Shown here: positions 1 through 64,000 of the stretch, in pieces
Numbering within the stretch: position 1 is the stretch's first letter
How the letters are laid out: each line of letters begins with the position of its first letter
Assembly: GCA_947642555.1 (NCBI GenBank)
Contig: CANRSX010000021.1
Location: 1-64,000, forward strand
Length of the DNA stretch: 64,000 bases
Direction of reading: 5' to 3'
Source: an uncultured Roseburia sp.
GTDB taxonomy: Bacteria; Bacillota; Clostridia; Lachnospirales; Lachnospiraceae
The notes under the pieces: generated by a model
The model's database searches: none
The model's input: the letters and a program-made list of their open reading frames with translations, nothing else
Told to the model about the DNA's origin: nothing
Translations under genes and position numbers: made by a program

Positions 1-73
1 TGGAGATAGGGGGACTCGAACCCCTGACCTATGCGTTGCGAACGCATCGCTCTCCCAGCTGAGCTATATCCCC
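1..73 (-). tRNA. tRNA-Ala (anticodon CGC)
   Basis: Read on the minus strand the segment folds as a complete 73-base tRNA beginning GGGGATA and ending TATCTCCA, with D arm, GGTTCGAGTCC T arm and a five-pair anticodon stem around the loop TTCGCAA. The anticodon is CGC, decoding GCG. The acceptor stem carries the G3:U70 wobble pair that is the known alanine identity element, which confirms the assignment. CCA is not encoded. It lies four bases from the next tRNA on the same strand, so the two are probably co-transcribed. Confidence 0.96.
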
Positions 74-77
74 AAAG

Positions 78-151
78 TGGAAACAAGGGGGCTCGAACCC
101 CTGACCTCTCGCGTGTGAGGCGAGCGCTCATCCCGGCTGAGCTATGTTTCC
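78..151 (-). tRNA. tRNA-Val (anticodon CAC)
   Basis: The minus strand folds into a 74-base cloverleaf with acceptor arms GGAAACA and TGTTTCC plus discriminator A. The anticodon stem CTCGC/GCGAG encloses the loop CTCACAC, giving anticodon CAC for the GTG codon. It is the 5' partner of the adjacent tRNA-Ala. Both tRNAs read G-ending codons (GCG, GTG), fitting the GC-rich codon use of the window. Confidence 0.95.
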
Positions 152-216
152 GCTTCCATGTTCTCCATTATAACACGTTGCGCACAGAATGCAAGACCAA
201 ATTGTATATTTTTTTC

Positions 217-379
217 AAAAAGTTCAGCCATGCATCGCAAAACGGGTGAATCGTGCTCGCACGAATGAGCACGTTCTGCGATGCATGAGCAGAGCGCTCG
301 TATATGAGCAAAAGTAAGCTGCGTCAGCAGCGAAGAGCGCTGTAAGCGCGGTTTTGCGAATGGCTCGGGCTGAACTTTT
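217..379. repeat. Intergenic inverted-repeat element
   Basis: This stretch between the tRNAs and mgtE has no plausible gene but is highly structured. Its ends are imperfect inverted repeats: 217-229 pairs with 368-379 and 235-243 pairs with 351-359. Inside are an 11-base inverted repeat (229-239 with 277-287), a smaller CGTGCTC/GAGCACG hairpin, and two direct copies of AGAGCGCT (291-298 and 334-341). It could be a small non-autonomous repeat of the MITE or REP type, or a structured transcript end. No second copy was noticed in this window. Confidence 0.5.
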
Positions 380-394
380 ATATAAAAAGTTTAA

Positions 395-1768
395 TCAGAT
401 ATGCAGAATTGCTGTCGCCAGCCCGAAGTAGATCAGAAGCGAAAGCGCATCTACAATCGTCGTGATAAACGGCGACGACATCACAGCGGGGTCAAATCCC
501 AGCCGTTTTGCAAAGATCGGAAAGGTACAGCCCACCATTTTCGCAAACACCACCTCGATTAACAGCGTTAAGCTGATCACGACATTGACCGCGAGCGTGA
601 CGCCTTTTACCCCGAGGAGAAGCCGGTCGACAAGCAGCATTTTTGCAAAATTCACCAGCGCGAGCGTCCCGCCGCAGCAGAGCCCGACCCGCATCTCCTT
701 AAACACCACGCGGAAAATATCGTTCCGCTCGATCTCATTTAAGGAAAGCGCGCGGATGATCGTGACATTCGCCTGCCCGCCCGTATTTCCGCCGGTGTCC
801 ATCAGCATCGGAATGAAGGAGGTGAGGATGATCATCGCGGAGAGCTTGTCCTCAAACGAGGTGATGATCATTCCCGTCAGCGTCGCGCTGATCATTAAGA
901 GCAGAAGCCACGGGATACGCGACCGGTAGGTCTCAAACACGCCGATCTTTAAATACGGCTTCTCCGAGGTATGGACGATTGCGTTCATCTTGTGGATATC
1001 CTCAGTGTTCTCCTCCTGCAGGACGTCCATCGCGTCGTCGACTGTGATGATCCCGACCAGCCGGTTTTCCATATCGACCACCGGAAGCGCCAGGAAATTA
1101 TATTTGTCGAACAGCCCGACCGCGACCTCCCTGTCATCGTGCGTCCTTACGCTGATCAGGTTGGTTTCCATAAATTCTTCGATCCGGTCCTCATAATCGT
1201 GCAGCAGAAGCTCCCGGACCGTCGTCACGCCGATTAAGCGCTTCGACTCGTCGGTCACATAACAGGTATAGATCGTCTCCTTGTCCACACCGGTCCGGCG
1301 GATCCGCTTAAACGCATCCTGAACCGTATTGTCCCGCTTTAAATTCACGAACTCCGGCGTCATGATCGACCCCGCGCTGTCCTCCGGATATTCCAGCAGC
1401 TTATTGATCGACACCCTGGTCTGCGGATCCGTATTTTTTAAAATACGCTTCACGATCGTCGCCGGCATCTCCTCAATGATATCCACCGCGTCGTCGAGAT
1501 AGAGCTCATCGAGCACCTCGCGAAGCTCGGTGTCAGAAAATGCCAGGATGATATCCTCCTGCGTGTCGGCGTCAAACTCGACAAACGTCTCCGCCGCTTT
1601 CTCCTTCGGGAGCAGCCGGAAAAACATCACCTGCTGCCGCACCTTAAATTCCTCTAAAAGCGCCGCGATATCCGCCGGATTTTCCTCGGCGAGTATGGAC
1701 TTTAACTCAGTAAAACGCTTTTCTTCGTAGAGCCGTTCCATCTGTTCCGTCATCTCCCGCATCTCCAT
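395..1768 (-). CDS. mgtE: Magnesium transporter MgtE
   Basis: The product is a 457-residue Mg2+ channel/transporter of the inner membrane. The N-terminal acidic helical MgtE_N domain (about 30-130) is followed by two CBS domains (about 135-260), which in the family sense Mg2+, and a C-terminal five-helix membrane domain with the TGGNTGGQ motif of the pore. The frame stays open upstream to 1924, but a clear AAGGAGG site at 1778-1784 sits nine bases before the ATG at 1768, and the extra upstream residues are arginine-rich and unlike the family, so 1768 is chosen. It is the last gene of a minus-strand run that starts with an amino-acid ABC transporter. Confidence 0.95.
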   Translation of the reverse strand: MEMREMTEQMERLYEEKRFTELKSILAEENPADIAALLEEFKVRQQVMFFRLLPKEKAAETFVEFDADTQEDIILAFSDTELREVLDELYLDDAVDIIEEMPATIVKRILKNTDPQTRVSINKLLEYPEDSAGSIMTPEFVNLKRDNTVQDAFKRIRRTGVDKETIYTCYVTDESKRLIGVTTVRELLLHDYEDRIEEFMETNLISVRTHDDREVAVGLFDKYNFLALPVVDMENRLVGIITVDDAMDVLQEENTEDIHKMNAIVHTSEKPYLKIGVFETYRSRIPWLLLLMISATLTGMIITSFEDKLSAMIILTSFIPMLMDTGGNTGGQANVTIIRALSLNEIERNDIFRVVFKEMRVGLCCGGTLALVNFAKMLLVDRLLLGVKGVTLAVNVVISLTLLIEVVFAKMVGCTFPIFAKRLGFDPAVMSSPFITTIVDALSLLIYFGLATAILHI

Positions 1769-1904
1769 ACGCGCCTGCCTCCTTTTCTCAATCCTCTCTC
1801 CATGCCTGCGGCCCGGCCTGCTGATCCTCCCCGCCTCTCGCGCCAGCGGGCATGCGGCCCGCCATCGTCTGGCCCGGGAGCCCGGCGCCGCGCATTCCGA
1901 TGCT

Positions 1905-1922
1905 GAGCCGGGCTCCCGGCTC
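1905..1922. other. Perfect GC-rich hairpin at a gene end
   Basis: Eight perfect pairs (GAGCCGGG / CCCGGCTC) with a two-base gap overlap the stop codon of the HD/RyR gene. There is no T tract on the minus strand, so it is more likely an RNA-stabilising or pausing structure between that gene and mgtE than an intrinsic terminator. The 150 bases between the two genes are otherwise GC-rich with no obvious gene. Confidence 0.4.
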
Positions 1923-3918
1923 ACAGCCGGTAGATCCGGATCCCCTCAAACTGCCGCAGCAGCCCGAGCATACAGTTCATCGGAGCGGTATCCTTATCCT
2001 GCTCCTCCGCCGGCAGCCCGGCATAATGGGCCGCCGCCGTCTCCGCTGTGATCTCTCCGTCAGACATCAGGGCATGGATGCGCTTTCTCTCGCGCTCCGC
2101 CTTTGTGGCGTAATCCGTTCCGTATCGCCAGCCCATGTCATGATGCTCCCTCAGCCATCTCTCGTGCTCTAACGGGCCGATCACCGCCATGTCCTCTTCC
2201 GTAAACTCCCTCACCATCTCAAACCCGACCGGCTGGTCGGTATAAAAGCAGCCGACCGCGTCGAGATAGCGCGCGAACGCCTTCGCCTGCCCGATATTGA
2301 ACAGCTGATATTCCAGCGAAAGCGCTGCGAACTCCTCCTCCATCCGCTCCGCCACCCCGGGCTTTAACTCTCTGCCCTGATACGCGTATCTGCCGTTTAA
2401 CGCGACTGCAAACTGATAGAGATGAAGGAAATTGCTGTCCGAGAGAAACCGGTGCTTCTTCTCATACTGCGCCGGGGAAAGCTTCGTCTCAACCGTAAGC
2501 GTCAGCGGCTGCATGTCCACGATCTTCTTAATATCCCCGAGAAATGTATTTTCATGCACCATCGACGCATATGCCTTCAGCGCAGGCTTTTTCTCCGGAT
2601 CCGTTTTATCCCAGGCGGCATACTGCTGTTCATAGCAATCGATTTTTTCCCGCTCCGCCTCGTCATACACATAGACCGCGCGGACGGTATCCTGCCCGAA
2701 TGTGAATTCGCAGTCCATCGGGTGCAGCTCCGTCCTCGAATTCCTGCCGTAGGACGTCCGGTCCCAGCACTGCAGCTCGTCGCAGAGCATCAGAAGATAC
2801 GCCAGAGGATGCAGCTCCATCCCGAGCGGGATATTTAATCCTTCCTTATAAAATGCCACCGAAAACTTGTAGAGGCTGTTGTGCAGCAGGATCGCTGTGA
2901 GCGCGTCGATGCGCTCCTTTGTTATCCCGCCATATCCGGCCCTTTTGTCCGCAGCGTACAGCTCCTGGAACAGAATGGACGCGCTGAAATACGCGTGATC
3001 CATAAAATAGCCAAACCGGTTGGGATTCGCCGCCTTTGCCGTCAGGATCGTCTCGAGGCTCTCCCTGGTAAAACGGTAGGTCTTCCCAAGCTTCTCCGAA
3101 ATGTCAGCGGCAAACAGCCCGTCAGTGCTCGTAAACTTCTCCCCGTACAGGCTCTTTAACTCTTCCGCCGCATCCGGCGGTATCGACACAAAACGCTCCA
3201 GCCCGACGTAGGCGACAAACGGATTGTTCCTCCGCTTCTCGCCGTTTACCTCAAAATATGCCTCCACCTGCTCAAACGGGAGTTCAAACGGATACCCGAT
3301 ATCGTGAAACAGCGACGTCAGTCCCCAGTAGCGCAGGAAATGATGCGCAGCCGCGTGATCCGCCACGTCCCCGCCGCACGGCATGCCATTTGGCATGCCA
3401 CATGGCATGCCATTTGGCACGTCAAATCCGTAAAATTTCTGATATGCGCTCCGGAAGGCTTTGCTCGTCTCATAAATCGCAAGCCCCAGCGCAAACACAT
3501 AGACGGAATGCGAATAGTGGTCCCGGTGCTTCATCAGAAGAGAGCTGCCGTTTGTCTCAAACTCCGAGAGCATCTCGACCATCCGCTTCGTGCTCCCGTA
3601 GCTCCCCACAAACATTTCCAGATAGCAGTAATACACGTCGAAGGCATCCTGCGCGGCGCCGGAGTCAAGGAAGCGCAGCATGGCGTTTTCCAGACAGAGC
3701 CGGTCGATATCCATCTGCATGTTGTACGGGATCTGCCCCTCCCCTATGCTGCTGCCCAGAAACCTTCCCTCCGCCTGCTCGATCCGCTCCTTTTCCCTGT
3801 CATGGCGCAGATCCTCGCACCGGTCGCAGAGAAAGCGCGCGACCGTCGGCTTTAATCCGTTCCCGTCGGCATTCTTTTGCCCTTTTGTCACGCAGTTTTC
3901 CAGATATCTGTAAGCCAT
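1921..3918 (-). CDS. HD-domain protein with C-terminal RyR domain
   Basis: The 665-residue product has an HD-phosphohydrolase-like core: His at about 131-137 (HRDHYSHS), the HD pair in LFHDIGYP (residues 205-206), a later LLHN and a final Asp in LCDELQCWD. This is the usual H-HD-H-D order of metal-binding residues. The C-terminal 85 residues match the bacterial RyR domain (EHERWLRE...GWRYG at 584-600, then LPAEEQDKD). HD domains hydrolyse nucleotides or cyclic nucleotides, and RyR domains are predicted ligand sensors; the substrate here is unknown. The ATG at 3918 follows GGGGGAG by a short gap and lies 10 bases after the ABC ATPase gene, so it is probably in that operon. A 12-base repeat lies in residues 169-181. 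Confidence 0.8.
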   Translation of the reverse strand: MAYRYLENCVTKGQKNADGNGLKPTVARFLCDRCEDLRHDREKERIEQAEGRFLGSSIGEGQIPYNMQMDIDRLCLENAMLRFLDSGAAQDAFDVYYCYLEMFVGSYGSTKRMVEMLSEFETNGSSLLMKHRDHYSHSVYVFALGLAIYETSKAFRSAYQKFYGFDVPNGMPCGMPNGMPCGGDVADHAAAHHFLRYWGLTSLFHDIGYPFELPFEQVEAYFEVNGEKRRNNPFVAYVGLERFVSIPPDAAEELKSLYGEKFTSTDGLFAADISEKLGKTYRFTRESLETILTAKAANPNRFGYFMDHAYFSASILFQELYAADKRAGYGGITKERIDALTAILLHNSLYKFSVAFYKEGLNIPLGMELHPLAYLLMLCDELQCWDRTSYGRNSRTELHPMDCEFTFGQDTVRAVYVYDEAEREKIDCYEQQYAAWDKTDPEKKPALKAYASMVHENTFLGDIKKIVDMQPLTLTVETKLSPAQYEKKHRFLSDSNFLHLYQFAVALNGRYAYQGRELKPGVAERMEEEFAALSLEYQLFNIGQAKAFARYLDAVGCFYTDQPVGFEMVREFTEEDMAVIGPLEHERWLREHHDMGWRYGTDYATKAERERKRIHALMSDGEITAETAAAHYAGLPAEEQDKDTAPMNCMLGLLRQFEGIRIYRL
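3380..3418. repeat. In-frame 12-bp palindromic tandem repeat
   Basis: A 12-base unit built on the palindrome GGCATGCC (at 3380, 3392 and 3404) is repeated about 3.3 times inside the HD/RyR gene. It encodes a Asn/Cys-Gly-Met-Pro repeat. Because the unit is a multiple of three, copy-number change would not shift the frame. It lies in a loop just before the HD motif. Confidence 0.8.
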
Positions 3919-3928
3919 GCTCTCCCCC

Positions 3929-4762
3929 TTACACCAGCACCTTGGATAAAAATTCCCTCAGCCTCGGATTCTTCGGCGCACCGAAAAACTCCTCCGGCGG
4001 CGCGCTCTCCAAAATCATGCCGTCGTCAATAAACAGCACTTTATTTGCGACTTCCTTTGCAAATCCCATCTCATGCGTCACGATGATCATCGTCATGCCC
4101 TCTTTTGCAAGCACCTTCATCAGGTCGAGCACCTCCCCGACCATCTCAGGGTCGAGCGCGCTCGTCGGCTCGTCAAACAGGATCACATCAGGGTTCATCG
4201 CCAGCGAGCGGATGATAGCCACCCTCTGCTTCTGACCGCCGGAGAGCGTGGACGGATAGACGTCCGCCTTGTCCTCAAGCCCGATCCGCTTTAACAGGGA
4301 GAGCGCCTGGGCGCGCGCCTCCTCCTTTATCTTCGCCTTTGTGGTCTGAACCGGGATCAGCTCTTTTCTGGCGGAGCTGCTCCGGAAGAGATTGGCAAGC
4401 CGCGTCACGGCGTTTTTTTGCTTTGCCTTCCTTAAATCCTGGCACTGGACGAGCACCGGCGCCAGCATGATATTCTGTATCACGGTCTTGTTGTTGAACA
4501 GGTTAAAGTGCTGGAACACCATGCCCATATGGCGCCTGTGAATATTGATGTCCACCTTCATATCCGCGATGTCCGCGCCGTTAAAGATAATCTGCCCGCC
4601 GGTGGGATCCTCCATACAGTTTAAACAGCGCAGAAACGTGCTCTTACCGGAACCGGACGGACCGACCACCACGATGATATCTCCCTTTTCAATCGTGATA
4701 CTGATCCCGCGCAGAACCTGATTGTCTCCAAACCGCTTTTCCAAATTAATGACGTCTATCAC
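3929..4762 (-). CDS. Amino-acid ABC transporter ATP-binding protein
   Basis: A cytoplasmic ATPase of the GlnQ/ArtP/HisP class that powers polar amino-acid import. It has Walker [10 protein letters not shown] (34-42), Q-loop VFQHFNLF, signature LSGGQKQR, Walker B VILFDEP and H-loop IVTHEM. At 277 residues it is about 35 longer than usual: a basic insert (about residues 107-150) lies between the Q-loop region and the helical subdomain. It overlaps the permease gene upstream by 17 bases and is followed by the HD/RyR gene after 10 bases. Amino-acid specificity cannot be told from the ATPase. Confidence 0.93.
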
Positions 4763-5456
4763 TTCTCCGCAGGCTCCTTTCCATCATTTTAATCCCGGCG
4801 CTGATGATCAGCACGAGCAGGATATAAATCACCGCCATCACCAGATACGGAACCATGAATTCGTAGCTGTTGCTGCCGATGTAATTGAACGCGACGTAGA
4901 GATCCGCCGCGCCGACAAAGCTGACGACAGATGTCTCCTTAATCAGGGCGATAAATTCATTTCCCAGGGTGGGAAGAATATTTTTCACTGCCTGTGGAAT
5001 GACAATCTGCCGCATCGTCGTGGCAAAGCTTAAGCCCAGCGCGCGCCCGGCCTCCATCTGCCCATGGTCGACGGAGAGGATACCGCTGCGCATGATCTCC
5101 GATATGTATGCCCCGCTGTTTAACCCGAAGACAAGGACAGACACCTGCACTCCGGTCATCCGTCCCCCGAGCATCGGCAGAAGCACGTAATAAAATACCA
5201 GCAGCTGCACCACGATCGGCGTCCCGCGGAACAGCGCCACGTAAAAGCTGCAGAATCCGTTTAAGATCCGCGGCAGGCGCTTATACTTCGGCAGCACGCG
5301 GACTGTCGCGATCAGGGTACCGATCAGAATACCGATCAGAAGGCCCGTGATCGCGATCAGAAGTGTATTCTGCAAGCCTTCCAGCACACGGACATAGCCG
5401 TTCTGCGTGATAAAACTCTCGATAAATTTGTCTACCTTCTGTGAAAAATTGCCCAT
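4746..5456 (-). CDS. Amino-acid ABC transporter permease
   Basis: A 236-residue inner-membrane permease of the His/Glu/Gln/Arg/opine family (HisM/GlnP type). It shows the family start with a long first helix, and the EAA loop sequence [22 protein letters not shown] that docks the ATPase. About five membrane segments are visible. It lies between the binding-protein gene (27 bases upstream) and the ATPase gene (17-base overlap). One permease gene suggests a homodimeric channel. Confidence 0.93.
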
Positions 5457-5483
5457 GTCTCCCTTTCCATCCGTCCGCCGTGC

Positions 5484-6323
5484 CTACTGCAGCTCGTTGA
5501 TCGCCTCCGTGATACAGGCTGCCGGCGCGGAATCGATAATCACATAATCGATATTATTATTTAAAAGATCCTGCACTGCCAGCGAACCGTTCCGGTAACC
5601 GATCACCTCTGATCCGAATCCGTCAAAGCCCCAGTCCGCATCGCCTTCCGCATAGAACTGACCCGTCGTCCCGTTCTGCACGCCGATTTTCATCGCACCG
5701 TTCTTTCCATTTAAAACAGCCTCCACTGCCGCCGCATCCTTACAATCGTCGAATTCCTTATTGTCCGAGGGCACGATCAGCTTCTGCGACGCGTCGTAAT
5801 AGGACTCGGAGAAATCAACGTACTCCATCCGGTCCTCGCGCACGGTCAGCCCGGCCATGGCGACATCACACTTCTGCTGTCCCACCGAGAGGCAGACGGC
5901 GTCGAACTCCATGTTTAAGATGACAAGCTCTTTGTCTAAGTATTCCGCCAGCTTTGCCGCAATCTCCATATCGATGCCGTAGTAGCTGTCACCCTCCATG
6001 TACTCAAACGGCTCAAAGGCCGCGTTGGTCGCCACCACGAGCTGATCCTTACTCTCGTCGAGCTCCGCGGAAGCCACTGCCACCGGCGTGCCGTCCCCGA
6101 AATAATGATCACAGATCTCGTCAAGCGTCCCGTTTTCCTTAATCTCTTTTGTAAACTCATTCACGGATGCAAGCAGCTCGGGCTGCGTCTTATCCACGCC
6201 GAACGCGTACTGTTCGTCTGTGAGCTCGATGTCGATCACCTTTACGGTCCGCTTGCCGCCGCAGCCTGCGAGCATCGTCGCAGCCATCAGAAATACAAGC
6301 ATCATTGCCATTGTCTTTTTCAT
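5484..6323 (-). CDS. Amino-acid ABC substrate-binding lipoprotein, apparently circularly permuted
   Basis: A 279-residue lipoprotein with signal peptide and lipobox LAGC (Cys at about 20). The order of conserved segments is unusual. Residues about 27-75 (IELTDEQYAFGVDK, then NEFTKEIKENGTLDEI and YFGDG) resemble the segment that normally closes the C-terminus of this family. The normal N-terminal start (LVVATNAAFEPFEY) only appears at about residue 95, and the protein ends at AINELQ, just where the closing segment would normally follow. The ligand-binding motifs (ATNAAFEPFEY, AGLTVREDR, VGVQ-like IGVQNGTTG) are present, so it should bind a polar amino acid. First gene of the operon. Confidence 0.9.
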   Translation of the reverse strand: MKKTMAMMLVFLMAATMLAGCGGKRTVKVIDIELTDEQYAFGVDKTQPELLASVNEFTKEIKENGTLDEICDHYFGDGTPVAVASAELDESKDQLVVATNAAFEPFEYMEGDSYYGIDMEIAAKLAEYLDKELVILNMEFDAVCLSVGQQKCDVAMAGLTVREDRMEYVDFSESYYDASQKLIVPSDNKEFDDCKDAAAVEAVLNGKNGAMKIGVQNGTTGQFYAEGDADWGFDGFGSEVIGYRNGSLAVQDLLNNNIDYVIIDSAPAACITEAINELQ

Positions 6324-6377
6324 GTCATTTCCTCCTTCAGGTTCTGAAATTGTTTTTTTATACCGTATATCTGCATA

Positions 6378-6406
6378 ATAATACCACGAACCTTTTCAAA
6401 AAACAA
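6378..6406 (-). promoter_or_regulatory. Sigma-A promoter of the amino-acid ABC operon
   Basis: On the minus strand TTGTTT (6401-6406) is followed after 17 bases by TATTAT (6378-6383), about 45 bases before the start of the binding-protein gene. It lies just past the 3' end of the upstream methyltransferase gene. No terminator separates the two. Confidence 0.6.
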
Positions 6407-6413
6407 TGCCAAA

Positions 6414-7247
6414 TTATCGTCTCTTCCCCAGCTCCCAGAACGCCACCGCGCCCGCTGCCGCCACATTTAAGGAGTCGACGCCCGCCGCCATATCGATGCG
6501 GACGGTATAATCACAGTCCGCGATCGTCCGGGCTGCCAGACCGTCCCCCTCCGTCCCAAGCACGATGGCCAGCTTCTCCTCCATAAGAAGCGCCGGATCC
6601 TTAAGGGAAACCGCCTCGCTTCCCAGCGCCATGGCCGCCGTTCGAAAGCCCAGTTCCCGCAATACTTCCATGCCGGCTTCTGGCCAGGGTTCTGATTTCC
6701 GGTCAAAAAATGTCCACGGAATCTGAAATACCGTCCCCATGCTCACCCGCGCCGCCCGCCGGTACAGAGGATCGCTGCATCCCGGCGTCAAAAGCACCGC
6801 CTCCATTCCCAGCGCCGCCGCGGAGCGGAAAATCGCGCCTATATTTGTAGGATTTACCACATCCTCCAGCACCGCAACCCGCGTCATCCCGGCGCAGAGA
6901 CTGCGCACCGCCGGAAGCGGACGCCGCCGCATGGCGCATAAAACGCCCCTGGTCAGCGGAAATCCGGTCAGGCGCTTTAACGCGGTAAGCTCCGCCGCAT
7001 AGACCGGCACATCCTCACAGCGGGCAAGGATTCCCGCCGCCTCGCCCTTTATCTGCCCCGTCTCCACCAGAAACGAGACCGGCTCATATCCGGCGTCCAG
7101 CGCTCTCATAATGACTTTGGGGCTCTCCGCGATGAAGAGCCCCGTATCCGGTTCATAATAACGCAGCAGCTGCACCTCAGAGAGCCCTGCATAGACCTTT
7201 AATTCCGGATCCGACAGATCCGCGATCCTTCTGATTCGTTCCATCAC
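6414..7247 (-). CDS. SpoU/TrmH-family RNA 2'-O-methyltransferase
   Basis: A 277-residue AdoMet-dependent SPOUT methyltransferase acting on rRNA or tRNA. The three family motifs are visible: NPTNIGAIFRSAAALG, LGTEGDGL and SLNVAAAGAVAFWEL, the last forming the trefoil-knot AdoMet site. The N-terminal 90 residues look like the substrate-binding domain. Start is GTG at 7247 or ATG at 7244; neither has a strong Shine-Dalgarno site, and the gene begins three to six bases after the stop of a small upstream ORF, so it may be translationally coupled. The RNA target cannot be told from the sequence. Confidence 0.9.
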   Translation of the reverse strand: MMERIRRIADLSDPELKVYAGLSEVQLLRYYEPDTGLFIAESPKVIMRALDAGYEPVSFLVETGQIKGEAAGILARCEDVPVYAAELTALKRLTGFPLTRGVLCAMRRRPLPAVRSLCAGMTRVAVLEDVVNPTNIGAIFRSAAALGMEAVLLTPGCSDPLYRRAARVSMGTVFQIPWTFFDRKSEPWPEAGMEVLRELGFRTAAMALGSEAVSLKDPALLMEEKLAIVLGTEGDGLAARTIADCDYTVRIDMAAGVDSLNVAAAGAVAFWELGKRR

Positions 7248-7249
7248 GC

Positions 7250-7354
7250 CTAATCCAGGTGAAAAACATTGACAAGATCCACCGACACCGGCTGTTGTCC
7301 GGGTCTGTCCCCATAATATCCGCCATATAAGTTCATCTTAAATCCTCTGATCAT
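7250..7354 (-). CDS. Small ORF (34 residues) upstream of the methyltransferase
   Basis: An ATG at 7354 follows GGAGG (7363-7367) by eight bases and opens a 34-residue frame ending in TAG at 7250, just before the methyltransferase start. The peptide contains LYGGYYGDRPGQQP and ends VNVFHLD. It has no signal peptide or membrane segment and I do not recognise it. Good ribosome site and tight spacing suggest either a real small protein or a leader that couples translation of the methyltransferase. Confidence 0.5.
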   Translation of the reverse strand: MIRGFKMNLYGGYYGDRPGQQPVSVDLVNVFHLD

Positions 7355-7592
7355 CCCTCATACCTCCAAAAATCTCTTTTGTTTCCACCATTTCCGACCC
7401 GGCACACCGGCGCCGCAGATCTGCCCCCGCCGGTCCTTCTGATTGTAATACATCCCAAAGACCCCGTCAATATCATCCCGAAAAATATTCAGAAAATTTT
7501 GATTTTCCATTATATTTTTTCTCACTTCTTCCGATATATAAAGTAAGAAAAGGAACGATGCTTCATGATCACATTGTGAATTCTGCCGGGAG

Positions 7593-7793
7593 GTGATTAT
7601 CGCAATCTACGTACAAAGTATCTCAAAGGTGCTGCCCATTAACCCTGTAGGCCGTATCGAACGGTCTGCGCCACAGAACCGAAGACAGGAGCGTTCCCGC
7701 CAGGAACAGACTTCCTCCTTCGACGAGCTGCTGACATCACTGATGCGGCCGGCTCCGGGAGAGGATACCTCCGTTTTCAACACTTACGCATAA
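7593..7793 (+). CDS. Small conserved-looking protein (about 66 residues)
   Basis: The frame encodes about 66 residues starting IIAIYVQSISKVLPINPVGRIE, a basic middle and an ending SSFDELLTSLMRP. A strong GGGAGG site at 7588-7593 is present but directly abuts the GTG at 7593, so the true start may be a non-standard ATT at 7596 or slightly later. No signal peptide or known domain is seen. It is monocistronic, divergent from the methyltransferase group and followed by a long bidirectional hairpin. Roughly 220 bases before it (7368-7590) show no gene. Confidence 0.55.
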   Translation: MIIAIYVQSISKVLPINPVGRIERSAPQNRRQERSRQEQTSSFDELLTSLMRPAPGEDTSVFNTYA

Positions 7794-7861
7794 GCGTTAC
7801 ACAGAGAGATACCGAAGGAAAAGAGGTGTTTTCACTTGCAGACAGAACATACGCCGGTATT

Positions 7862-7928
7862 GCCGGACAGACCAAAACCCCGGATGACAATCCGAATCGG
7901 ATTGCACCGGGGTTTTGGTCTGTCCGGC
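7862..7928. terminator. Very long bidirectional terminator hairpin
   Basis: A perfect 22-base inverted repeat (7862-7883 with 7907-7928) encloses a second seven-pair hairpin (CAATCCG/CGGATTG). The arms contain AAAACCCCGG and CCGGGGTTTT, so either strand has a GC stem followed by a T run. It sits between the plus-strand small gene and the convergent araD gene and probably ends both transcripts. Confidence 0.8.
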
Positions 7929-7974
7929 ATCCGCTCCCGCATCCTCCGTCCGCGCGTCAGAATATCTTTGCCGG

Positions 7975-8688
7975 TTAAAGCGTCAGCACGGACGCGTCCT
8001 GCCCGTAATAGGCATTTGCGCCGTGTTTGCGGTAGAAATGCTTTTCCCGGATACAGTTCGGCGCGGATTTTGCACGCGGATTGATCTGCTCGGTGTTGCG
8101 GGCCATCTTCGCGACCTCCTCGAGCACCACCGCGTTGTGCACAGCCTCCGCCGCGTCGCGTCCCCAGGTAAACGGCCCGTGGTTCGCGCAGAGCACTGCC
8201 GGCGTGTAGGCCGGCACGATCCCGCGGTCCTCAAACGTCTCGATAATGACAAGTCCGGTATTCTTCTCATACGCCTCGTCGATCTCCTCCGGCGTTAAAT
8301 TCCTCGCGCACGGAATCGGCTCAAAGAAATAGTCGGCATGCGTCGTCCCATAGAGCGGGATATCCCGCCCGGCCTGCGCCCAGGCCACCGCCTCCGGCGA
8401 ATGGGTGTGCACAATGCCCCCGATCTCCTCATACCGACGGTACAGCTCCAGGTGCGTCGGCGTGTCGGAGGACGGTTTGTACCTTCCTTCCACCTGCCTG
8501 CCGTCAAGATCCACCACCACCATATCCTCCGGTGCGAGGGAATCATACTCCACTCCGCTCGGCTTGATCACAAAGCACCCGCTCTCCCTGTCGATCCCGC
8601 TGACATTCCCCCAGGTATAGGTGACCAGCCCGCGGCGCGGAAGCTCCATATTTGCCTCATAAACCTGTCGTTTTAATTCTTCTAACAT
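7975..8688 (-). CDS. araD: L-ribulose-5-phosphate 4-epimerase
   Basis: A 237-residue class II aldolase-fold enzyme converting L-ribulose 5-phosphate to D-xylulose 5-phosphate through a retro-aldol step with Zn2+. Visible are GNVSGIDRE near the N-terminus, the phosphate-binding region [10 protein letters not shown], the metal histidines in [12 protein letters not shown] and the GTTHADYF segment typical of AraD. Length fits the family. It is the last gene of a pentose cluster behind the split transketolase, whose substrate it makes. It ends at a shared bidirectional terminator. Confidence 0.93.
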
Positions 8689-8701
8689 CGTCCCTGCTTT
8701 C

Positions 8702-9643
8702 TTATTTCATCTCCGCCGCGACGCGCTTTGCAATCCCCTCCGCGTCAAGCTCATACTTGTGCAGAAGCTCCTTCGCCGGCCCGGACTCGCCGAACGTGTC
8801 CTTCACGCCGATACGCGTCAGCTTCGTCGGACGCTTCTCGCTTAAGACCTCGGCTACCGCAGCGCCCAGACCGCCGATGATCGAGTGCTCCTCCACGGTA
8901 AAGATCCGGCCGGTCTTTTCCGCCGCCGCGATCACCAGCGCTTCGTCGAGCGGCTTGATCGTGTGGATATTGATCACCTGCGCGCTGATTCCCTCCGCCG
9001 CGAGCGTCTCCGCAGCAGCGAGCGCCTCCGATACGCAGAGTCCGGTCGCGATGATCGTGCAGTCGGATCCGTCGCGGAGCGTTACGCCCTTTCCGATTTC
9101 AAACCGGTAATCCGGCCGGTCGTTGATCACCGGCACCGCCAGCCTGCCAAACCGCAGGTACACCGGCCCCACATACTCATACGCCGCCTTCACGGCCGCG
9201 CGCGCCTCCACGTCGTCGGACGGGTTGATGACCACCATGCCCGGGATCGCACGCATGAGCGCGATATCCTCGTTGCACTGATGGCTCGCGCCGTCCTCGC
9301 CCACGGAAATCCCCGCGTGGGTCGCGCCGATCTTGACATTCAGATGCGGATAGCCGATCGAATTGCGCACCTGCTCAAAGGAACGCCCCGCCGCAAACAT
9401 CGCGAATGTGCTGACAAACGGCACATATCCGCAGGTCGACATGCCGGCTGCGACATTTGTCATATTTGCCTCCGCGATTCCGCAGTCGATGTGACGCTCC
9501 GGGAATGCCTTTTTAAAAACACCCGTCTTGGTGGCCGCCGCAAGATCGGCATCTAACACCACAAGATCCTCGTGCTCTTTTCCAAGCTCCACCAGCGCGT
9601 TGCCGTAGCTGTCCCTGGTCGCAACATTCTTTACTTCTGACAT
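8702..9643 (-). CDS. Transketolase, C-terminal subunit
   Basis: A 313-residue protein corresponding to the pyrimidine-binding and C-terminal domains of transketolase. Motifs include [11 protein letters not shown] near the start, the catalytic-site region [13 protein letters not shown], and [17 protein letters not shown]. Together with the N-terminal subunit it moves two-carbon units between sugar phosphates using thiamine diphosphate. It overlaps the N-subunit gene by 13 bases, which should keep the two products in step. Split transketolases are common in Clostridia. Confidence 0.94.
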
Positions 9644-10467
9644 AATGCCTCACCTGCCTTTCCGAGCTCCTCCATCGCGGCCGCGTACTCCTCGTCGTTC
9701 GGAGCCTTGCCGTGCCAGCCGACGCTGTTCTCCATATAAGAAACGCCCTTACCCTTCACCGTGTGGGCAATGATCGCCGTCGGCATCCCCTTTGTGGCCC
9801 GCGCCTCGTCAAACGCCGCTTTGATCTGGTCAAAATCATTTCCGTCGATATTGATCACGTGGAAATTGAAGCTCTCGAACTTCTTATCGATCGGGTACGG
9901 CGAGCAGACCTCATCGATCGCGCCGTCGATCTGGAGATTGTTGTTATCCACGATCACGCAGAGATTGTCCAGCTTACGGAAGCCCGCAAACATCGCCGCC
10001 TCCCAGATCTGGCCCTCCTCGATCTCGCCGTCGCCGCAGAGCGCGTAGACGCGGTAATCCATGCCTTTCATCTTTCCGGCCAGCGCCATGCCCGCCGCAC
10101 AGGAAAGCCCCTGTCCCAGGGAGCCGGACGACATATCCACGCCCGGGATGTGCTTCATGTCCGGATGGCCCTGCAGGTAGGATCCGGTGTGACGCAGAGT
10201 AAGAAGATCCTCCACCGGGAAATACCCGCGGTGCGCCAGCGCGGAATAAAGTCCTGGCGCCGTATGTCCCTTTGAGAGCACGAAACGGTCGCGGTCCGCC
10301 TTCTTCGGATCCTTCGGATCGATGTTCATCTCCTCAAAATACAGATAGGTAAAAATATCGGCTGCGGATAACGATCCGCCCGGATGGCCGGCCTTTGCGC
10401 TGTGCACGGAAGAGACAATGCCCTTCCGAACCTCAACGGCCGTCTTCAAAAGTGCTGACTTGTCCAT
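9631..10467 (-). CDS. Transketolase, N-terminal (ThDP-binding) subunit
   Basis: The 278-residue product is the thiamine-diphosphate-binding half of a split transketolase. It contains SAKAGHPGGSLSAADI, DRFVLSKGHTAPGLY and the ThDP motif GDGEIEEGQIWEA followed by NNNLQ. It pairs with the next gene to act in the non-oxidative pentose phosphate pathway. It starts 10 bases after the transaldolase gene and its end overlaps the C-subunit gene. Confidence 0.94.
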   Translation of the reverse strand: MDKSALLKTAVEVRKGIVSSVHSAKAGHPGGSLSAADIFTYLYFEEMNIDPKDPKKADRDRFVLSKGHTAPGLYSALAHRGYFPVEDLLTLRHTGSYLQGHPDMKHIPGVDMSSGSLGQGLSCAAGMALAGKMKGMDYRVYALCGDGEIEEGQIWEAAMFAGFRKLDNLCVIVDNNNLQIDGAIDEVCSPYPIDKKFESFNFHVINIDGNDFDQIKAAFDEARATKGMPTAIIAHTVKGKGVSYMENSVGWHGKAPNDEEYAAAMEELGKAGEALCQK

Positions 10468-10477
10468 GAATCCTCCT

Positions 10478-11131
10478 TTACTCTCCGAACACTGCCTTAT
10501 AATCCGCCTGGAACTTCTCGATCCCGATATCGGTCAGCGGATGCTTTGTCATCTGTACGATCACGCTGTAGGGTACCGTCGCGATGTGCGCGCCTGCCAG
10601 TGCGCAGTCCGTCACATGAATCGGGTTGCGGACCGATGCGGAGATGATCTCGGTCTCAAGTCCGTAATTGTCGAAAATCTGAACGATATCGCGGATTAAA
10701 TCCACGCCCACCGTGCTGATGTCGTCGAGTCTGCCGAGGAACGGTGAGACATAGGTCGCGCCTGCGCGCGCCGCGAGCAGAGCCTGGTTCGCGGAAAAGA
10801 TTAACGTCACGTTCGTCTTAATCCCCTCTGCGGAGAGCACCTTTACCGCCTTTAAGCCTTCTACTGTCATCGGGATCTTGACGACCATATTCGGATGGAT
10901 CGCCGCGATCTCGCGCCCTTCCTTAATCATACCCTCCGCGTCCACAGTGGTCGCCTTCACCTCGCCGCTGATCGGTCCGTCGACAATCGTCGTAATCTCG
11001 CGGATCACCTCGTTAAAGTCTCTGCCCTCCTTCGCGATCAGGGACGGATTTGTGGTAACGCCACAGATCACACCCATATCGTTCGCTTTGCGGATGTCGT
11101 CTACATTTGCCGTGTCAATAAAAAATTTCAT
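10478..11131 (-). CDS. Transaldolase / fructose-6-phosphate aldolase family
   Basis: A 217-residue TIM-barrel protein of the small (MipB/TalC-like) transaldolase family. The start [26 protein letters not shown] and the Schiff-base lysine region MVVKIPMT (Lys at about 84) are clear. In this family members are either transaldolases or fructose-6-phosphate aldolases and cannot be separated by eye; the neighbouring transketolase favours transaldolase. First gene after a promoter at 11195-11223, so it can be expressed apart from the kinase upstream. Confidence 0.92.
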
Positions 11132-11194
11132 CTCTTCCTCTCCTTTTTGTGCTGTTTATCCTTTTCCGTGCCCGGGCACGTTGTTGCTGTTTCC

Positions 11195-11223
11195 ATACTA
11201 TCGCGTTCTTCCCGTAAAATCAA
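11195..11223 (-). promoter_or_regulatory. Sigma-A promoter for the transaldolase-transketolase-araD genes
   Basis: On the minus strand TTGATT (11218-11223), 17 bases, then TAGTAT (11195-11200). A 10-base palindrome TGCCCGGGCA lies at 11169-11178, between the expected start of transcription and the gene, and could be an operator. Confidence 0.6.
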
Positions 11224-11311
11224 TAGGGTTTCCGTTTTTTTTTCGAATTCATCTCCGATTTACTAAATTTAAGTAACGTTCAGCCGGCTTAAGATGCGGA
11301 CCGCTTCCGCC

Positions 11312-12910
11312 TTACAGCGGCATCGCGCGCACCGCTGCCCGCTCCGCCGCGAGCGCCTCCTTATAGACCGCGAGATACGCGTCAAATCCCGCCACATCCG
11401 CCGGATCGGGCTGCATCACGCTTCCCTCTTCATCCCCGAAGACCCGGCTGGCCAGGTATTCCCCGAGCGTCTCCTGCTCTCCCTTTCTCACCATGTAGGC
11501 GGCCAGCAGCGCCACGCCCCAGGGGCCGCCCTCGCCCGCCGTCTCCATCACCGCCACCGGCGCGTTCATGGCCGCGGCGAGGATCCCCTGTCCGACGCCC
11601 TTTGTCTTAAACAGGCCGCCATGGCCGTAGATCCGCTCCACCTGCACGTGCTCCTCCTTAAAGAGGATGTCAAGCCCGACCTTTAGGGCGGCCAGAGAAG
11701 CATAGAGATGAGATCTCATAAAATTCGCCAGCGTAAACCTCGCGTCCGGCATGCGCACAAACAGCGGCCTGCCCTCATTTAAGCCCGTCACCGGCTCCCC
11801 GGAGAAATAATTGTACGCGACCAGACCGCCGCAGTCCTTCTCCCCGGAAAGCGCATTCTGATAGAGCATACCGTAAAGCTCGTCCCGCTCCGCCGGATGG
11901 CCGGAGAGCTCCGCAAATTCACCGAACAGGTTCACCCAGGCGTTTAAGTCCGAGGTACAGTTGTTGCAGTGCACCATCGCCACCGCCTCCCCGGAGGGCG
12001 TGGTCACCATATCGAGCTCCTCATGCACTGCCGACAGCTCCTCTTTTAAGACCACCATCGCAAAGACCGAGGTCCCGGCGGACACGTTTCCGGTGCCCAC
12101 GGCAACCGAATTCGTCGCGGCCATCCCCGTTCCGGCGTCCCCCTCCGGCGGGCATAACGGGATCCCGGCTTTTAACGTCCCGTCCGGATCCAGAAGCTTC
12201 GCCCCCGCTTCGGTCAGCGTCCCGGCATCCTCCCCCGCGACGAGTACCTCCGGCAGAATCTCCGAAAGCGTCCACGGATATCCTTTTTCCGCCACAAGCG
12301 CGTCAAATGTCGCAATCATGTCCCGGTTAAAATCCTTCGTCTCGCCGTCAATCGGAAACATACCCGACGCCTCGCCGACGCCGATCACTTTTTTTCCGGT
12401 CAGCGTCCAGTGGATATATCCCGCCAGCGTCGTGAGATACCGCACGTCCGCTACGTGCTCCTCCCCGTTTAACACCGCCTGGTAAAGATGCGCAATGCTC
12501 CATCGCTGCGGAATGTTAAAGGAAAACGCCTTTGTCAGCGCTGCCGCGGCCTCTCCCGTCATCGTATTTCTCCAGGTGCGGAACGGCACAAGAAGCTTTC
12601 CCGCCCCGTCAAACGCCATATAGCCGTGCATCATCCCGGAAAAACCGATCGCAGCCAGGCTTGTCAGCTCCGTGCCATAGCGATCCCTCACGTCCTTCTT
12701 TAGCTTTCCGTAGCAGTCCTGAAGCCCCGCCCAGATATCCTCGGGGCTGTAGGTCCAGATCCCGTCCAGAAGACGGTTCTCCCAGTCGTGCGCACCGGTC
12801 GCCACCGGCTTATGCTCCGCGTCGATCAGCACCGCCTTGATCCGCGTGGAGCCGAACTCGATGCCAAGCACCGCCTGTCCGCTCTCAATCACTGTCTTTG
12901 TGTCTGCCAT
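11312..12910 (-). CDS. FGGY carbohydrate kinase, probable L-ribulokinase (AraK type)
   Basis: A 532-residue FGGY kinase with the N-terminal ATPase signature [16 protein letters not shown], a HGYMAF segment, and C-terminal phosphate-binding [10 protein letters not shown]. The sequence resembles the clostridial kinase named AraK, an L-ribulokinase unlike E. coli AraB; this is from memory of the family. With AraD, transaldolase and transketolase it would feed L-arabinose or a related pentose into the pentose phosphate pathway. ATG at 12910 has AGGAGG six bases upstream; the frame opens earlier (12931) without a good site. No isomerase or sugar transporter is in the window. Confidence 0.85.
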
Positions 12911-12952
12911 GCTCCTCCTCCTCTCATTCATCCTTTACCGTTCCGTCAGATA

Positions 12953-13016
12953 ATCTGTCAAAATCAATACAGATGATATTTACAGATATCATACCACATC
13001 CCCCGCCGCGGTTCAA
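12953..13016 (-). promoter_or_regulatory. Promoter and operator-like repeats upstream of the pentose kinase
   Basis: On the minus strand TTGAAC (13011-13016), 17 bases, then TATGAT (12988-12993). Immediately downstream are three ATCTGT-type half sites: ACAGAT at 12982-12987 and 12969-12974 and its inverse ATCTGT at 12953-12958. This layout suits a repressor binding around the transcription start, as expected for a sugar-responsive pentose cluster. Confidence 0.6.
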
Positions 13017-13624
13017 TCGGCGCTTTTCACCGCCTCCTTCGCGAGCGCGTCCGCCTCCTCGTTTCCGTCCACGCCGGAATGCCCTTTTACTTTTACAAAC
13101 GTAATATCAATCTGATCCCGCACGGACACCATATAATCGTGATAGGCCGCCGTGCCCTCCTTATTGCGCTTCCACGCCCCGGTCGCCCACATCTCGATCC
13201 CCATGTAATCATAATAGATCGTAATCTCCGGCAGCCCGAGCGCAACCGCCTTTTTCACCGCAGCCATACAGCCTGAAATCTCCCCGGCCACGTTTCGCAT
13301 CGCGGCCATCTCTTTGTCCGCCCCGCTGCCCTGTAAGATCTCCTTTTTCCCGTGATGCATCAGAAAGCCGCCGTAGCCGTAGACCTTCGTCGCCGCGTTA
13401 AATGAGCCGTCCACGAACGCGTACACGTCCGGCAGCGCAGGCTGCGCGTCTTTCCGGGCCTCTGCGTCAGCCGGCACGCCGCCCAGAAACCGCACAGCCT
13501 CCTCTCTGGTCGGAAAACTCTTATACACCGCGCCCGGATACCCGTGCACCATCGCGCTGCACGCATCCCAGCTCTCATAGATCCCCGGCGTCTTTCCAAT
13601 CTTTACCGCATAAAATTTTCCCAT
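13013..13624 (-). CDS. Ribonuclease H with N-terminal viroplasmin domain
   Basis: A 203-residue RNase H that degrades RNA in RNA:DNA hybrids. Residues 1-50 (KFYAVKIGKTPGIYESW...GAVYKSF) form the caulimovirus-type RNA-DNA binding domain found in eukaryotic RNase H1 and some Firmicutes. The catalytic domain shows DGSFN, the Glu in GEISG, YYDYMG and KGHSGVDGNEEADALA. The start ATG at 13624 follows GGAAGAG; the frame opens earlier but that part overlaps the upstream gene. It is 40 bases after the YdcF-like gene. Confidence 0.93.
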   Translation of the reverse strand: MGKFYAVKIGKTPGIYESWDACSAMVHGYPGAVYKSFPTREEAVRFLGGVPADAEARKDAQPALPDVYAFVDGSFNAATKVYGYGGFLMHHGKKEILQGSGADKEMAAMRNVAGEISGCMAAVKKAVALGLPEITIYYDYMGIEMWATGAWKRNKEGTAAYHDYMVSVRDQIDITFVKVKGHSGVDGNEEADALAKEAVKSAD

Positions 13625-13664
13625 CTTTCTCTTCCGCTCCGTTTCGTCTGTTTGTCCGCCCCGC

Positions 13665-14516
13665 TCACCGCAGCATATAATACAGTATCCCGTACAGCTC
13701 CCGCACATAGTAGGTCGGCAGGTACAAAAGGAAGGTATGGCTCGGCGTGCTGTAGCTGACAATCCCGAGTCGTTTCGCCATGGCGTTCGCGCGATACTCG
13801 TGGAATTCGCTCGTCACAATCGTAATCTCCCCCTCGATCCCGCGCTCCTTTAGCAGCTCCATGGAAAACCGCAGATTCTCCTCCGTCGTCGTCGAGGCGT
13901 CCTCGATCAGCAGCCGTTCCCCGTCGATCCCCATGTCCGTCAGATAACGGTACATACACTCCGCCTCACTGATCGCCTCGCCTTTCCCCTGTCCGCCGGA
14001 AAGGACGCAGACCGCTTCCGGATTCTCCGACAGATAGCGGTACGCCGCACGGATCCGCTCCCACAGGATCGTGCTCGGGCGTTCCCCCTTTACGCTGCAC
14101 CCGAGAACGACAGCTGTCGTGTTCTCTGGCGGACGGTTTGCAGCCGACCGTATCATCCCGACCGTCTCCGCCGCTGCCGTCACAAAAACAGCGGCAGCAG
14201 CCACCGCGACAGCAGCAAGCAGAATCTTACCGCCCCGCCCCTGCCACAGATCCCGGACAAACGTATGCACCCTCCCGTGAAACCATCCATACCCGGTCAG
14301 CAGCAGGGAGAGGACCATCCCGGTCACATTCCCGATATTAAAAATCCCGGCGGCCACCGGTCCCGCAAACCACAAAAAGAAGAGAATCCCCGCCAGAAAA
14401 ACCGCCAGATACCCGTATGTCATTCCTGCCTCCGTCCACGCGCGCCGCAGCGCCTTTTTCCAGGCGCTTTTATCTCCGGCACGCTGATTTTTTCCTGTTT
14501 TTTGTCTTTTATCCAT
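13665..14516 (-). CDS. YdcF/SanA-family (DUF218) membrane protein
   Basis: A 283-residue protein with about four N-terminal membrane helices and a C-terminal DUF218 domain: VVLGCSVKGERPS, VLSGGQGKGEAISEAECMYRYL, EDASTTTEENLRFS and VTSEFHEYRA. Relatives are linked to envelope integrity (SanA, ElyC) or bind AdoMet (YdcF); the exact activity is not known. The start follows GGGAGAGACGG. It lies 27 bases after the ZIP transporter and 40 before RNase H, probably one transcript. Confidence 0.85.
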   Translation of the reverse strand: MDKRQKTGKNQRAGDKSAWKKALRRAWTEAGMTYGYLAVFLAGILFFLWFAGPVAAGIFNIGNVTGMVLSLLLTGYGWFHGRVHTFVRDLWQGRGGKILLAAVAVAAAAVFVTAAAETVGMIRSAANRPPENTTAVVLGCSVKGERPSTILWERIRAAYRYLSENPEAVCVLSGGQGKGEAISEAECMYRYLTDMGIDGERLLIEDASTTTEENLRFSMELLKERGIEGEITIVTSEFHEYRANAMAKRLGIVSYSTPSHTFLLYLPTYYVRELYGILYYMLR

Positions 14517-14543
14517 CCGTCTCTCCCCTCACACCGGCAGGCT

Positions 14544-15323
14544 TTATCCAAGCGCAACATCCAGCACCATCATGATCAGAAACCCGGCCGCAAACCCGAG
14601 CGTACTGATATTGGAATGCTCCCCTTCCGACGCTTCGGGCAGCAGCTCCTCCACCACCACATAGATCATGGCGCCCGCGGCAAACGACAGCAGGTACGGG
14701 AGCAGCGGCGTGATAATGCCGGTCAGCAGGATCGTGATCCCCGCAGCGACCGGCTCCACGATACCCGACGCCATCCCGTAAAGGAACGCCGTTTTCCGGC
14801 TGCCGCCCTCGCTCTTTAGCGGCAGGGAAATAATCGCGCCCTCCGGGAAATTCTGGATCGCAATTCCCACCGAGAGAGCAATCGCGCCGGAGAGCGTAAT
14901 TCCCCCTGTCCCGGCAAGCAGTCCCGCAAACACCACGCCGACCGCCATTCCCTCCGGGATATTGTGCAGCGTCACCGCCAGCACCAGCATCGTCGTCTTC
15001 TTAAGGTGCGACGGAACGCCCTCCGGCTGATCCTCGTTTAAATGCAGGTGCGGGATGACTCTGTCCATCCCGAGCAGAAAAAAAATACCTGCCACAAAGC
15101 CGGCGGCTGCCGGCACAAAAGAAAGTTTTCCCATGGACGGCTCCGCCATATCAATCGACGGGATGATCAGCGACCACACGGAGGCAGCCACCATCACGCC
15201 GGATGCGAAGCCTAACAGTCCCTTCTGCACCAGCCGGTGCAGTTCATCTCTCAGAAAAAATACACATGCCGCCCCGAGCGTTGTCCCGAGAAACGGTATC
15301 AGTAAGCCTGTGACCAGTTGCAT
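14544..15323 (-). CDS. ZIP-family metal transporter
   Basis: A 259-residue inner-membrane transporter of divalent metals, probably zinc. Eight hydrophobic segments are visible, with the metal-binding helices HNIPEGMAVGVVF and IQNFPEGAIISLPL, and a histidine-containing loop IPHLHLNED between helices 3 and 4. ATG at 15323 follows AAGGGGTG by six bases; the longer open frame to 15389 has a basic unrelated lead. It is divergent from the hybrid histidine kinase gene. Confidence 0.92.
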   Translation of the reverse strand: MQLVTGLLIPFLGTTLGAACVFFLRDELHRLVQKGLLGFASGVMVAASVWSLIIPSIDMAEPSMGKLSFVPAAAGFVAGIFFLLGMDRVIPHLHLNEDQPEGVPSHLKKTTMLVLAVTLHNIPEGMAVGVVFAGLLAGTGGITLSGAIALSVGIAIQNFPEGAIISLPLKSEGGSRKTAFLYGMASGIVEPVAAGITILLTGIITPLLPYLLSFAAGAMIYVVVEELLPEASEGEHSNISTLGFAAGFLIMMVLDVALG

Positions 15324-15515
15324 ATTTTCACCCCTTCTGTTCCTATCATATGACGTCCGCGCATTTTTGCGACTGATGCGCATCTGCATCCCATTCTACC
15401 GGAATCCGGTGCATAATGCAAAGATATTTTTTCCCCGCAGGAAAAGAAGTGTGATGACAGACGCGTCAAAAAGTGCTATGATAGGCGTAAGAAACGGAAG
15501 CAGGAGGATGGATTT

Positions 15516-17744
15516 TTGAACGATCAGGCGAATCTTGACCAAAATGTAATAGAATATCTGCTGTCAGCATTGCGCATGACGGAACACGACGGCTCGGATG
15601 GCAGCGCCCTGCCCGGATCCGCTTCGGACTCCTCCCCATCTCCTCTGGCACAGCAGCAGGACCTCCACATGGCGCGGCAGCTGAAACGGTTTACCGATCA
15701 GATGCCCGGCGGTTTTTTCATTTACCACGCAGACGGGGCCGAAGAACTCATCTATGCCAACAACGCCATGATCCGGCTCTTTGGCTGCGAGACCCTGTCT
15801 GAATTTCAGGCGCTGACCCGCAATTCCTTTCGCGGCATCGTCCATCCGGACGATCTTGACGCCGTCGAGGAAAGCATCTGGCAGCAGATTGCGCACAGCC
15901 AGTATGACCTTGACTATGTGGAATTCCGCATCATACAAAAAGACGGCACCATCCGCTGGCTCGACGATTACGGCCATTTTATCCGCAGCGAATCCATGGG
16001 AGATATTTTCTATGTGTTCGTGGGCGATGCGACAGAGCGCAAAACCCGCCAGCTCGCAGAGAAAAAAGCCCTGATCGACGAACAGATGCAGAAGGAACAG
16101 GAGCTCCGTCTCATCCATCAGGAGCATCTGAGACGCCTCGAGATGATCGAGGGCTTAAGCATTGACTATGAATCCATCTTTTTTGTCGATCTGGATGCGG
16201 ACTGGCTGCACGCGTACCGTGTGAGCTGCCGCTTTGAGGGCATGTTCAAAAAAGGCTGCCGCGAATGCCGTTTTACCGGCTTTGACCTTGATTACGTCAA
16301 CACCTGGGTTTATCCGGACGACCGCAAACTGGTCGCGCAGATCACCAACCCGGACTATATCCGCGAGCGTCTTGCCGGGACAAATAATTTTCACACCAAT
16401 TACCGGATTTACCGCGACGGCCGGATTGCGTACCTGCAGCTTCGCGTCGTCAACGTCGGAGCCACGGACCACATCTCGCAGATCGTGATGGGCTACCGGA
16501 ATGTCGACGAGGAGATCATGCAGGAGATGAATCAGAACCGTCTGCTGGAAAATGCCTTAGACCAGGCCACGCGCGCCGGCAGGGCCAGAGACGTCTTTCT
16601 CTCCAATATGTCGCACGACATACGCACTCCCATGAATGCGATCGTGGGGTATACGGCGCTCGCCAGAAGCCAGCTGAACGATCCGGAAAAGCTCTCGGGA
16701 TACTTAGACATTATTTCCACTGCCAGCGACCAGCTTTTATCGCTGTTAAACGATGTGCTTGAGATCTCGAGGATCGAATCGCATCAGGTACATATCCAGG
16801 AAGCCGAGTGCAGCTTACCGCAGATTTTAAGCGGCATTGAGATGGCGATGCTCCCGCATGCCGCCGCAAAAGGGATTTCCTTTTCCATGGATACTGCCGG
16901 GATCCGGCATCCGGTCGTGTTCAGCGATTATCAGCGCCTCAACCAGATCCTGCTGTGCATCACGGACAATGCCATCCGCTACACACAGCCGGGCGGCGCG
17001 ATCAGCGTCACGGCGACGGAGCGCGAGGATTTAAACAGCGGGCGCTTTGTCTATCAGTTCGCGATCCGCGACAACGGGATCGGGATCAGCCAGAACTTCC
17101 TGTCCCATATATACGAGCCCTTTGAGCGCGAAAAAAACACCACCTTAAGCGGCATCCACGGTACCGGGCTCGGTCTTACAATCGTAAATAAAATAGTGGA
17201 AATGATGGGCGGAACGATTGAGATCGACAGCACGCCCGGCAGGGGCAGCTGCTTTACCATCACACTGGCGCTGCGCGTATCCAGGCAGCCGTCTATGCAG
17301 CCTCCCCAGAGAACTGATTCCGGCTGCCCGTCCAGGACCTCAAAGAAAATCCTTCTCGTGGATGACAATGAGATCAATCTTGAGATCGGGAAAGAGCTGC
17401 TTAAAAACGCCGGCTATCTGGTGGACATTGCCACGGACGGCAGTATCGCCTATGAAAAGATAAAAGCCTCCGCTTCCGGGGAATACGATCTGGTTCTGAT
17501 GGATATCCAGATGCCGGTCATGAACGGCTACGACGCCGCAAAGGCCGTCCGGCAGCTCGGTGATGCCGCGCATGCCGCCATCCCGATTATCGCGCTGTCC
17601 GCAAATACCTTCGAGGAGGATAAGCGCATGGCGCTCGAGTGCGGGATGAACGCGCATCTCGGAAAACCGATCGAGCCGGACCAGCTGTACGAGCTGCTCC
17701 AGAAATTCTTAGGCGTGACGCCAGGCAGCGGGAATGGAGACTGA
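15516..17744 (+). CDS. Hybrid sensor histidine kinase with PAS domains and receiver
   Basis: A 742-residue soluble hybrid kinase with no membrane segment. Residues about 50-175 form a PAS domain with PAC-like end (EFRIIQKDGTIRWLDDYGHF), about 200-340 a second PAS-like region, then HisKA with the phospho-acceptor in MSHDIRTPMN (His367), HATPase_c (DNAIRYTQPGG, GTGLGLTIVNK) and a C-terminal receiver (LLVDDNEINLE, phospho-acceptor Asp663 in LMDIQMPVMNGYDA). No HPt domain is fused, so phosphate must go to a separate HPt protein or the receiver is regulatory. The start is TTG with AGGAGG eight bases upstream. No response regulator gene is adjacent. Confidence 0.93.
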   Translation: MNDQANLDQNVIEYLLSALRMTEHDGSDGSALPGSASDSSPSPLAQQQDLHMARQLKRFTDQMPGGFFIYHADGAEELIYANNAMIRLFGCETLSEFQALTRNSFRGIVHPDDLDAVEESIWQQIAHSQYDLDYVEFRIIQKDGTIRWLDDYGHFIRSESMGDIFYVFVGDATERKTRQLAEKKALIDEQMQKEQELRLIHQEHLRRLEMIEGLSIDYESIFFVDLDADWLHAYRVSCRFEGMFKKGCRECRFTGFDLDYVNTWVYPDDRKLVAQITNPDYIRERLAGTNNFHTNYRIYRDGRIAYLQLRVVNVGATDHISQIVMGYRNVDEEIMQEMNQNRLLENALDQATRAGRARDVFLSNMSHDIRTPMNAIVGYTALARSQLNDPEKLSGYLDIISTASDQLLSLLNDVLEISRIESHQVHIQEAECSLPQILSGIEMAMLPHAAAKGISFSMDTAGIRHPVVFSDYQRLNQILLCITDNAIRYTQPGGAISVTATEREDLNSGRFVYQFAIRDNGIGISQNFLSHIYEPFEREKNTTLSGIHGTGLGLTIVNKIVEMMGGTIEIDSTPGRGSCFTITLALRVSRQPSMQPPQRTDSGCPSRTSKKILLVDDNEINLEIGKELLKNAGYLVDIATDGSIAYEKIKASASGEYDLVLMDIQMPVMNGYDAAKAVRQLGDAAHAAIPIIALSANTFEEDKRMALECGMNAHLGKPIEPDQLYELLQKFLGVTPGSGNGD

Positions 17745-17748
17745 CTTC

Positions 17749-18855
17749 TTATTTGAGCGTTTCACTGTGGCCAAGCACCAGCGTACTGTATAAAAACAGC
17801 ACATCGCTGTCCGAAAAATCGACAAACTGCCCGAGCAGATCCGGCTGAATATACCGGATATCGATCAGCGTTACTCTCTCATAGCTGCGGGCGAGCAGAG
17901 GGGCAATCGAGGAGCCGAACGAGTCGCGAAAGATCACAAGGCTCCTGCCGCCTTCCGCCGCCTTATTTTCAATCGTGACAAGGGACAGGGAACCTGATAA
18001 AAACATCTCATACGGATCCCTCCCCGCGGCGCGCTCCAGATCATAAACCGGGATCTCCTTCCCGTTCTGCCAGTCATATACCAGGTACCCGTCGATCACA
18101 TCATCTGTCAGATAACACAGGTTCTCCGGCTCCACCGGCAGCGCCGCCTGTCCGTAATACACTCCGTAAAACGCCTGATTGGGCGTGTGCACCTCATAAT
18201 CCGCACGGTCCGCAGTCAGAACGCCGCCCATATACTCCGTGAGCCTGTCTGCGACATCTGTAATCTTCTCCTGCCGCCAGTGTGTGTCCGTGCGGTAATA
18301 ATCGTCGATCGAAAGCAGATCCCGGATCGGGATTAGTGTGGCAAACTCCGTCTGGTCCGCCATCAGGCGTTCAAACGCCTCATAATCCATCGCCGGATGT
18401 CCGCTCTCCTTTGCAAGAAAACAGCCTTTATCCGGAATCACCGCCAGATACACTTTTGTTTCCGGCGTCAGATACGTGTCGTACAGATAGCGGAACCGGT
18501 CCGCCGCATGTCTGACAGAGTCCGGATCCATCGGATATTCCACCGCAGCCAGAATCCCCTTATGGTCATAGATCCCGTTGTTGTCCTTCTGCAGAAAAAC
18601 GCGCGTGGCCGTCAGCGCCTGCACGGTCCGCAGCTGATCGCGCATCGGAAACGTATCCGTCGACCAGCTCTCAAAGCCGTCCATAAACCTGCCGCTCATC
18701 ACGGCATCCAGAGAAAGCTCCGGCCGCAGCGCCGCCCTGCGCCGCTCGGCCGCAAGATATTCTGGCTTCGGCAGAAAGACGCACAGCAGAAACCCCGCCG
18801 CAAAAAAAAGCGCCGTCAGAATGCAGATGATTTTATTTTTCCGGTTCTCCGTCAT
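17749..18855 (-). CDS. DHHW/AlgX-like acyltransfer protein
   Basis: A 368-residue protein with one N-terminal membrane anchor (about 9-27) and an extracytoplasmic SGNH-like domain. The motif TDTHWRQEKI is the DHHW-family counterpart of the AlgX/AlgJ catalytic Asp-His, and SFGSS in the sequence FRDSFGSS supplies a likely serine. Such proteins pass an acyl group from the MBOAT partner to an exported polymer. It follows the MBOAT gene by 12 bases. Substrate unknown. The end is four bases from the convergent histidine kinase gene. Confidence 0.85.
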   Translation of the reverse strand: MTENRKNKIICILTALFFAAGFLLCVFLPKPEYLAAERRRAALRPELSLDAVMSGRFMDGFESWSTDTFPMRDQLRTVQALTATRVFLQKDNNGIYDHKGILAAVEYPMDPDSVRHAADRFRYLYDTYLTPETKVYLAVIPDKGCFLAKESGHPAMDYEAFERLMADQTEFATLIPIRDLLSIDDYYRTDTHWRQEKITDVADRLTEYMGGVLTADRADYEVHTPNQAFYGVYYGQAALPVEPENLCYLTDDVIDGYLVYDWQNGKEIPVYDLERAAGRDPYEMFLSGSLSLVTIENKAAEGGRSLVIFRDSFGSSIAPLLARSYERVTLIDIRYIQPDLLGQFVDFSDSDVLFLYSTLVLGHSETLK

Positions 18856-18867
18856 AGCGTTCTCTCC

Positions 18868-20310
18868 TTAAAACCTGAAGTATAAAAACGGCTGAAACGA
18901 TCCGCCGGCAAGATACGCCGTCACAAGAAGAAACAGCACAAGAATCGCCGCCGGCTCCGCGAGCCCCGCGATGACGCTGCCCGCCGTCCCGGCGAACCCC
19001 CGCCGGCTCCGCTCCTTTGCCGTCCCGGTGAGCCCCCGCCGGATCCGCTCTGCCGCCATCTTTGGCAGCGGCGTCGCCCCAACCGCTGAGACGGTCAGGA
19101 TAACCGCAGAGCTGCGCAGCGCATACAGCGCCTCCGCCGACACGAGCGGTATTCCTCCCGCGCCAAAAAGCCCCGCCAGATCGGCAAGCGCCTGTCCCAT
19201 TCCCTCCGCCTGAAAGATCACAAAGCTTGCCATCACGAAAAACAGGACATAAAGGCGGGAAAGGACCCTGCTCCTCTTTAATTGTTCAAGAAGCCACAGC
19301 TTTTCGATCACCAAAAGAACCGCGAACAGAAGTCCCCACACGATAAAATTCCACGCGGCCCCGTGCCAGAACCCGGTCAGCATCCACACCGCCAAAATGT
19401 TACGCATCTGCCGTCCTCTCCCGGCGCGGCTTCCGCCCAGCGGGATATAGACATAATCCCGGAACCACGATCCCAGCGACATATGCCAGCGCCTCCAGAA
19501 TTCCGTGATGCTTGCGGAGATAAAAGGATACCGGAAATTCTCCGGGATACGGAATCCAAAGATTGCGCCAAGCCCGATCGCCATATCGCTGTATCCCGAA
19601 AAATCAAAATAGATATACAGCATGGAAGCTGCGGCATACAGCCAGTAAAACAGGACGGACTTCTCCTCCGAGGCGCGGAATGCACTGCAGAGCGCCCACA
19701 GCTGGTTTGCCAGCAGGATCTTTTTCGCCAGTCCGGCCGCAAAACGCCGGATTCCCATTGCGGCAGAATCCCACGAATGCGTCCTCTCCGAAAGCTGCCC
19801 GGAAAGATCCGCATACCGGACGATCGGCCCGGCGACCAGCTGCGGGAACATCGCGATATAAAGCGAGAGCGACAGCAGATTCCGCTGCGCCGCCTCCCCG
19901 CGGTACACATCCGCCGTATAGCTGATCATCTGAAACGTATAAAAGCTGATTCCGATCGGAAGCGCCACACGGATCAGCGGCAGCGAGAGGCCGGTTACGG
20001 CATTGATATTTTCCAGAAAAAAATCCGTATATTTAAAATAAATCAAAAAAGAGAGACTGACGGCCACGGACAGCGCGCAAAGCAGCTGTCCGGCCCGCTT
20101 CTCTCTGTAGCGTTCCACCAGAAGTCCCAGCACATAGCACGGCAGGATCTGACACACCATCACGAGGACATACTTCGGCTCTCCCCATGCGTAAAAGAAA
20201 AGGCTGCCCAGAAGAAGCGCCGCATTTCTGAGCTTCCGCGGAGCGATCGCATACAGCGCTGCCATCACAGGCAGAAAATAAAACAGAAAAACAATGCTTG
20301 AAAAAACCAT
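18868..20310 (-). CDS. MBOAT-family O-acyltransferase (AlgI-like)
   Basis: A 480-residue polytopic membrane protein with about ten to twelve helices. It begins MVFSSIVFLFYFLPVM as AlgI/DltB relatives do, and contains FWRRWHMSLGSWFRDYVYIPLGG followed by the catalytic histidine in WMLTGFWHGAAWNFIVWG. It would carry acyl groups across the membrane for O-acetylation of an exocellular polysaccharide or wall polymer together with the DHHW protein. A linker (about 400-440) contains two similar arginine/glycine repeats. Part of a three-gene operon with the upstream DUF4358 lipoprotein. Confidence 0.92.
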   Translation of the reverse strand: MVFSSIVFLFYFLPVMAALYAIAPRKLRNAALLLGSLFFYAWGEPKYVLVMVCQILPCYVLGLLVERYREKRAGQLLCALSVAVSLSFLIYFKYTDFFLENINAVTGLSLPLIRVALPIGISFYTFQMISYTADVYRGEAAQRNLLSLSLYIAMFPQLVAGPIVRYADLSGQLSERTHSWDSAAMGIRRFAAGLAKKILLANQLWALCSAFRASEEKSVLFYWLYAAASMLYIYFDFSGYSDMAIGLGAIFGFRIPENFRYPFISASITEFWRRWHMSLGSWFRDYVYIPLGGSRAGRGRQMRNILAVWMLTGFWHGAAWNFIVWGLLFAVLLVIEKLWLLEQLKRSRVLSRLYVLFFVMASFVIFQAEGMGQALADLAGLFGAGGIPLVSAEALYALRSSAVILTVSAVGATPLPKMAAERIRRGLTGTAKERSRRGFAGTAGSVIAGLAEPAAILVLFLLVTAYLAGGSFQPFLYFRF

Positions 20311-20323
20311 GTCCTACACCCGT

Positions 20324-20917
20324 CTAAACAAGCGGCTCCTCGAGGAGCACCTCAGCCCCGTCCAGCGCGGACAGCGCGTTCTTCTGAAACGTCTCCATAA
20401 TCTCCGCCTCGCCAAACGCTGTGATCACATAGGAACCGTCCACACGGATTACGACAAACGTATCAGGAAACCCGCACATCCACTGCCTGTCCTTAATATG
20501 ATTCTTTACCGCCTCGCCGAACGCATCCATATCCGTGCCGTCCTTCAGCCGGTAGACAGCGCCGGTAAACGTATTGGCATTCATCATGTGAAGCATCGAA
20601 GCGGCGTCCTCGACAGCGGAAGCCTGATCGGCCGGCAGCCCCAGGATCTGGTCGAGCTCCTCCGTCTTTGTGACGTCAAATTTTCCCGGGCCGTCCATCA
20701 CCATATGATCCTGATCACCCCCGGCGATCGCAAAGCGTTCGTTCTCGTCATAGACCGCAAGCACAGCGTCAAAAACATCCGTCGCCTCCGCATAGGCCGA
20801 CTCTTTGCCTGACCCGCCGTTCCCGTCTCCGTTTTTTCCACAGGCCGACACGACAGAAAGCAGCGCCAGCATCATTACTGTCAGAATACATATTTTCCTT
20901 TTCATTGTCATTGTCAT
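20324..20917 (-). CDS. DUF4358 lipoprotein
   Basis: A 197-residue lipoprotein: basic start, hydrophobic stretch and lipobox VSAC (Cys at about 26), then a Gly/Asn-rich linker. The rest matches the DUF4358 pattern (MLHMMNANTFTGAVYRLKDG and QWMCGFPDTFVVIRVDGSYVITAFG). This family is often beside MBOAT and DHHW genes in Lachnospiraceae, as here, suggesting an accessory role in exported-polymer acylation; that is inference. ATG at 20917 follows GAGGGAG closely; the in-frame ATGs at 20911 and 20905 are alternatives. Confidence 0.82.
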   Translation of the reverse strand: MTMTMKRKICILTVMMLALLSVVSACGKNGDGNGGSGKESAYAEATDVFDAVLAVYDENERFAIAGGDQDHMVMDGPGKFDVTKTEELDQILGLPADQASAVEDAASMLHMMNANTFTGAVYRLKDGTDMDAFGEAVKNHIKDRQWMCGFPDTFVVIRVDGSYVITAFGEAEIMETFQKNALSALDGAEVLLEEPLV

Positions 20918-20973
20918 ATTCTCCCTCTCAGATCACATTCGTTTCCGTGTATAGTATAACCCGGAATCTGAAA

Positions 20974-22050
20974 TTATTCTCCCATCTTCACCAGTTTCGC
21001 TGCCTGGTCGGCGGCGATACAGGCGTCGATGATCTCCTGGATCTCCCCGTTCATCACCTTATCCAGCTTGTAGAGCGTCAGGTTGATCCGGTGATCCGTC
21101 ACGCGCCCCTGCGGGAAATTGTAGGTGCGGATCTTCTCGGACCGGTCCCCTGTCCCGATCTGGCTTCTCCGGGCCTCCGCCTCGGCGTCATGCGCCTTCT
21201 GGCACTCCATATCATAAAGCTTCGCGCGGAGCAGGGCAAACGCCTTCGCCTTGTTCTGCAGCTGCGACTTCTCGGTCTGGCTGTAAACCACGATCCCGGT
21301 CGGATAATGCGTCAGACGCACCGCGGAATCCGTCGTATTGACGCACTGCCCGCCGTTTCCGGACGCGCGCATCACATCGATGCGGATATCCTTCTCGTCG
21401 ATCTGCACGTCCACCTCCTCCGCTTCCGGCATCACGGCAACCGTGATCGTCGACGTGTGGATCCGTCCGCCGGACTCGGTCTCCGGCACACGCTGTACCC
21501 GGTGCACGCCCGACTCGTATTTCATCACGGAATACGCCCCCTGACCGTTCAGCATAAAGGTGACGCTCTTCATCCCGCCGATCCCGGTCTCGTCCGCCTC
21601 CATGATCTCCGTCCTCCAGTTCCTGCTCTCCGCATAGTGCTGGTACATCCGGTAGATTTCCGCCGCAAACAGCGCAGCCTCGTCGCCTCCCGCACCGGCG
21701 CGGATCTCGACGATGACGTTCTTATCGTCATTCGGATCTTTGGGCAGCAGAAGGATTTTCAGCTCGCGCTCAAGCTCCTCCACGCGCGCACGCGCGCCGT
21801 TTAACTCCTCCTTTGCGAGCTCGCGCATCTCCTCGTCGGATTCCTCCTCTAACATCGCAAGGGAATCCTCGATATTCTGCTTACACTGCTTATACTCGCG
21901 GTAAGCCTCCACGATCGGCGTAAGATCGCTCTGCTCCTTCATCAGCTTCCGGAAGCGCTCCGGATTGTTCGCGACGTCCGGCTCGCTCAGCTCGCTCATC
22001 AATTCCTCAAAACGGATCAGCAGATCCTCTAATTTATCAAACATGGTCAA
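20974..22050 (-). CDS. prfA: Peptide chain release factor 1
   Basis: A 358-residue class I release factor for UAA and UAG. The catalytic GGQ lies in [21 protein letters not shown], and the RF1-type recognition tripeptide region and stem-helical N-terminus are intact. The glutamine of GGQ is the target of PrmC, encoded one base upstream. Length and order are normal. Confidence 0.97.
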
Positions 22051-22051
22051 A

Positions 22052-22930
22052 TCACCCTTTCTTCACGTCTTCTGGCCGTTCGTCCCGCTTTACGGCATCC
22101 TGCGGCAGGATCCCGCTCACCACGCGGTCATGCCTCGCCAGGTCTTTTATCACCTGCACGTCCGTAAAACCGGCCTCCCGCAGCAGCGCGCTCACCGCTT
22201 CTCCCTGGTCATACCCGATCTCAAACAGGATCCTGCCTCCCGGCTTCAGATAATCCCCGCAGTCCGCGATGATCCGGCGGTAAAAATACAGTCCGTCCTC
22301 CCTGCCGTCAAGCGCTTCCTCCGGCTCAAACAGACGCACCTCCGGCATCAGGTCCGGCAGTTCCCCTGTGGGTATGTACGGCGGATTGGAGACAATCACA
22401 TCATAGGTCCCCGTGACATGGTCAAACAGGTCGCTCCGCTCAAACAGCACGGACACATCGTTCATCCTGGCATTTTCCTTCGCGACATTGATCGCCTGCT
22501 TGGAAATGTCGGTCGCAAATCCCTGTACCTGCTCCACATTGTGCAGAATACTCACAATGATACAGCCGGAGCCGGTGCACAGATCCAGCACATGCATGCC
22601 GGGCCGCACAGCCTTTAACGCTTCCTCTACAAGCGTCTCCGTATCCTGGCGCGGGATCAGAACATTGGAATTCACCTTAAATTTCAGGCCCATAAATTCC
22701 GTCTCGCCGGTAATATACTGGAGCGGGACATGTTCGGCTCTTTTCTTCAGCGCAATCTCATATTCGCTGAACTGCTCTTCCGGCAGCTCATCCTCCATAT
22801 GCAGATAATAAAAGCTCCGGTCGATCCGGCAGGCCATCTCAAGCAGAAACCAGGCGTCTGTCATCGACTCCGCAATATCCGCCATGGCCAGCATCTGACT
22901 GCCGTAGTGAAATGCTTCCCGATACGTCAT
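22052..22930 (-). CDS. prmC: Release-factor glutamine methyltransferase
   Basis: A 292-residue AdoMet-dependent enzyme that N5-methylates the GGQ glutamine of release factors. Visible are the N-terminal helical domain, [15 protein letters not shown], the AdoMet loop [14 protein letters not shown] and catalytic [10 protein letters not shown]. The start ATG overlaps the DUF1385 stop as ATGA and prfA follows after one base, so the three are translationally coupled. Confidence 0.96.
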
Positions 22931-23916
22931 TGCCCGTTCGACCTCCCCTGCCTGATCTCCTCCACATAGGTGCGCCAGTCAAAGACAGCCTCGACGGAGG
23001 CAATTCCCACCTCAATCATCGCATCGTCCGGTTCCCGCGTCGTCAGCCGCTGCAGCCACATGCCGGGCCTGCTGAGAAAATTGATCAGAGGATTGTCGCT
23101 CCGCCCGGCCGCGCGGATAAATTCGTAGGAAACCCCCGCGATCACGGGGATCAGCAGAATGCGCAAAGCCAGCCTTCCCACCACGTGATCGACCCGGATC
23201 ACCATAAAAAACAGGATACTGATCAGCATCACGATCAGCAGAAAGCTGGTCCCGCAGCGCTTGTGATGCTTCGAGCTTTTCTTTACATTCTCCACCGTCA
23301 GATCCATCCCGTGCTCAATACAGTTGATGCATTTATGCTCCGCACCGTGATACATATAGACCCGCCTGATATCCGGCATCAGCGAAATCAGCGCGACATA
23401 GCCGATAAAAATCGCCAGCCGGATCACGCCTTCCAGAAGCGCGATCAGAAGGGCGGAGGTCACAACTCTCTGAAACAGCAGGGAAATCCCGTAGGGGAGA
23501 ATCATAAAAATCCCGACCGCAAGAAGGACCGACAGCGCCACCGTACCGCCCATTGCAAGCTCCTCCCCATGCCCGGCGCGCGTTTCCCGTGCCCCGGCGT
23601 CCTTCGTCTCCGCCGCGGCAGCAGTTTCCGCCGTACCGCTTTTCCTTCCGGCGGCAGCCGGATCCTCTTCCTCCTCGAAAAAAGAAGCGGAAAACGTCAG
23701 CGTCCGCATCCCGAGCGTCAGGGATTCCACAAAAGCAAACACCCCGCGCAGCACCGGAAAATTCCGTATTTTTTTATTTCGTATCAGCCCCTGATATTCA
23801 GACACCTCCACGACAATTTCCTGATCCGGCGTCCGGACCGCCACGGCGTATTTTTCCTGATTCTTCATCATCACGCCTTCCATGACCGCCTGTCCGCCAA
23901 TTCCCGAATATCGCAT
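22927..23916 (-). CDS. DUF1385 membrane protein
   Basis: A 329-residue protein of the widely conserved Firmicutes DUF1385 family. It has the family start YSGIGGQAVMEGVMMKN, about four membrane helices and the conserved YHGAEHKCINCIEHG motif, which looks metal binding, followed by HKRCGTSFLL. A Glu/Ala-rich linker (about 75-115) separates the N-terminal part from the membrane part. Function is unknown; its place between rpmE and prmC is typical of Clostridia. Confidence 0.92.
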   Translation of the reverse strand: MRYSGIGGQAVMEGVMMKNQEKYAVAVRTPDQEIVVEVSEYQGLIRNKKIRNFPVLRGVFAFVESLTLGMRTLTFSASFFEEEEDPAAAGRKSGTAETAAAAETKDAGARETRAGHGEELAMGGTVALSVLLAVGIFMILPYGISLLFQRVVTSALLIALLEGVIRLAIFIGYVALISLMPDIRRVYMYHGAEHKCINCIEHGMDLTVENVKKSSKHHKRCGTSFLLIVMLISILFFMVIRVDHVVGRLALRILLIPVIAGVSYEFIRAAGRSDNPLINFLSRPGMWLQRLTTREPDDAMIEVGIASVEAVFDWRTYVEEIRQGRSNGQ

Positions 23917-24003
23917 TTTTTGTTCCTCACAACCTTACCGCATCACAGACCGGACGGAGCGTGCCGCGTAACATGTCCGCTGCGCAGCTGCGCCCCTGTG
24001 CAC

Positions 24004-24060
24004 AAAAGCCGATTGCTTTGTGCCTCGCCATAACTGGCGCCACACTCACGCAATCGGCTT
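24004..24060 (-). terminator. Hairpin between rpmE and DUF1385
   Basis: On the minus strand the arms 24050-24060 and 24006-24016 (AAGCCGATTGC / GCAATCGGCTT) pair over 11 bases with a small inner hairpin, followed by TTTTGTG. It may end or attenuate the rpmE transcript before DUF1385-prmC-prfA. Confidence 0.65.
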
Positions 24061-24099
24061 CCATGTAACCGCTCTTCACTTACGTGTACGACACACTGC

Positions 24100-24315
24100 C
24101 TACTCCTGCGTGATGCCATACTTTCTGTTGAACTTGTCAATACGTCCGCGGGCCTGCGCTGTCTTCTGCTGGCCGGTGTAGAACGGATGGCACTTCGAGC
24201 AGATCTCAACGTGAATGTCCTTCTTCGTGGAACCTGTCACAAATGTATTGCCACAGTTGCATGTAACAGTTGCCTGATAGTAATCCGGATGGATTCCCTC
24301 TCTCATGATTCTCAC
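24100..24315 (-). CDS. rpmE: 50S ribosomal protein L31
   Basis: A 71-residue ribosomal protein. It is the zinc-containing (C+) form: Cys in VTCNCG and the CSKCHPF motif supply the zinc ligands. It begins [11 protein letters not shown] (from the ATG at 24309; the frame gives [10 protein letters not shown] from 24315). A promoter at 24431-24459 leaves a leader of about 110 bases, in which an autoregulatory site could lie. Confidence 0.96.
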
Positions 24316-24430
24316 CTCTTTATGTTCTTATCGTTACTATGATTCGCCTGTCCCTGTCTCTTTATACCCGTATACCCGATTCGTATATGATACTTCATGC
24401 AAGAGCCAGTCCCGATGAAACAGCGTTGTC

Positions 24431-24459
24431 ATTGTAGCATATAACCTTTGCAAAATCAA
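24431..24459 (-). promoter_or_regulatory. Sigma-A promoter of rpmE
   Basis: On the minus strand TTGATT (24454-24459), 17 bases, TACAAT (24431-24436). It lies immediately after the rho stop codon and leaves an unusually long leader before rpmE. Confidence 0.65.
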
Positions 24460-24466
24460 GCTGTTT

Positions 24467-26167
24467 TTACATTAATTTTGTCTTTTTTACCATATAAATA
24501 TAATCCATATTCGTCCGGGTGCGCGCAAAGATATTCAGAATGTTCTCCACCGCGTCATCCGTGCGCATGCCGTTGATCGCCTTGCGCATGATATCCACCG
24601 CGTCCTGCTCCTCGGGATCCAGCAGCAGATCCTCTCTTCTCGTGCCGGATTTTACGATATCGATGGCCGGAAAGACACGCTTCTCGGAAAGCTTGCGGTC
24701 AAGCACCAGCTCCATATTGCCGGTTCCTTTAAATTCCTCATAGACCACGTCGTCCATCTTGCTGCCGGTGTCCACCAGCGCCGTCGCGAGAATCGTGAGG
24801 CTGCCGCCCTCGCGCATATTTCTCGCCGCACCGAAGAAACGCTTCGGCATGTGCAGCGCCGCCGGGTCAAGGCCGCCGGATAAGGTACGGCCGCTGGGCG
24901 GAACCGTGAGATTGTAGGCCCGCGCCAGTCTCGTGATGCTGTCGAGCAGGATCATAACGTCCTTTCCGTGCTCCACCAGACGCTTCGCGCGCTCGATCAC
25001 CATCTCGGACACACGCTTGTGGTGCTCCGGAAGTTCGTCAAACGTAGAGTAGATCACCTCCACATTGTCGCCCTCGATCGCCTCCTTAATATCCGTCACT
25101 TCCTCCGGCCGCTCGTCAATGAGCAGGATGATCAGGTGCATCTGCGGCTCCTGCTTCGTCACCGCCTTTGCAATCTCCTTAAGCAGCGTCGTCTTACCGG
25201 CCTTTGGCTGGGAGACGATCATGCCGCGCTGCCCTTTTCCGACCGGCGAGACCAGATCCACCACGCGCATCGCCACGCTGCAGCCCGGATGCTCCATGCG
25301 GATCCTCCGGTTCGGGAAGATCGGCGTCAGATCCTCAAAGCTCTTTCTGCGCTGCGCCACACTCGGGTGGAACCCGTTTACCGTCGTCACATATAAAAGG
25401 GCGGAAAACTTCTCCTGCTGTGTCTTCACCCTGGTATTTCCGCAGATGATATCCCCGGTTTTTAAATTAAACTTGCGGATCTGGGACGGAGAGACGTAGA
25501 CGTCGTTCTCCCCCGGCAGATAATTCGCACAGCGGATAAAGCCGTAGCCGTCCGGCATCACCTCGAGAATCCCGTTCGCGGAGATCCCGCTGTCTAAGTT
25601 CATCAGGGTCTCATCCGGCGCCGTACTGTCTCTTGCGCCCTGATTCTCCTTGCCCTGGCCCTGCTCACGTGAGGCGTTCTCACGGCCCTGGCCCTGCTCG
25701 CGGTCACGGGACGACGGCTCGCGGCCCGCCCCGTCCCTCCCGGTCTCACGTGAGGCATTCTCGCGGTCGCGGTAAGAACTTCCCGCATCCCGGGAAGCAT
25801 TCTCGCGGCCCTGGCCCTGCTCGCGGTCGCGGGACGACGGCTCACGGCCCTGCTCACGCGGCGCGGTTCCTCTGCGCGGCCTGCCCGCCTGTGTATTCCG
25901 CGGCGCGTCCTTTGTCTGACGCTCCTGCTCCTCCCTCGGCTGCGGCGCGTCCTTTGTCTGGCGCTCCTGCTCCTCCTGCGGCTCCTCCTTCGGCTGCGGC
26001 GCGTCCTTTGTCTGACGCTCCTGCTCCTCCTTCTCAAGGCGCTCATCCTCCGCAAGCATCAGCTCCACGAGATCTTTCTTTCTCATGCTTGACACATTTT
26101 TCAATCCTCTTGCCTTCGCAAGATCTTTCAGCACAATTGCCGAAAGGCTTTCATACTTCTCTCTCAT
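24467..26167 (-). CDS. rho: Transcription termination factor Rho with long disordered insert
   Basis: A 566-residue hexameric RNA helicase. The N-terminal helical Rho_N (about 1-40) is followed by about 150 residues of low-complexity sequence, then the cold-shock RNA-binding domain ([26 protein letters not shown]) and the ATPase core with P-loop [26 protein letters not shown] and the Q/R-loop region ending LARAYN. The insert holds repeats of RQTKDAP and of [14 protein letters not shown]. coli Rho is 419 residues. It is alone on its transcript, with a promoter at 26271-26299. Confidence 0.96.
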
Positions 26168-26270
26168 GCATTACTCCTCTTACTCTTCTACATCTATGAT
26201 CAGCGTTTACTCCTTCAAACCTATTCTGGGAATCATGTCTGAAACGACATAACGAACATATGATGAACGT

Positions 26271-26299
26271 ATTATACTACACTTTTTTTAAAATAGGAA
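26271..26299 (-). promoter_or_regulatory. Promoter of rho
   Basis: On the minus strand a perfect TATAAT (26271-26276) lies 17 bases from a weak TTCCTA (26294-26299). The leader of about 95 bases could host Rho autoregulation. Confidence 0.5.
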
Positions 26300-26311
26300 G
26301 CCCTAATTTTC

Positions 26312-26340
26312 TTGATTTGTGAAATTGTTAATGTTATGAT
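26312..26340 (+). promoter_or_regulatory. Sigma-A promoter of the malic enzyme operon
   Basis: TTGATT (26312-26317), 17 bases, TATGAT (26335-26340), about 50 bases before the malic enzyme ATG. It is divergent from the rho promoter. Confidence 0.65.
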
Positions 26341-26390
26341 GATGCCATACTTATTCTACCGTCAAAAGAATATGGAAAGGGAACGATTTC

Positions 26391-27560
26391 ATGATGAAAA
26401 ATCAGAACAACAATGATGAGAAAGCTCTGCAGATGCACCGGGAATGGAACGGCAAGCTTGAGACCACGGCAAAGGCAAAGGTCAGCTCGAGAGAGGATCT
26501 CGCCATCGCCTACACGCCGGGCGTCGCGGCTCCCTGCCGCGTGATCGCGGAGGACAAAAGCGCTGCATATACCTACACGATGAAGGCGAATACGGTCGCG
26601 GTGATCTCGGACGGGAGCGCCGTGCTCGGCCTCGGAAATATCGGCGCGTATGCCGCCATGCCGGTCATGGAAGGAAAATGCGTCCTCTTTAAGGAATTCG
26701 GCAACGTCAATGCGGTTCCGATCTGTCTCGACACGCAGGACACGGAGGATATCATCCGCACGATCAGAAATATCGCCCCGGCCTACGGCGGGATCAACCT
26801 CGAGGACATCTCCGCTCCCCGCTGCTTTGAGATCGAGGAGCGCTTAAACGACATGCTCGACATACCGGTCTTCCACGACGACCAGCATGGAACCGCAATC
26901 GTAGTTCTTTCAGGCATCATCAACGCGCTGCGCGTGACCGGCAAAAAGAAGGAGGACTGCCGCATCGTCGTAAACGGCGCGGGCTCGGCCGGGATCGCCA
27001 TCACACGGCTGCTGCTCTCCTACGGTTTCCCGGACATCACCATGTGCGACCGGGCCGGGATCATCGGAACCGATTACCCGGATCTGAACTGGATGCAGAA
27101 GAAAATGACGGAGGTCACCAACTTAAGCAATCAGACCGGGACGCTGGCGGACGCCTTAAAGGGCGCCGATATCTTTGTCGGCGTGTCCGCGCCGGGCATC
27201 GTCACAAAAGAGATGGTCGCCTCCATGAATCCGGACTCCATCTTATTTGCGATGGCCAATCCGGTTCCGGAAATCATGCCGGACGAGGCAAAGGCAGCGG
27301 GCGCCCGGATCGTTGGCACCGGCCGGAGCGACTTCCCGAACCAGGTCAACAATGTCGTGGCCTTCCCCGGCATCTTTAAGGGCGCGCTCGAGGGACACGC
27401 CACAAGGATCACGGAAGAGATGAAGCTGGCCGCCGCAAAAGCGATCGCCGGCCTGGTCTCCGACGAGGAGCTTAACGACGACTTTATCATGCCGGAGGCA
27501 TTTGATCCGCGCGTTGCGGATGTCGTCAGCCAGGCGGTGCGCTCCTGCATTCATGAGTAA
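26391..27560 (+). CDS. NAD(P)-dependent malic enzyme
   Basis: A 389-residue malic enzyme converting malate to pyruvate and CO2. It has the short bacterial form with AYTPGVAAPCR (catalytic Tyr), KANTVAVISDGSAVLGLGN, NLEDISAPRCFEIE, the metal-site FHDDQHGTAIV and a Rossmann motif VVNGAGSAGIAI. The start follows GGAAAGGGAACG; ATG at 26391 or 26394. Its stop overlaps the start of the next gene. Confidence 0.95.
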   Translation: MMKNQNNNDEKALQMHREWNGKLETTAKAKVSSREDLAIAYTPGVAAPCRVIAEDKSAAYTYTMKANTVAVISDGSAVLGLGNIGAYAAMPVMEGKCVLFKEFGNVNAVPICLDTQDTEDIIRTIRNIAPAYGGINLEDISAPRCFEIEERLNDMLDIPVFHDDQHGTAIVVLSGIINALRVTGKKKEDCRIVVNGAGSAGIAITRLLLSYGFPDITMCDRAGIIGTDYPDLNWMQKKMTEVTNLSNQTGTLADALKGADIFVGVSAPGIVTKEMVASMNPDSILFAMANPVPEIMPDEAKAAGARIVGTGRSDFPNQVNNVVAFPGIFKGALEGHATRITEEMKLAAAKAIAGLVSDEELNDDFIMPEAFDPRVADVVSQAVRSCIHE

Positions 27561-28518
27561 GCCCGGTCTTAGCCCTGACGAAGAACGCCGGCCGGCGTTC
27601 TGGGGAGAAAAGCGCTACCACTCCCTGAATTATGCCTTAAAGAAAACGTTCGGTGAAAAGGTCTACCGTCTGTCCTTAAACGGCGGTATGACCTGCCCGA
27701 ACCGTGACGGCACGCTTGGCACCCGCGGCTGCAGCTTCTGCAGCGCGGGCGGCTCCGGCGATTTTGCCGCCGCGGCGACAGCTTCTGTCACCGCGCAGAT
27801 TGAGCAGGCAAAACAGCGGATCGCGGCAAAATCCGACTGCCGCAGGTATATCGCCTATTTTCAGGCCTACACCGGCACCTATGCCCCGGTGGAGCGGCTG
27901 CGCGCGCTGTTTACGGAAGCGATCCTGCATCCCGACATCGCCGCGCTCTCGATCGCAACGCGGTGCGACTGCCTCCCGCCGGATGTGCTCTCCCTGTTAA
28001 AGGAGCTGCGTCAGATTAAGCCGGTGTGGGTTGAACTTGGCTTACAGTCGATTCATGAGGAAACGCACCGTAAAATTGGCAGCGGGTTTACGCTCTCCCA
28101 GTATGAGAATGCCGTCCGCTCCCTGTGCGGCTGCGGAATCGATGTCATCACGCATCTCATTTTCGGACTGCCGGGCGAGACCAGGGATATGATGCTCGCC
28201 TCCGTCTCACGCGCCGCCGCACTCCCGATCGCGGGAATCAAGCTGCAGCTTTTACACCTATTAAAAGGCACGGAGCTTTGCGCGCAGTATGAAGCCGCTC
28301 CCTTCCCGCTGCCCTCGCTGGAGGAATACTGCGATCTGATCGCAGACGCCCTTGCCATCCTCCCGCCCGAAATCGTCATCCACCGCCTGACCGGCGACGG
28401 CCCGCGCGCACTGCTGACCGCCCCGCTCTGGAGCCTTGACAAAAAGCGCGTGTTAAATACGATCCAGCGGCGGCTGCGCGAGCGCAATCTATGGCAGGGA
28501 AAATTATATGAGGATTAA
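27553..28518 (+). CDS. Radical SAM protein, TIGR01212 (YhcC-like) family
   Basis: A 321-residue radical SAM protein. The 4Fe-4S cysteines are in CPNRDGTLGTRGCSFCSAGG, a spacing wider than the classic CX3CX2C and characteristic of the TIGR01212/YhcC family. RYIAYFQAYTGTYAP and ELGLQSIHEETH are also typical. Relatives are Elp3-like and of unknown substrate. The ATG at 27553 overlaps the malic enzyme stop (ATGAGTAA), implying coupling; the frame opens earlier without support. Confidence 0.9.
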   Translation: MSKPGLSPDEERRPAFWGEKRYHSLNYALKKTFGEKVYRLSLNGGMTCPNRDGTLGTRGCSFCSAGGSGDFAAAATASVTAQIEQAKQRIAAKSDCRRYIAYFQAYTGTYAPVERLRALFTEAILHPDIAALSIATRCDCLPPDVLSLLKELRQIKPVWVELGLQSIHEETHRKIGSGFTLSQYENAVRSLCGCGIDVITHLIFGLPGETRDMMLASVSRAAALPIAGIKLQLLHLLKGTELCAQYEAAPFPLPSLEEYCDLIADALAILPPEIVIHRLTGDGPRALLTAPLWSLDKKRVLNTIQRRLRERNLWQGKLYED

Positions 28519-28521
28519 ATT

Positions 28522-29037
28522 ATGGCAGAACCAATTACCATCTACAAGCTTACGATACTGAACATGCTCGACCTGGTAGACTATCCGCTGACCGGCACCC
28601 AGATCTTAAACTTTTTCCTGGAACAGGATTACACGGATTATTTTAAGGTACAGCAGGTGTTAAACGAGCTGACGGACGCGGGGCTGATTATCCCGGAATC
28701 CACCCACAGCAACACGGTTTACACGATCACGGAATCCGGGCGCTCGACGCTCCTTTTGCTCCGCAGCAAGCTTACCGACGCCATCGAGCACGATACCATC
28801 GCCTTTCTCAAAAAAAACGGCCAGACGCTTCGCATCAGCAATTCCCTGCTGGCCGATTACCGCCGTACCCCGGATGACGATTATGCCGTGCGCTGCCAGC
28901 TGCTGGTCCGCGGCAGGAAACGGATTGATCTCACCCTGATTGCAGCCAGCAGGGAGCAGGCGGAAATCATCTGTAACAACTGGAAGAAGCAAAATGAGGA
29001 TGTCTACGCTTATCTGATGGATATCCTGATGCGTTAA
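28522..29037 (+). CDS. DUF4364 winged-helix protein
   Basis: A 171-residue protein of the clostridial DUF4364 family. The N-terminal 75 residues (TIYKLTILNMLDLVDYPLTGTQI...VQQVLNELTDAGLI) form a PadR/MarR-like winged helix; the C-terminal half is a mixed alpha/beta domain. It is probably a transcription regulator, but targets are unknown. It starts three bases after the radical SAM gene. Confidence 0.87.
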   Translation: MAEPITIYKLTILNMLDLVDYPLTGTQILNFFLEQDYTDYFKVQQVLNELTDAGLIIPESTHSNTVYTITESGRSTLLLLRSKLTDAIEHDTIAFLKKNGQTLRISNSLLADYRRTPDDDYAVRCQLLVRGRKRIDLTLIAASREQAEIICNNWKKQNEDVYAYLMDILMR

Positions 29038-29052
29038 GAAATGAGGAATTTT

Positions 29053-29679
29053 ATGGGAAAACAGGCTTTTAAACCCGGAAATATGCTCTATCCGCTCCCG
29101 GCGGTGATGGTCAGCTGTCAGTACCCTGACGCGCACGATCCGCAATGTCAGAAAAAAGCCCTTGACGGGGCGCCCAATATCATCACGGTCGCATGGGCCG
29201 GAACCGTGTGTACCAATCCGCCCATGCTGGGAATCTCCGTGCGCCCGGAGCGCTATTCCTATCATTTGATCAAAGCTTCCGGGGAATTCGTGGTCAATCT
29301 CACCACAGACGCTCTGGCGCGCGCCACAGATTACTGCGGCGTCCGCTCCGGCCGTGACGTGGATAAATTCAGAGAACTGCGTCTGACCCCGCTCCCCTCC
29401 CGGGAAATCTCCGCACCCGGCATCGCGGAGAGCCCGGTCAATATCGAGTGCCGCGTCCGGCAGCTCCTCCCGCTCGGCAGCCATCATCTGTTTCTCGCGG
29501 ACGTCGTCGCCGTGTCCGTATCGGAAGAGTACTTAGACGAAAAAGGAACCTTCCGCTTAAATGACGCCGGGCTCATCGCCTACTCCCACGGGGAATACTT
29601 TCTCCTCGGGAAGCGCCTTGGCTCCTTCGGGTACAGTGTCAGAAAAACCCACGGAAAGAAAAGGGGCAGGAACCGTTAA
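29053..29679 (+). CDS. Flavin reductase-like (FMN-binding) protein
   Basis: A 208-residue protein of the flavin reductase family (split-barrel FMN binding). It begins KPGNMLYPLPAVMVS, with ITVAWAGTVCTNPPMLGISVRPERYSYHLI and EFVVNLTT as in flavoredoxin-like proteins. The ATG at 29053 has GAGG six bases upstream and is preferred over 29041. Last gene of the malic enzyme operon. The electron partner is unknown. Confidence 0.88.
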   Translation: MGKQAFKPGNMLYPLPAVMVSCQYPDAHDPQCQKKALDGAPNIITVAWAGTVCTNPPMLGISVRPERYSYHLIKASGEFVVNLTTDALARATDYCGVRSGRDVDKFRELRLTPLPSREISAPGIAESPVNIECRVRQLLPLGSHHLFLADVVAVSVSEEYLDEKGTFRLNDAGLIAYSHGEYFLLGKRLGSFGYSVRKTHGKKRGRNR

Positions 29680-29695
29680 ACTCCCATAAAACCCT

Positions 29696-30007
29696 TTACC
29701 TCCCGAACATCCCGCCAAGCCAGTCGTCGAGGTCGCGCACGCGCTCCGTGACGCTGTCGATCGCATCTGTGAACTCATTCATGCTCTGCATCATCTCCTG
29801 TGTCCCGGAGAGCGTCTCGTTGATGCCTTCCACGTCAATCTGCCCGAAGCGTTCCACCGCCGCCGTCAGTTCGGCAGACACCTCCCGGATCTCCTTTGCA
29901 GCCGCCATCCCGCCCGCAGCCAGCGCGAGCAGGAGCAGCGCAAGCAGCAGCGCAATGATTTTCTGCATGCGCAGCTGTTTTTTATTCAGCTCAATCAGTT
30001 CCTCCAT
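29696..30007 (-). CDS. Small single-pass membrane protein with coiled-coil tail
   Basis: A 103-residue protein with a basic N-terminus, one hydrophobic helix (about 17-37) and a C-terminal helical region with spaced hydrophobics (VSAELTAAVERFGQIDVEGI and later). It resembles DUF948/methyl-accepting-protein-like membrane anchors but I do not recognise it firmly. It is last in a four-gene minus-strand run from 32147. No catalytic motif is seen. Confidence 0.7.
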   Translation of the reverse strand: MEELIELNKKQLRMQKIIALLLALLLLALAAGGMAAAKEIREVSAELTAAVERFGQIDVEGINETLSGTQEMMQSMNEFTDAIDSVTERVRDLDDWLGGMFGR

Positions 30008-30020
30008 CTATTACCTCCCG

Positions 30021-30611
30021 TCAGCTGTGCGCCTTCCACAGGCATTCCGTGATCTTCATCTCCGTAAAGACGGCGCGGAAGGAAGACTGCTCCGGGCTGC
30101 AGGCATAGATGCCGAAGCTGATCTCCCCCGCCCCGTCCCACAGATGGCAGATCCGCATCTGCTTAAATTCTATGCCGTCCGGGCTGCATTCTATGCAGAA
30201 ATCGCTCTCCCGGCGGCTGAGACGGTACCACATCTCTTTCACGGAAGCCGGGATATCGGTCGTGGCCCAGTCCGAATACCCGTGGTTGGTCACCACGCTG
30301 CCCAGCCGCTGATATTCCTCGTTTTCGTATTCGATCGACGCCTTCAGCCAGTTCTCGCTGTTCAGATAAGCTGCAACCCCGCACTGGTCAAACCGGTGGC
30401 TGCTCTCAAACTGCGTCCGGACCGTGAAGGAAAAATAAGCGTCCGTCGTCCGTGTCTGTAATACCGGCGCGTTATCATTCTGAAAGCTGTAGTAGGTCCT
30501 CTGCCAGAGATCCGTTCCCGGCTCCGTCACAATCTCAGCCTTCTCCTTTGTCACTATCACATTCTCCGGCTTCCTCGTCCAAAATAATTCCTGATTTAAG
30601 AAATTCTCCAT
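30021..30611 (-). CDS. DUF1349-like (concanavalin-fold) protein
   Basis: A 196-residue protein with the pattern of DUF1349/YesU: LFWTRKPENVIVTKEKAEIVTEPGTDLWQRTYY, FDQCGVAAYLNSENWLKASIEYE and WYRLSRRESDFCIECSPDG. This family has a jelly-roll fold and probably binds carbohydrate. No signal peptide is present. ATG at 30611 with GGAGG eight bases upstream is clear, so the gene start overlaps the end of the upstream gene by 77 bases in another frame. Confidence 0.85.
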   Translation of the reverse strand: MENFLNQELFWTRKPENVIVTKEKAEIVTEPGTDLWQRTYYSFQNDNAPVLQTRTTDAYFSFTVRTQFESSHRFDQCGVAAYLNSENWLKASIEYENEEYQRLGSVVTNHGYSDWATTDIPASVKEMWYRLSRRESDFCIECSPDGIEFKQMRICHLWDGAGEISFGIYACSPEQSSFRAVFTEMKITECLWKAHS

Positions 30612-31677
30612 TGTTTTCCTCCTTCTTGTCGATCTTTTCTTCTTCCCCGTCTGTCGCTTTTTGCCCGAAATGCGCATCCCGCCATGCCCGCAGCGTTTCC
30701 AGGGCAGATTTTCCCGCGCTGCGCTCCGCCGCCCTGGCCGCTTTCTTCTCCTCGCGAGCGTTTTTCCTCGCCGCTTTCTTTTCCACGCGGGCGTTCTTCC
30801 TCGCGGTATGCTCCGCCGCCCTGGCTGCTTTCTTCTCTTTATACGCCGCCGCCCTCGCCGCCTTTTTCTCCTGCTTCCCGTAGGCCTTTTCCTTTAAGCG
30901 CACCTCCTTCTCCGCCGCTTTTTCCATATCGCGCAGATAGTGATTCGCCTTCCTGCGGCTCCTCCGGTCCGCGCGGTACGGATCATAGACAAAATAGGAG
31001 ACGGAGCCGAGCAGAAGAACCGCCACCGCGGCCACTGTGCACACCGGCACAAGCAGACTGTATTCCTCATATCCCAGCTCATAACAGACAAACACCACCA
31101 TCATGACCGGAAACAGGCACAGATAAACCGCCCGGATCAGCACGGTCAGAAAGGCCGACCTCTTCTGCCCGTGTGAGAGAAGCGCACCGGAAAGCGCCGT
31201 GTAAAGCGCCATAAAAAGGCTGATCTCCGATCCGAAGCCGTGCAGCAGCCCGCAGAGCACAAAAAGCAGCAGCGAGAGGAAAAACAGGGAAAACGCAGCG
31301 CCCTGATACCAGGCCCTGCGGTATTCCGTCATCCCCTGCAGCTTGTCGGCGCTGATGCCGTGCATCCGGTACACCTCGCCGCGGATATGCGCCTCAAATT
31401 CCTCGTTATACTTCTGCTCTTCCTTTGTATTCCGCAGGTGCTCATCGACGACCAGACTCATCTGATCAATGTATTCCTGTTCCTGACGGATGCGCTTCGC
31501 GCGCTGCCGTTCTATCTCCCGCTCGCGCTCCGCCTCTTCCTTTAGCCTCTGCACTCTGCCGATCCTCGGATTCTTCACCTCAATCTCTGAGAGATCTGGC
31601 TCCGCGTCTGTGATTCCCGCCGCCGCGTCTGCGACGACCTGCGTCGTTTTCTCCTCTGTATATTCCTGCATGTCCAT
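30535..31677 (-). CDS. Four-helix membrane protein with basic coiled-coil tail
   Basis: A 380-residue protein. Residues 35-115 are highly charged and helical, four membrane helices follow (about 120-230), and the tail (235-345) is built of Lys/Ala/Arg-rich repeats such as KKAARAAEHTARKNAR, followed by an acidic end. I do not recognise the family. The repeat tail may bind nucleic acid or an acidic polymer, which is inference from composition only. Its 3' end overlaps the DUF1349 gene by 77 bases. Confidence 0.75.
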   Translation of the reverse strand: MDMQEYTEEKTTQVVADAAAGITDAEPDLSEIEVKNPRIGRVQRLKEEAEREREIERQRAKRIRQEQEYIDQMSLVVDEHLRNTKEEQKYNEEFEAHIRGEVYRMHGISADKLQGMTEYRRAWYQGAAFSLFFLSLLLFVLCGLLHGFGSEISLFMALYTALSGALLSHGQKRSAFLTVLIRAVYLCLFPVMMVVFVCYELGYEEYSLLVPVCTVAAVAVLLLGSVSYFVYDPYRADRRSRRKANHYLRDMEKAAEKEVRLKEKAYGKQEKKAARAAAYKEKKAARAAEHTARKNARVEKKAARKNAREEKKAARAAERSAGKSALETLRAWRDAHFGQKATDGEEEKIDKKEENNGEFLKSGIILDEEAGECDSDKGEG

Positions 31678-31733
31678 GTCAGGCCCTTTCTCATTCCTGC
31701 CGCACTTTACGAGTCTGCTTCTTACAACAAGCG

Positions 31734-32147
31734 CTACCTGTTCCTCAGCTGCGTCAGGATACGCTCCACCCGGCGGACTGCGTCGTCCACCTGGCTGCGC
31801 GCCTGATTGATCTTATCCTGAACCAGCCAGTCCGCCACAAGGCCGTCAAAGAAATAGTCGGCAAACCGCAGAAAATCACCGGTATCAATCCGAAGTTCCG
31901 GAGTCTGCTGCAGATCCCCCAGCTCCCGCCGGAAGCTCTGCAGGTCGTGCTTTGCCTGCTCCATGTAACCATTGGCATTGTCAATCTTAGAGTGCTTTAC
32001 CATGGTGGTGATCAGCCCGCCGCCAAGCAGATCGGCAAGCCCCCAGTTCTTTGCGCTCGAAAGCTCCGTCTGTGCCCGGCGAAGACTTGAAAGCGCGCGC
32101 TCCCCCGCCGCGATGGCCTCCCTCTTTTCCTTCTCTATATCGTACAT
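31734..32147 (-). CDS. Small helical hypothetical protein
   Basis: A 137-residue soluble protein, mostly helical with long coiled-coil stretches (KEKREAIAAGERALSSLRRAQTELSSAKNWG and the end). It contains LADLLGGGLITTMVKHSKI, a pattern seen in uncharacterised Firmicutes proteins. ATG at 32147 has GGAGG eight bases upstream; the longer frame to 32243 overlaps the promoter. First gene of the four-gene run down to 29696. Confidence 0.75.
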   Translation of the reverse strand: MYDIEKEKREAIAAGERALSSLRRAQTELSSAKNWGLADLLGGGLITTMVKHSKIDNANGYMEQAKHDLQSFRRELGDLQQTPELRIDTGDFLRFADYFFDGLVADWLVQDKINQARSQVDDAVRRVERILTQLRNR

Positions 32148-32214
32148 GGCATCTTCCTCCTGCGTTTGCCAGCGTTTTGTACTGCTGTCCGGCTGCTCTT
32201 CACAGCTCGTCTCT

Positions 32215-32243
32215 ATTATACCATCCCCCTTTCCTCTTTTCAA
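32215..32243 (-). promoter_or_regulatory. Sigma-A promoter of the 32147-29696 gene run
   Basis: On the minus strand TTGAAA (32238-32243), 17 bases, TATAAT (32215-32220). It is near consensus and about 70 bases from the first start codon. Confidence 0.75.
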
Positions 32244-32271
32244 CCGGTCGCGACATCAGATCCGTCAGTGC

Positions 32272-33711
32272 TCACTCATCCGTCCATATCTTCGATTCGA
32301 CAATCTCCCAGAAGGATGCGTCTTCCTCCTCTCCTTCCCCGGTCTCCCGCGTGTCCTGTACCCGGACCGTCTCTCCTGATCCTGTCACGGCATCATCGTT
32401 TCCGGTCTGCGTGCCGTAGGAATTTCCCCGCTTCCCGAGCGACCAGAGCTGTTTGATCTGCCAGCGGATCTGATCGTAGGGCCAGCTTTTCCGGCTCCGT
32501 GCGACGCAGTTCGGGTCATTGATCCGGAATCCCTCCTCATCATATCCGTAAATCACAATAAAATGTCCCGACGCGGTAAAATCTCCGGGCCGCATCGCGC
32601 AGATGATCACGTGTCCCGCGTCCAGCTCCTGCTTCAGACAGAATTCTTCAATCCCGGGCTGGGTAACGCTCACGCCGTAACGGCCCGGCACGTCCGTCAT
32701 CAGCGCCCAGGCGGTTCCGGTTCCCGCCATATAATAGCCGTTTTTCATCGCATAGTCCGCAAGCACATCCGGCGTCATGGAGTCATCCCCGGTCAGGTAG
32801 TAAAGCGCCATCGACAGGCTCACCGGACCGCAGCCCGCCAGCCCGATGTTGCTGTCATCCCCGTAGGAGGCATAGCCCCAGCGCGGATCCCACTGCAAAA
32901 ACAGCGGATGCTCCTGATTTTTCTCCATATCGGTCAGCCCGCCCGACGCCTCCTGTGACGCGGTCGGATAACCGGCCACAAAATCCGTCATCTCCGGGTT
33001 ATTTGCCAGCGCCTCTAACATCTTGTCCGGAAATTCCTCATAATTCTGAATAATCGCCGCGATCTGCTCGTTCTCCTGCCCCAGCTCCTCAAGCCGCCGC
33101 AGCACTTCTTCCGGTTCCCGCTTCACCGGCGCTTCCACCTCGTCCAGGCCGCAAAAATCCGCGTAGGTCTGGTCCCCGTTCCCCGACCAGCCGTCCGTAA
33201 TCCGCTGCCAGAACGAAGGCATACCCCCATCTTCCCCTCCGACCGACGCACCATCCTGCGCGCCATCTGTCGCGTCAGATGGCGACGACTGCATGGAAGA
33301 CGATGCCGGCGACAGGGAATCCTGACCCGAAGAAAAAAGGTTATTTTTTTCAAATCCTGATTTAATATTATAAAAAAGAAATCCGATCCCGGCAATCAGG
33401 ATAACCTGACAGAATGCGAAAACAATCCGGCGGCGGATCCTTGCCCTGCGGCGCCGCTCTCTTCTGCGGCGTGCTCTCCTTCGCTGCGCCGGAGTCATCG
33501 CAGTCCTTCCTGGCGTCGGCAGCTCCAGACTGCTGTAACCGCCCTGCCTCCGACCGGCGCTTTGGCTTTGCCGCCGCTCCCCCTGCTTCCTGCTGCTTTT
33601 GCAGCTTCGCACCTCCGCCCTGCGGTACTGCTGTCCCCGGTCCGTCCCGTTTTTTAAGCTGCCGATCACCTGAAGCGAGGGCTCCTCGTATTTTCTCACA
33701 CTGCTCTCCAT
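32272..33711 (-). CDS. Membrane-anchored C39-like cysteine peptidase
   Basis: A 479-residue protein. A basic, Arg-rich cytoplasmic N-terminus (to about 115) precedes one membrane helix (IVFAFCQVILIAGIGFLFYNI), a Ser-rich linker and an extracellular peptidase_C39_2 domain with the catalytic Cys in GLAGCGPVSLSMALYYL and His in GHFIVIYGYD. Such domains cleave or process extracellular substrates; target unknown. The start at 33711 with GGAG six bases upstream is preferred over 33747, which has no site. Confidence 0.86.
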   Translation of the reverse strand: MESSVRKYEEPSLQVIGSLKNGTDRGQQYRRAEVRSCKSSRKQGERRQSQSAGRRQGGYSSLELPTPGRTAMTPAQRRRARRRRERRRRARIRRRIVFAFCQVILIAGIGFLFYNIKSGFEKNNLFSSGQDSLSPASSSMQSSPSDATDGAQDGASVGGEDGGMPSFWQRITDGWSGNGDQTYADFCGLDEVEAPVKREPEEVLRRLEELGQENEQIAAIIQNYEEFPDKMLEALANNPEMTDFVAGYPTASQEASGGLTDMEKNQEHPLFLQWDPRWGYASYGDDSNIGLAGCGPVSLSMALYYLTGDDSMTPDVLADYAMKNGYYMAGTGTAWALMTDVPGRYGVSVTQPGIEEFCLKQELDAGHVIICAMRPGDFTASGHFIVIYGYDEEGFRINDPNCVARSRKSWPYDQIRWQIKQLWSLGKRGNSYGTQTGNDDAVTGSGETVRVQDTRETGEGEEEDASFWEIVESKIWTDE

Positions 33712-33757
33712 GTCCTTCTCCGTCTCTTCTGCTGTAAATCCTGTCATGGCGGATTCT

Positions 33758-33817
33758 GCCGTGTATCAGCATATAAAATACACGGCCCCGCCTTCTGCCA
33801 CCCTGACAGTGTATCAG
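33758..33817. promoter_or_regulatory. Inverted and direct repeats before the C39 peptidase gene
   Basis: A nine-pair inverted repeat (33758-33766 with 33778-33786) surrounds a TTTTATAT-rich core on the minus strand, and GTGTATCAG occurs twice (33761-33769 and 33809-33817). The arrangement suggests a repressor or activator site. No clear -35 box was found. Confidence 0.35.
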
Positions 33818-33906
33818 AACATCCTTAATTCGACCTTAAACACTTCTTTAAAATTTCTTTAATATATGGAAGGAACTTTATGAAGAGACGCCGGCGCAGC
33901 AATCCG

Positions 33907-34851
33907 TCAGCGCTCTTTTACGAGGATTCCATATACAAACATTCCTTCCGCGCCGCCGGTCCATTCCTCCTGCGTGACGGTTCCGTCCGCGTCCTGTGCA
34001 AGTTTTTTTACGGACAGCCCATACTCCTTTGTCTGGCTGCTGCCATCCGTGTAGGTGACGGTAACGGTAAGCGTACCGCCGTCAAACAGCGCAAGCGCCC
34101 TTCTGCCGGCAGCCGCAAGGTCTTCCCCTTCATCAGCCGCGCTCCAGACAGAGTCTGGAATATAAAATCCATAATAAACCTCCTGTTCATATGGCGCTGT
34201 AACCTGGCTTCCGAGTCTCGTGCAGTGATACCTGGTGAGCATGGCGTCCGGCGGAACCACCTTTTCCTCCAAAGGTCTCTGCTCCAGATGTACAATCGTA
34301 TGTGTGTCCGGGTTCTGGTCCTCATCCGGTCCGCCCTGCGCCAGCCAGTCACTGATCTCTCCTTGCGTCACCTGATCTACGGTTGCGGAATACAGCTCTC
34401 CGGTATCAATTGTTATATCAATATTTGATATTTCCTGCCCCTGTACCTGAAACATCATCCCCGTATAGCTGCCATCGGAGGCTCCGGAATCCGTCAGAAC
34501 CAGCGTTCCCTCCGCCATCTGCGCCAGCGTCCCCTCCGCCGCGTACGCTGTGACAGAAAATCCATGTGCCTGCGCCGGCCCGCTTCTCCCCGAATCCGGA
34601 TTCTGATGTCTGGCGCCCGCATTTCCCAAAAAGACGTTCACGGCTTCGCCCGTCGCAAGCAAAAGCGCCGCACATGCTGCCGCCGCGATCACGCGGCCTG
34701 CCATCCGTCTCTTTTTTCTGTTTTTTTCCGTTCCTTTCATTCTTTCTGTCCCTTCCTCTCTGATCTTCAAAAAGGCGGCATCCGCTCTGCTCTGCACAAC
34801 AGAAGGAATTTCTATCTCCTCTGTAAAAAGATCTGTTTCCATTTTTCTCAT
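33907..34851 (-). CDS. Probable anti-sigma factor, membrane-anchored
   Basis: A protein of about 314 residues with a short acidic cytoplasmic N-terminus, one membrane helix (RVIAAAACAALLLATGEAV) and an extracellular domain containing DGGTLTVTVTYTDGSSQTKEYGL near its end. The organisation matches DUF4179/anti-sigma proteins encoded beside ECF sigma genes. The frame opens with GTG at 34860, overlapping the sigma stop (GTGA), but the AGGAGG site lies ten bases from the ATG at 34851, which is chosen. It should hold the sigma factor until an unknown surface signal arrives. Confidence 0.8.
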   Translation of the reverse strand: MRKMETDLFTEEIEIPSVVQSRADAAFLKIREEGTERMKGTEKNRKKRRMAGRVIAAAACAALLLATGEAVNVFLGNAGARHQNPDSGRSGPAQAHGFSVTAYAAEGTLAQMAEGTLVLTDSGASDGSYTGMMFQVQGQEISNIDITIDTGELYSATVDQVTQGEISDWLAQGGPDEDQNPDTHTIVHLEQRPLEEKVVPPDAMLTRYHCTRLGSQVTAPYEQEVYYGFYIPDSVWSAADEGEDLAAAGRRALALFDGGTLTVTVTYTDGSSQTKEYGLSVKKLAQDADGTVTQEEWTGGAEGMFVYGILVKER

Positions 34852-34856
34852 CTCCG

Positions 34857-35369
34857 TCACACCTCCTGATTCCCGCTCAGATACTCCTTCAGCCTTTTGC
34901 GCCCGCGTGACAGCCTGGTCGCAACTGTACTTTTGGGTATTTTCAGCAGCTTTGCAATCTCGTCAATATGATAACCCTCGCTGTAAAACAGCACCAGTAT
35001 AACACGGTATTTTTCATCCAGCACCGCAAGCGCCTCTTTGAGCTCAAGGTTACAGGAATCCTCTTTTGACGGTTCCTCACACTCGTCCAGGCTGATATAC
35101 CGCTTATTTTTTTTGCGGATATCATAGCACTTGTTCATCAGAATCCGTATCATCCAGGTACGGACATACGCGGTTTCCTTTAAACTGCCGATCTTTTCCC
35201 AGCAGGCAAGGATGGTATCCCCGATCGCATCCGCCGCATCCTCGTCATTCATGAGAATGGAAAGAGCGACCCGGTACATTTCCTTCATGTGAATCTGCAT
35301 CAGCTGTGTAAAAGCATCCGGATCCTGCCTCTTTGCTTTTTTTACCAGATATTCCGTCTCACTGACCAT
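34857..35369 (-). CDS. ECF-type RNA polymerase sigma factor
   Basis: A 170-residue sigma-70 family factor with region 2 (LMQIHMKEMYRVALSILMNDEDAADAIGDTILACWEKI) and region 4 helix-turn-helix (YHIDEIAKLLKIPKSTVATRLSRGRKRLKEYL). The ATG at 35369 has AGGAGGT ten bases upstream; the earlier ATG at 35393 lies before that site. Followed directly by its probable anti-sigma factor. Confidence 0.93.
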   Translation of the reverse strand: MVSETEYLVKKAKRQDPDAFTQLMQIHMKEMYRVALSILMNDEDAADAIGDTILACWEKIGSLKETAYVRTWMIRILMNKCYDIRKKNKRYISLDECEEPSKEDSCNLELKEALAVLDEKYRVILVLFYSEGYHIDEIAKLLKIPKSTVATRLSRGRKRLKEYLSGNQEV

Positions 35370-35655
35370 ATCTGTCCTACCTCCTGTGCGCACAGTTTCA
35401 TGTGGGATTTCACAAAGCGTCCTCTGTTTTCATCCTACATACATTAGACAGGAAAAAACAGCGGAAAATCTCATTGAGAGGAAATTTTTTCTGCCAAAGG
35501 GACGTGACCCGGAAAAAACAAAAAATAAGACCCGGAAGAGTCTGATCTTCCAGGCCTTACATCATGTTATCTTCGCCGCCTCCCCCGGGCGCTCCGTCTG
35601 CTTTCACTGCATCTCTTTCTCCTTCGGGATCACCATCTGCATCTTCAGTCCGGTA

Positions 35656-35991
35656 TCATCTACCATCTTTATATTGCGGATGCCCGTGCAGAAACTCATC
35701 CACTTCTCTCATCTTCGGCAGGATGGCATCCGTCTGACGGGTGAGCTTCTTATGCAGCACTTCCATATTTGCCTGCTGTCGTTCTTCCTTTGTCTCTCCA
35801 TACACCGCCTTCCGGCAGGGAACCGGAAAAACCGTTGACGCTCTGCCCTTTAAGATTTTCCGGGCATAAGGGTCCGGTCTGATCTGACTTTCCCTTCCCT
35901 GCAGCCCCACCGGCATGTCAATCAGGCAGGCGTCAAAGGGCAGCTGATCCGCCGCCTCTGTGAGAGAAGAAAACGAATACAGGTTTTGATT
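35656..35991 (-). pseudogene. DUF429-family remnant
   Basis: The open frame reads NLYSFSSLTEAADQLPFDACLIDMPVGL and later ILKGRASTVFPVPCRKAVY and ILPKMREVDEFL, the middle of a DUF429 predicted RNase H-fold nuclease. The N-terminal catalytic start is missing (stop codon at 35992-35994) and the frame ends at 35656 just after DEFL, so the C-terminal third is gone too. A 31-codon frame in another phase (35604-35699, ending VIPKEKEMQ) may be a second fragment. The segment 35400-35655 otherwise shows no intact gene. Confidence 0.7.
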
Positions 35992-36030
35992 TCAGCCAGG
36001 TCATTTTGCACCTGTTTCTACAAATGAAGA

Positions 36031-36285
36031 TTATTCATGAGAAAGCCCGAGGTTTTCCTCCACGGCCTCCAATGTCAGCCAGCCTTTCTCTTCCCCGGAT
36101 TTCCGGCCTTTTTCAAGCTCATTCATCAGCCGGATGGCTGCCTGTGTCTTTTCATAGTCCTGTATGTCAATGATTGCATAGCGCCCCCAGCCATTTTTCG
36201 TCAGAAAAACGGGCTCGCCTGCTGCTACATCATGCAGCACCTCGCTGTAATTGCGCAGATCGGAAACAGGTTTAATGTTTGGCAT
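36031..36285 (-). CDS. Phd/YefM-family antitoxin, no toxin adjacent
   Basis: An 84-residue protein with the Phd/YefM fold: IKPVSDLRNYSEVLHDVAAGEPVFLTKNG...YAIIDIQDYE. It normally binds a RelE/YoeB or Doc toxin and represses its own promoter. ATG at 36285 follows AGGAG by nine bases; the longer frame to 36387 is not supported. The space downstream, where a toxin gene would be expected, holds only the DUF429 remnant, so this is an orphan or acts on a toxin elsewhere. Confidence 0.88.
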   Translation of the reverse strand: MPNIKPVSDLRNYSEVLHDVAAGEPVFLTKNGWGRYAIIDIQDYEKTQAAIRLMNELEKGRKSGEEKGWLTLEAVEENLGLSHE

Positions 36286-36397
36286 AAAATTCAGCTCCTT
36301 TCTGCCATTAGTATAACCTGATCTGCTGTCAAATTCAAAAGCAAAATTTACAGCGCACAAAAGGATAATTTGCATAACAGCCGGCATCCGATCATTA

Positions 36398-37210
36398 TCA
36401 CACCTCTGTCAGATCAGACAGGGGACGGAATTCATATCCCATCTCCTCCCATTTTGTCAGAAGCTCATCTAAAATCTCCGCGTTTGTCGGCGACGTGCTG
36501 TGCAGCAGCACGATGGCGCCGGGGTGGATCCGGCCCAGCAGCTTCTCAAAGGCCTCCTCTTTTGTCGGCTGATCGTCGACATTCCAGTCCACATAGGCGA
36601 GGCTCCAGAAGAAGGTGGAGTAGCCCAGCTCCTTTGCCATCGCAAGGTTTTCTTTGCTGTATTTTCCCTGGGGCGGGCGATAGTACGGCGACAGCTCGCT
36701 TCCGGTGGTTTCTTTAAACAGCGCCGCCACATCGTCCATCTCTTTCTGAAACGACCCGATATCGGAGATGGAAGACATATCCGGGTGGTGATAGGTATGA
36801 TTGCCCACCGCGTGTCCGTCCGCCACCATCCGCTTTGCGATCTCCGGCGCGCTCTCCAGGAAATGCCCCACGACAAAAAACGTGGCGGGCGCGTTGTGTT
36901 TTTTCAGGGCGTCCAGAATCGGCTCCGTGTTGCCGTTCTCATAGCCGCAGTCAAAGGTCAGGTAGATCACTTTTTTGTCCAGGCTTCCGACGTAGTATGC
37001 ATTGTACTGCTTTAACTCCTTTGCCGAAGCATTTCCCGTGGGCTGCGTCCCCTCCGCGCCGAAGCCGAGCCCCCAGTTTTCCGCCTGCCCCGATACCGCC
37101 ATGACTCCGACAGTGCGCTCTGTTTTTACCTTTGCGACCTCCCAGCCCGATAAAAACATCAGCGAAAAGACAAACGCCAGCATCAGACCTTTCTTACAAC
37201 GATTTTTCAT
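36398..37210 (-). CDS. Polysaccharide deacetylase (PdaA-like)
   Basis: A 270-residue NodB-fold deacetylase with one N-terminal membrane helix (KKGLMLAFVFSLMFLSG). Motifs: VIYLTFDCGYENGNT (motif 1; TFDCG as in PdaA), metal-binding H-x3-H in GNHTYHHPDMS, RPPQGKYS, FWSLAYVDWNVD and IVLLHS. PdaA relatives make delta-lactam muramic acid in spore cortex, and this is the closest match. ATG at 37210 is chosen because it gives a normal signal anchor, though its GGAG is close (two bases); 37267 is the alternative. Confidence 0.9.
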   Translation of the reverse strand: MKNRCKKGLMLAFVFSLMFLSGWEVAKVKTERTVGVMAVSGQAENWGLGFGAEGTQPTGNASAKELKQYNAYYVGSLDKKVIYLTFDCGYENGNTEPILDALKKHNAPATFFVVGHFLESAPEIAKRMVADGHAVGNHTYHHPDMSSISDIGSFQKEMDDVAALFKETTGSELSPYYRPPQGKYSKENLAMAKELGYSTFFWSLAYVDWNVDDQPTKEEAFEKLLGRIHPGAIVLLHSTSPTNAEILDELLTKWEEMGYEFRPLSDLTEV

Positions 37211-37283
37211 AGCTCCATCCAGAGAGTTTACTTGCACTAAGTATATGCGGGATGGTTTTTGTCCCATGATTGCAGAGAAAGAC

Positions 37284-37312
37284 TTTACACCTTAATTGCC
37301 TGTTGTTATAAT
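37284..37312 (+). promoter_or_regulatory. Sigma-A promoter of the 44-codon gene
   Basis: TTTACA (37284-37289), 17 bases, TATAAT (37307-37312), about 55 bases before the small frame. Confidence 0.7.
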
Positions 37313-37365
37313 GTAACTGTCAGACGATTCCATATAGCAGACACGTTGGAAAAGGTGGTGAGTAT

Positions 37366-37500
37366 ATAACGCGTTTAGAACTTCTTACCGTATTGCTTTC
37401 CATAAAAGTATTGCTTGAAAGTGACAATAAAGACAAAGCTCTGGAGCTGATCAACGAAGTGATCGCGGAAGCAAAGCGGCAGGTAAACAAATCAGAATGA
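37366..37500 (+). CDS. Small protein (about 44 residues) lacking a standard start
   Basis: The frame after a strong promoter reads TRLELLTVLLSIKVLLESDN and then KALELINEVIAEAKRQV, an amphipathic helical hairpin. A Shine-Dalgarno-like AAAGGTGGTGAG ends at 37362, but no ATG, GTG or TTG is in this frame at the right distance; the codon before ACG is ATA (37366). Either ATA is used as start, or the GTG of the other frame (37358) opens a three-codon leader. A perfect terminator follows, so the transcript is a short single-gene unit. Confidence 0.6.
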   Translation: MTRLELLTVLLSIKVLLESDNKDKALELINEVIAEAKRQVNKSE

Positions 37501-37515
37501 TGATCTGTTTCTTTG

Positions 37516-37550
37516 AACAGAGCCTTCGGTTTATTACCGAAGGCTCTGTT
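37516..37550 (+). terminator. Intrinsic terminator
   Basis: Fifteen perfect pairs (37516-37530 with 37536-37550) around a five-base loop, sitting 15 bases after the 44-codon gene. The arms contain AACAGAGCC and GGCTCTGTT. It may also serve the convergent 980-residue gene. Confidence 0.85.
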
Positions 37551-37553
37551 CTG

Positions 37554-40496
37554 TTACCCGTTATTCTGATACCCGCATTTCGGGCAGATTTTTCCGCCCT
37601 GATATTCATACCCGCACCGGAAGCAGCAGATCCTCTCGTGGTGCTCTTTTGCCAGATAGGTAAGCTTCCTCGAATCCGGCTTTTCCTGGAGATACCGGAC
37701 AAATTCGTCCAGCACCTTTGCGTAGGCGGACAGCTCCTTTGTCTCCACCGCGCACGGGATCTTCGTCTTCGTCCCGTTCTTCTCCTGCACCGTCACACCC
37801 TTATTTAAAAGCCCGGTGGAGGCCTTAATCTGTGCGATCGACGCCACGGGAATCCCGTAGGCATTTAACATCGTGCTGTAAAACAGGTGATCCGGCGTTA
37901 AGATCATACCCTCCTTCCCGCTCTGATTCCTGGCAGTGTCGACCAGCAGGATCGGATATTCAAAGAGGCCGCGGTCCGCCGCGTAGCAGGCCATCGCGTA
38001 GTCAAAGATCCCGGTCTCCTCCTCTGCGGCCTGTTTTCGCATCACTTTTCCCGCCGGATAGAAATGGTGTCTCGGATTCTCCGCGATCCCCGCATCGGAA
38101 AGCTCCGCGGAAAGCTTCTGCACCAGCAGCTCACACTCGTCGGTTTTTAGCTTCTGAAGGCGTTTTGTCAGCGCACGCAGCGTATCCTCCTTTAATTCCG
38201 GCAGAAAATCCCCCTCTCTGATCCGCTCATAAGCTTCCATGCCCTCCTCGAATGTCATCAGCATCGGGTTCGGGCAGAATTCCTCAATCTGCTTCCTGTC
38301 GAGCTCTTTTAGTTTATCCCGCACCTTTTCCACATAAGGCGCCGTGAGATGCGGCAGGAAATCCCCGTCCTCGAGCGTTCTGATCAGGCCGGTCAGATCC
38401 TCTCTGCTGACCTTTCGCGCGCGTTTTACCAGGTTCGCGATCTCCTGGCGCTCCGCGGCCTCGCGGCTTTTGTTCAGGCGCTCCTCATACGGCGAGAGAT
38501 CCACGCCCTCATAGGAGTGAATCCGGTCCAGGTAAGACTGATAGCGGGCGCGGTCCAGGTTCGGAGGCATTTTATAAATCAGCTGCTCCACCTCGTGCGA
38601 CGCCTGCCGCTGCATCTGCTCCGCCAGGCGCTCCCGAAGCGGCGCCTTCTGCTCCGGGGTCAGATCCGCTTCCACGATCTCGTCGTACACGCGCTTTATC
38701 ACCGTGTAGTTTTTGTCCGCACAGGCATCCGCCTTTTTTGAAAGCCCTTCGATGAGCCCCGCGGACAGGCGCTGCGACACCCGGGATAAAAAGTCTTCCC
38801 GCTGCGCGGGATTAAGCTGCTTCTCATTCTGGAGCTGATTCTTTAACTCGCGCAGCTGTCGGTCGGAATAGCGGTCGAGCAGCTGCATCCGCGCCTCGTA
38901 TTTCTGCCGGATGTGCTCCGCTTCCGGTGAGTCCGCTATCCCGCCCTGTTCCGTGACGCGTTCCCCGGCGTTCCCGCTGCTTTTGGGACTGTCGGACTTC
39001 CCGGGGGATGCGGCGATTCCGCTGCTTTTTGGGCTGTCAGACTTCCCGGGGGATGCGGCAGTTCCTGATCTGCCGGCTTCACGGATCACTTCGCTTCTCC
39101 CGGTCTCTCTGCCTGAAGAAACAGGATGAACGCCGTCAACGGATGCAACGCCATCCGCGGATGGCGTGCCCGCATCATGGGACCGGGCTGCGGTCAGGTT
39201 TTCCCGGCTTCGCGCTTTCTCCCCGGCAGTTTCCCCGTTCCCTTCTGTCCCCGCATCCTCGTCCAAACTCCCGTCCGCACCCGCATGCATCCTCTCAAGC
39301 CGTTCCCGGATCCGTTCTTCGTACCGCGCCACGCTTTCTTCCGGGTAGAAGCCCTCTTCCATGCGCGCCACGATCTTTTCCAGCTCCTCCTCCGGCAGCT
39401 CGTTTAACGCCAGCGCGGACTCCTCGAGCGTCTCAAGCTCTCTCTCCCGCTGCTGCTGTGCTCTTTTCTTCGGATCCGCATATTCATTATAATTGTAGTT
39501 CGACGTTTTCTCCGCGTTTCGCCCTAGCAGTCCCAGGTAATCCTCATACGCCGCCTGATCGTCCGCAAATTCCAGCAGATACACCTCACCCTCGCCGAGC
39601 AGGCGCCCCGGAACCGGCGTATAGAAGCTCTGGCAGTTCTGGCAGGTACAGGCACGCGCGAGCAGCACGCCGCCCTCCTCCGTCTCGATCTGCACTTCCC
39701 TCCCTTTTGGGTAGACTGCCATGTGCAGGCGGTTTCCGCACACCGGGCAGAGATTCCCCGTCACATAAAAATTGTGCCCGAGACGGGACGCGCCGCCCCA
39801 TCCTGTGCGCCGAGAAGCTGCATCCGGCGCATCCGCGCCGCTTTGTCCCGCCTTCCCCGCGCTTCCCGCCGCCTCCGCATGCCGGTTCTGATCCGGCCGC
39901 CGACTTTGATCCTGCGTCCGGTTCTGATCCTGCGTCTGGTTTTGATCCGGCCGCCGGATCAGGACCGGACGCCGCTTCCAGATCATCCGCCGCCACAGGC
40001 CCCCGGCGGGTTTCCCGTCCTCCTCGTCCACACGCTCCTGCTCCCGGATCAGCGCTCTGCCGACCACATCTTCATAGGTGACGCGTATCCCGTCCTGGTA
40101 AAAACGGAAATGCTCCCTGGTATAATCCGGCTCGATCGAAAGCTCCCGCAGAATCCCGGAAAACAGCCGCCCGAGCTCCTCAAAATCCTTATTGACCTTA
40201 ATCCCCTCGATCGCGCCCCATTTTCCGAAGACATAGAGAAGCATGTTGATCACGTTCTGAAGGCACACGTTATCCCCGATCTGCGCCGTCTGCTCCTCCG
40301 CGGCCGGAATGTCAATGATGTTTGTCGTCACTTTTTTCGTGTCAAAATGGAAAAACAGGGAGCGCACCTCGCCCTGAAGGATGATATAATTGTCAATCAC
40401 CGCAAAGATCCCGCTCCACTCCACCGGAGCTTTCATCGCCCCGATCATCCGCTCAAAGGTCTGTCTCAATTCGTCATTTGCCCGCAGTAAAATCAT
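37554..40496 (-). CDS. Large 980-residue zinc-ribbon protein of unknown function
   Basis: Four parts can be seen. Residues 1-165 form a mixed alpha/beta domain (VIDNYIILQGEVRSLFFHF). About 230-310 hold a zinc-binding module with CPVCGNRLHM and CTCQNCQSF. The middle has a low-complexity linker with two exact PGKSDSPKSSG repeats followed by long charged helices (about 530-800). The end carries a PH-like region (HLFYSTMLNAYGIPVASIAQI) and a zinc ribbon CFRCGYEYQGGKICPKCGYQN. There is no signal peptide. Its ATG overlaps the LysR stop (ATGA), so it is coupled to that regulator. I do not recognise the family. Confidence 0.85.
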   Translation of the reverse strand: MILLRANDELRQTFERMIGAMKAPVEWSGIFAVIDNYIILQGEVRSLFFHFDTKKVTTNIIDIPAAEEQTAQIGDNVCLQNVINMLLYVFGKWGAIEGIKVNKDFEELGRLFSGILRELSIEPDYTREHFRFYQDGIRVTYEDVVGRALIREQERVDEEDGKPAGGLWRRMIWKRRPVLIRRPDQNQTQDQNRTQDQSRRPDQNRHAEAAGSAGKAGQSGADAPDAASRRTGWGGASRLGHNFYVTGNLCPVCGNRLHMAVYPKGREVQIETEEGGVLLARACTCQNCQSFYTPVPGRLLGEGEVYLLEFADDQAAYEDYLGLLGRNAEKTSNYNYNEYADPKKRAQQQRERELETLEESALALNELPEEELEKIVARMEEGFYPEESVARYEERIRERLERMHAGADGSLDEDAGTEGNGETAGEKARSRENLTAARSHDAGTPSADGVASVDGVHPVSSGRETGRSEVIREAGRSGTAASPGKSDSPKSSGIAASPGKSDSPKSSGNAGERVTEQGGIADSPEAEHIRQKYEARMQLLDRYSDRQLRELKNQLQNEKQLNPAQREDFLSRVSQRLSAGLIEGLSKKADACADKNYTVIKRVYDEIVEADLTPEQKAPLRERLAEQMQRQASHEVEQLIYKMPPNLDRARYQSYLDRIHSYEGVDLSPYEERLNKSREAAERQEIANLVKRARKVSREDLTGLIRTLEDGDFLPHLTAPYVEKVRDKLKELDRKQIEEFCPNPMLMTFEEGMEAYERIREGDFLPELKEDTLRALTKRLQKLKTDECELLVQKLSAELSDAGIAENPRHHFYPAGKVMRKQAAEEETGIFDYAMACYAADRGLFEYPILLVDTARNQSGKEGMILTPDHLFYSTMLNAYGIPVASIAQIKASTGLLNKGVTVQEKNGTKTKIPCAVETKELSAYAKVLDEFVRYLQEKPDSRKLTYLAKEHHERICCFRCGYEYQGGKICPKCGYQNNG

Positions 40497-41413
40497 TCTG
40501 TTCTCCTCCGCTGTCCCTGTCCGTATTCACTGTCTTTTTTCATGGGAACCGATGCCAGAAGCCGCTGTTCGATAAAATCAGAGAGCGGCTGCGGCAGGTA
40601 TCTGCCCCTTTTGAGAATCATATACACATACCGGTAGTTTTCCGCGTCCAGAAGCGCTGCCTTTGCAAGATCCGCCCGGTCAAGGTCTTCCGACTCCGTC
40701 ACAACCGCCGCGCCGATCCCCATGGCTGCCATCTGAAGGATCACACTGTCCTCCGACGCCTCCCCCGCAATCCGGGGCCTGCACGCATTTGCGGCAAACA
40801 GTCCGTCCGTGACACGCCGCATCCCGGAATCCGGCGTATGGAGGATCAGCGGGATCCCGGCAAGCTCTTTTACCGTAATCTGCTCCGCCGCAAAAAACGG
40901 TCTGTCTGCGGACTGAACCACCACAAGCTCCTGCTTTAGCAGCCGCGTGGAGACAAGCCCCTGTCCGTCTCCCGGCTCCGACGCCAGCAGAAGGTCGATC
41001 CGCTCTCCCTTCAGATCTTCGATCAGCGGATCCGTCACCCCCTCATAGAGCTCGAACATACACCCGTACTGTGGAAATTCCCCGACAAACCGCTGAATCT
41101 GCCCGAGCAGATACGAGCGCATCGACGATACAAACCCGATGCTAAGCTTTCCGGACGCACAGCGCATCAGCTGGCGCCTGCCGTCCGCGAGCAGGCCGAG
41201 CGCGCCCTGCACATAGGAAAGGTAAAGCCTTCCCTGGCGTGTCAGCGCGACATTTCTCCCCTGTTTTTCAAACAGATATACCCCAAGCTCCTTCTCGAGG
41301 CAGTCGATCCCGTGGCTTAAGCTTGACTGCGCAACCGCGAGCTCCTCCGCGGCACGGCCGTAATGCTCGTATCTCGCCAGCGTTTGAAAATATTCCAGAT
41401 ATTTCAGATTCAT
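40493..41413 (-). CDS. LysR-family transcription regulator
   Basis: A 306-residue regulator with the LysR helix-turn-helix (MNLKYLEYFQTLARYEHYGRAAEELAVAQSSLSHGIDCLEKELGVYLFEKQGRNVALT) and a periplasmic-binding-protein-like effector domain. ATG at 41413 has GGAGG five bases upstream. It is divergent from the EamA exporter, its likely target, and its 3' end is coupled to the 980-residue gene. Confidence 0.93.
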   Translation of the reverse strand: MNLKYLEYFQTLARYEHYGRAAEELAVAQSSLSHGIDCLEKELGVYLFEKQGRNVALTRQGRLYLSYVQGALGLLADGRRQLMRCASGKLSIGFVSSMRSYLLGQIQRFVGEFPQYGCMFELYEGVTDPLIEDLKGERIDLLLASEPGDGQGLVSTRLLKQELVVVQSADRPFFAAEQITVKELAGIPLILHTPDSGMRRVTDGLFAANACRPRIAGEASEDSVILQMAAMGIGAAVVTESEDLDRADLAKAALLDAENYRYVYMILKRGRYLPQPLSDFIEQRLLASVPMKKDSEYGQGQRRRTE

Positions 41414-41492
41414 CCCGGCCTCCCTGCTATCTCTTTCTTTTATTATAGTAGCATCCATCAGCTTTGTCTATGGATTTTCCCACCGCGCCTGA

Positions 41493-41521
41493 TTGATTCG
41501 TAATGCTCCCCGCCCTATGAT
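41493..41521 (+). promoter_or_regulatory. Sigma-A promoter of the EamA gene
   Basis: TTGATT (41493-41498), 17 bases, TATGAT (41516-41521). The -10 box forms the outer end of a 23-base inverted repeat. Confidence 0.7.
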
Positions 41522-41569
41522 AAATTCGTTCCTTCCGCTATCCTCTGCGGAAGGAACGAATTTATCATA
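41516..41569. repeat. 23-bp perfect inverted repeat in the EamA leader
   Basis: Positions 41516-41538 are the exact inverse of 41547-41569, with an eight-base loop. It runs from the -10 box to the Shine-Dalgarno site (AAGGAG at 41570). It could be a regulator site, a leader hairpin that hides the ribosome site, or the trace of a small mobile palindrome. Confidence 0.9.
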
Positions 41570-41583
41570 AAGGAGATCAAATC

Positions 41584-42567
41584 ATGGTACATCATATGAA
41601 ATGGCGCGCGTACGGAAGTCTTGTTCTCACGTTTCTGCTGTGGGGAAGCCTCTATGTCGTCAGCAAACGAATGCTTTTAAACCTGCCGGTCTTTCTGCTG
41701 GCCTTCTGCCGGTTTCTGATCGCATACCTGTTCCTGCTGCTGATCTCCGTGCTGCGCAGGCCAGGAACCGCTGGCCATGTGCCGGCGGCAGGCACCGCGA
41801 ATGCTTCCGGCGACACGGCGGACGGCGGGGAGGCGGCCGGCCCGGACATCCGGCGGATGACGCGCAGGTACTCCCTCCTCCTCGGGATCCCGGGCTACGC
41901 CGTCTTTGTCGGGCTCCAGCTGATCGGCACCGCGTACGCCGGCTCCACCACCGCCTCGCTGATCAACGCGTTAAATCCGGTGACGATCACGCTGATGGCC
42001 GCCCTCATCCTCGGCGAACGCCTGACATACCGGAAAGTGACCGGCACGCTTCTCGCGGTCTGCGGCGTTTATATGATCGTCGGCACCGCAGGCAGCGTCC
42101 ACCCTGCGGGTGTAATCTGCTCCGTCGCCTCCGTGCTCGGCTGGTCCCTTGTCTCTGTCCTTCTCCGGAAAGGGCTGGCCGTGTGCGATCCGCTGATCGT
42201 CACGAGAAACGCCCTCGGGCTGGCGGCTGCCTGCAATCTCATATTCGCCGTCGCAGAGCAGCTTTTGACCGGAGGCGGCTTCGATGGGTCATCCATCCGT
42301 CCGCTCACCGTGGCAGGCGTCTTTTATATGGGGATCTGCAGCACGGGAATCGCCTATATTCTCTGGAACAAAAGCCTCGCCGTACTCCCCGCCGGCACCT
42401 GCAGCGCCTTTTACCCGCTCCAGCCGCTGACCTCCGCGCTGCTTGGCATCCTCTTTTTTAAGGAAACGCTGCCCCGGCTGTTTTTCCCTGGCACGCTGCT
42501 GATCGCGGCCGGGATCCTGCTCTGCCTCCTCTCCCCGGTTTCCGGCCGGCGCAGGACTATTTTATAA
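41584..42567 (+). CDS. EamA/DMT-family exporter
   Basis: A 327-residue membrane protein with ten predicted helices in two EamA repeats: LLWGSLYVVSKRMLL opens the first and GTAYAGSTTASLINALNPVTITLMAALILGERLTYRK ends it; the second ends FYPLQPLTSALLGILFFKETL. The loop at about 60-90 is Gly/Ala-rich and longer than usual. Such proteins export amino acids or metabolites; substrate unknown. Divergent from the LysR gene. Confidence 0.92.
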   Translation: MVHHMKWRAYGSLVLTFLLWGSLYVVSKRMLLNLPVFLLAFCRFLIAYLFLLLISVLRRPGTAGHVPAAGTANASGDTADGGEAAGPDIRRMTRRYSLLLGIPGYAVFVGLQLIGTAYAGSTTASLINALNPVTITLMAALILGERLTYRKVTGTLLAVCGVYMIVGTAGSVHPAGVICSVASVLGWSLVSVLLRKGLAVCDPLIVTRNALGLAAACNLIFAVAEQLLTGGGFDGSSIRPLTVAGVFYMGICSTGIAYILWNKSLAVLPAGTCSAFYPLQPLTSALLGILFFKETLPRLFFPGTLLIAAGILLCLLSPVSGRRRTIL

Positions 42568-42620
42568 ACATTTAATAAATGGCGAAAAACGCTGTATTTC
42601 CGCTGTTTTTGCCGTTATTG

Positions 42621-42647
42621 TTAGCACTCATTTCAAAAGAGTGCTAA
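42621..42647 (+). promoter_or_regulatory. CIRCE operator (HrcA site)
   Basis: TTAGCACTC-N9-GAGTGCTAA is an exact CIRCE element. It sits eight bases before the -35 box of htpG, so HrcA should repress htpG until heat or misfolding stress. Confidence 0.95.
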
Positions 42648-42654
42648 TTTTCTA

Positions 42655-42683
42655 TTGACTTTTCTGAAATGAGGATATAAGAT
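42655..42683 (+). promoter_or_regulatory. Sigma-A promoter of htpG
   Basis: TTGACT (42655-42660), 17 bases, TAAGAT (42678-42683); TATAAG at 42676 with a 15-base gap is an alternative. It lies directly after CIRCE. Confidence 0.65.
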
Positions 42684-42731
42684 CTTATTTAGTTGTAGTA
42701 AAATCATTTTTCAGAGAAGGAGTGTTCTGTT

Positions 42732-44909
42732 ATGGCAAACAAGCATGGAAGTCTCTCAATTGACAGCGAGAATCTGTTTCCGATTATCAAGAAGTGGCTG
42801 TATTCCGACCACGACATTTTTTACCGCGAGTTGATCAGCAACGGCTGTGACGCCATCACCAAATTAAAAAAACTGGACATGATGGGCGAGTACCCCCTGC
42901 CGGCTGATTTTAAGGCGCAGATCCAGGTCATCGTAAACCCGGAGGAAAAGACCTTAAAGTTCATCGATAACGGTCTCGGTATGACGGCGGACGAGGTGGA
43001 GGAATACATCTGCCAGATCGCGTTTTCCGGCGCAACCGACTTTATTCAGAAATACAAGGATAAGTCCACGGACGACCAGATCATCGGGCATTTCGGACTC
43101 GGCTTCTACTCCGCCTTCATGGTGGCGGACGAGGTTTCGATCGATACCTTATCCTATGAGAAGGATGCGACGCCGGTGCACTGGACCTGCGACGGCGGCA
43201 CGGATTATGAGCTGACGGACGGCACAAAGGACACCGTCGGCACGGAGATCACGCTTTACTTAAACGAGGACTGCCTGGAATTCGCAAACGAGTACCGCGC
43301 ACGCGAGGTCATCGAGAAGTACTGCTCGTTTATGCCGACCCCGATCTTCCTGTCAAAGGCAAACGCCGAGACGCAGTACGAGACGATCGACGCCGCGGAT
43401 AAGCTCGACACCGATACGGTTGTAGAAGAAATCCACGAGGAGGCAAAGACCGAGGAGAAGGAAAACGAGAACGGCGAAAAGGAGATCGTGGAGGTTTCCC
43501 CGGCAAAGGAGAAGCTTAAGATCGTAAAACGGCCGGTTCCGCTGAACGATACGAACCCACTGTGGCTGAAAAACCCGAACGACTGCACCGACGAGGACTA
43601 TAAGGCATTTTACCGCAAGGTATTTCTGGATTACAAGGAGCCGCTGTTCTGGATCCACCTTAACATGGACTACCCGTTCAACCTCAAGGGAATCCTGTAT
43701 TTCCCGAAGATCAACACCGAGTATGATTCCATCGAGGGGACGATCAAGCTCTACAACAACCAGGTATTTATCGCCGACAATATCAAGGAGGTCATCCCGG
43801 AGTTTCTGATGCTCTTAAAGGGCGTGATCGACTGTCCGGATCTGCCGTTAAACGTTTCCCGCTCCGCGCTGCAGAACGACGGCTTTGTGAAAAAGATCTC
43901 CGAGTACATCACCAAGAAGGTGGCGGACAAGCTGATCGGCATGTGCAAGACCGACAAGGAGAATTACGAGAAATACTGGGACGATATCAGCCCCTTCATC
44001 AAGTTTGGCTGCTTAAAGGACACAAAGTTCTGCGACAAGATCAACGACTACATCCTGTTTAAGAACCTGGATGATAAGTATCTGACTCTTCCGGAGCTGC
44101 TCGTGAAGGAGGAGGAAAAAGCTGCGGAGGAAAACGCCGATAGTGCGGCAGAAGTCTCCACAGAGGAGGCAGATGTCGTCGACGCGGACGGCAACCCGAT
44201 CACGACAGATGACGCAGACTCCGCGGCGGAAGATGCCGAGGTCGTCGATGCGGACGGCAACCCGGTGGAGGACGCCGACGAGGAGGATGAGAAGGACAAA
44301 CGCAAGGTGATCTACTACGTGACCGACCGCGTGCAGCAGGGCCAGTACATCAACCTGTTCAAAGAGCAGGGGATGGACGCGGTGATCTTAGACCACAATA
44401 TCGATACCTCCTTCATCACGCAGTTAGAGCAGCGCAATGAGAACTATAAGTTCATGCGCATCGACGCGGATCTGACCGAATCCTTAAAAGACGAGGACGA
44501 CACGGAGGACTTAAAGGACGAGACCGACGCCCTGACGGAGCTCTTTAAGAAGACATTAAACAATGAGAAGCTGACCGTGAAGGTTGAGAAGCTCAAAAAT
44601 GAGAACGTCGCATCCGTCATCACACTCTCCGAGGAGGGCCGCCGGATGCAGGATATGATGAAGATGTACGCCATGGGCGGTATGGGCGGCATGGATCCGA
44701 ATATGTTCGCCGCAGACCAGACCCTGACCTTAAACGCGAACCATGCGCTCGTGAAATATATCTTCGAGAATAAGGATTCGGAGAACGTTCCGATGTTCTG
44801 CGAGCAGCTTTACGATCTTGCCATGCTCTCGAACCAGCCGCTGTCCGTGGAGGCTATGGCGAAGTTCGTGGAGAGAAGCAATCAGATTATGATGATGCTG
44901 GCGAAGTAA
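42732..44909 (+). CDS. htpG: Molecular chaperone HtpG (Hsp90) with two acidic inserts
   Basis: A 725-residue Hsp90 homodimer chaperone. The GHKL ATPase is intact (ELISNGCDAITKL, DNGLGMT, GHFGLGFYSAFMVAD), as is the middle-domain catalytic arginine in LNVSRSALQ. It is about 100 residues longer than E. coli HtpG (624). One insert (about 222-262) is a charged linker between N and middle domains. The second (459-524) is almost all acidic or small residues and repeats VVDADGNP. The start follows AGAGAAGGAG. Expression is under CIRCE. Confidence 0.96.
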   Translation: MANKHGSLSIDSENLFPIIKKWLYSDHDIFYRELISNGCDAITKLKKLDMMGEYPLPADFKAQIQVIVNPEEKTLKFIDNGLGMTADEVEEYICQIAFSGATDFIQKYKDKSTDDQIIGHFGLGFYSAFMVADEVSIDTLSYEKDATPVHWTCDGGTDYELTDGTKDTVGTEITLYLNEDCLEFANEYRAREVIEKYCSFMPTPIFLSKANAETQYETIDAADKLDTDTVVEEIHEEAKTEEKENENGEKEIVEVSPAKEKLKIVKRPVPLNDTNPLWLKNPNDCTDEDYKAFYRKVFLDYKEPLFWIHLNMDYPFNLKGILYFPKINTEYDSIEGTIKLYNNQVFIADNIKEVIPEFLMLLKGVIDCPDLPLNVSRSALQNDGFVKKISEYITKKVADKLIGMCKTDKENYEKYWDDISPFIKFGCLKDTKFCDKINDYILFKNLDDKYLTLPELLVKEEEKAAEENADSAAEVSTEEADVVDADGNPITTDDADSAAEDAEVVDADGNPVEDADEEDEKDKRKVIYYVTDRVQQGQYINLFKEQGMDAVILDHNIDTSFITQLEQRNENYKFMRIDADLTESLKDEDDTEDLKDETDALTELFKKTLNNEKLTVKVEKLKNENVASVITLSEEGRRMQDMMKMYAMGGMGGMDPNMFAADQTLTLNANHALVKYIFENKDSENVPMFCEQLYDLAMLSNQPLSVEAMAKFVERSNQIMMMLAK

Positions 44910-44941
44910 ATTGAATCATGATATAACAAATCCCGGGATGT

Positions 44942-44971
44942 GGGAAGGACTTTTCTGCAAAGGTCCTTCCC
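44942..44971 (+). terminator. Intrinsic terminator of htpG
   Basis: GGGAAGGAC (44942-44950) pairs with GTCCTTCCC (44963-44971), extended by TTT/AAA pairs, 33 bases after the htpG stop. The T run after it is weak. Confidence 0.7.
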
Positions 44972-45048
44972 TGTTCCCTTCTGATTTCTGTTTTCGCGGT
45001 TTTCTGTTTTATTTCTTTCAATATTCACCCTTAAGACTATATTTATCA

Positions 45049-45077
45049 TTGACCGGCAACAGCTGCCCGTTTATAAT
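45049..45077 (+). promoter_or_regulatory. Strong promoter of the ATPase-HNH-DUF262 operon
   Basis: TTGACC (45049-45054), exactly 17 bases, then consensus TATAAT (45072-45077). It lies 30 bases before the ATPase ATG and no operator repeat is visible, suggesting steady expression. Confidence 0.8.
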
Positions 45078-45106
45078 AATTTCAGAGAAAAAGAAAGGAT
45101 TTTTAT

Positions 45107-46090
45107 ATGAAGATACAGATTCCGGCAACCGGAATTGTGAAGGAGCAGACTTTTTGCACAGACAAAAGCGTTTCCATCATTTACGGTTATAACGATCATG
45201 GAAAGACCACAATCTTAAAAGCAATCAGCCAGGTACTTTCCCAAAAATTAATGGAAGACTTTATTTTTGGCGGAGTCTCCGTCCTCTCCGTGTACATTCC
45301 GACCAACCGGTTAATTGTGAGCAAAACCAGGACCGATGATTTCCGCCCGCGGGATATCGAAGAATTTGTACAGTACCAGGAGGATGCCCAGGAGGATTTC
45401 AGTCTGCATTTAAAGCGGATACGGGACTATCTGCAGGAAGACGCAAAGTCGTGCGATCTGATCCGCCGGGTTCTTCAGTCTGTTTTTGAGAAATCTGTCA
45501 CGGATCTGTCCATCCGGCACAGCGACGGGATCGAGAATATCATCAACCTGTTTTCCTGCATTCTCTGGGCAATGACCTGGGATACGGATCTTTCTTCCAT
45601 GACCGCAGAACAATTTACCGCGCTCATTTCAGAGAAAGAGGTCTGTGTCCTGATCGATGAACTTGAGATGTTTCTGCATGTAAACGTCCAGGCGAGACTT
45701 ATCAGAAGTCTTACAGAGACATTTCCGAATTGTCATTTTATCATGACCACCCACTCCCCGCTTCTGCTGACCAGATACCGCGATCTGTGCGTGTTCAATA
45801 TCAGGGACGGCGTCCTGCATCCGATTGAGGGGGATCTCTATTATAAAGATCTGGATATGGTCTATGAAAGCTGGTTTGATGTCGACGAATATCCGTGGCA
45901 GATCCGGGAGGATATCAATTATCTCGGTCAGGTTTCCCTTGGCATAGAAATTCCTGATTCCACCCGAATCAGATCCATATCAGAACGGATGGGCAGAGAT
46001 TATCCCAATCTGCACTCCAGATACAACACACTCATTGTAAAAGCTCTACAGGCAGGAGAAACCCATGATAAGCATCAGACGCACCTATAA
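45107..46090 (+). CDS. OLD/PtuA-like AAA ATPase (defence candidate, component 1)
   Basis: A 327-residue ABC/SMC-type ATPase. Walker A is GYNDHGKT (27-34), a degenerate signature RHSDGIENIINL is at 137-148, Walker B VLIDELE is at 181-187 and the H-loop TTHSP at 214-218. The last two are characteristic of the OLD, RecF and PtuA group. It is shorter than PtuA because the middle coiled part is only about 100 residues. No TOPRIM domain is fused. The C-terminal 100 residues are acidic and may bind the HNH partner. Its end overlaps the HNH gene by 26 bases. Confidence 0.85.
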   Translation: MKIQIPATGIVKEQTFCTDKSVSIIYGYNDHGKTTILKAISQVLSQKLMEDFIFGGVSVLSVYIPTNRLIVSKTRTDDFRPRDIEEFVQYQEDAQEDFSLHLKRIRDYLQEDAKSCDLIRRVLQSVFEKSVTDLSIRHSDGIENIINLFSCILWAMTWDTDLSSMTAEQFTALISEKEVCVLIDELEMFLHVNVQARLIRSLTETFPNCHFIMTTHSPLLLTRYRDLCVFNIRDGVLHPIEGDLYYKDLDMVYESWFDVDEYPWQIREDINYLGQVSLGIEIPDSTRIRSISERMGRDYPNLHSRYNTLIVKALQAGETHDKHQTHL

Positions 46091-46733
46091 AAACAAAGCG
46101 CCAAAGCAGCTCGCCGGCACAAACCGTACATTTAAAGCTGCCATCCGCGGAATGTCCGCAAAGGATGCCTGGCAGTACTATAAACAGCACGAAAAACACT
46201 ACAGCTATAATACCCCGGAAACCAAGCGCATTTTCCGGAACATGAATTTCAAACGATGTTCCTTCTGCACCAAAGTGATCGACGATTTTGACACAGCCAT
46301 GACGGTGGAACATATCGAAACCAAACACGACCATCCGCAGAAAATTTTCCAGTGGAGCAATCTGCTGTGCGCATGCCAGACCTGCAATACCAAGCGAAGT
46401 ACCACTCCCCGGGATCGGAAGCAGTATCTGGATCCGACCAGAATCCCGGATCTCGAACGATACTTTTCCTTCCTCCCCGACGGCACGATTCACCCGGATA
46501 ACAGCCTGCCGCCAGAAGAACAGCAGAAAGCGGACTATATGATCCGGCTGTACCGGCTGGACCGGAAAGACCTTGAATGTGAACGCAGGGAATTTTTTAA
46601 AAACCTGCTGGAAAGCGACAGCTTTTCCTCCTTTTTGGAAAAGCAGGATCCTTCCAGCCAGAATATAATATTTTTATCGGTTTTTACATACTATAGGAGG
46701 TGCAGAGAGCGTTATGGACAACAGGGAAGGTAA
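46065..46733 (+). CDS. PtuB/TIGR02646-like HNH endonuclease (defence candidate, component 2)
   Basis: A 222-residue HNH nuclease. A zinc site is formed by CSFC (65-68) and CQTC (104-107); between them are the catalytic-type histidine in VEHIETK (His83) and QWSNLL, followed by NTKRS and YLDP (121-124). This spacing is that of PtuB, the nuclease of Septu and of some retrons. GGAG six bases before the ATG shows the start. The gene overlaps both neighbours (26 bases upstream, 20 downstream), so the three proteins are probably made in fixed ratio. Confidence 0.85.
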   Translation: MISIRRTYKNKAPKQLAGTNRTFKAAIRGMSAKDAWQYYKQHEKHYSYNTPETKRIFRNMNFKRCSFCTKVIDDFDTAMTVEHIETKHDHPQKIFQWSNLLCACQTCNTKRSTTPRDRKQYLDPTRIPDLERYFSFLPDGTIHPDNSLPPEEQQKADYMIRLYRLDRKDLECERREFFKNLLESDSFSSFLEKQDPSSQNIIFLSVFTYYRRCRERYGQQGR

Positions 46734-48387
46734 GGAATTCATCTTGGATCAGACTACCATCAAAAAATTACTGACCATATACAAATTAAAAATCCCCGAT
46801 TTTCAGCGGAATTTTGTCTGGAAAAAGGGAAAAAAAGAACAGCTCCTGGAATCTCTGTTCCGCGGTTTTCCAATCGGCGCCATCACCTTATATCAGGACG
46901 ATAACGCATACTATATCATCGACGGACTACAGAGGATCAACACGCTAAGCCAGTATCTCTCCTGTCCGTATACCGTGATCCCATTTGCGGAGTTTTATAA
47001 AAAAACAGAGGCGGATGTGACTGCTTTTTTACAGGAAAAGGGACTTGCAGATCAGTCTGTCCGGCTGAAAAAACAGCTTCAGCAGTGGTATGGAAATTTA
47101 AAACAGCTCTACGAATATGAAAAAATCAGCGTGCTTTACCGCGTGTTAAATCCAAAGGATCAGAAAAAGCCTTCTGCCTTTTCCGATCTGACGCTGGTGG
47201 AGGAGCTGCATGAGATCGTAAAAAGCGCCATCGAGATCGCACATGATGATATCGCACTGATCATCTACAAGGGAGATAAAAATGATCTGCCAGATCTCTT
47301 TAAAAATATCAATACCGGAAGTGTGGCGCTCTCCCAGTACGAAATTCTCCAGTCTGTGTGGAATGATTATTTTCTGGATGAAACAAAGCTGCCCGAAACC
47401 TTTGATGCGTTTAACCGGGAACTTGTATTAATTCAGGATGATTATGATATCCAGGCCGTAAAAGAGCGCGGCAGATTTGATATTTTCAAAAACATTGTCG
47501 GCCTGAACCACCTGATCTGCTGTAATGAGAAAAGCGAAACCCTCTTCCGTTTTGCGGCGTTTAAAAAGATTTCCCCTCTCCCTGTGGGCGAAGGGATGTT
47601 GAAATATTATGAAAATGGCAGCGTGGGATTCGAAATCTGGTCCACACTCCTGTGCGGCGCATCCAATAAAATTATAGATGCAGTCGACCTGATCTTTCAA
47701 CGCACGGGGCAGCAGGATCAGATCAACCGCTTTGTACACGACTTAAACAGAATCATCCTGGATGCAGTCGATACTGCGATTCAGAAGCTTGCCGGTAACA
47801 GCTGTTCTGTCATGGAGACGAAATATCATTCCCTCTATATCATAGCCGGGATTGTTTTCTCCGAATATGATATTGATGCGGCAGAGCTGCGCATTAGAAA
47901 GACAAATGTAAACAGCAGGATTTTCGAGGAAAGCCTGCATCTGGAGCGGCACATTGAAGAACACTGGTTTATGGATGAAAACAGGCAGATGGGGTTCTTC
48001 AATGGAAAAATTGGGGAGCTGTTAAAGATGAAATCCGATCCTGACGGGCGGCAGATGACAGATACCGTCAGATCCCGTAAACCGACTGCGGATCTGACCA
48101 TCACAATCGAAGGACAGGTTATTCAGGCAGATACTGTCAAAGAATTTTACAGAAATATCTTTTCTTATCTGTCCCTGCATAAGATTGACTTCTCACATCT
48201 TGTGCCTTACGCCACCGGTCAGAAACGGTATCTGATTCACACGGAAAACCGGCACCTCTCCGGCACTCCGTTTTTCAATCCGTTAAGGATTGGTGACTAT
48301 TTCATCGAAACACACAAGAGCAAATCCGCCGCATTGAGGGATATTTGCAGTTTCCTGAAAAAAGCCGGGGTTGATGTTACCGAATGA
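46714..48387 (+). CDS. DUF262 (GmrS/SspE N-domain-like) protein (defence candidate, component 3)
   Basis: A 557-residue protein whose N-terminal 250 residues are a DUF262 domain: IPDFQRNFVWKKGKKEQLLESL (QR at 31-32) and YIIDGLQRINTL (DGLQR at 70-74), the ParB/sulfiredoxin-like nucleotide-using motif. In GmrSD and SspE this domain is fused to a DUF1524 HNH nuclease; none is seen here. The C-terminal 75 residues (RYLIHTENRHLSG, FFNPLRIGDYFIETHKSK) look like a small separate domain. AGGAGGTG lies 12 bases before the ATG. Last gene of the operon. Confidence 0.85.
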   Translation: MDNREGKEFILDQTTIKKLLTIYKLKIPDFQRNFVWKKGKKEQLLESLFRGFPIGAITLYQDDNAYYIIDGLQRINTLSQYLSCPYTVIPFAEFYKKTEADVTAFLQEKGLADQSVRLKKQLQQWYGNLKQLYEYEKISVLYRVLNPKDQKKPSAFSDLTLVEELHEIVKSAIEIAHDDIALIIYKGDKNDLPDLFKNINTGSVALSQYEILQSVWNDYFLDETKLPETFDAFNRELVLIQDDYDIQAVKERGRFDIFKNIVGLNHLICCNEKSETLFRFAAFKKISPLPVGEGMLKYYENGSVGFEIWSTLLCGASNKIIDAVDLIFQRTGQQDQINRFVHDLNRIILDAVDTAIQKLAGNSCSVMETKYHSLYIIAGIVFSEYDIDAAELRIRKTNVNSRIFEESLHLERHIEEHWFMDENRQMGFFNGKIGELLKMKSDPDGRQMTDTVRSRKPTADLTITIEGQVIQADTVKEFYRNIFSYLSLHKIDFSHLVPYATGQKRYLIHTENRHLSGTPFFNPLRIGDYFIETHKSKSAALRDICSFLKKAGVDVTE

Positions 48388-48426
48388 AACGTTTCCCATA
48401 CCCGTCATCCAGACACTCCCCTTCCC

Positions 48427-50787
48427 TCACACGGGAATCAGCCGCATCAGCACCGCCGTATGCGCGGGGAGCGTTACCTCAAAGCAGAGCCCTCCCTCCC
48501 CGGCCGTCATGGACATGAGCTCGTATCCCGGCCCAATCTGCGCTCTGATGTGCGCCGCGATCTCACCCGACAGCGCCACGGACGTATCGAGCCCGCGCTC
48601 GAGCGCCATGACGCTGCCGTGGTTTTCATCGAGGGTGTACCGCTCCAGAAGCCAGCTCCCGGCCCGCACCGGCAGCGCCACGCTCACCTGATCCGGCTCC
48701 GTCTCATGAAATACCGCGTCCACATCCTCCGGCAGCAGATTATATGGATGGTTGCAGAAAAATAAGGTCGGATGCTCATAGTGAAACAGCAGCAGCACGA
48801 GCTCTCCCTCCGGGTCACCGGTCAGCACAAAAAAATCCCCTGTCCCGATCACCGTCTCCCGCAGCATGCGAAAAAAACGCAGCGCAAAAAACACGGGCTT
48901 CGGAATTCCGCGGTCGGTCAGAAGGCTGAAGATCCCGTGCGTCAGCCTCCCGTCCGGCTGCATACGGACCATGTCATCCGGCCTCTCAAAGGGGATACAG
49001 TTCCGCTCTGAGAGGGTCGGAAGGATCAGGCCCGACAGCAGGCCGGCACAGCTCTGCAGCTGATACAGGAGAAAGACCGCCGCATAGGGCGTATCGTTTA
49101 AGGCCAGATTTTCATGCAGATCCAAAAGCAGATTTCCATAGACCGGCACCTTCCTGTCCGGATACACACGCTCCAGTACCTGGTGAAAGGTTTTCATCCT
49201 CCGGGACAGGAAATGCGGATTCGCAGAAAACCGGTATTCCTTTTCCGAATCCGACACATAGCGGTCCTCCCTGGTCGTGTATCCGGCAATCAGATCCACC
49301 GTGATAAAATCCCATGTCAGCTCTTTTACCCCGGGCAGCCCAAAAAGCTCCTCGTCATCCGGCCGGACCCGCTCCGCATGATACAGGTAGAGCCCCACCT
49401 CTATCGTCCCGCAGAACCGCCGGATCAGGGCGGACACCGCCGCAAGCTTTACGGCAATCGCCTTTTTCTCCTGCGCGGACAGGCCCCAGAGCGGCCGGTT
49501 AAAATCCGCCAGCACGCACTCGAACCGCCAGCCCCCCATCCTCTCCTTCCCGAATTCCCGGGCCGCCTGCGCGAGAAAATCCTCCATCATCCGGTCCGTG
49601 GGCTCCGACGGATCGACGCGGAAAAGAATCATGGGATTCATGCCGAGCTCATGGATGACCCCGATGGCAGGAAACGAGCGGTAAAACCGGTACGAACCCG
49701 TCTTCTCATCGTATTCCATATCCGGCGGCCAGAACACCGTATTGATCCGCACATACCGCAGCGAAAGCTCCCGGCTCACGCTTCTTAACTGTTCGCAGAT
49801 CACGCGATCCGACAGATGTCTTACCTCCCCCACGAACGCAATATCCGTCGCGGGAAGCGCCATGTCGCTTCTGTCCCGTTTTTTGCACCGGATCTCCTTT
49901 TTTCCGCTCTTCCTGCCGGAGGGCGCGCCAAAGGAGTCCAGCTGTCCGATCAGACGGCATGATTCCGTATAATAAGGATTATCGCTGACCAGGATGTCCG
50001 GCTGCGCAGAGGACGCATGTTCCTTTCTGTACTGCGTCGGCGTCTGTCCGTACCGTTCCCGGAAGGCCTGATTCAGGGAGACAATATTGGAAAACCCAAG
50101 GATCCCCGTCAGAGACGTCACCGTATCCTGCGTGTGGATGAGGTATTTTCCCAGCGCGGCCAGCCGTCGTCCCGAAAGGTAACGGTTCATCGGCTGTCCC
50201 AGCACCTGCCGGACATAGCCTGACGTATACTGCTGCGTCAGCGCAAGCTCCTGTGAGAGCAGCTGAAGCGTCCACTCCCTGCGATATTCCTGATTCATCA
50301 GATAGCGCAGCTTCTTTTCCCGCATTTTATACGGTTCCGTCTCAGACTCCGCCGCCCGCGCAAGAAGCGCATGGACGATCCGGCGAATGTCCTCCCGCAG
50401 CCGTCGTTCGGAGAGCGCCGGTGAAAAATAATCGGAAAGCAGCCGCATCATCTCCTGATACAGCTTCTGATCGCTGTACTGTCCCCGCCTGGCCGAATTG
50501 ACCCAGATCTGCGGCATCATGAACTGGCACTGGCTGCCCACATAGTCCATACTGATACAGCAGAACGCACAGACCGCCTCCCTCGTATCCTTAAGCTCCA
50601 GCTGTTCCTCCTGCACTGTCTGCATGGAAAACAGATCCATCTCATGCAGCAGGAATGTTTCTTCCCGGCACACGCGCAGATGCCCCCGCACAACAAACAT
50701 CAGACAGAGGCTTTCCGCCGGCAGCCGGATCTCCTCCCCCGCCTCACTCACCCTGATAAAAAACGGCAGAAACAAATAATCCTCCAT
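48427..50787 (-). CDS. AraC-family regulator fused to a GH39-like domain
   Basis: A 786-residue protein. The N-terminus holds a cupin-like sensor (to about 120), then the AraC double helix-turn-helix (WTLQLLSQELALTQQYTSGYVRQVLGQPMNRYL and VTSLTGILGFSNIVSLNQAFRERYGQTPTQYRKEH, to about 255). The last 480 residues follow the pattern of glycoside hydrolase family 39 (beta-xylosidase-like TIM barrel: FPAIGVIHELGMNPMILF). Such fusions are regulators that sense a glycoside in Lachnospiraceae; the catalytic acids are not assured here. It is divergent from the esterase and MFS genes, its likely targets. Confidence 0.85.
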   Translation of the reverse strand: MEDYLFLPFFIRVSEAGEEIRLPAESLCLMFVVRGHLRVCREETFLLHEMDLFSMQTVQEEQLELKDTREAVCAFCCISMDYVGSQCQFMMPQIWVNSARRGQYSDQKLYQEMMRLLSDYFSPALSERRLREDIRRIVHALLARAAESETEPYKMREKKLRYLMNQEYRREWTLQLLSQELALTQQYTSGYVRQVLGQPMNRYLSGRRLAALGKYLIHTQDTVTSLTGILGFSNIVSLNQAFRERYGQTPTQYRKEHASSAQPDILVSDNPYYTESCRLIGQLDSFGAPSGRKSGKKEIRCKKRDRSDMALPATDIAFVGEVRHLSDRVICEQLRSVSRELSLRYVRINTVFWPPDMEYDEKTGSYRFYRSFPAIGVIHELGMNPMILFRVDPSEPTDRMMEDFLAQAAREFGKERMGGWRFECVLADFNRPLWGLSAQEKKAIAVKLAAVSALIRRFCGTIEVGLYLYHAERVRPDDEELFGLPGVKELTWDFITVDLIAGYTTREDRYVSDSEKEYRFSANPHFLSRRMKTFHQVLERVYPDRKVPVYGNLLLDLHENLALNDTPYAAVFLLYQLQSCAGLLSGLILPTLSERNCIPFERPDDMVRMQPDGRLTHGIFSLLTDRGIPKPVFFALRFFRMLRETVIGTGDFFVLTGDPEGELVLLLFHYEHPTLFFCNHPYNLLPEDVDAVFHETEPDQVSVALPVRAGSWLLERYTLDENHGSVMALERGLDTSVALSGEIAAHIRAQIGPGYELMSMTAGEGGLCFEVTLPAHTAVLMRLIPV

Positions 50788-51013
50788 ACTTCTCTCCTCT
50801 TCTTTTTATACCAGACGTCAGAATCCCTTCCGCCCGCGTCATCTGCAAAAACATTCATATTTTTTTCAGATATTATAACAGAAATTTCAGAAAAGAAACC
50901 ATTTCCGAAAAAAAATCCTGAAATTATTTTTTCCGTCCAAAGAATCCATTTGTTTTTCGCATTTTTCTGCAAGAAAATATTTACAGAAAGACACAGCAAG
51001 GAGGTATCTGATT

Positions 51014-52528
51014 ATGGCAATGCATCAGGCAACCGTAAAAAACGGCGTTCTCGAGGGCGTCCCGGGCGGCAATCCCGCGGTCACGGTCTTTAAGGGCATC
51101 CCTTACGCCGCCCCGCCCGTGGGAGAGCTCCGCTGGCGTCCGCCGCAGCCGGCAGCGGACTGGGAGGGCGTGCGGCGGGCTTACACCTTCCGCGGCATCT
51201 GCCCGCAGCTGATTCTTCCGGAGGACCATCCGCTGGCGGCGGACAATCCCCCTCCCTTTGAGGAAATCAGTGAGGACTGTCTGTATCTGAATGTGTGGAC
51301 CCCGGCGAAATCCCCGGAGGAAAAGCTCCCGGTGCTCTTCTGGATCCACGGCGGTGCAAATGTAGGAGGGTTTGGACATATGTCCGCCTTTGACGGGGAG
51401 GGTTTCGCGAAGCGCGGCGTCATCCTGGTCACCTTCACCTGGCGGGTCAACATTTTCGGCTGGCTCGTTCACCCGGAGCTCTCCGCGGAATCCGACCGCC
51501 ATATTTCCGGCAACTATGCCGTGATGGATCAGATCGCCGCCCTCACCTGGGTACGGGAAAATATCGCGGCCTTCGGCGGGGATCCCGACTGCATCACGGT
51601 GGCCGGACAGTCCGCCGGAGCCAGCAGCACCCAGCTTTTGTGCACCACTCCGCTGACGCGCGGCATGATAAAGCGCGCCATCATGCAGAGCGGCGGCGGT
51701 TTTGCCCTGTTTTCCTCGCACGATTTTCTGACCTTACAGCAGGCTGAGGCGACGGTCGATCTGAAACGCGCCCTCGGCGTCAGCACTATAGAAGAGGCCA
51801 GGAAGCTTGACAGCAGCGAGATCATTTCCCGCATTTTTTCACCGAAAGCCGCAGGCGCATACCTGCCCATGCCGGTGGCGGACGGCTATGTCTTCCCGAA
51901 GACCATGGCGGAAATGATCCTGGAAGGGGATTACCATCAGATCCAGTATATGATCGGCTGCACCTGCGACGAGACGGCCATGTACATTTTTCCGGAGGAC
52001 CGGGAGCTGTTTCTCGCGGATCAGCGGACGGAATACGGGGACGCGGCAAAGGATTATCTCGCGCTCTGTGATTTTCTGAACGATGATGCGGCTTTCCGCT
52101 ACCACTTAAAATACCGCAGCGCGGAGATGCTGCAGACAGGGATTGACGTATGGACTACAGTGATCGAAAAACATGGCACAACGCCACCGTATGTCTACAG
52201 CTTTAACCGGAGAGTGCCCGGCGACGACCTGGGGGCATTTCATTCCTGCGAGCTTTTTTATCAGTTCGAGACCCTCGACCGCACCAGGCGCGCCTACACC
52301 GGCGAGGATTATGAGCTGTCCAAACAGATGGCGGCCTACTGGAGCAATTACATAAAGACCGGCAGCCCCAACGGCCCCGGCCTGACCGAATGGACGACCT
52401 ACACCACCGCCGCCCCTGCCGTCATGCAGCTTAAGCCCGGCCCTCACATGGGATGGCTGGAAGGAAACCCGCGAATGGAATTCCGCAAAAACTTTATTCT
52501 CAAAAACGGAGGAACTACACATGAATGA
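51014..52528 (+). CDS. Type-B carboxylesterase
   Basis: A 504-residue alpha/beta hydrolase of the carboxylesterase/PnbA family. Oxyanion-hole segment WIHGGANVGG, nucleophile elbow GQSAGASS (Ser about 197), acid and His in the C-terminal part (SCELFYQF region) fit the family. SEDCLYLNVWTP is diagnostic. No signal peptide, so it acts in the cytoplasm, probably on an ester imported by the next gene's transporter. AAGGAGG precedes the ATG. It overlaps the MFS gene by eight bases. Confidence 0.92.
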   Translation: MAMHQATVKNGVLEGVPGGNPAVTVFKGIPYAAPPVGELRWRPPQPAADWEGVRRAYTFRGICPQLILPEDHPLAADNPPPFEEISEDCLYLNVWTPAKSPEEKLPVLFWIHGGANVGGFGHMSAFDGEGFAKRGVILVTFTWRVNIFGWLVHPELSAESDRHISGNYAVMDQIAALTWVRENIAAFGGDPDCITVAGQSAGASSTQLLCTTPLTRGMIKRAIMQSGGGFALFSSHDFLTLQQAEATVDLKRALGVSTIEEARKLDSSEIISRIFSPKAAGAYLPMPVADGYVFPKTMAEMILEGDYHQIQYMIGCTCDETAMYIFPEDRELFLADQRTEYGDAAKDYLALCDFLNDDAAFRYHLKYRSAEMLQTGIDVWTTVIEKHGTTPPYVYSFNRRVPGDDLGAFHSCELFYQFETLDRTRRAYTGEDYELSKQMAAYWSNYIKTGSPNGPGLTEWTTYTTAAPAVMQLKPGPHMGWLEGNPRMEFRKNFILKNGGTTHE

Positions 52529-53843
52529 CACAACGAAAAAATCATATTTTAACCACTGGTTTATCGTCTTCGGCGTGCTGGGCTGCAACAATCTGCTGAT
52601 CTGCCTGCTCTGCAACACCGCCGGGATGTTCGTCACCCCGGTCATGGACGAATTCGGATGGTCGAGGACAGCGGCCACCATGTACCTGACCCTCTTTAAC
52701 TGGATTGCCGCGGCCATGCAGCCGCTGGTGGGCAGGCTGTTCGACAAATATAGTATCAAGCGCATCATGCTGGCGGTCATCGTCGTCTTCGGCTGCGCTT
52801 TCATCTGGACCGGCACCCTGACCTCGCCCTGGCAGTGGAATGTCTACGGCGTGATCTACGGCGTCTGCGCCGGGTTCTTTATGTATCTGCCGGGCCCTGT
52901 ACTGTTCAACCGCTGGTTTAAGCAGAAAATGTCCCTGGCCATGTCTTTAGGCGGCATCGTGACCGGCATCATCGGATTTTTCTTAAACACGACACTTGTC
53001 GCAAGCATCCAGAATGTGGGCTGGGGAAAAACGCGTATGATTTTAGGACTTGTCACAATGATCGTCTGCTTCCTCTTAACCCTGCTGTTTGTAAAGGATT
53101 CCCCGGAAAAAGCGGGAATGCAGGCCTACGGCGCGGATCCGGCGGACGGCGGCAGAAGCGCGGGCAAAGCGCAGGCCGGCGGTTCGGACGTTTCTGAAAA
53201 TGCGAAGGCCGGCGGGGATGTCCCGGCCGCAGAGGAGGGCTTTACCTACCAGCAGGTGTGGAAATGTCCGGCCTTTTATCTGGTCCTGTTTTACGGCTTC
53301 CTCGTCATCATCCTGGCAAGCTTTTCCCAGCAGATGTTCAGCTATGCCGAAGCCATGCCCGTCGGCGTGGAAGCCGCCGCAAAGCTGTTTGCCGCCCTGT
53401 CCATCATCTCCCTGGCCATAGGGCCTGTCGTGGGCTTTATGTATGATAAGATCGGCGGCATCGCGGGCAACTTTATCATCTGCGCCTTAAGCACCGTGGG
53501 AATGCTACTGATGGTCATGGGAAACGGCGAGAGCCTTCCGCTCTTCTACGCCGGATACGGCATTTTCAATGTCATCATGACCTCCATGACGCTGGGCGTG
53601 CCGCTGCTGGTCAAATATGTGTTCGGCACGCGCGATTACTCAAAGATCCTCTCGAAGGTGACCCTGGTGCTCCTGGTCTCAGGCGGCGTGGCCAACATCA
53701 TCTACGCCCAGCTCTATGACATCAGCGGAACCTACACGACCTTCCCGGTCATGGTGCTGATCTTAGCCGCCATATCAGCGGCAATCGTCCCGCTGACCTC
53801 GGTGCTGGCGAAGCGCTCGCGGAAAAAGTTTGGGATTTCATAA
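52521..53843 (+). CDS. MFS transporter
   Basis: A 440-residue major facilitator with twelve predicted helices and a Gly/Ala-rich central loop (about 195-235). The first loop (GRLFDKYSIKR) and the start pattern WSRTAATMYLTLFNWIAAAMQPLVG resemble OFA-like and monocarboxylate transporters. It is coupled to the carboxylesterase (ATG overlaps its stop), suggesting uptake of the ester substrate or export of its product. Confidence 0.92.
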   Translation: MNDTTKKSYFNHWFIVFGVLGCNNLLICLLCNTAGMFVTPVMDEFGWSRTAATMYLTLFNWIAAAMQPLVGRLFDKYSIKRIMLAVIVVFGCAFIWTGTLTSPWQWNVYGVIYGVCAGFFMYLPGPVLFNRWFKQKMSLAMSLGGIVTGIIGFFLNTTLVASIQNVGWGKTRMILGLVTMIVCFLLTLLFVKDSPEKAGMQAYGADPADGGRSAGKAQAGGSDVSENAKAGGDVPAAEEGFTYQQVWKCPAFYLVLFYGFLVIILASFSQQMFSYAEAMPVGVEAAAKLFAALSIISLAIGPVVGFMYDKIGGIAGNFIICALSTVGMLLMVMGNGESLPLFYAGYGIFNVIMTSMTLGVPLLVKYVFGTRDYSKILSKVTLVLLVSGGVANIIYAQLYDISGTYTTFPVMVLILAAISAAIVPLTSVLAKRSRKKFGIS

Positions 53844-53866
53844 AAATATACGAATTCTCTGAGATT

Positions 53867-53899
53867 TGGCCGATCCCGCCTATGGCGCTGGATCGGCCA
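53867..53899 (+). terminator. Intrinsic terminator of the esterase-MFS operon
   Basis: TGGCCGATCC (53867-53876) pairs with GGATCGGCCA (53890-53899), followed by GGTTTTG. It separates the MFS gene from the convergent MATE gene. Confidence 0.8.
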
Positions 53900-53935
53900 G
53901 GTTTTGCCCGGCCATATGCTCCTCCCATATAGTAT

Positions 53936-55294
53936 CTATCTCTCCTCCATCCTCCGGTACACCGTCAGATGCATCGTGAGAAAGCAGGCCAGCCCGCCGA
54001 TAAAATTCGAGACCGGCTCCGCCAGGAAAACCCCGTCCACCCCGATGCCGGGAATCAGCGGCAGCAGATAGGTCAGCGGGATCACGATCACAGCTTTCCG
54101 CAGGAGTGAAAAAAAGATCGCCTGCTTCGACCGTCCCAGCGCCTGAAAGGCCGTCTGCCCGGTGAACTGGAACGCCATCATGAAAAATCCGAAGAAATAC
54201 AGATGCAGCGAGTGCACCGCCACAGGAAGCAGCGTCTCGTCGTGGTTAAACAGCAGCACAAACTGCCTGGCAAACAGCATCACAATCCCCCAGGCCGCCA
54301 TCGTATAAACTAATAATGTAATCGCAGTCAGACGGATCGTCTGCCGCACCCTGCCGAACTCCCCCGCGCCGTAATTAAAGCTCATGACCGGCTGCGCACC
54401 GTTTCCGATCCCGGAGACCGCCATCTGGGACACCTCCCGGACCGAGTTGATGATCGTCATGGCCGCTATGTAGAGATCGCCGCCGTGCATCGACAGGTTG
54501 ACGTTGCAGACCACCTGCACAGCGCTGTTGGTGACGGACATGATAAACCCGGAGGTCCCGAGGGTGATGATCTCTCTCGTGCGCTTCCACGCAAGCCGGA
54601 TATTTTCTGCCCGAAGGCGTACCGGCGGCTTTTTCCCGCAAAGAAACAAAAGCGTCCACACCGCCGCCAGCCCCTGCGAAATCACTGTGGCAAGCGCCGC
54701 GCCCTGTACCCCCATCCCCAGCACAAAGATAAAGACGGGATCTAAAATCAGGTTGCAGACCGCGCCGATCGTGACGGTGAGCATCCCCGTGATGGAAAAA
54801 CCCTGGGCATTGATAAACGAATTCATTCCAAGGCTGAGCATGACAAACATCGTTCCGAGGAGATAAATGCTGATGTAGGAATCCGCGTAGACAAACGTCG
54901 ACTCGCTCGCTCCGAACAGGTACAGAAGCGGTTCCTTCGTAGCAAATACGATCAGACTTAACGACGCCCCGAAGAGCACCAGCAGCAGAAAGGAATTCCC
55001 CAGGATTTTCCCGGCCTCCTCCTCGTTCCCCCGCCCCCGCTCGATGGAAAAAAGCGGCGCGCCGCCGGTCCCGATGAGGTTGGCAAACGCGATCGTGAGC
55101 GTACAGATCGGAAACGCCACCCCGAGCCCGGTGAGCGCGTTCGTCGCGTCGGTCGGGATCCTGCCGATAAAAATACGGTCGATGATGTTGTAGAGGACAT
55201 TGATCATCTGCGCGAGCGTCATCGGGATCGCGATCCTCGCCATATGCCCGGCGATGCTGCCCTTTGAGAAGTCGTTTTTTGAATTGGTCTGCAC
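53936..55294 (-). CDS. MATE-family efflux transporter
   Basis: A 452-residue membrane protein with twelve helices in two homologous halves, starting KGSIAGHMARIAIPMTLAQMINVLYNIIDRIFIGRI, a typical MATE opening. It expels drugs or metabolites in exchange for Na+ or H+. The paralogue group cannot be set by eye. Next gene upstream is NUDIX after 47 bases. Confidence 0.93.
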   Translation of the reverse strand: MQTNSKNDFSKGSIAGHMARIAIPMTLAQMINVLYNIIDRIFIGRIPTDATNALTGLGVAFPICTLTIAFANLIGTGGAPLFSIERGRGNEEEAGKILGNSFLLLVLFGASLSLIVFATKEPLLYLFGASESTFVYADSYISIYLLGTMFVMLSLGMNSFINAQGFSITGMLTVTIGAVCNLILDPVFIFVLGMGVQGAALATVISQGLAAVWTLLFLCGKKPPVRLRAENIRLAWKRTREIITLGTSGFIMSVTNSAVQVVCNVNLSMHGGDLYIAAMTIINSVREVSQMAVSGIGNGAQPVMSFNYGAGEFGRVRQTIRLTAITLLVYTMAAWGIVMLFARQFVLLFNHDETLLPVAVHSLHLYFFGFFMMAFQFTGQTAFQALGRSKQAIFFSLLRKAVIVIPLTYLLPLIPGIGVDGVFLAEPVSNFIGGLACFLTMHLTVYRRMEER

Positions 55295-55341
55295 GGTATG
55301 GTTCCTTCTTTCTCTTAATTTATCGTTTCATTCATTTTATT

Positions 55342-55788
55342 TTACAGATATCCCCGTTTCTTCAGTTCCTCAATCAGACGGGGCTGAATGTAAGGGTATG
55401 TCCATCTCTCAGGAAATGTATCTGTGATGATAATTTTTTCAATCTCACTGTGTAACTCTGCTTCAAAACATCTGATATCGGCAAAGAACAGCATTCCAAA
55501 AGATTCCTCTCCGTGATTCAGATGATCAGGCGCTGTAACGGAATAGATACAGACGGGTTCCAGATCGAATTCCAGGGCGCCTGTTTCCTCATACAGTTCC
55601 CTTTTTGCGGTATCCATGATCGTTTCCCCCTTTTCCCGATGACCTCCGGGCACTTCCCAGGTATCCCTGTCCCTGTGTTTACAAAATACATATTTATTCT
55701 GCGTTTTCGCAAATATCACTGCAAATTCAAGCAGTTCATCCGCTATCGTTTCATAAAACCTGACCTCTGTCAGTTCCGGATTTTTCAC
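55342..55788 (-). CDS. NUDIX hydrolase
   Basis: A 148-residue Nudix protein with the full box GGHREKGETIMDTAKRELYEETGA, which binds Mg2+ and hydrolyses a nucleoside diphosphate linked to another group. The start is GTG at 55788 with GGAGG seven bases upstream; the longer frame lacks support. Base composition is lower in GC than in the housekeeping genes around it. Substrate unknown. Confidence 0.9.
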   Translation of the reverse strand: MKNPELTEVRFYETIADELLEFAVIFAKTQNKYVFCKHRDRDTWEVPGGHREKGETIMDTAKRELYEETGALEFDLEPVCIYSVTAPDHLNHGEESFGMLFFADIRCFEAELHSEIEKIIITDTFPERWTYPYIQPRLIEELKKRGYL

Positions 55789-55928
55789 TCTGTAACCTCC
55801 TGGTGACCGTTTTTCGATTTTCCCTGCGGAGAAATAGATTCGGGCGCATATCATCATAAATTGTGCTTGTACCAGCATATTCTCCTATCTCAAAACTTAA
55901 CTCTTCTTATATTTGTAGAATTCATCAT

Positions 55929-55979
55929 CTTGAATAATTCTTGAATAATCTCGAATAAATTTATTCAGGATTATTCAAG
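55929..55979. repeat. TTGAATAAT repeats after the Schlafen-like gene
   Basis: CTTGAATAAT occurs at 55929-55938 and 55940-55949, a third degenerate copy follows, and 55940-55950 is the inverse of 55969-55979 around the palindrome GAATAAATTTATTC. It begins directly after the stop codon of the gene at 55980. It can form an AT-rich hairpin, either terminator or protein site. Confidence 0.7.
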
Positions 55980-57695
55980 CTATTGTCTCAATATCCAATG
56001 AGAACGTTGTTGATTAGACGAATCCGTATCAATAATATTATTCTTCTTTAATATTGCCAGCAAATTACTTACTTTATGTTCTTTTTGGGCATCCGATAAA
56101 GCATCCGGCAGCTTATCCCATAACAACTCCCGAATATCTTTCTTTTTGGCTTTCTTATACTGTTTCAGATATTCAACAATCAAATCTTTATAATACTTAT
56201 CATCAAATCCCTTATTTTTAATGTAACTTGTGCTTTCATCAATGCTTTTAGCCGCTGATGCCGACAAATACAAACTTGTCAGCCTTCCCTCAACCAACTT
56301 CTGACTGCGCAGTCTGTCCACACCTTCTTTTTCTACCGGCAAACCTTTTTGTATCCGGTCAAGCAAAAATACCGTCTGCAAATCCAAGTCCTGATGATCA
56401 TACAGTATATGCATATAGCTGTCATTCAGCGTTTTTCCATAGATTGTCACTTCCACCTGTATTCCGGAAGAAACATTGTAATCCGGCATAGGAAAATATT
56501 TTGCTTTCTGAATGTTGTATGCCCGGCGTATTCCCAGGGTCGCAGTATCAATCATATGAAATGCCGCCATTGATTCCGCTAACAGTTGGTTCCTGTAAAA
56601 TGGCGGGCTATAGCTTGCTTCCAAAACATTTTCAATTTTCTGTGGAATAAAATCACCCGGATTGGTAAATTTGAGCCTGTCCTCAAATTCGTTGACATAA
56701 ATCCTGCCGCCTAATTGATAATTGGTATGTGCAATACAATTATTGAGCAACTCGCGCATCAGCCAGCTATCGTATTGCTCTGTTTCCATTGGAAACAATG
56801 TCATCTGATTCGGCATATATCTGTATGTCAGATTCCTTACCTTTGCAAACACCTTATCTACCACATTGATAAATGGAATTTTAAAAATGGCATAATCCCT
56901 GTCCATATTATCAGCGCCATATAATCTCCACATAATGCCCGGTGCAGACTGAAACATATAGTCATAATCCGAATTGCCCAGCAAAAGCATCCCCGCATGT
57001 GTAATTTTGCCATTTATTATGAGTTTTATCTTTGTCAGAAACTGCTCATCCGTCATGGCATCCACTTCCTGAGAAATATGTTCCTGATTCATTTTCTCTT
57101 TATACTTCTCTCTGGCTAAAGCAATTGCGTCTTTATCTAAATGCTCTATACCTGCCTGTTCCAGTACTTGTTTTGACCAATCCCTGCGCTCCTGAGAACG
57201 TATTGCGTCTATCTTATACTGCTTTAATGGTACAAGACTCTCTCCTGCGCGCTCATAATAATTTGTTTTCCAGTCAGTCGGTATTCCTGTCGCCGCCGCC
57301 GGAATCTTAAACATAAGCACACGATACTCTTTTTCATCAATAATTGGAAATATCTCAATAATATCATAAAAGGTCATTCCATTAGCGGTATCTCTGGAAA
57401 TTTCATATTTGAAACGCTCTAACAGACTTTTATCACCCTTTTTAAAGGAAGTTCCAACTACTTGCTTTTTCTTATTCTGTTCTCCAACCCCAAAGATAAG
57501 CCACCCATATTGTTGCTGGCGCAAATTTGCCTCGTTGCTGACTGCAGAAAAATATCTGCCGATTTTATCTGTATCATAGCCGCCTTTGGCTTCCTTAAAC
57601 TCGACAATTTCATATTCCCATCGTTCCATGAGCATTTCTAAAATTTCGTAATATTCAACATCTTTTATAGACTTGCTATACTCAAAATATGGCAT
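55980..57695 (-). CDS. Schlafen/AlbA_2-domain ATP-binding protein
   Basis: A 571-residue protein. The N-terminal AlbA_2 (Schlafen) domain (about 15-165) shows WEYEIVEFKEAKGGYDTDKIGRYFSAVSNEANLRQQQYGWLIFGVGEQ. The middle carries the ATP-binding HATPase_c_4 segment (WLMRELLNNCIAHTNYQLGGRIYVNEFEDRLKFTNPGDF) and the end holds winged-helix-like repeats. Family members are putative regulators or nucleases and several lie in defence islands. The gene is clearly more AT-rich than its neighbours, a sign of recent transfer. Confidence 0.88.
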   Translation of the reverse strand: MPYFEYSKSIKDVEYYEILEMLMERWEYEIVEFKEAKGGYDTDKIGRYFSAVSNEANLRQQQYGWLIFGVGEQNKKKQVVGTSFKKGDKSLLERFKYEISRDTANGMTFYDIIEIFPIIDEKEYRVLMFKIPAAATGIPTDWKTNYYERAGESLVPLKQYKIDAIRSQERRDWSKQVLEQAGIEHLDKDAIALAREKYKEKMNQEHISQEVDAMTDEQFLTKIKLIINGKITHAGMLLLGNSDYDYMFQSAPGIMWRLYGADNMDRDYAIFKIPFINVVDKVFAKVRNLTYRYMPNQMTLFPMETEQYDSWLMRELLNNCIAHTNYQLGGRIYVNEFEDRLKFTNPGDFIPQKIENVLEASYSPPFYRNQLLAESMAAFHMIDTATLGIRRAYNIQKAKYFPMPDYNVSSGIQVEVTIYGKTLNDSYMHILYDHQDLDLQTVFLLDRIQKGLPVEKEGVDRLRSQKLVEGRLTSLYLSASAAKSIDESTSYIKNKGFDDKYYKDLIVEYLKQYKKAKKKDIRELLWDKLPDALSDAQKEHKVSNLLAILKKNNIIDTDSSNQQRSHWILRQ

Positions 57696-57710
57696 TATAG
57701 TACCACCTTT

Positions 57711-57739
57711 ATAATATGTTTCTCTTACTAAACCTTCAA
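57711..57739 (-). promoter_or_regulatory. Promoter of the Schlafen-like gene
   Basis: On the minus strand TTGAAG (57734-57739), 17 bases, TATTAT (57711-57716), 16 bases before the start codon. The leader is very short and includes AGGTGG. Confidence 0.6.
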
Positions 57740-57873
57740 TTCATTTCCATTTTTACTTCAGACACAGCTTCCTTCCAATTTTAGAATAAATGATAATTAC
57801 TCAATGATAACAGCCACACGACCAGTCACAACAATTCTGCCACCTCACGATCATCACACCCGCCCCCGACCGG

Positions 57874-58326
57874 CTATCTGTGAAAATACATCCTGCTCTT
57901 CTCCTGCTCATGGTCTCCCTGAACCATGCACAGAAATTCCCAGCCATATCTCTCATAAAAACCCGTATGATCGGTGACCAGATAAACCGGCGTGATCCCC
58001 CTGGCCCTCAGATCTTCCACTGCCATATGAAGCAGACGGCCTGCAATTCCTTTCCCGCGATATTCCGTTTCCGTATATACCGCACAGACATTTGGCGCAA
58101 GATCTTTTCTGTCGTGGAAATCATTTTCAATGACCCCCAGTCCCCCGATTATACTTTCCCCGTCCAGGCAGAGATACCATCCGTATTCTGATTTTCCGTT
58201 CAGATAATCATCCATACACGCAAGATACGCTTCCCGCGGCACCCCCCATTTACCATGAAACCAGTCTGCTGCCCGATCTCTCTGCTGCGGTTGTTCTCTC
58301 AATGTAATATAACTATATTCGCTCAT
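57874..58326 (-). CDS. GNAT-family N-acetyltransferase
   Basis: A 150-residue GNAT enzyme with acetyl-CoA loop TETEYRGKGIAGRLL and the final strand GFYERYGWEFL. ATG at 58326 follows GGGAG by five bases. It transfers an acetyl group to an unknown amine. It is divergent from the next acetyltransferase. Confidence 0.9.
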   Translation of the reverse strand: MSEYSYITLREQPQQRDRAADWFHGKWGVPREAYLACMDDYLNGKSEYGWYLCLDGESIIGGLGVIENDFHDRKDLAPNVCAVYTETEYRGKGIAGRLLHMAVEDLRARGITPVYLVTDHTGFYERYGWEFLCMVQGDHEQEKSRMYFHR

Positions 58327-58529
58327 TCTGTCTCCCTTCGCATCCTGAATGGACGCCCTCATTATAACAGGAATCCCCCTCTTTTACCACCGCTTTCTGC
58401 ATATTGCGGCACGTCCGGCAGCCGGAGCCGTCTTTCATTATCATGTGAAAGAGATCACCGCAACGCGGCTTGACAAAATCCTTCCCCTGCGGTATAACCA
58501 TGACAGCAGACCAGCCACCGGAGGAACAT

Positions 58530-59045
58530 TTGAACATGATTGAAACAGAGAGCCTGATTCTGAATAAAGCAGTATTTTCTGACTGGAAAGACATGTATGA
58601 GAACGTCTGGTCACATCCGGAAAGCGCAGCGTACATGACCTGGAATATCACGACAAACGAAGAGGATGCCAGAATAAGAATCCAGAAAACCATTGCGTTT
58701 CAGAAGGAGCACGACACCTGGCTGGTCTATGAAAAATCAACTGGCAGAGCCATCGGTTTTGCCGGCGTCGGGGAAATTGAACCTGGCGTCTGTCAGGAGA
58801 CCGGGATCTGCCTGGGGCCGGCTTACGTGGGGAAAGGCTATGGAAAACAGATTCTCCAGGGCCTGATCCGATACTGCAGAGAAGAACTGGGCGCAGGGGA
58901 ATTTGTGTATTCCACAAGAGAGAATAATACCGCTTCAAACCGACTGGCAGTGTCCTTCGGCTTTACCCTGGTATCTTCCGAAATCCGAACAGACAGCCGG
59001 AACGGGCATCGCTACCACTACCTGCAGTATCGTTTAAAACTCTGA
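58530..59045 (+). CDS. GNAT-family N-acetyltransferase (RimJ/RimL-like)
   Basis: A protein of about 171 residues starting IETESLILNKAVFSDWKDMYENVW, the RimJ/RimL opening, with acetyl-CoA motif GPAYVGKGYGKQILQGL and ENNTASNRLAVSFGF. GGAGG (58520-58524) favours TTG at 58530 over the ATG at 58536, which would be 11 bases away. Target unknown; relatives modify ribosomal proteins, other N-termini or small amines. Confidence 0.88.
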   Translation: MNMIETESLILNKAVFSDWKDMYENVWSHPESAAYMTWNITTNEEDARIRIQKTIAFQKEHDTWLVYEKSTGRAIGFAGVGEIEPGVCQETGICLGPAYVGKGYGKQILQGLIRYCREELGAGEFVYSTRENNTASNRLAVSFGFTLVSSEIRTDSRNGHRYHYLQYRLKL

Positions 59046-59073
59046 CTGCCCGGCAGGACATAAGAAAAGTTCA

Positions 59074-59095
59074 GCGGTCTGTCAAAGCAGACCGC
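59074..59095. terminator. Bidirectional hairpin
   Basis: GCGGTCTG (59074-59081) pairs with CAGACCGC (59088-59095) between the convergent acetyltransferase and the truncated binding-protein gene. No long T run. Confidence 0.6.
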
Positions 59096-59111
59096 CGATC
59101 CGATTCGGTTA

Positions 59112-59846
59112 TCAGCGTGCCAGATACCGGTCAAGCGCAGCCTGGCGGATCTCAACACACCGTTCCAGATTCATGCCCTCCAGTGTGCTGATATATGCGT
59201 CCCAGTCCTCGCCGTCGACGTCGAGCACGCCGGAGATAAACTGGTTCGACGCCTCCTTAAAGTACGTCTGGATATCCGCATAATAGGATGCGAGCTCTGT
59301 GCTCTCCTCGCTGGTCAGCGAGACGCCGCTGGGCATCACCCAGTCGTCCAGATGATCCGGCGCACCCCAGATATCATAGGACGCCACATCCTTCTCATTG
59401 ATGGAGATCAGTTCTCTTGTCCAGTCATAATGACTCGGAACCAGGGATGGAAGCAGCATCTTTGTGCGTATGGCCTGCGATACGGTCATCCCGTCCGAAT
59501 TGTTCAGAATCAGATCCGTAAATACGACGGAACCGTCGTCTGCATATTCAAATGTCTCTCCCTCGATCCCGTAATTCGCCAGTGTCGCACCTTCCTCCGT
59601 GAACAGATAATCGAGCCACTGCATCGCGATCTCCTTGTGTTCACAATCCGCCGAAATCGCAATCCCCGCCGGCGGTACGAGGACATCCGCAAGCCGGATA
59701 TGCACGGTATCACTCTCCGCAAGCTTCGGGCTCGGCAGCGCGCTTACCACCATCCCCTCCACACTGCTCTCATACATCTGCGGCATCGTATAAAACGAAT
59801 ACCACACGCCGGACTGTTCTGACGTCACCAGCTCCGTATCCACCAT
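59112..59846 (-). pseudogene. Extracellular solute-binding protein, N-terminus missing
   Basis: The 244-residue frame is the C-terminal half of a family-1 (LipO/YtcQ-type) sugar-binding lipoprotein: ADVLVPPAGIAISADCEHKEIAMQWLDYLFTEEGATLANYGIEGETFEY, and an ending WDAYISTLEGMNLERCVEIRQAALDRYL. There is no signal peptide, lipobox or N-terminal lobe; full members have about 500 residues. Similarity stops near 59846-59860, where plus-strand coding sequence of another gene begins. It is probably non-functional. Confidence 0.8.
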
Positions 59847-59849
59847 AAA

Positions 59850-60006
59850 CGGGGACCTTCCGGAATGGCTTCCCTGTGAGGCGGCTGCGGACTATCCCTT
59901 CGCCGTGATCGCGGACGGAACCATGCGGATGGCAGCGGATACCGGCGACGCGGCGCGGGACGCGTTTCACCGCGGGGAGGCGGAGAAAAAGATAAGCCGT
60001 GAATAG
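59850..60006 (+). pseudogene. C-terminal fragment of an unrecognised gene
   Basis: The plus strand from about 59850 encodes NGDLPEWLPCEAAADYPFAV and then an Asp/Ala/Arg-rich helical end (DAARDAFHRGEAEKK) to a TAG at 60004-60006. There is no start codon or ribosome site; upstream lies the opposite-strand solute-binding protein fragment. The codon use is that of a real GC-rich gene. I do not recognise the family. Confidence 0.5.
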
Positions 60007-60057
60007 CCTGTGAAAAAGCAGGTGGCATATTTTTGTGACAATTTTCAGAGATAGATT

Positions 60058-60099
60058 CTGACGGCATGGGAAGCCTTATATGTGCTTCCCGTCCGTCAG
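60058..60099. terminator. Terminator-like hairpin
   Basis: CTGACGG (60058-60064) pairs with CCGTCAG (60093-60099) and an inner GGGAAGC/GCTTCCC stem. It lies 50 bases after the plus-strand gene fragment and probably was its terminator. Confidence 0.65.
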
Positions 60100-60127
60100 G
60101 TCTGAGGTGTAAGCTTATACATTTTAA

Positions 60128-60370
60128 TCAATTAGAGAACTCCATCATCAAATGCGCATTATTGCGTACAAACTCTTTAAAATAATCCATCTCAGCATCA
60201 GAATATCCATTTACGTCTTCCCAGGAATGTTCAGGCAAATAGCATGTCGCATTATGAAATCCATCTTTTAAATCAGGAGTTTCTATATATACCTTTACCC
60301 TTCCGTCCTGTAACATTTCTGAATGAGTAATTTCTGTATCATCGTTAAGCGTTGCATATGGATACATCAT
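60128..60370 (-). CDS. Small hypothetical protein (80 residues)
   Basis: An 80-residue soluble acidic protein, MMYPYATLNDDTEITHSE..., with GRVKVYIETPDLKDGFHNATCYLP and a helical end. It resembles small uncharacterised proteins sometimes found beside toxin or phage genes, but I cannot name the family. GAGAGGA lies seven bases before the ATG at 60370; the frame opens at 60391. AT-richer than its neighbours. Confidence 0.6.
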   Translation of the reverse strand: MMYPYATLNDDTEITHSEMLQDGRVKVYIETPDLKDGFHNATCYLPEHSWEDVNGYSDAEMDYFKEFVRNNAHLMMEFSN

Positions 60371-60472
60371 ATCACTATCCTCTCTTTCCATAAATCAGTC
60401 ATTATATTATATAGTATTTCCATCCAGACTACCATATTTTTTTCAGATTTCGCAAAGGTCTTTCTTTTCCTT

Positions 60473-61846
60473 TCATTCCCCGCACCGCCAGAAATACGCT
60501 TCCCTCCTCAGAGAAACAATCTGATTCACCCCGTCCCGGTAGGAAAAAGAATCATTCGCCAGCTCCACACAGTCCCGTCCATCCGTCCGCGCTGCATCCG
60601 GGGCGATTTTTAATCCTATTACAAGTGTCTCCGTATCCTCCAGCAACTCTTCCGGAACCGGTACCGCCAGCTCTTTCCCGACGCTTTCTCCGTTGCAGAT
60701 CTGATACAGCTCTGGCAGTTCGACTTCCTGATAACTCTTTTTTTCTCCGTTGTCGACCGTGACATACACCCGGTATTTCTCCGGCAGCGGCGCATACCCC
60801 GTATTGCAGAGCCGGATGCGCACCGCAAGGCCGTCTCCGGAAAGCGTTCCCGCAAGGCTGAATCGCTTTACATCCAGTTCGGAGAGAAACAGGCGATACC
60901 CCAGATGCTGTTCCAGATAGCGCTTTGCATCGGTCTCTCCCATCGGGATCGCAGACCACCCGGAAATGATGTCCTTATTATATTCCTGATTCAGATATCC
61001 AAGATGCAGCAGCGCGAATTCGCGGGCAGCATTCTCCGGAACACTGTAGCTTCCGGGCGTCGGCATCTCGCCGCCGTTTGCCTGCCCCAGAAGCTGCTCC
61101 TTCGCCCAGAGCAGCTCTTCCTCCCGCCCCATACCGGGATCGTCATAGGTTCCCATATCATCGTCCGTGGAAAGCAGCGCATCATTGTGAATTCCCAGCC
61201 TGCCTGAAAGAATCCCTTCCTCTTCCGCTTCCCGCACAAACCGCGGGCGGCGTACCGCCACTCTGATCCCCGGATCCAGAAACGCTTCCCACTGCCGCAA
61301 AATATAAAGTCTGTTCTCTTCCGCCCCTTCCCCGGAATCCTCCAGGTAACGGCTGGAGTGCCACTCTCCGTATGCGCCAAGCATTCCGGCCTGCACGACC
61401 AGAATCTGTTCCGGATACCGGTTTAACACCCCGGCAATCTGCTCGATATGACTGCCCATCACCGCGATCTCATCCGGCTCGGCGACATCCCTGTGAAATC
61501 CGTAGGCTGCCCGGAAAACGACCGCCGTATGCGTTTTTCTAGCCGTCTCAAGCGCTTCCGCAAGCTCCGCGATCCGATCCTCTGGCAGCTCCTCCTCCAT
61601 ACATCCCTCAAGGTCAAACGAGAGCAGGATCACCCGCACGCTTCCCGCGGCCTCCGCAATCCGGTCCGGCCGGCTGCTTTTTACCTGAATATAAAAGCCT
61701 CTGTCCGGGTTGAAAAGACTTCGGTCCGATTCCCCGTAAGTCCGGCACTCCTCCCCGGCGATCTGTCTTAGCAGCCATGCCGCCGGCAGCGCGGCAGAAA
61801 CAGCCAGAACGCCAAGGATCAGCATTCTGGCTGTCTTTTTACTCAA
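60473..61846 (-). CDS. DUF4874/DUF4832 glycan-associated protein
   Basis: A protein of about 457 residues with an N-terminal anchor (MLILGVLAVSAALPAAWLL). The DUF4874 domain (about 45-210: NPDRGFYIQ, ILLSFDLEGC, QAGMLGAYGEWHSS) is a barrel related to glycoside hydrolases, and DUF4832 (about 215-450) follows, ending in a beta domain. TTG at 61846 has GGAG six bases upstream and is preferred over ATG at 61867; it overlaps the DUF4956 stop. No catalytic role is proven for this family. Last gene of a coupled four-gene set. Confidence 0.85.
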   Translation of the reverse strand: MSKKTARMLILGVLAVSAALPAAWLLRQIAGEECRTYGESDRSLFNPDRGFYIQVKSSRPDRIAEAAGSVRVILLSFDLEGCMEEELPEDRIAELAEALETARKTHTAVVFRAAYGFHRDVAEPDEIAVMGSHIEQIAGVLNRYPEQILVVQAGMLGAYGEWHSSRYLEDSGEGAEENRLYILRQWEAFLDPGIRVAVRRPRFVREAEEEGILSGRLGIHNDALLSTDDDMGTYDDPGMGREEELLWAKEQLLGQANGGEMPTPGSYSVPENAAREFALLHLGYLNQEYNKDIISGWSAIPMGETDAKRYLEQHLGYRLFLSELDVKRFSLAGTLSGDGLAVRIRLCNTGYAPLPEKYRVYVTVDNGEKKSYQEVELPELYQICNGESVGKELAVPVPEELLEDTETLVIGLKIAPDAARTDGRDCVELANDSFSYRDGVNQIVSLRREAYFWRCGE

Positions 61847-62504
61847 AATAATCTCCTGTAAATTCAATCAGCGCGGCGTTCGTCACCCCTTCGATCGCGG
61901 CGAGCTCCGTGACAAAGGAGGAATCCTCCCCCCGCAGGCGCACCTCATAGGTAAGCTCCGTAACGCCCTTTGTACCGGTCTTATTCTTCAGCACCTTTCT
62001 CACCGGCTCCACCTTTCTGCGAACCTCCTCCGCCGCGCCATCCTCATACTTAATGATCAGAAGATACTGATGCTTCCTGTTCCTGATCTTTACCAGCATG
62101 ATATACACAGCGGCGACAAACAGCGTCCCCATAATGGAAATGAGATAAAGCCCCGCTCCGCATGTCACCCCCACGGCTACCGTCCAGAATAAAAATCCCA
62201 CGTCCAGCGGATCCTTCACCGCGGTCCGGTATCTCACAATCGACAGCGCACCTACCATACCGAGGGACAATACCACATTCGAACTGATTACAATGACCAT
62301 AAAGCAGGTAACCAGACTCGTCAGCATGAGAAGAATGTTGAAATTATTGTTATAAATTACGCCCTTATAAAATCCCCGATAGACGGCGTATACGATCATA
62401 CCGCACAAAAAAGCCGCCAGCATTGACATCAGAAAGCCGTTTATCGTCAGATTCCCGGTCTCCTCCAGAAACCCTTTTTTAAAAATATCCGAAAATGTAG
62501 TCAC
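61839..62504 (-). CDS. DUF4956 membrane protein
   Basis: A 221-residue protein with four membrane helices and a cytoplasmic ferredoxin-like end. The sequence SLGMVGALSIVRYRTAVKDPLDVGFLFW is the family hallmark. DUF4956 proteins are usually encoded next to VTC-domain polyphosphate polymerases, as here (ATGA overlap), and may be a membrane partner. Exact role unknown. Confidence 0.9.
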   Translation of the reverse strand: MTTFSDIFKKGFLEETGNLTINGFLMSMLAAFLCGMIVYAVYRGFYKGVIYNNNFNILLMLTSLVTCFMVIVISSNVVLSLGMVGALSIVRYRTAVKDPLDVGFLFWTVAVGVTCGAGLYLISIMGTLFVAAVYIMLVKIRNRKHQYLLIIKYEDGAAEEVRRKVEPVRKVLKNKTGTKGVTELTYEVRLRGEDSSFVTELAAIEGVTNAALIEFTGDYFE

Positions 62505-63211
62505 CTGAATAATATTCTCCTTTTTTCATTTCTGCACATCACATATTTTGAGACAGCGCACCGGTTTGTCATCGCGGTCTTTAAGACCTGAAACACCGCC
62601 GTCGGGAAATAATCGTCAAATTTCACCTCCAGCACCATAAGCCCCGGTTCCAGCACCCGTCTCACCTCATAGCGGTCGGAAAACATATCATACTCGCCGA
62701 CCGACGCGGAAATGTCCTTGTCAAATGTAATCCTGACATTGCCCTGCTCCGCGATATAAGCTTCCCGCAGATATTCCACGGCCACCACCGGCTTAAGACC
62801 TTTTGTCTGGTGCAGCGCGTACACTTCTTTTCCCGTCTCTCCCGGATACGACAGGAGGAATTCATACTCCCCGGCCAGCATGGCGTCATATTCGCTGCGG
62901 CTGATCGTTACGCTGTCCTTTGAGATGTACTCCCCGTATTTGCGCTTGCACTCCAGCTGAATTCGCCGATCCGACCGGTTGTAACAGCGCAGCCGGTACT
63001 TTTTCCGAAACTGAATCCCCGCCTGCTTCTCCTCGAGCGCCCCGTGATAGAGATCATCCAGATACAGGCTGCTGATCAGATAGCCCTCCTCGTCCTTCAT
63101 ATGCGGGTCCGCCTTTGCCACTGTCCCAAGCCTGCTGCGAAGCGTATAGTAAACGCCCTCATTGATATAATATTTGATCTCGTGCCGCAGCCTGTGTCCC
63201 AGATATTCCAT
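62501..63211 (-). CDS. VTC-domain polyphosphate polymerase-like protein
   Basis: A 236-residue protein matching the VTC domain, the catalytic tunnel of polyphosphate polymerase. The order of basic strands is visible: RHEIKYYINEG, SLYLDD, KYRLRCYNRSDRRIQLECKRK, ending VLEVKFDDYFP. Known members join phosphate from ATP into polyphosphate on the inner side of the membrane. Coupled to DUF4956. Confidence 0.9.
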   Translation of the reverse strand: MEYLGHRLRHEIKYYINEGVYYTLRSRLGTVAKADPHMKDEEGYLISSLYLDDLYHGALEEKQAGIQFRKKYRLRCYNRSDRRIQLECKRKYGEYISKDSVTISRSEYDAMLAGEYEFLLSYPGETGKEVYALHQTKGLKPVVAVEYLREAYIAEQGNVRITFDKDISASVGEYDMFSDRYEVRRVLEPGLMVLEVKFDDYFPTAVFQVLKTAMTNRCAVSKYVMCRNEKRRILFR

Positions 63212-63253
63212 ATGCCCCCTTTCCTTTCACACGCCAGGCACACCCCCGGCGGT

Positions 63254-64000
63254 TCACAGCTGAAACTCCATCAGCCCGAAGACAAACAGGTCGTCGGTCT
63301 GCACATGCTCCAGGCTCAGCTGCTCGTGTCCCAGATCATCCGACGCCGTGACCTGCACATAATAAATCCCGTCCGCCAGCCCATCCTCATATAGATACTC
63401 CGTCTGCGGAATGTCCGTCTGCTCAAAAAGCAGGTTCTGCATCTGCGGATCGTCATAGACGCGCACATTGTACGTGACCGGCCGCCCCTGGTAGGAATAA
63501 GACGCCTCCCAGGCAAACCGGACGGATCCGTCGGAAAGCCGCTCTGGCATTGCCAGAAACATGGGCGCCGGATAGGCCATGGCCGTATGGAACGCTTCAT
63601 AATTCTCCAGTATCGCGTCATACATCCCGTCAATGTAGGGAAACAGTTCATCCGGCGGCATGTCGAGACATTCAAGGTCCGGATGCAGCGTCATCGTCTT
63701 TTCCAGCACGGGTTTATAGGAATTGACAAGCTCCGTCACCCGTTCCTCTGTGATCACCGTGTCGAGAAGCTCCAGCATCTTATCGTCCAGCTTTTCGATG
63801 CTGCCCTCCATCCGCAGATACCGCCGGTGCAGGATGCTGGTGTTGAGCGTCTGAATTCCCCTTAGGGAATCCGGCTGGCTGAAGGAGGATCTGAACTCGC
63901 CGTACCGGAGCGCCCCGTCGAAATCCCAGGGCAGAAAATACCATGTGAGGGAGTTGTCCGGGCTGTACAGAATATAATTGTGGTTGATGATATCCTCATT
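63254..64000 (-). CDS. CotH-family protein (5' end outside window)
   Basis: The frame is open to the window edge; about 248 C-terminal residues are present. NYILYSPDNSLTWYFLPWDFDGAL carries the CotH kinase motif with the metal-binding DFD, and the last 85 residues form a fibronectin-like beta domain. CotH is a spore-coat protein kinase; relatives with VTC and DUF4956 partners occur in many gut Firmicutes. It ends 42 bases before the VTC gene. Confidence 0.88.
   Translation of the reverse strand, partial: NEDIINHNYILYSPDNSLTWYFLPWDFDGALRYGEFRSSFSQPDSLRGIQTLNTSILHRRYLRMEGSIEKLDDKMLELLDTVITEERVTELVNSYKPVLEKTMTLHPDLECLDMPPDELFPYIDGMYDAILENYEAFHTAMAYPAPMFLAMPERLSDGSVRFAWEASYSYQGRPVTYNVRVYDDPQMQNLLFEQTDIPQTEYLYEDGLADGIYYVQVTASDDLGHEQLSLEHVQTDDLFVFGLMEFQL

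Follow-up and report, generated by a model that had tools for sequence, protein, structure and literature searches.

Three open reading frames on the + strand (45107-48387) of the window, the whole stretch of 64,000 nucleotides that was analysed, code for a compact ATPase resembling PtuA, an HNH protein resembling PtuB, and a DUF262 protein. The operon is probably an anti-virus system of its host, a gut bacterium. Judged from the sequence, the three proteins are rather likely to act as one anti-phage system, in which the PtuAB pair would be the effector and the DUF262 protein the input module.

Features of the operon (positions in the window)
Feature	Position	Strand	Basis
Probable promoter, TTGACC-17-TATAAT	45049..45077	+	30 bases 5′ of the first gene; 11/12 consensus bases
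Gene 1, compact PtuA-like ABC ATPase, 327 aa	45107..46090	+	PADLOC PtuA, Foldseek, motifs
Gene 2, PtuB-like HNH nuclease (predicted), 222 aa	46065..46733	+	PADLOC PtuB, TIGR02646, Pfam HNH
Gene 3, DUF262 (GmrSD_N) protein, 557 aa, without recognisable DUF1524 nuclease domain	46714..48387	+	Pfam PF03235, 2e-27
DUF262 core	46762..47355	+	Profile match
Helical linker	47356..47952	+	Aligned to GmrSD-type L037; mostly helical in a mixed-confidence model
C-terminal domain, aa 461-557, without Pfam or PDB relative	48094..48384	+	Kept in 5/6 trio proteins

Successive reading frames overlap by 26 bases (46090/46065) and 20 bases (46733/46714), in agreement with the first-pass annotation of this DNA. 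The consensus promoter that it had claimed was located upstream of the operon, but such sites were no commoner in the region (n = 6) than in shuffled sequences (mean 6.0, sd 2.6), so the promoter call derives only from the strength and position of the site. Among the six trio loci described below, a promoter this strong was found in the window only.

The motifs previously named in all three proteins were present. These are GYNDHGKT (Walker A), VLIDELE (Walker B) and TTHSP (H-loop) in the ATPase, accompanied by a signature-like SDGIEN; CSFC, VEHIE, CQTC and YLDP in the HNH protein, whose features include two CxxC pairs, E82-H83, N99 and N108; and QR and DGLQR in the DUF262 protein. Gene 1 was matched by PADLOC PtuA profiles (best 1.9e-29) and by AAA_15/AAA_21 of Pfam, and reached 67.2 bits with the retron Ec78-specific PtuA model of NCBIfam, whose cut-off is far higher (500 bits). 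In a Foldseek search, the 50 best matches listed had modest TM-scores and were PtuA chains, from either Septu or retron complexes; by sequence and fold together, the nearest solved structures were PtuA/PtuB of those complexes. An OLD nuclease with TOPRIM was rejected, as the ATPase has only 327 residues and the TOPRIM domain is absent. The earlier description of the protein as PtuA-like holds; its shortened form had been overlooked.

Gene 2 was matched by PADLOC PtuB profiles (best 6.1e-25), and the best 25 of its 58 PADLOC matches were all PtuB or HNH_I-A. Scores exceeded the cut-offs of TIGR02646 (55.7 bits, cut-off 52.15) and Pfam HNH (23.2 bits, cut-off 21.4) and stayed under that of the NCBIfam Ec78 PtuB model (70.9 bits, cut-off 150).

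In gene 3, a DUF262 core, which we take to have a ParB/Srx-like NTPase fold from what is known of the family, is followed by a helical linker and, at the C-terminus, by a further domain of about 100 residues (aa ~461-557). GmrSD_C of Pfam gave no match at E <= 1 in any of the three proteins, and a DHxxP-type motif was found in 0/6 trio DUF262 proteins. The statement that no DUF1524 is fused to the DUF262 protein is thus correct, but the C-terminal domain had been missed and the protein is not a bare DUF262. Alignment with the GmrSD-type protein L037 extended over 360 columns (hhalign columns 24-413), and the nuclease part of L037 occupies the position of the C-terminal domain. In a DUF262 tree, from which L035 (lacking a DUF262 core) and the short pieces L060 and L012 were left out, the trio protein was placed with long proteins of GmrSD type (SH-aLRT 92, not starred) and not with NsnA. 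With a mean pLDDT of 53.8, the predicted structure of the DUF262 protein was too unreliable for use, and Foldseek returned nothing for it at E <= 0.001. No relative of the C-terminal domain was found in Pfam, PDB, phages, plasmids or viral contigs; among 361 genomes of the class, it occurred only in the genome studied and in G321, and it was also seen in a protein adjoining an AlwI R-M locus. It is a candidate recognition domain. The L047 protein, the sole exception among the six trio loci, lacks it, so the domain may be dispensable.

Further loci came from a scan in which an alignment of two DUF262 sequences was run against 84,980 species genomes; with the single protein as query, the same type of scan returned no locus. 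At least five loci were returned, on further Lachnospiraceae contigs, and the trio was complete and in the same order in 5/5 (43-58% identity), as had been sought in the conserved-neighbourhood search suggested by the first-pass annotation. With the window, the trio set comprised six loci, all of one family. Gaps between the genes ranged from -101 to +85 bases. The active-site motif residues checked in all three proteins were identical in 6/6 loci, including 11 HNH residues plus YLDP, and QR, DGLQR and FxxxN of DUF262. The proposed joining of a PtuA/PtuB-like pair with a GmrS-type DUF262 is accordingly seen as a unit in all six, with a DUF262 protein that groups with GmrSD-type proteins.

Trio proteins were well separated from all others by score: at least 516 bits against at most 71 for PtuA, at least 365 against at most 55 for HNH, and at least 795 against at most 93 for full-length DUF262, one match of 118 bits being to the C-terminal domain alone. 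Trees gave the trio clades a support of 100/100 for PtuA and 100 for DUF262; rows L069 and L016 were left out of the ATPase tree, the L016 protein being the one called L136 in the Nsn-type comparison below. Among 397 genomes of the family, the clade's DUF262, HNH and PtuA occurred in the same two, the genome studied and G264. Distance matrices of PtuA, HNH and DUF262 were correlated (exact Mantel 8/720, 4/720 and 29/720), a result that fits co-evolution and shared species history equally.

Eleven other PtuA-like loci of the family were used for comparison. An HNH gene was present in seven, and a DUF262 gene in 0/11 within the 4.8-14 kb read. Walker A-B spacing was 196-256 in these loci and 154-158 in trio PtuA. 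It is decidedly unlikely that an ordinary PtuAB acts alone in the operon, with the DUF262 protein as an independent type IV-like restriction factor on a shared promoter. PADLOC and NCBIfam do recognise the genes as Septu-type, and PtuAB by itself is a known system in the available text of PMC12198126 and PMC12948488; nevertheless, the trio co-occurs in 6/6 loci across more than 40% divergence, no DUF262 gene was seen in the stretches read of the 11 other loci, and no nuclease is recognisable in the trio's DUF262 protein.

The flanking gene htpG is a conserved feature of the genus. Its surroundings were retrieved for 20 relatives in that genus; in 15 of these it adjoins neither the trio nor the AraC gene, and what follows htpG there does not resemble the window. 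No insertion border can therefore be drawn, and the earlier suggestion that the operon may have inserted into a stable site found no support. PADLOC was run on 10 flank proteins of five trio loci, and the window's two had no match. Elsewhere, strong matches were given by one helicase (L034, of Parablautia intestinalis), scored as DpdF/PsyrT, and by one PDC-S01 ATPase (L046). Both may be ordinary genes, so there is no clear defence island around the trio loci. Members of the trio clade were found neither in phages, nor in viral contigs (8 distant DUF262 relatives only), nor in plasmids (three distant DUF262 records), and a mobile-element origin was rejected on this ground.

In the proposed mechanism, the compact ABC ATPase PtuA and the HNH nuclease PtuB, with bound zinc, would together make up the effector, much as they do in Septu: the ATPase would serve as a scaffold that keeps the nuclease inactive or guides it to DNA. 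The DUF262 protein would be the sensor or switch, its NTPase core and C-terminal domain detecting some mark of infection, most probably phage DNA that is modified or foreign in another way, or possibly a nucleotide change. NTP binding or hydrolysis by DUF262 would then signal to PtuAB and unleash DNA cleavage. DUF262 would in this way fill the role of reverse transcriptase-msDNA in retron-Septu (type II), and PtuB would provide in trans the nuclease found in cis in GmrSD proteins. It is plausible, as had been proposed, that the HNH protein is a nuclease used in trans and that DUF262 reads modified DNA or a nucleotide.

This three-protein system is favoured by the 5/5 further contigs with the trio and the co-occurrence of the clade in the same 2 of 397 genomes; by the score gaps, clade supports, invariant motifs and correlated distance matrices; by a DUF262 protein that aligns with L037 and then lacks its nuclease part; and by a second DUF262-ATPase-HNH-like set (L137), which lies in a defence island. 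Counted against it are the restriction of the six loci to one family, the lack of a clear defence island around them and the missing C-terminal domain of L047. As to its origin, it is possible, though we hold this tentatively, that a DUF262 protein of the GmrSD lineage lost its fused nuclease, gained a C-terminal recognition domain and took over the PtuAB of Septu. If so, PtuAB would be a plug-in, ATP-gated nuclease driven by varied sensors (retron RT-msDNA, DUF262). The Septu trigger is listed as unclear in a table of the recent review PMC12198126, in the text available, and a natural PtuAB tied to a dedicated DUF262 would give a handle on what PtuAB responds to.

A toxin-antitoxin-like or PARIS-like abortive system, in which ATPase and DUF262, as sensors, would hold back a toxic HNH nuclease that, once released, cleaves host DNA or RNA and so kills the cell, is very improbable. 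It would accommodate the match of gene 1 to PADLOC AriA (2e-16) and two published cases, as far as described in the excerpts available: ptuXYZ, where a DUF262 protein without DUF1524 and a PtuA-like ATPase are combined with a PIN-like/YoeB-type RNase (PMC11980606), and retron-Septu, held back by msDNA until infection (PMC12948488). However, the HNH protein belongs to the PtuB family, reported in the available part of PMC12198126 as degrading phage DNA, and sequence alone does not reveal the fate of the cell.

The first-pass annotation could not name the combination; a DUF262 protein with an ABC-type ATPase and a third effector is in fact a known design, which it had overlooked, represented by NsnABC and ptuXYZ. 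The nearest named design, NsnABC of PADLOC, is, on our understanding, Menshen. In the available text of PMC10952713, Menshen has a DUF262 gene adjoining an OLD nuclease. Two genomes of the family hold loci (L136 and L137) of DUF262, a compact ATPase and an NsnC protein resembling HNH proteins by motif; the L137 set sits among BREX genes, a DndA/SspA-like gene and a TOTE-type helicase, surroundings that are a defence island. With an HMM of these two NsnC-type HNH proteins, the short loci examined gave no additional copy. The trio is unlikely to be plain Menshen with diverged genes, and hence an already named type. Its three functions correspond, HNH-like NsnC exists, the compact ATPases have similar Walker A-B spacing (153 and 166), and one of them aligns with trio PtuA over 229 columns (2.6e-11). 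NsnA matches gene 3 at 1.8e-20, but over aa 27-217 only; its score of 71.6 bits compares with 331 and 408 for the two NsnA encoded in the genome studied. Likewise, gene 1 scored 25.5 bits with NsnB and 101.5 with PtuA, the genome's own two NsnB reaching 277-334, and the HNH protein had no match to the NsnC model PDLC03885 at E <= 1 and was barely alignable with NsnC-type HNH (probability 16). The trio DUF262 is of another lineage, falling with GmrSD-type proteins, has an extra C-terminal domain, and is encoded last instead of first. Since the Septu profiles fit far better than NsnB and PDLC03885 is unmatched, the trio looks like a separate assembly of similar design.

Septu type I is a 6:2 assembly of PtuA and PtuB that cleaves DNA. 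As in Septu types I and II, a PtuA-type ATPase gene directly adjoins a PtuB-type HNH gene in the trio, but a third, DUF262 gene follows in 6/6 loci, where Septu has none or a reverse transcriptase, and trio PtuA is short, as its Walker A-B spacing shows. Retron-type Septu (type II/retron I-A) was rejected: Rfam gave no match in window positions 40000-54000 at gathering cut-offs, and no reverse transcriptase was recognised by eye among the neighbouring ORFs read. With GmrSD, BrxU and SspE the trio shares a DUF262 with QR, DGxQR and FxxxN motifs and a helical linker; it differs in that no His-Me nuclease of DUF1524 type is recognisable, either fused or as a separate GmrD; another C-terminal domain is there instead, and the predicted nuclease is a separate PtuB-like HNH protein adjoining the ATPase. 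PDC-M55 is a PADLOC candidate with a DUF262 as its C protein; its B model was silent in this genome, but also in all 14 controls. GrwAB/TgvAB is a modification-dependent defence of DUF262 proteins acting together, the GrwA nuclease being a DUF1524 fused to DUF262 (PMC12137116); GrwB is likewise a DUF262 followed by other domains, but an ABC ATPase and a PtuB-like gene are absent there. By its description in the available part of PMC11980606, ptuXYZ resembles the trio in its DUF262 protein without DUF1524, PtuA-like ATPase and nuclease gene, and differs in its RNase effector, in place of HNH, and in the DUF262 gene coming first. The trio, the HNH-like NsnABC loci and ptuXYZ suggest that DUF262, ABC ATPase and nuclease were assembled more than once, which would make this a recurrent defence design. 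The design of DUF262, ATPase and effector is known; its version with a PtuA/PtuB-like pair and a GmrS-type DUF262 is probably new.

The three genes of the trio are consecutive open reading frames that overlap by 26 and 20 bases on the plus strand, as the first-pass annotation had read them. Profile matches agreed with its assignment of a PtuA-like ATPase, a PtuB-like HNH protein and a DUF262 protein lacking a fused DUF1524 nuclease; in a profile search, GmrSD_C gave no match in the window DUF262 protein. The operon is described as a predicted Septu-type effector pair tied to a GmrS-type protein in which a new domain replaces the nuclease. Sigma-70-like sites, of which a strong one lies upstream of the trio, were no more frequent in the region than in shuffles of it. 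The source genome (G000; 4,985,100 bases, 88 contigs) groups with Lachnospiraceae.

Coordinates of the trio genes, the promoter site and two related gene sets
Feature	Location	Coordinates	Strand	Remark
Strong sigma-70-like promoter site	window	45049-45077		upstream of trio
PtuA-type ABC ATPase gene	window	45107-46090	+	ORF reading, profile matches
PtuB-type HNH protein gene	window	46065-46733	+	ORF reading, profile matches
DUF262 (GmrSD_N) protein gene	window	46714-48387	+	ORF reading, profile matches
DUF262 + compact ATPase + HNH-like NsnC set	L136 (genome G369)	5264-8144
DUF262 + compact ATPase + HNH-like NsnC set	L137 (genome G184)	5597-8757

A two-sequence DUF262 alignment was searched against 84,980 species genomes and returned at least five further trio-type loci (Parablautia intestinalis, Lachnospiraceae bacterium A4 and three uncultured Lachnospiraceae), so the conserved neighbourhood that the annotation had proposed to look for was found: the order PtuA, HNH, DUF262 is kept in all five among the matches listed. 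Identity to the window proteins was 43-53% for PtuA, 49-58% for HNH and 53-58% for DUF262. Across trio loci the first intergenic gap ranges from -101 to -4 bases and the second from -20 to +85 bases, and the flanking genes inspected vary from locus to locus. The following residues are identical in all six loci: G27, N29, G32, K33, T34, S139, D140, G141, D184, E185, E187 and H216 of PtuA; C65, C68, E82, H83, N99, C104, C107, N108, R111 and Y121-P124 of HNH; Q31, R32, D70-R74, F196, N200 and T201 of DUF262. Across the six loci, the PtuA, HNH and DUF262 distance matrices are correlated (r 0.63, 0.71, 0.46; exact Mantel 8/720, 4/720, 29/720), which fits joint inheritance; species history alone could also give such correlations.

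Within a sample of 397 family genomes, including G264, the DUF262 profile (E <= 1e-3) matched in 82, and a full-length DUF262 protein of the trio clade occurred in two, the source genome and G264. These two exceeded 380 bits with the HNH profile (E <= 1e-8), which matched one further genome, G119, at 54 bits, and exceeded 548 bits with the PtuA profile (E <= 1e-15), which matched ten others at 59-67 bits. An HNH gene adjoins PtuA in 7 of the 11 other PtuA-like loci (G119 and the ten others), and a DUF262 gene in none of them within the 4.8-14 kb inspected per locus; since the profile detects the distant NsnA proteins of G000, such a gene would probably have been visible.

The trio ATPases are compact. 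Walker A and Walker B are 154-158 residues apart in all six, against 196-256 in 11 other PtuA-like family proteins and 215-238 in four NsnB proteins; in a profile alignment, about 260 residues separate the matched blocks in E. coli PtuA and about 130 in the trio profile. The six form a single clade (100/100), whose attachment point the tree does not settle. For the predicted structure of the window ATPase (mean pLDDT 78.2), the best 50 PDB matches listed were PtuA chains of Septu and retron complexes, with modest TM-scores (0.29-0.51 by query length).

The window DUF262 protein is GmrS-like, judging from its sequence relationships. In a 41-row tree, built by a quick method and with some long branches, the trio clade (100) joins the long proteins L037, L038, L058 and L059 (SH-aLRT 92); a 17-row set excluding NsnA had support 95. 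The alignment of the trio profile with the GmrSD-type protein L037 covered 360 columns (24-413 against 32-416, E 9.9e-16), that with NsnA of G000 only 70 (E 3.4e-10). L037 matched GmrSD_C below threshold (16.4 vs 23 bits), and an EH...NLC.LP...N-K stretch is visible by eye in L037, L038 and L059. The linker is followed by the nuclease in L037 and, in the trio protein, by an unrelated domain of about 100 residues. This domain is present in five of the six trio proteins (L047 lacks it), had no relative in Pfam or PDB, and recurs in G247 as a 95-codon stretch without a start and in G321 in a 251-residue protein adjoining an AlwI restriction endonuclease (1.9e-102) and two D12 methyltransferases. 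That restriction-modification locus spans L035 7179-11970; the 251-residue protein, which ends in the domain, is apparently membrane-bound, judged by a hydrophobic stretch. Separately, the DUF262 protein of trio locus L045 (2591-4399) has about 50 extra residues of low complexity (GAGEAGVRGAG-type) inserted in the linker.

In the window the trio lies between htpG and a convergent AraC-type gene, which had been taken as a possible insertion in a stable site. The htpG region was fetched from 20 genus relatives, and in 15 of them htpG is 77-88% identical; in the stretches inspected, none of these 15 has the trio, AraC, esterase or MFS genes beside it, and one genus relative has a distant MATE gene (24%) there. 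What lies beyond htpG therefore varies, and an insertion border is not definable; of the earlier interpretation, the conserved three-gene unit is supported and the insertion in a stable site, as worded, is not. Ten flank proteins from five trio loci were compared with PADLOC. Strong matches were a helicase of the Parablautia locus L034, scored as DpdF/PsyrT, and a PDC-S01 ATPase of L046; an ABC transporter of L047 matched mad3, and the two window flank proteins had no match. There is no clear defence island around the trio loci. At 55980-57695, 7.6 kb from the trio, the window encodes a 571-aa protein with a HATPase_c_4 (RecG-like C-terminal) match and no PADLOC match.

E. coli PtuAB is a 6:2 ATPase-nuclease complex (PMC12198126, PMC12948488), a third component restrains PtuAB until infection in retron-Septu (PMC12948488), and DUF262 proteins are NTP-binding NTPases that can link modified-DNA recognition to a nuclease (PMC10952713, PMC12137116). 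Taken together, these facts most likely point to a trio in which PtuAB would form an ATPase-nuclease complex, the effector, and the DUF262 protein with its C-terminal domain would serve as sensor or switch, every step of which we infer. Septu type II combines PtuAB with a reverse transcriptase (PMC8565338), and ptuXYZ, a third form of the design, uses an RNase (PMC11980606). A PtuA+PtuB+DUF262 operon was not described in the literature searched, which excludes most subscription papers; the papers listed there, PMC11980606, PMC12137116 and PMC10952713, describe none in their accessible portions.

In composition, the trio resembles NsnABC of PADLOC, which joins a DUF262 protein, an ATPase and a third protein. 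We take NsnABC to be Menshen; the name NsnABC was not found in the literature searched. G000 itself has such a set on contig C9 (L041 8678-11814) and a second NsnA-NsnB pair on C62 (L042 8129-10364), where the next gene does not look like NsnC. In G369 and G184, a DUF262 and a compact ATPase gene are followed by a third gene matching an NsnC model (8.3e-73 and 2.4e-54). Its product has CxxC...EH...CPxCN and matches PtuB models weakly; since no Pfam family matches, the HNH label rests on this motif and those matches. The G184 set adjoins BREX PglZ and BrxL, a DndA/SspA-like gene and a TOTE-type primase-helicase. Two further arrangements were observed: on a viral contig (L069 1916-8245), DUF262, NsnB-like and third genes lie next to an ATPase/RloB-like pair, named by eye; in L039 (7199-8680), DUF262 is fused to a Peptidase_S24 (LexA-like) domain (2.4e-32 and 4.6e-25), possibly a self-cleaving DUF262 switch. 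With the G369 and G184 sets, the combination of DUF262, ATPase and HNH-like protein, which the first-pass annotation could not name, occurs in two forms, one already within NsnABC. The window form differs: its ATPase and HNH protein score as PtuA and PtuB, not as NsnB or the NsnC model checked, its DUF262 gene comes last in the order, not first, and its DUF262 protein, unlike NsnA, is of the GmrSD type.
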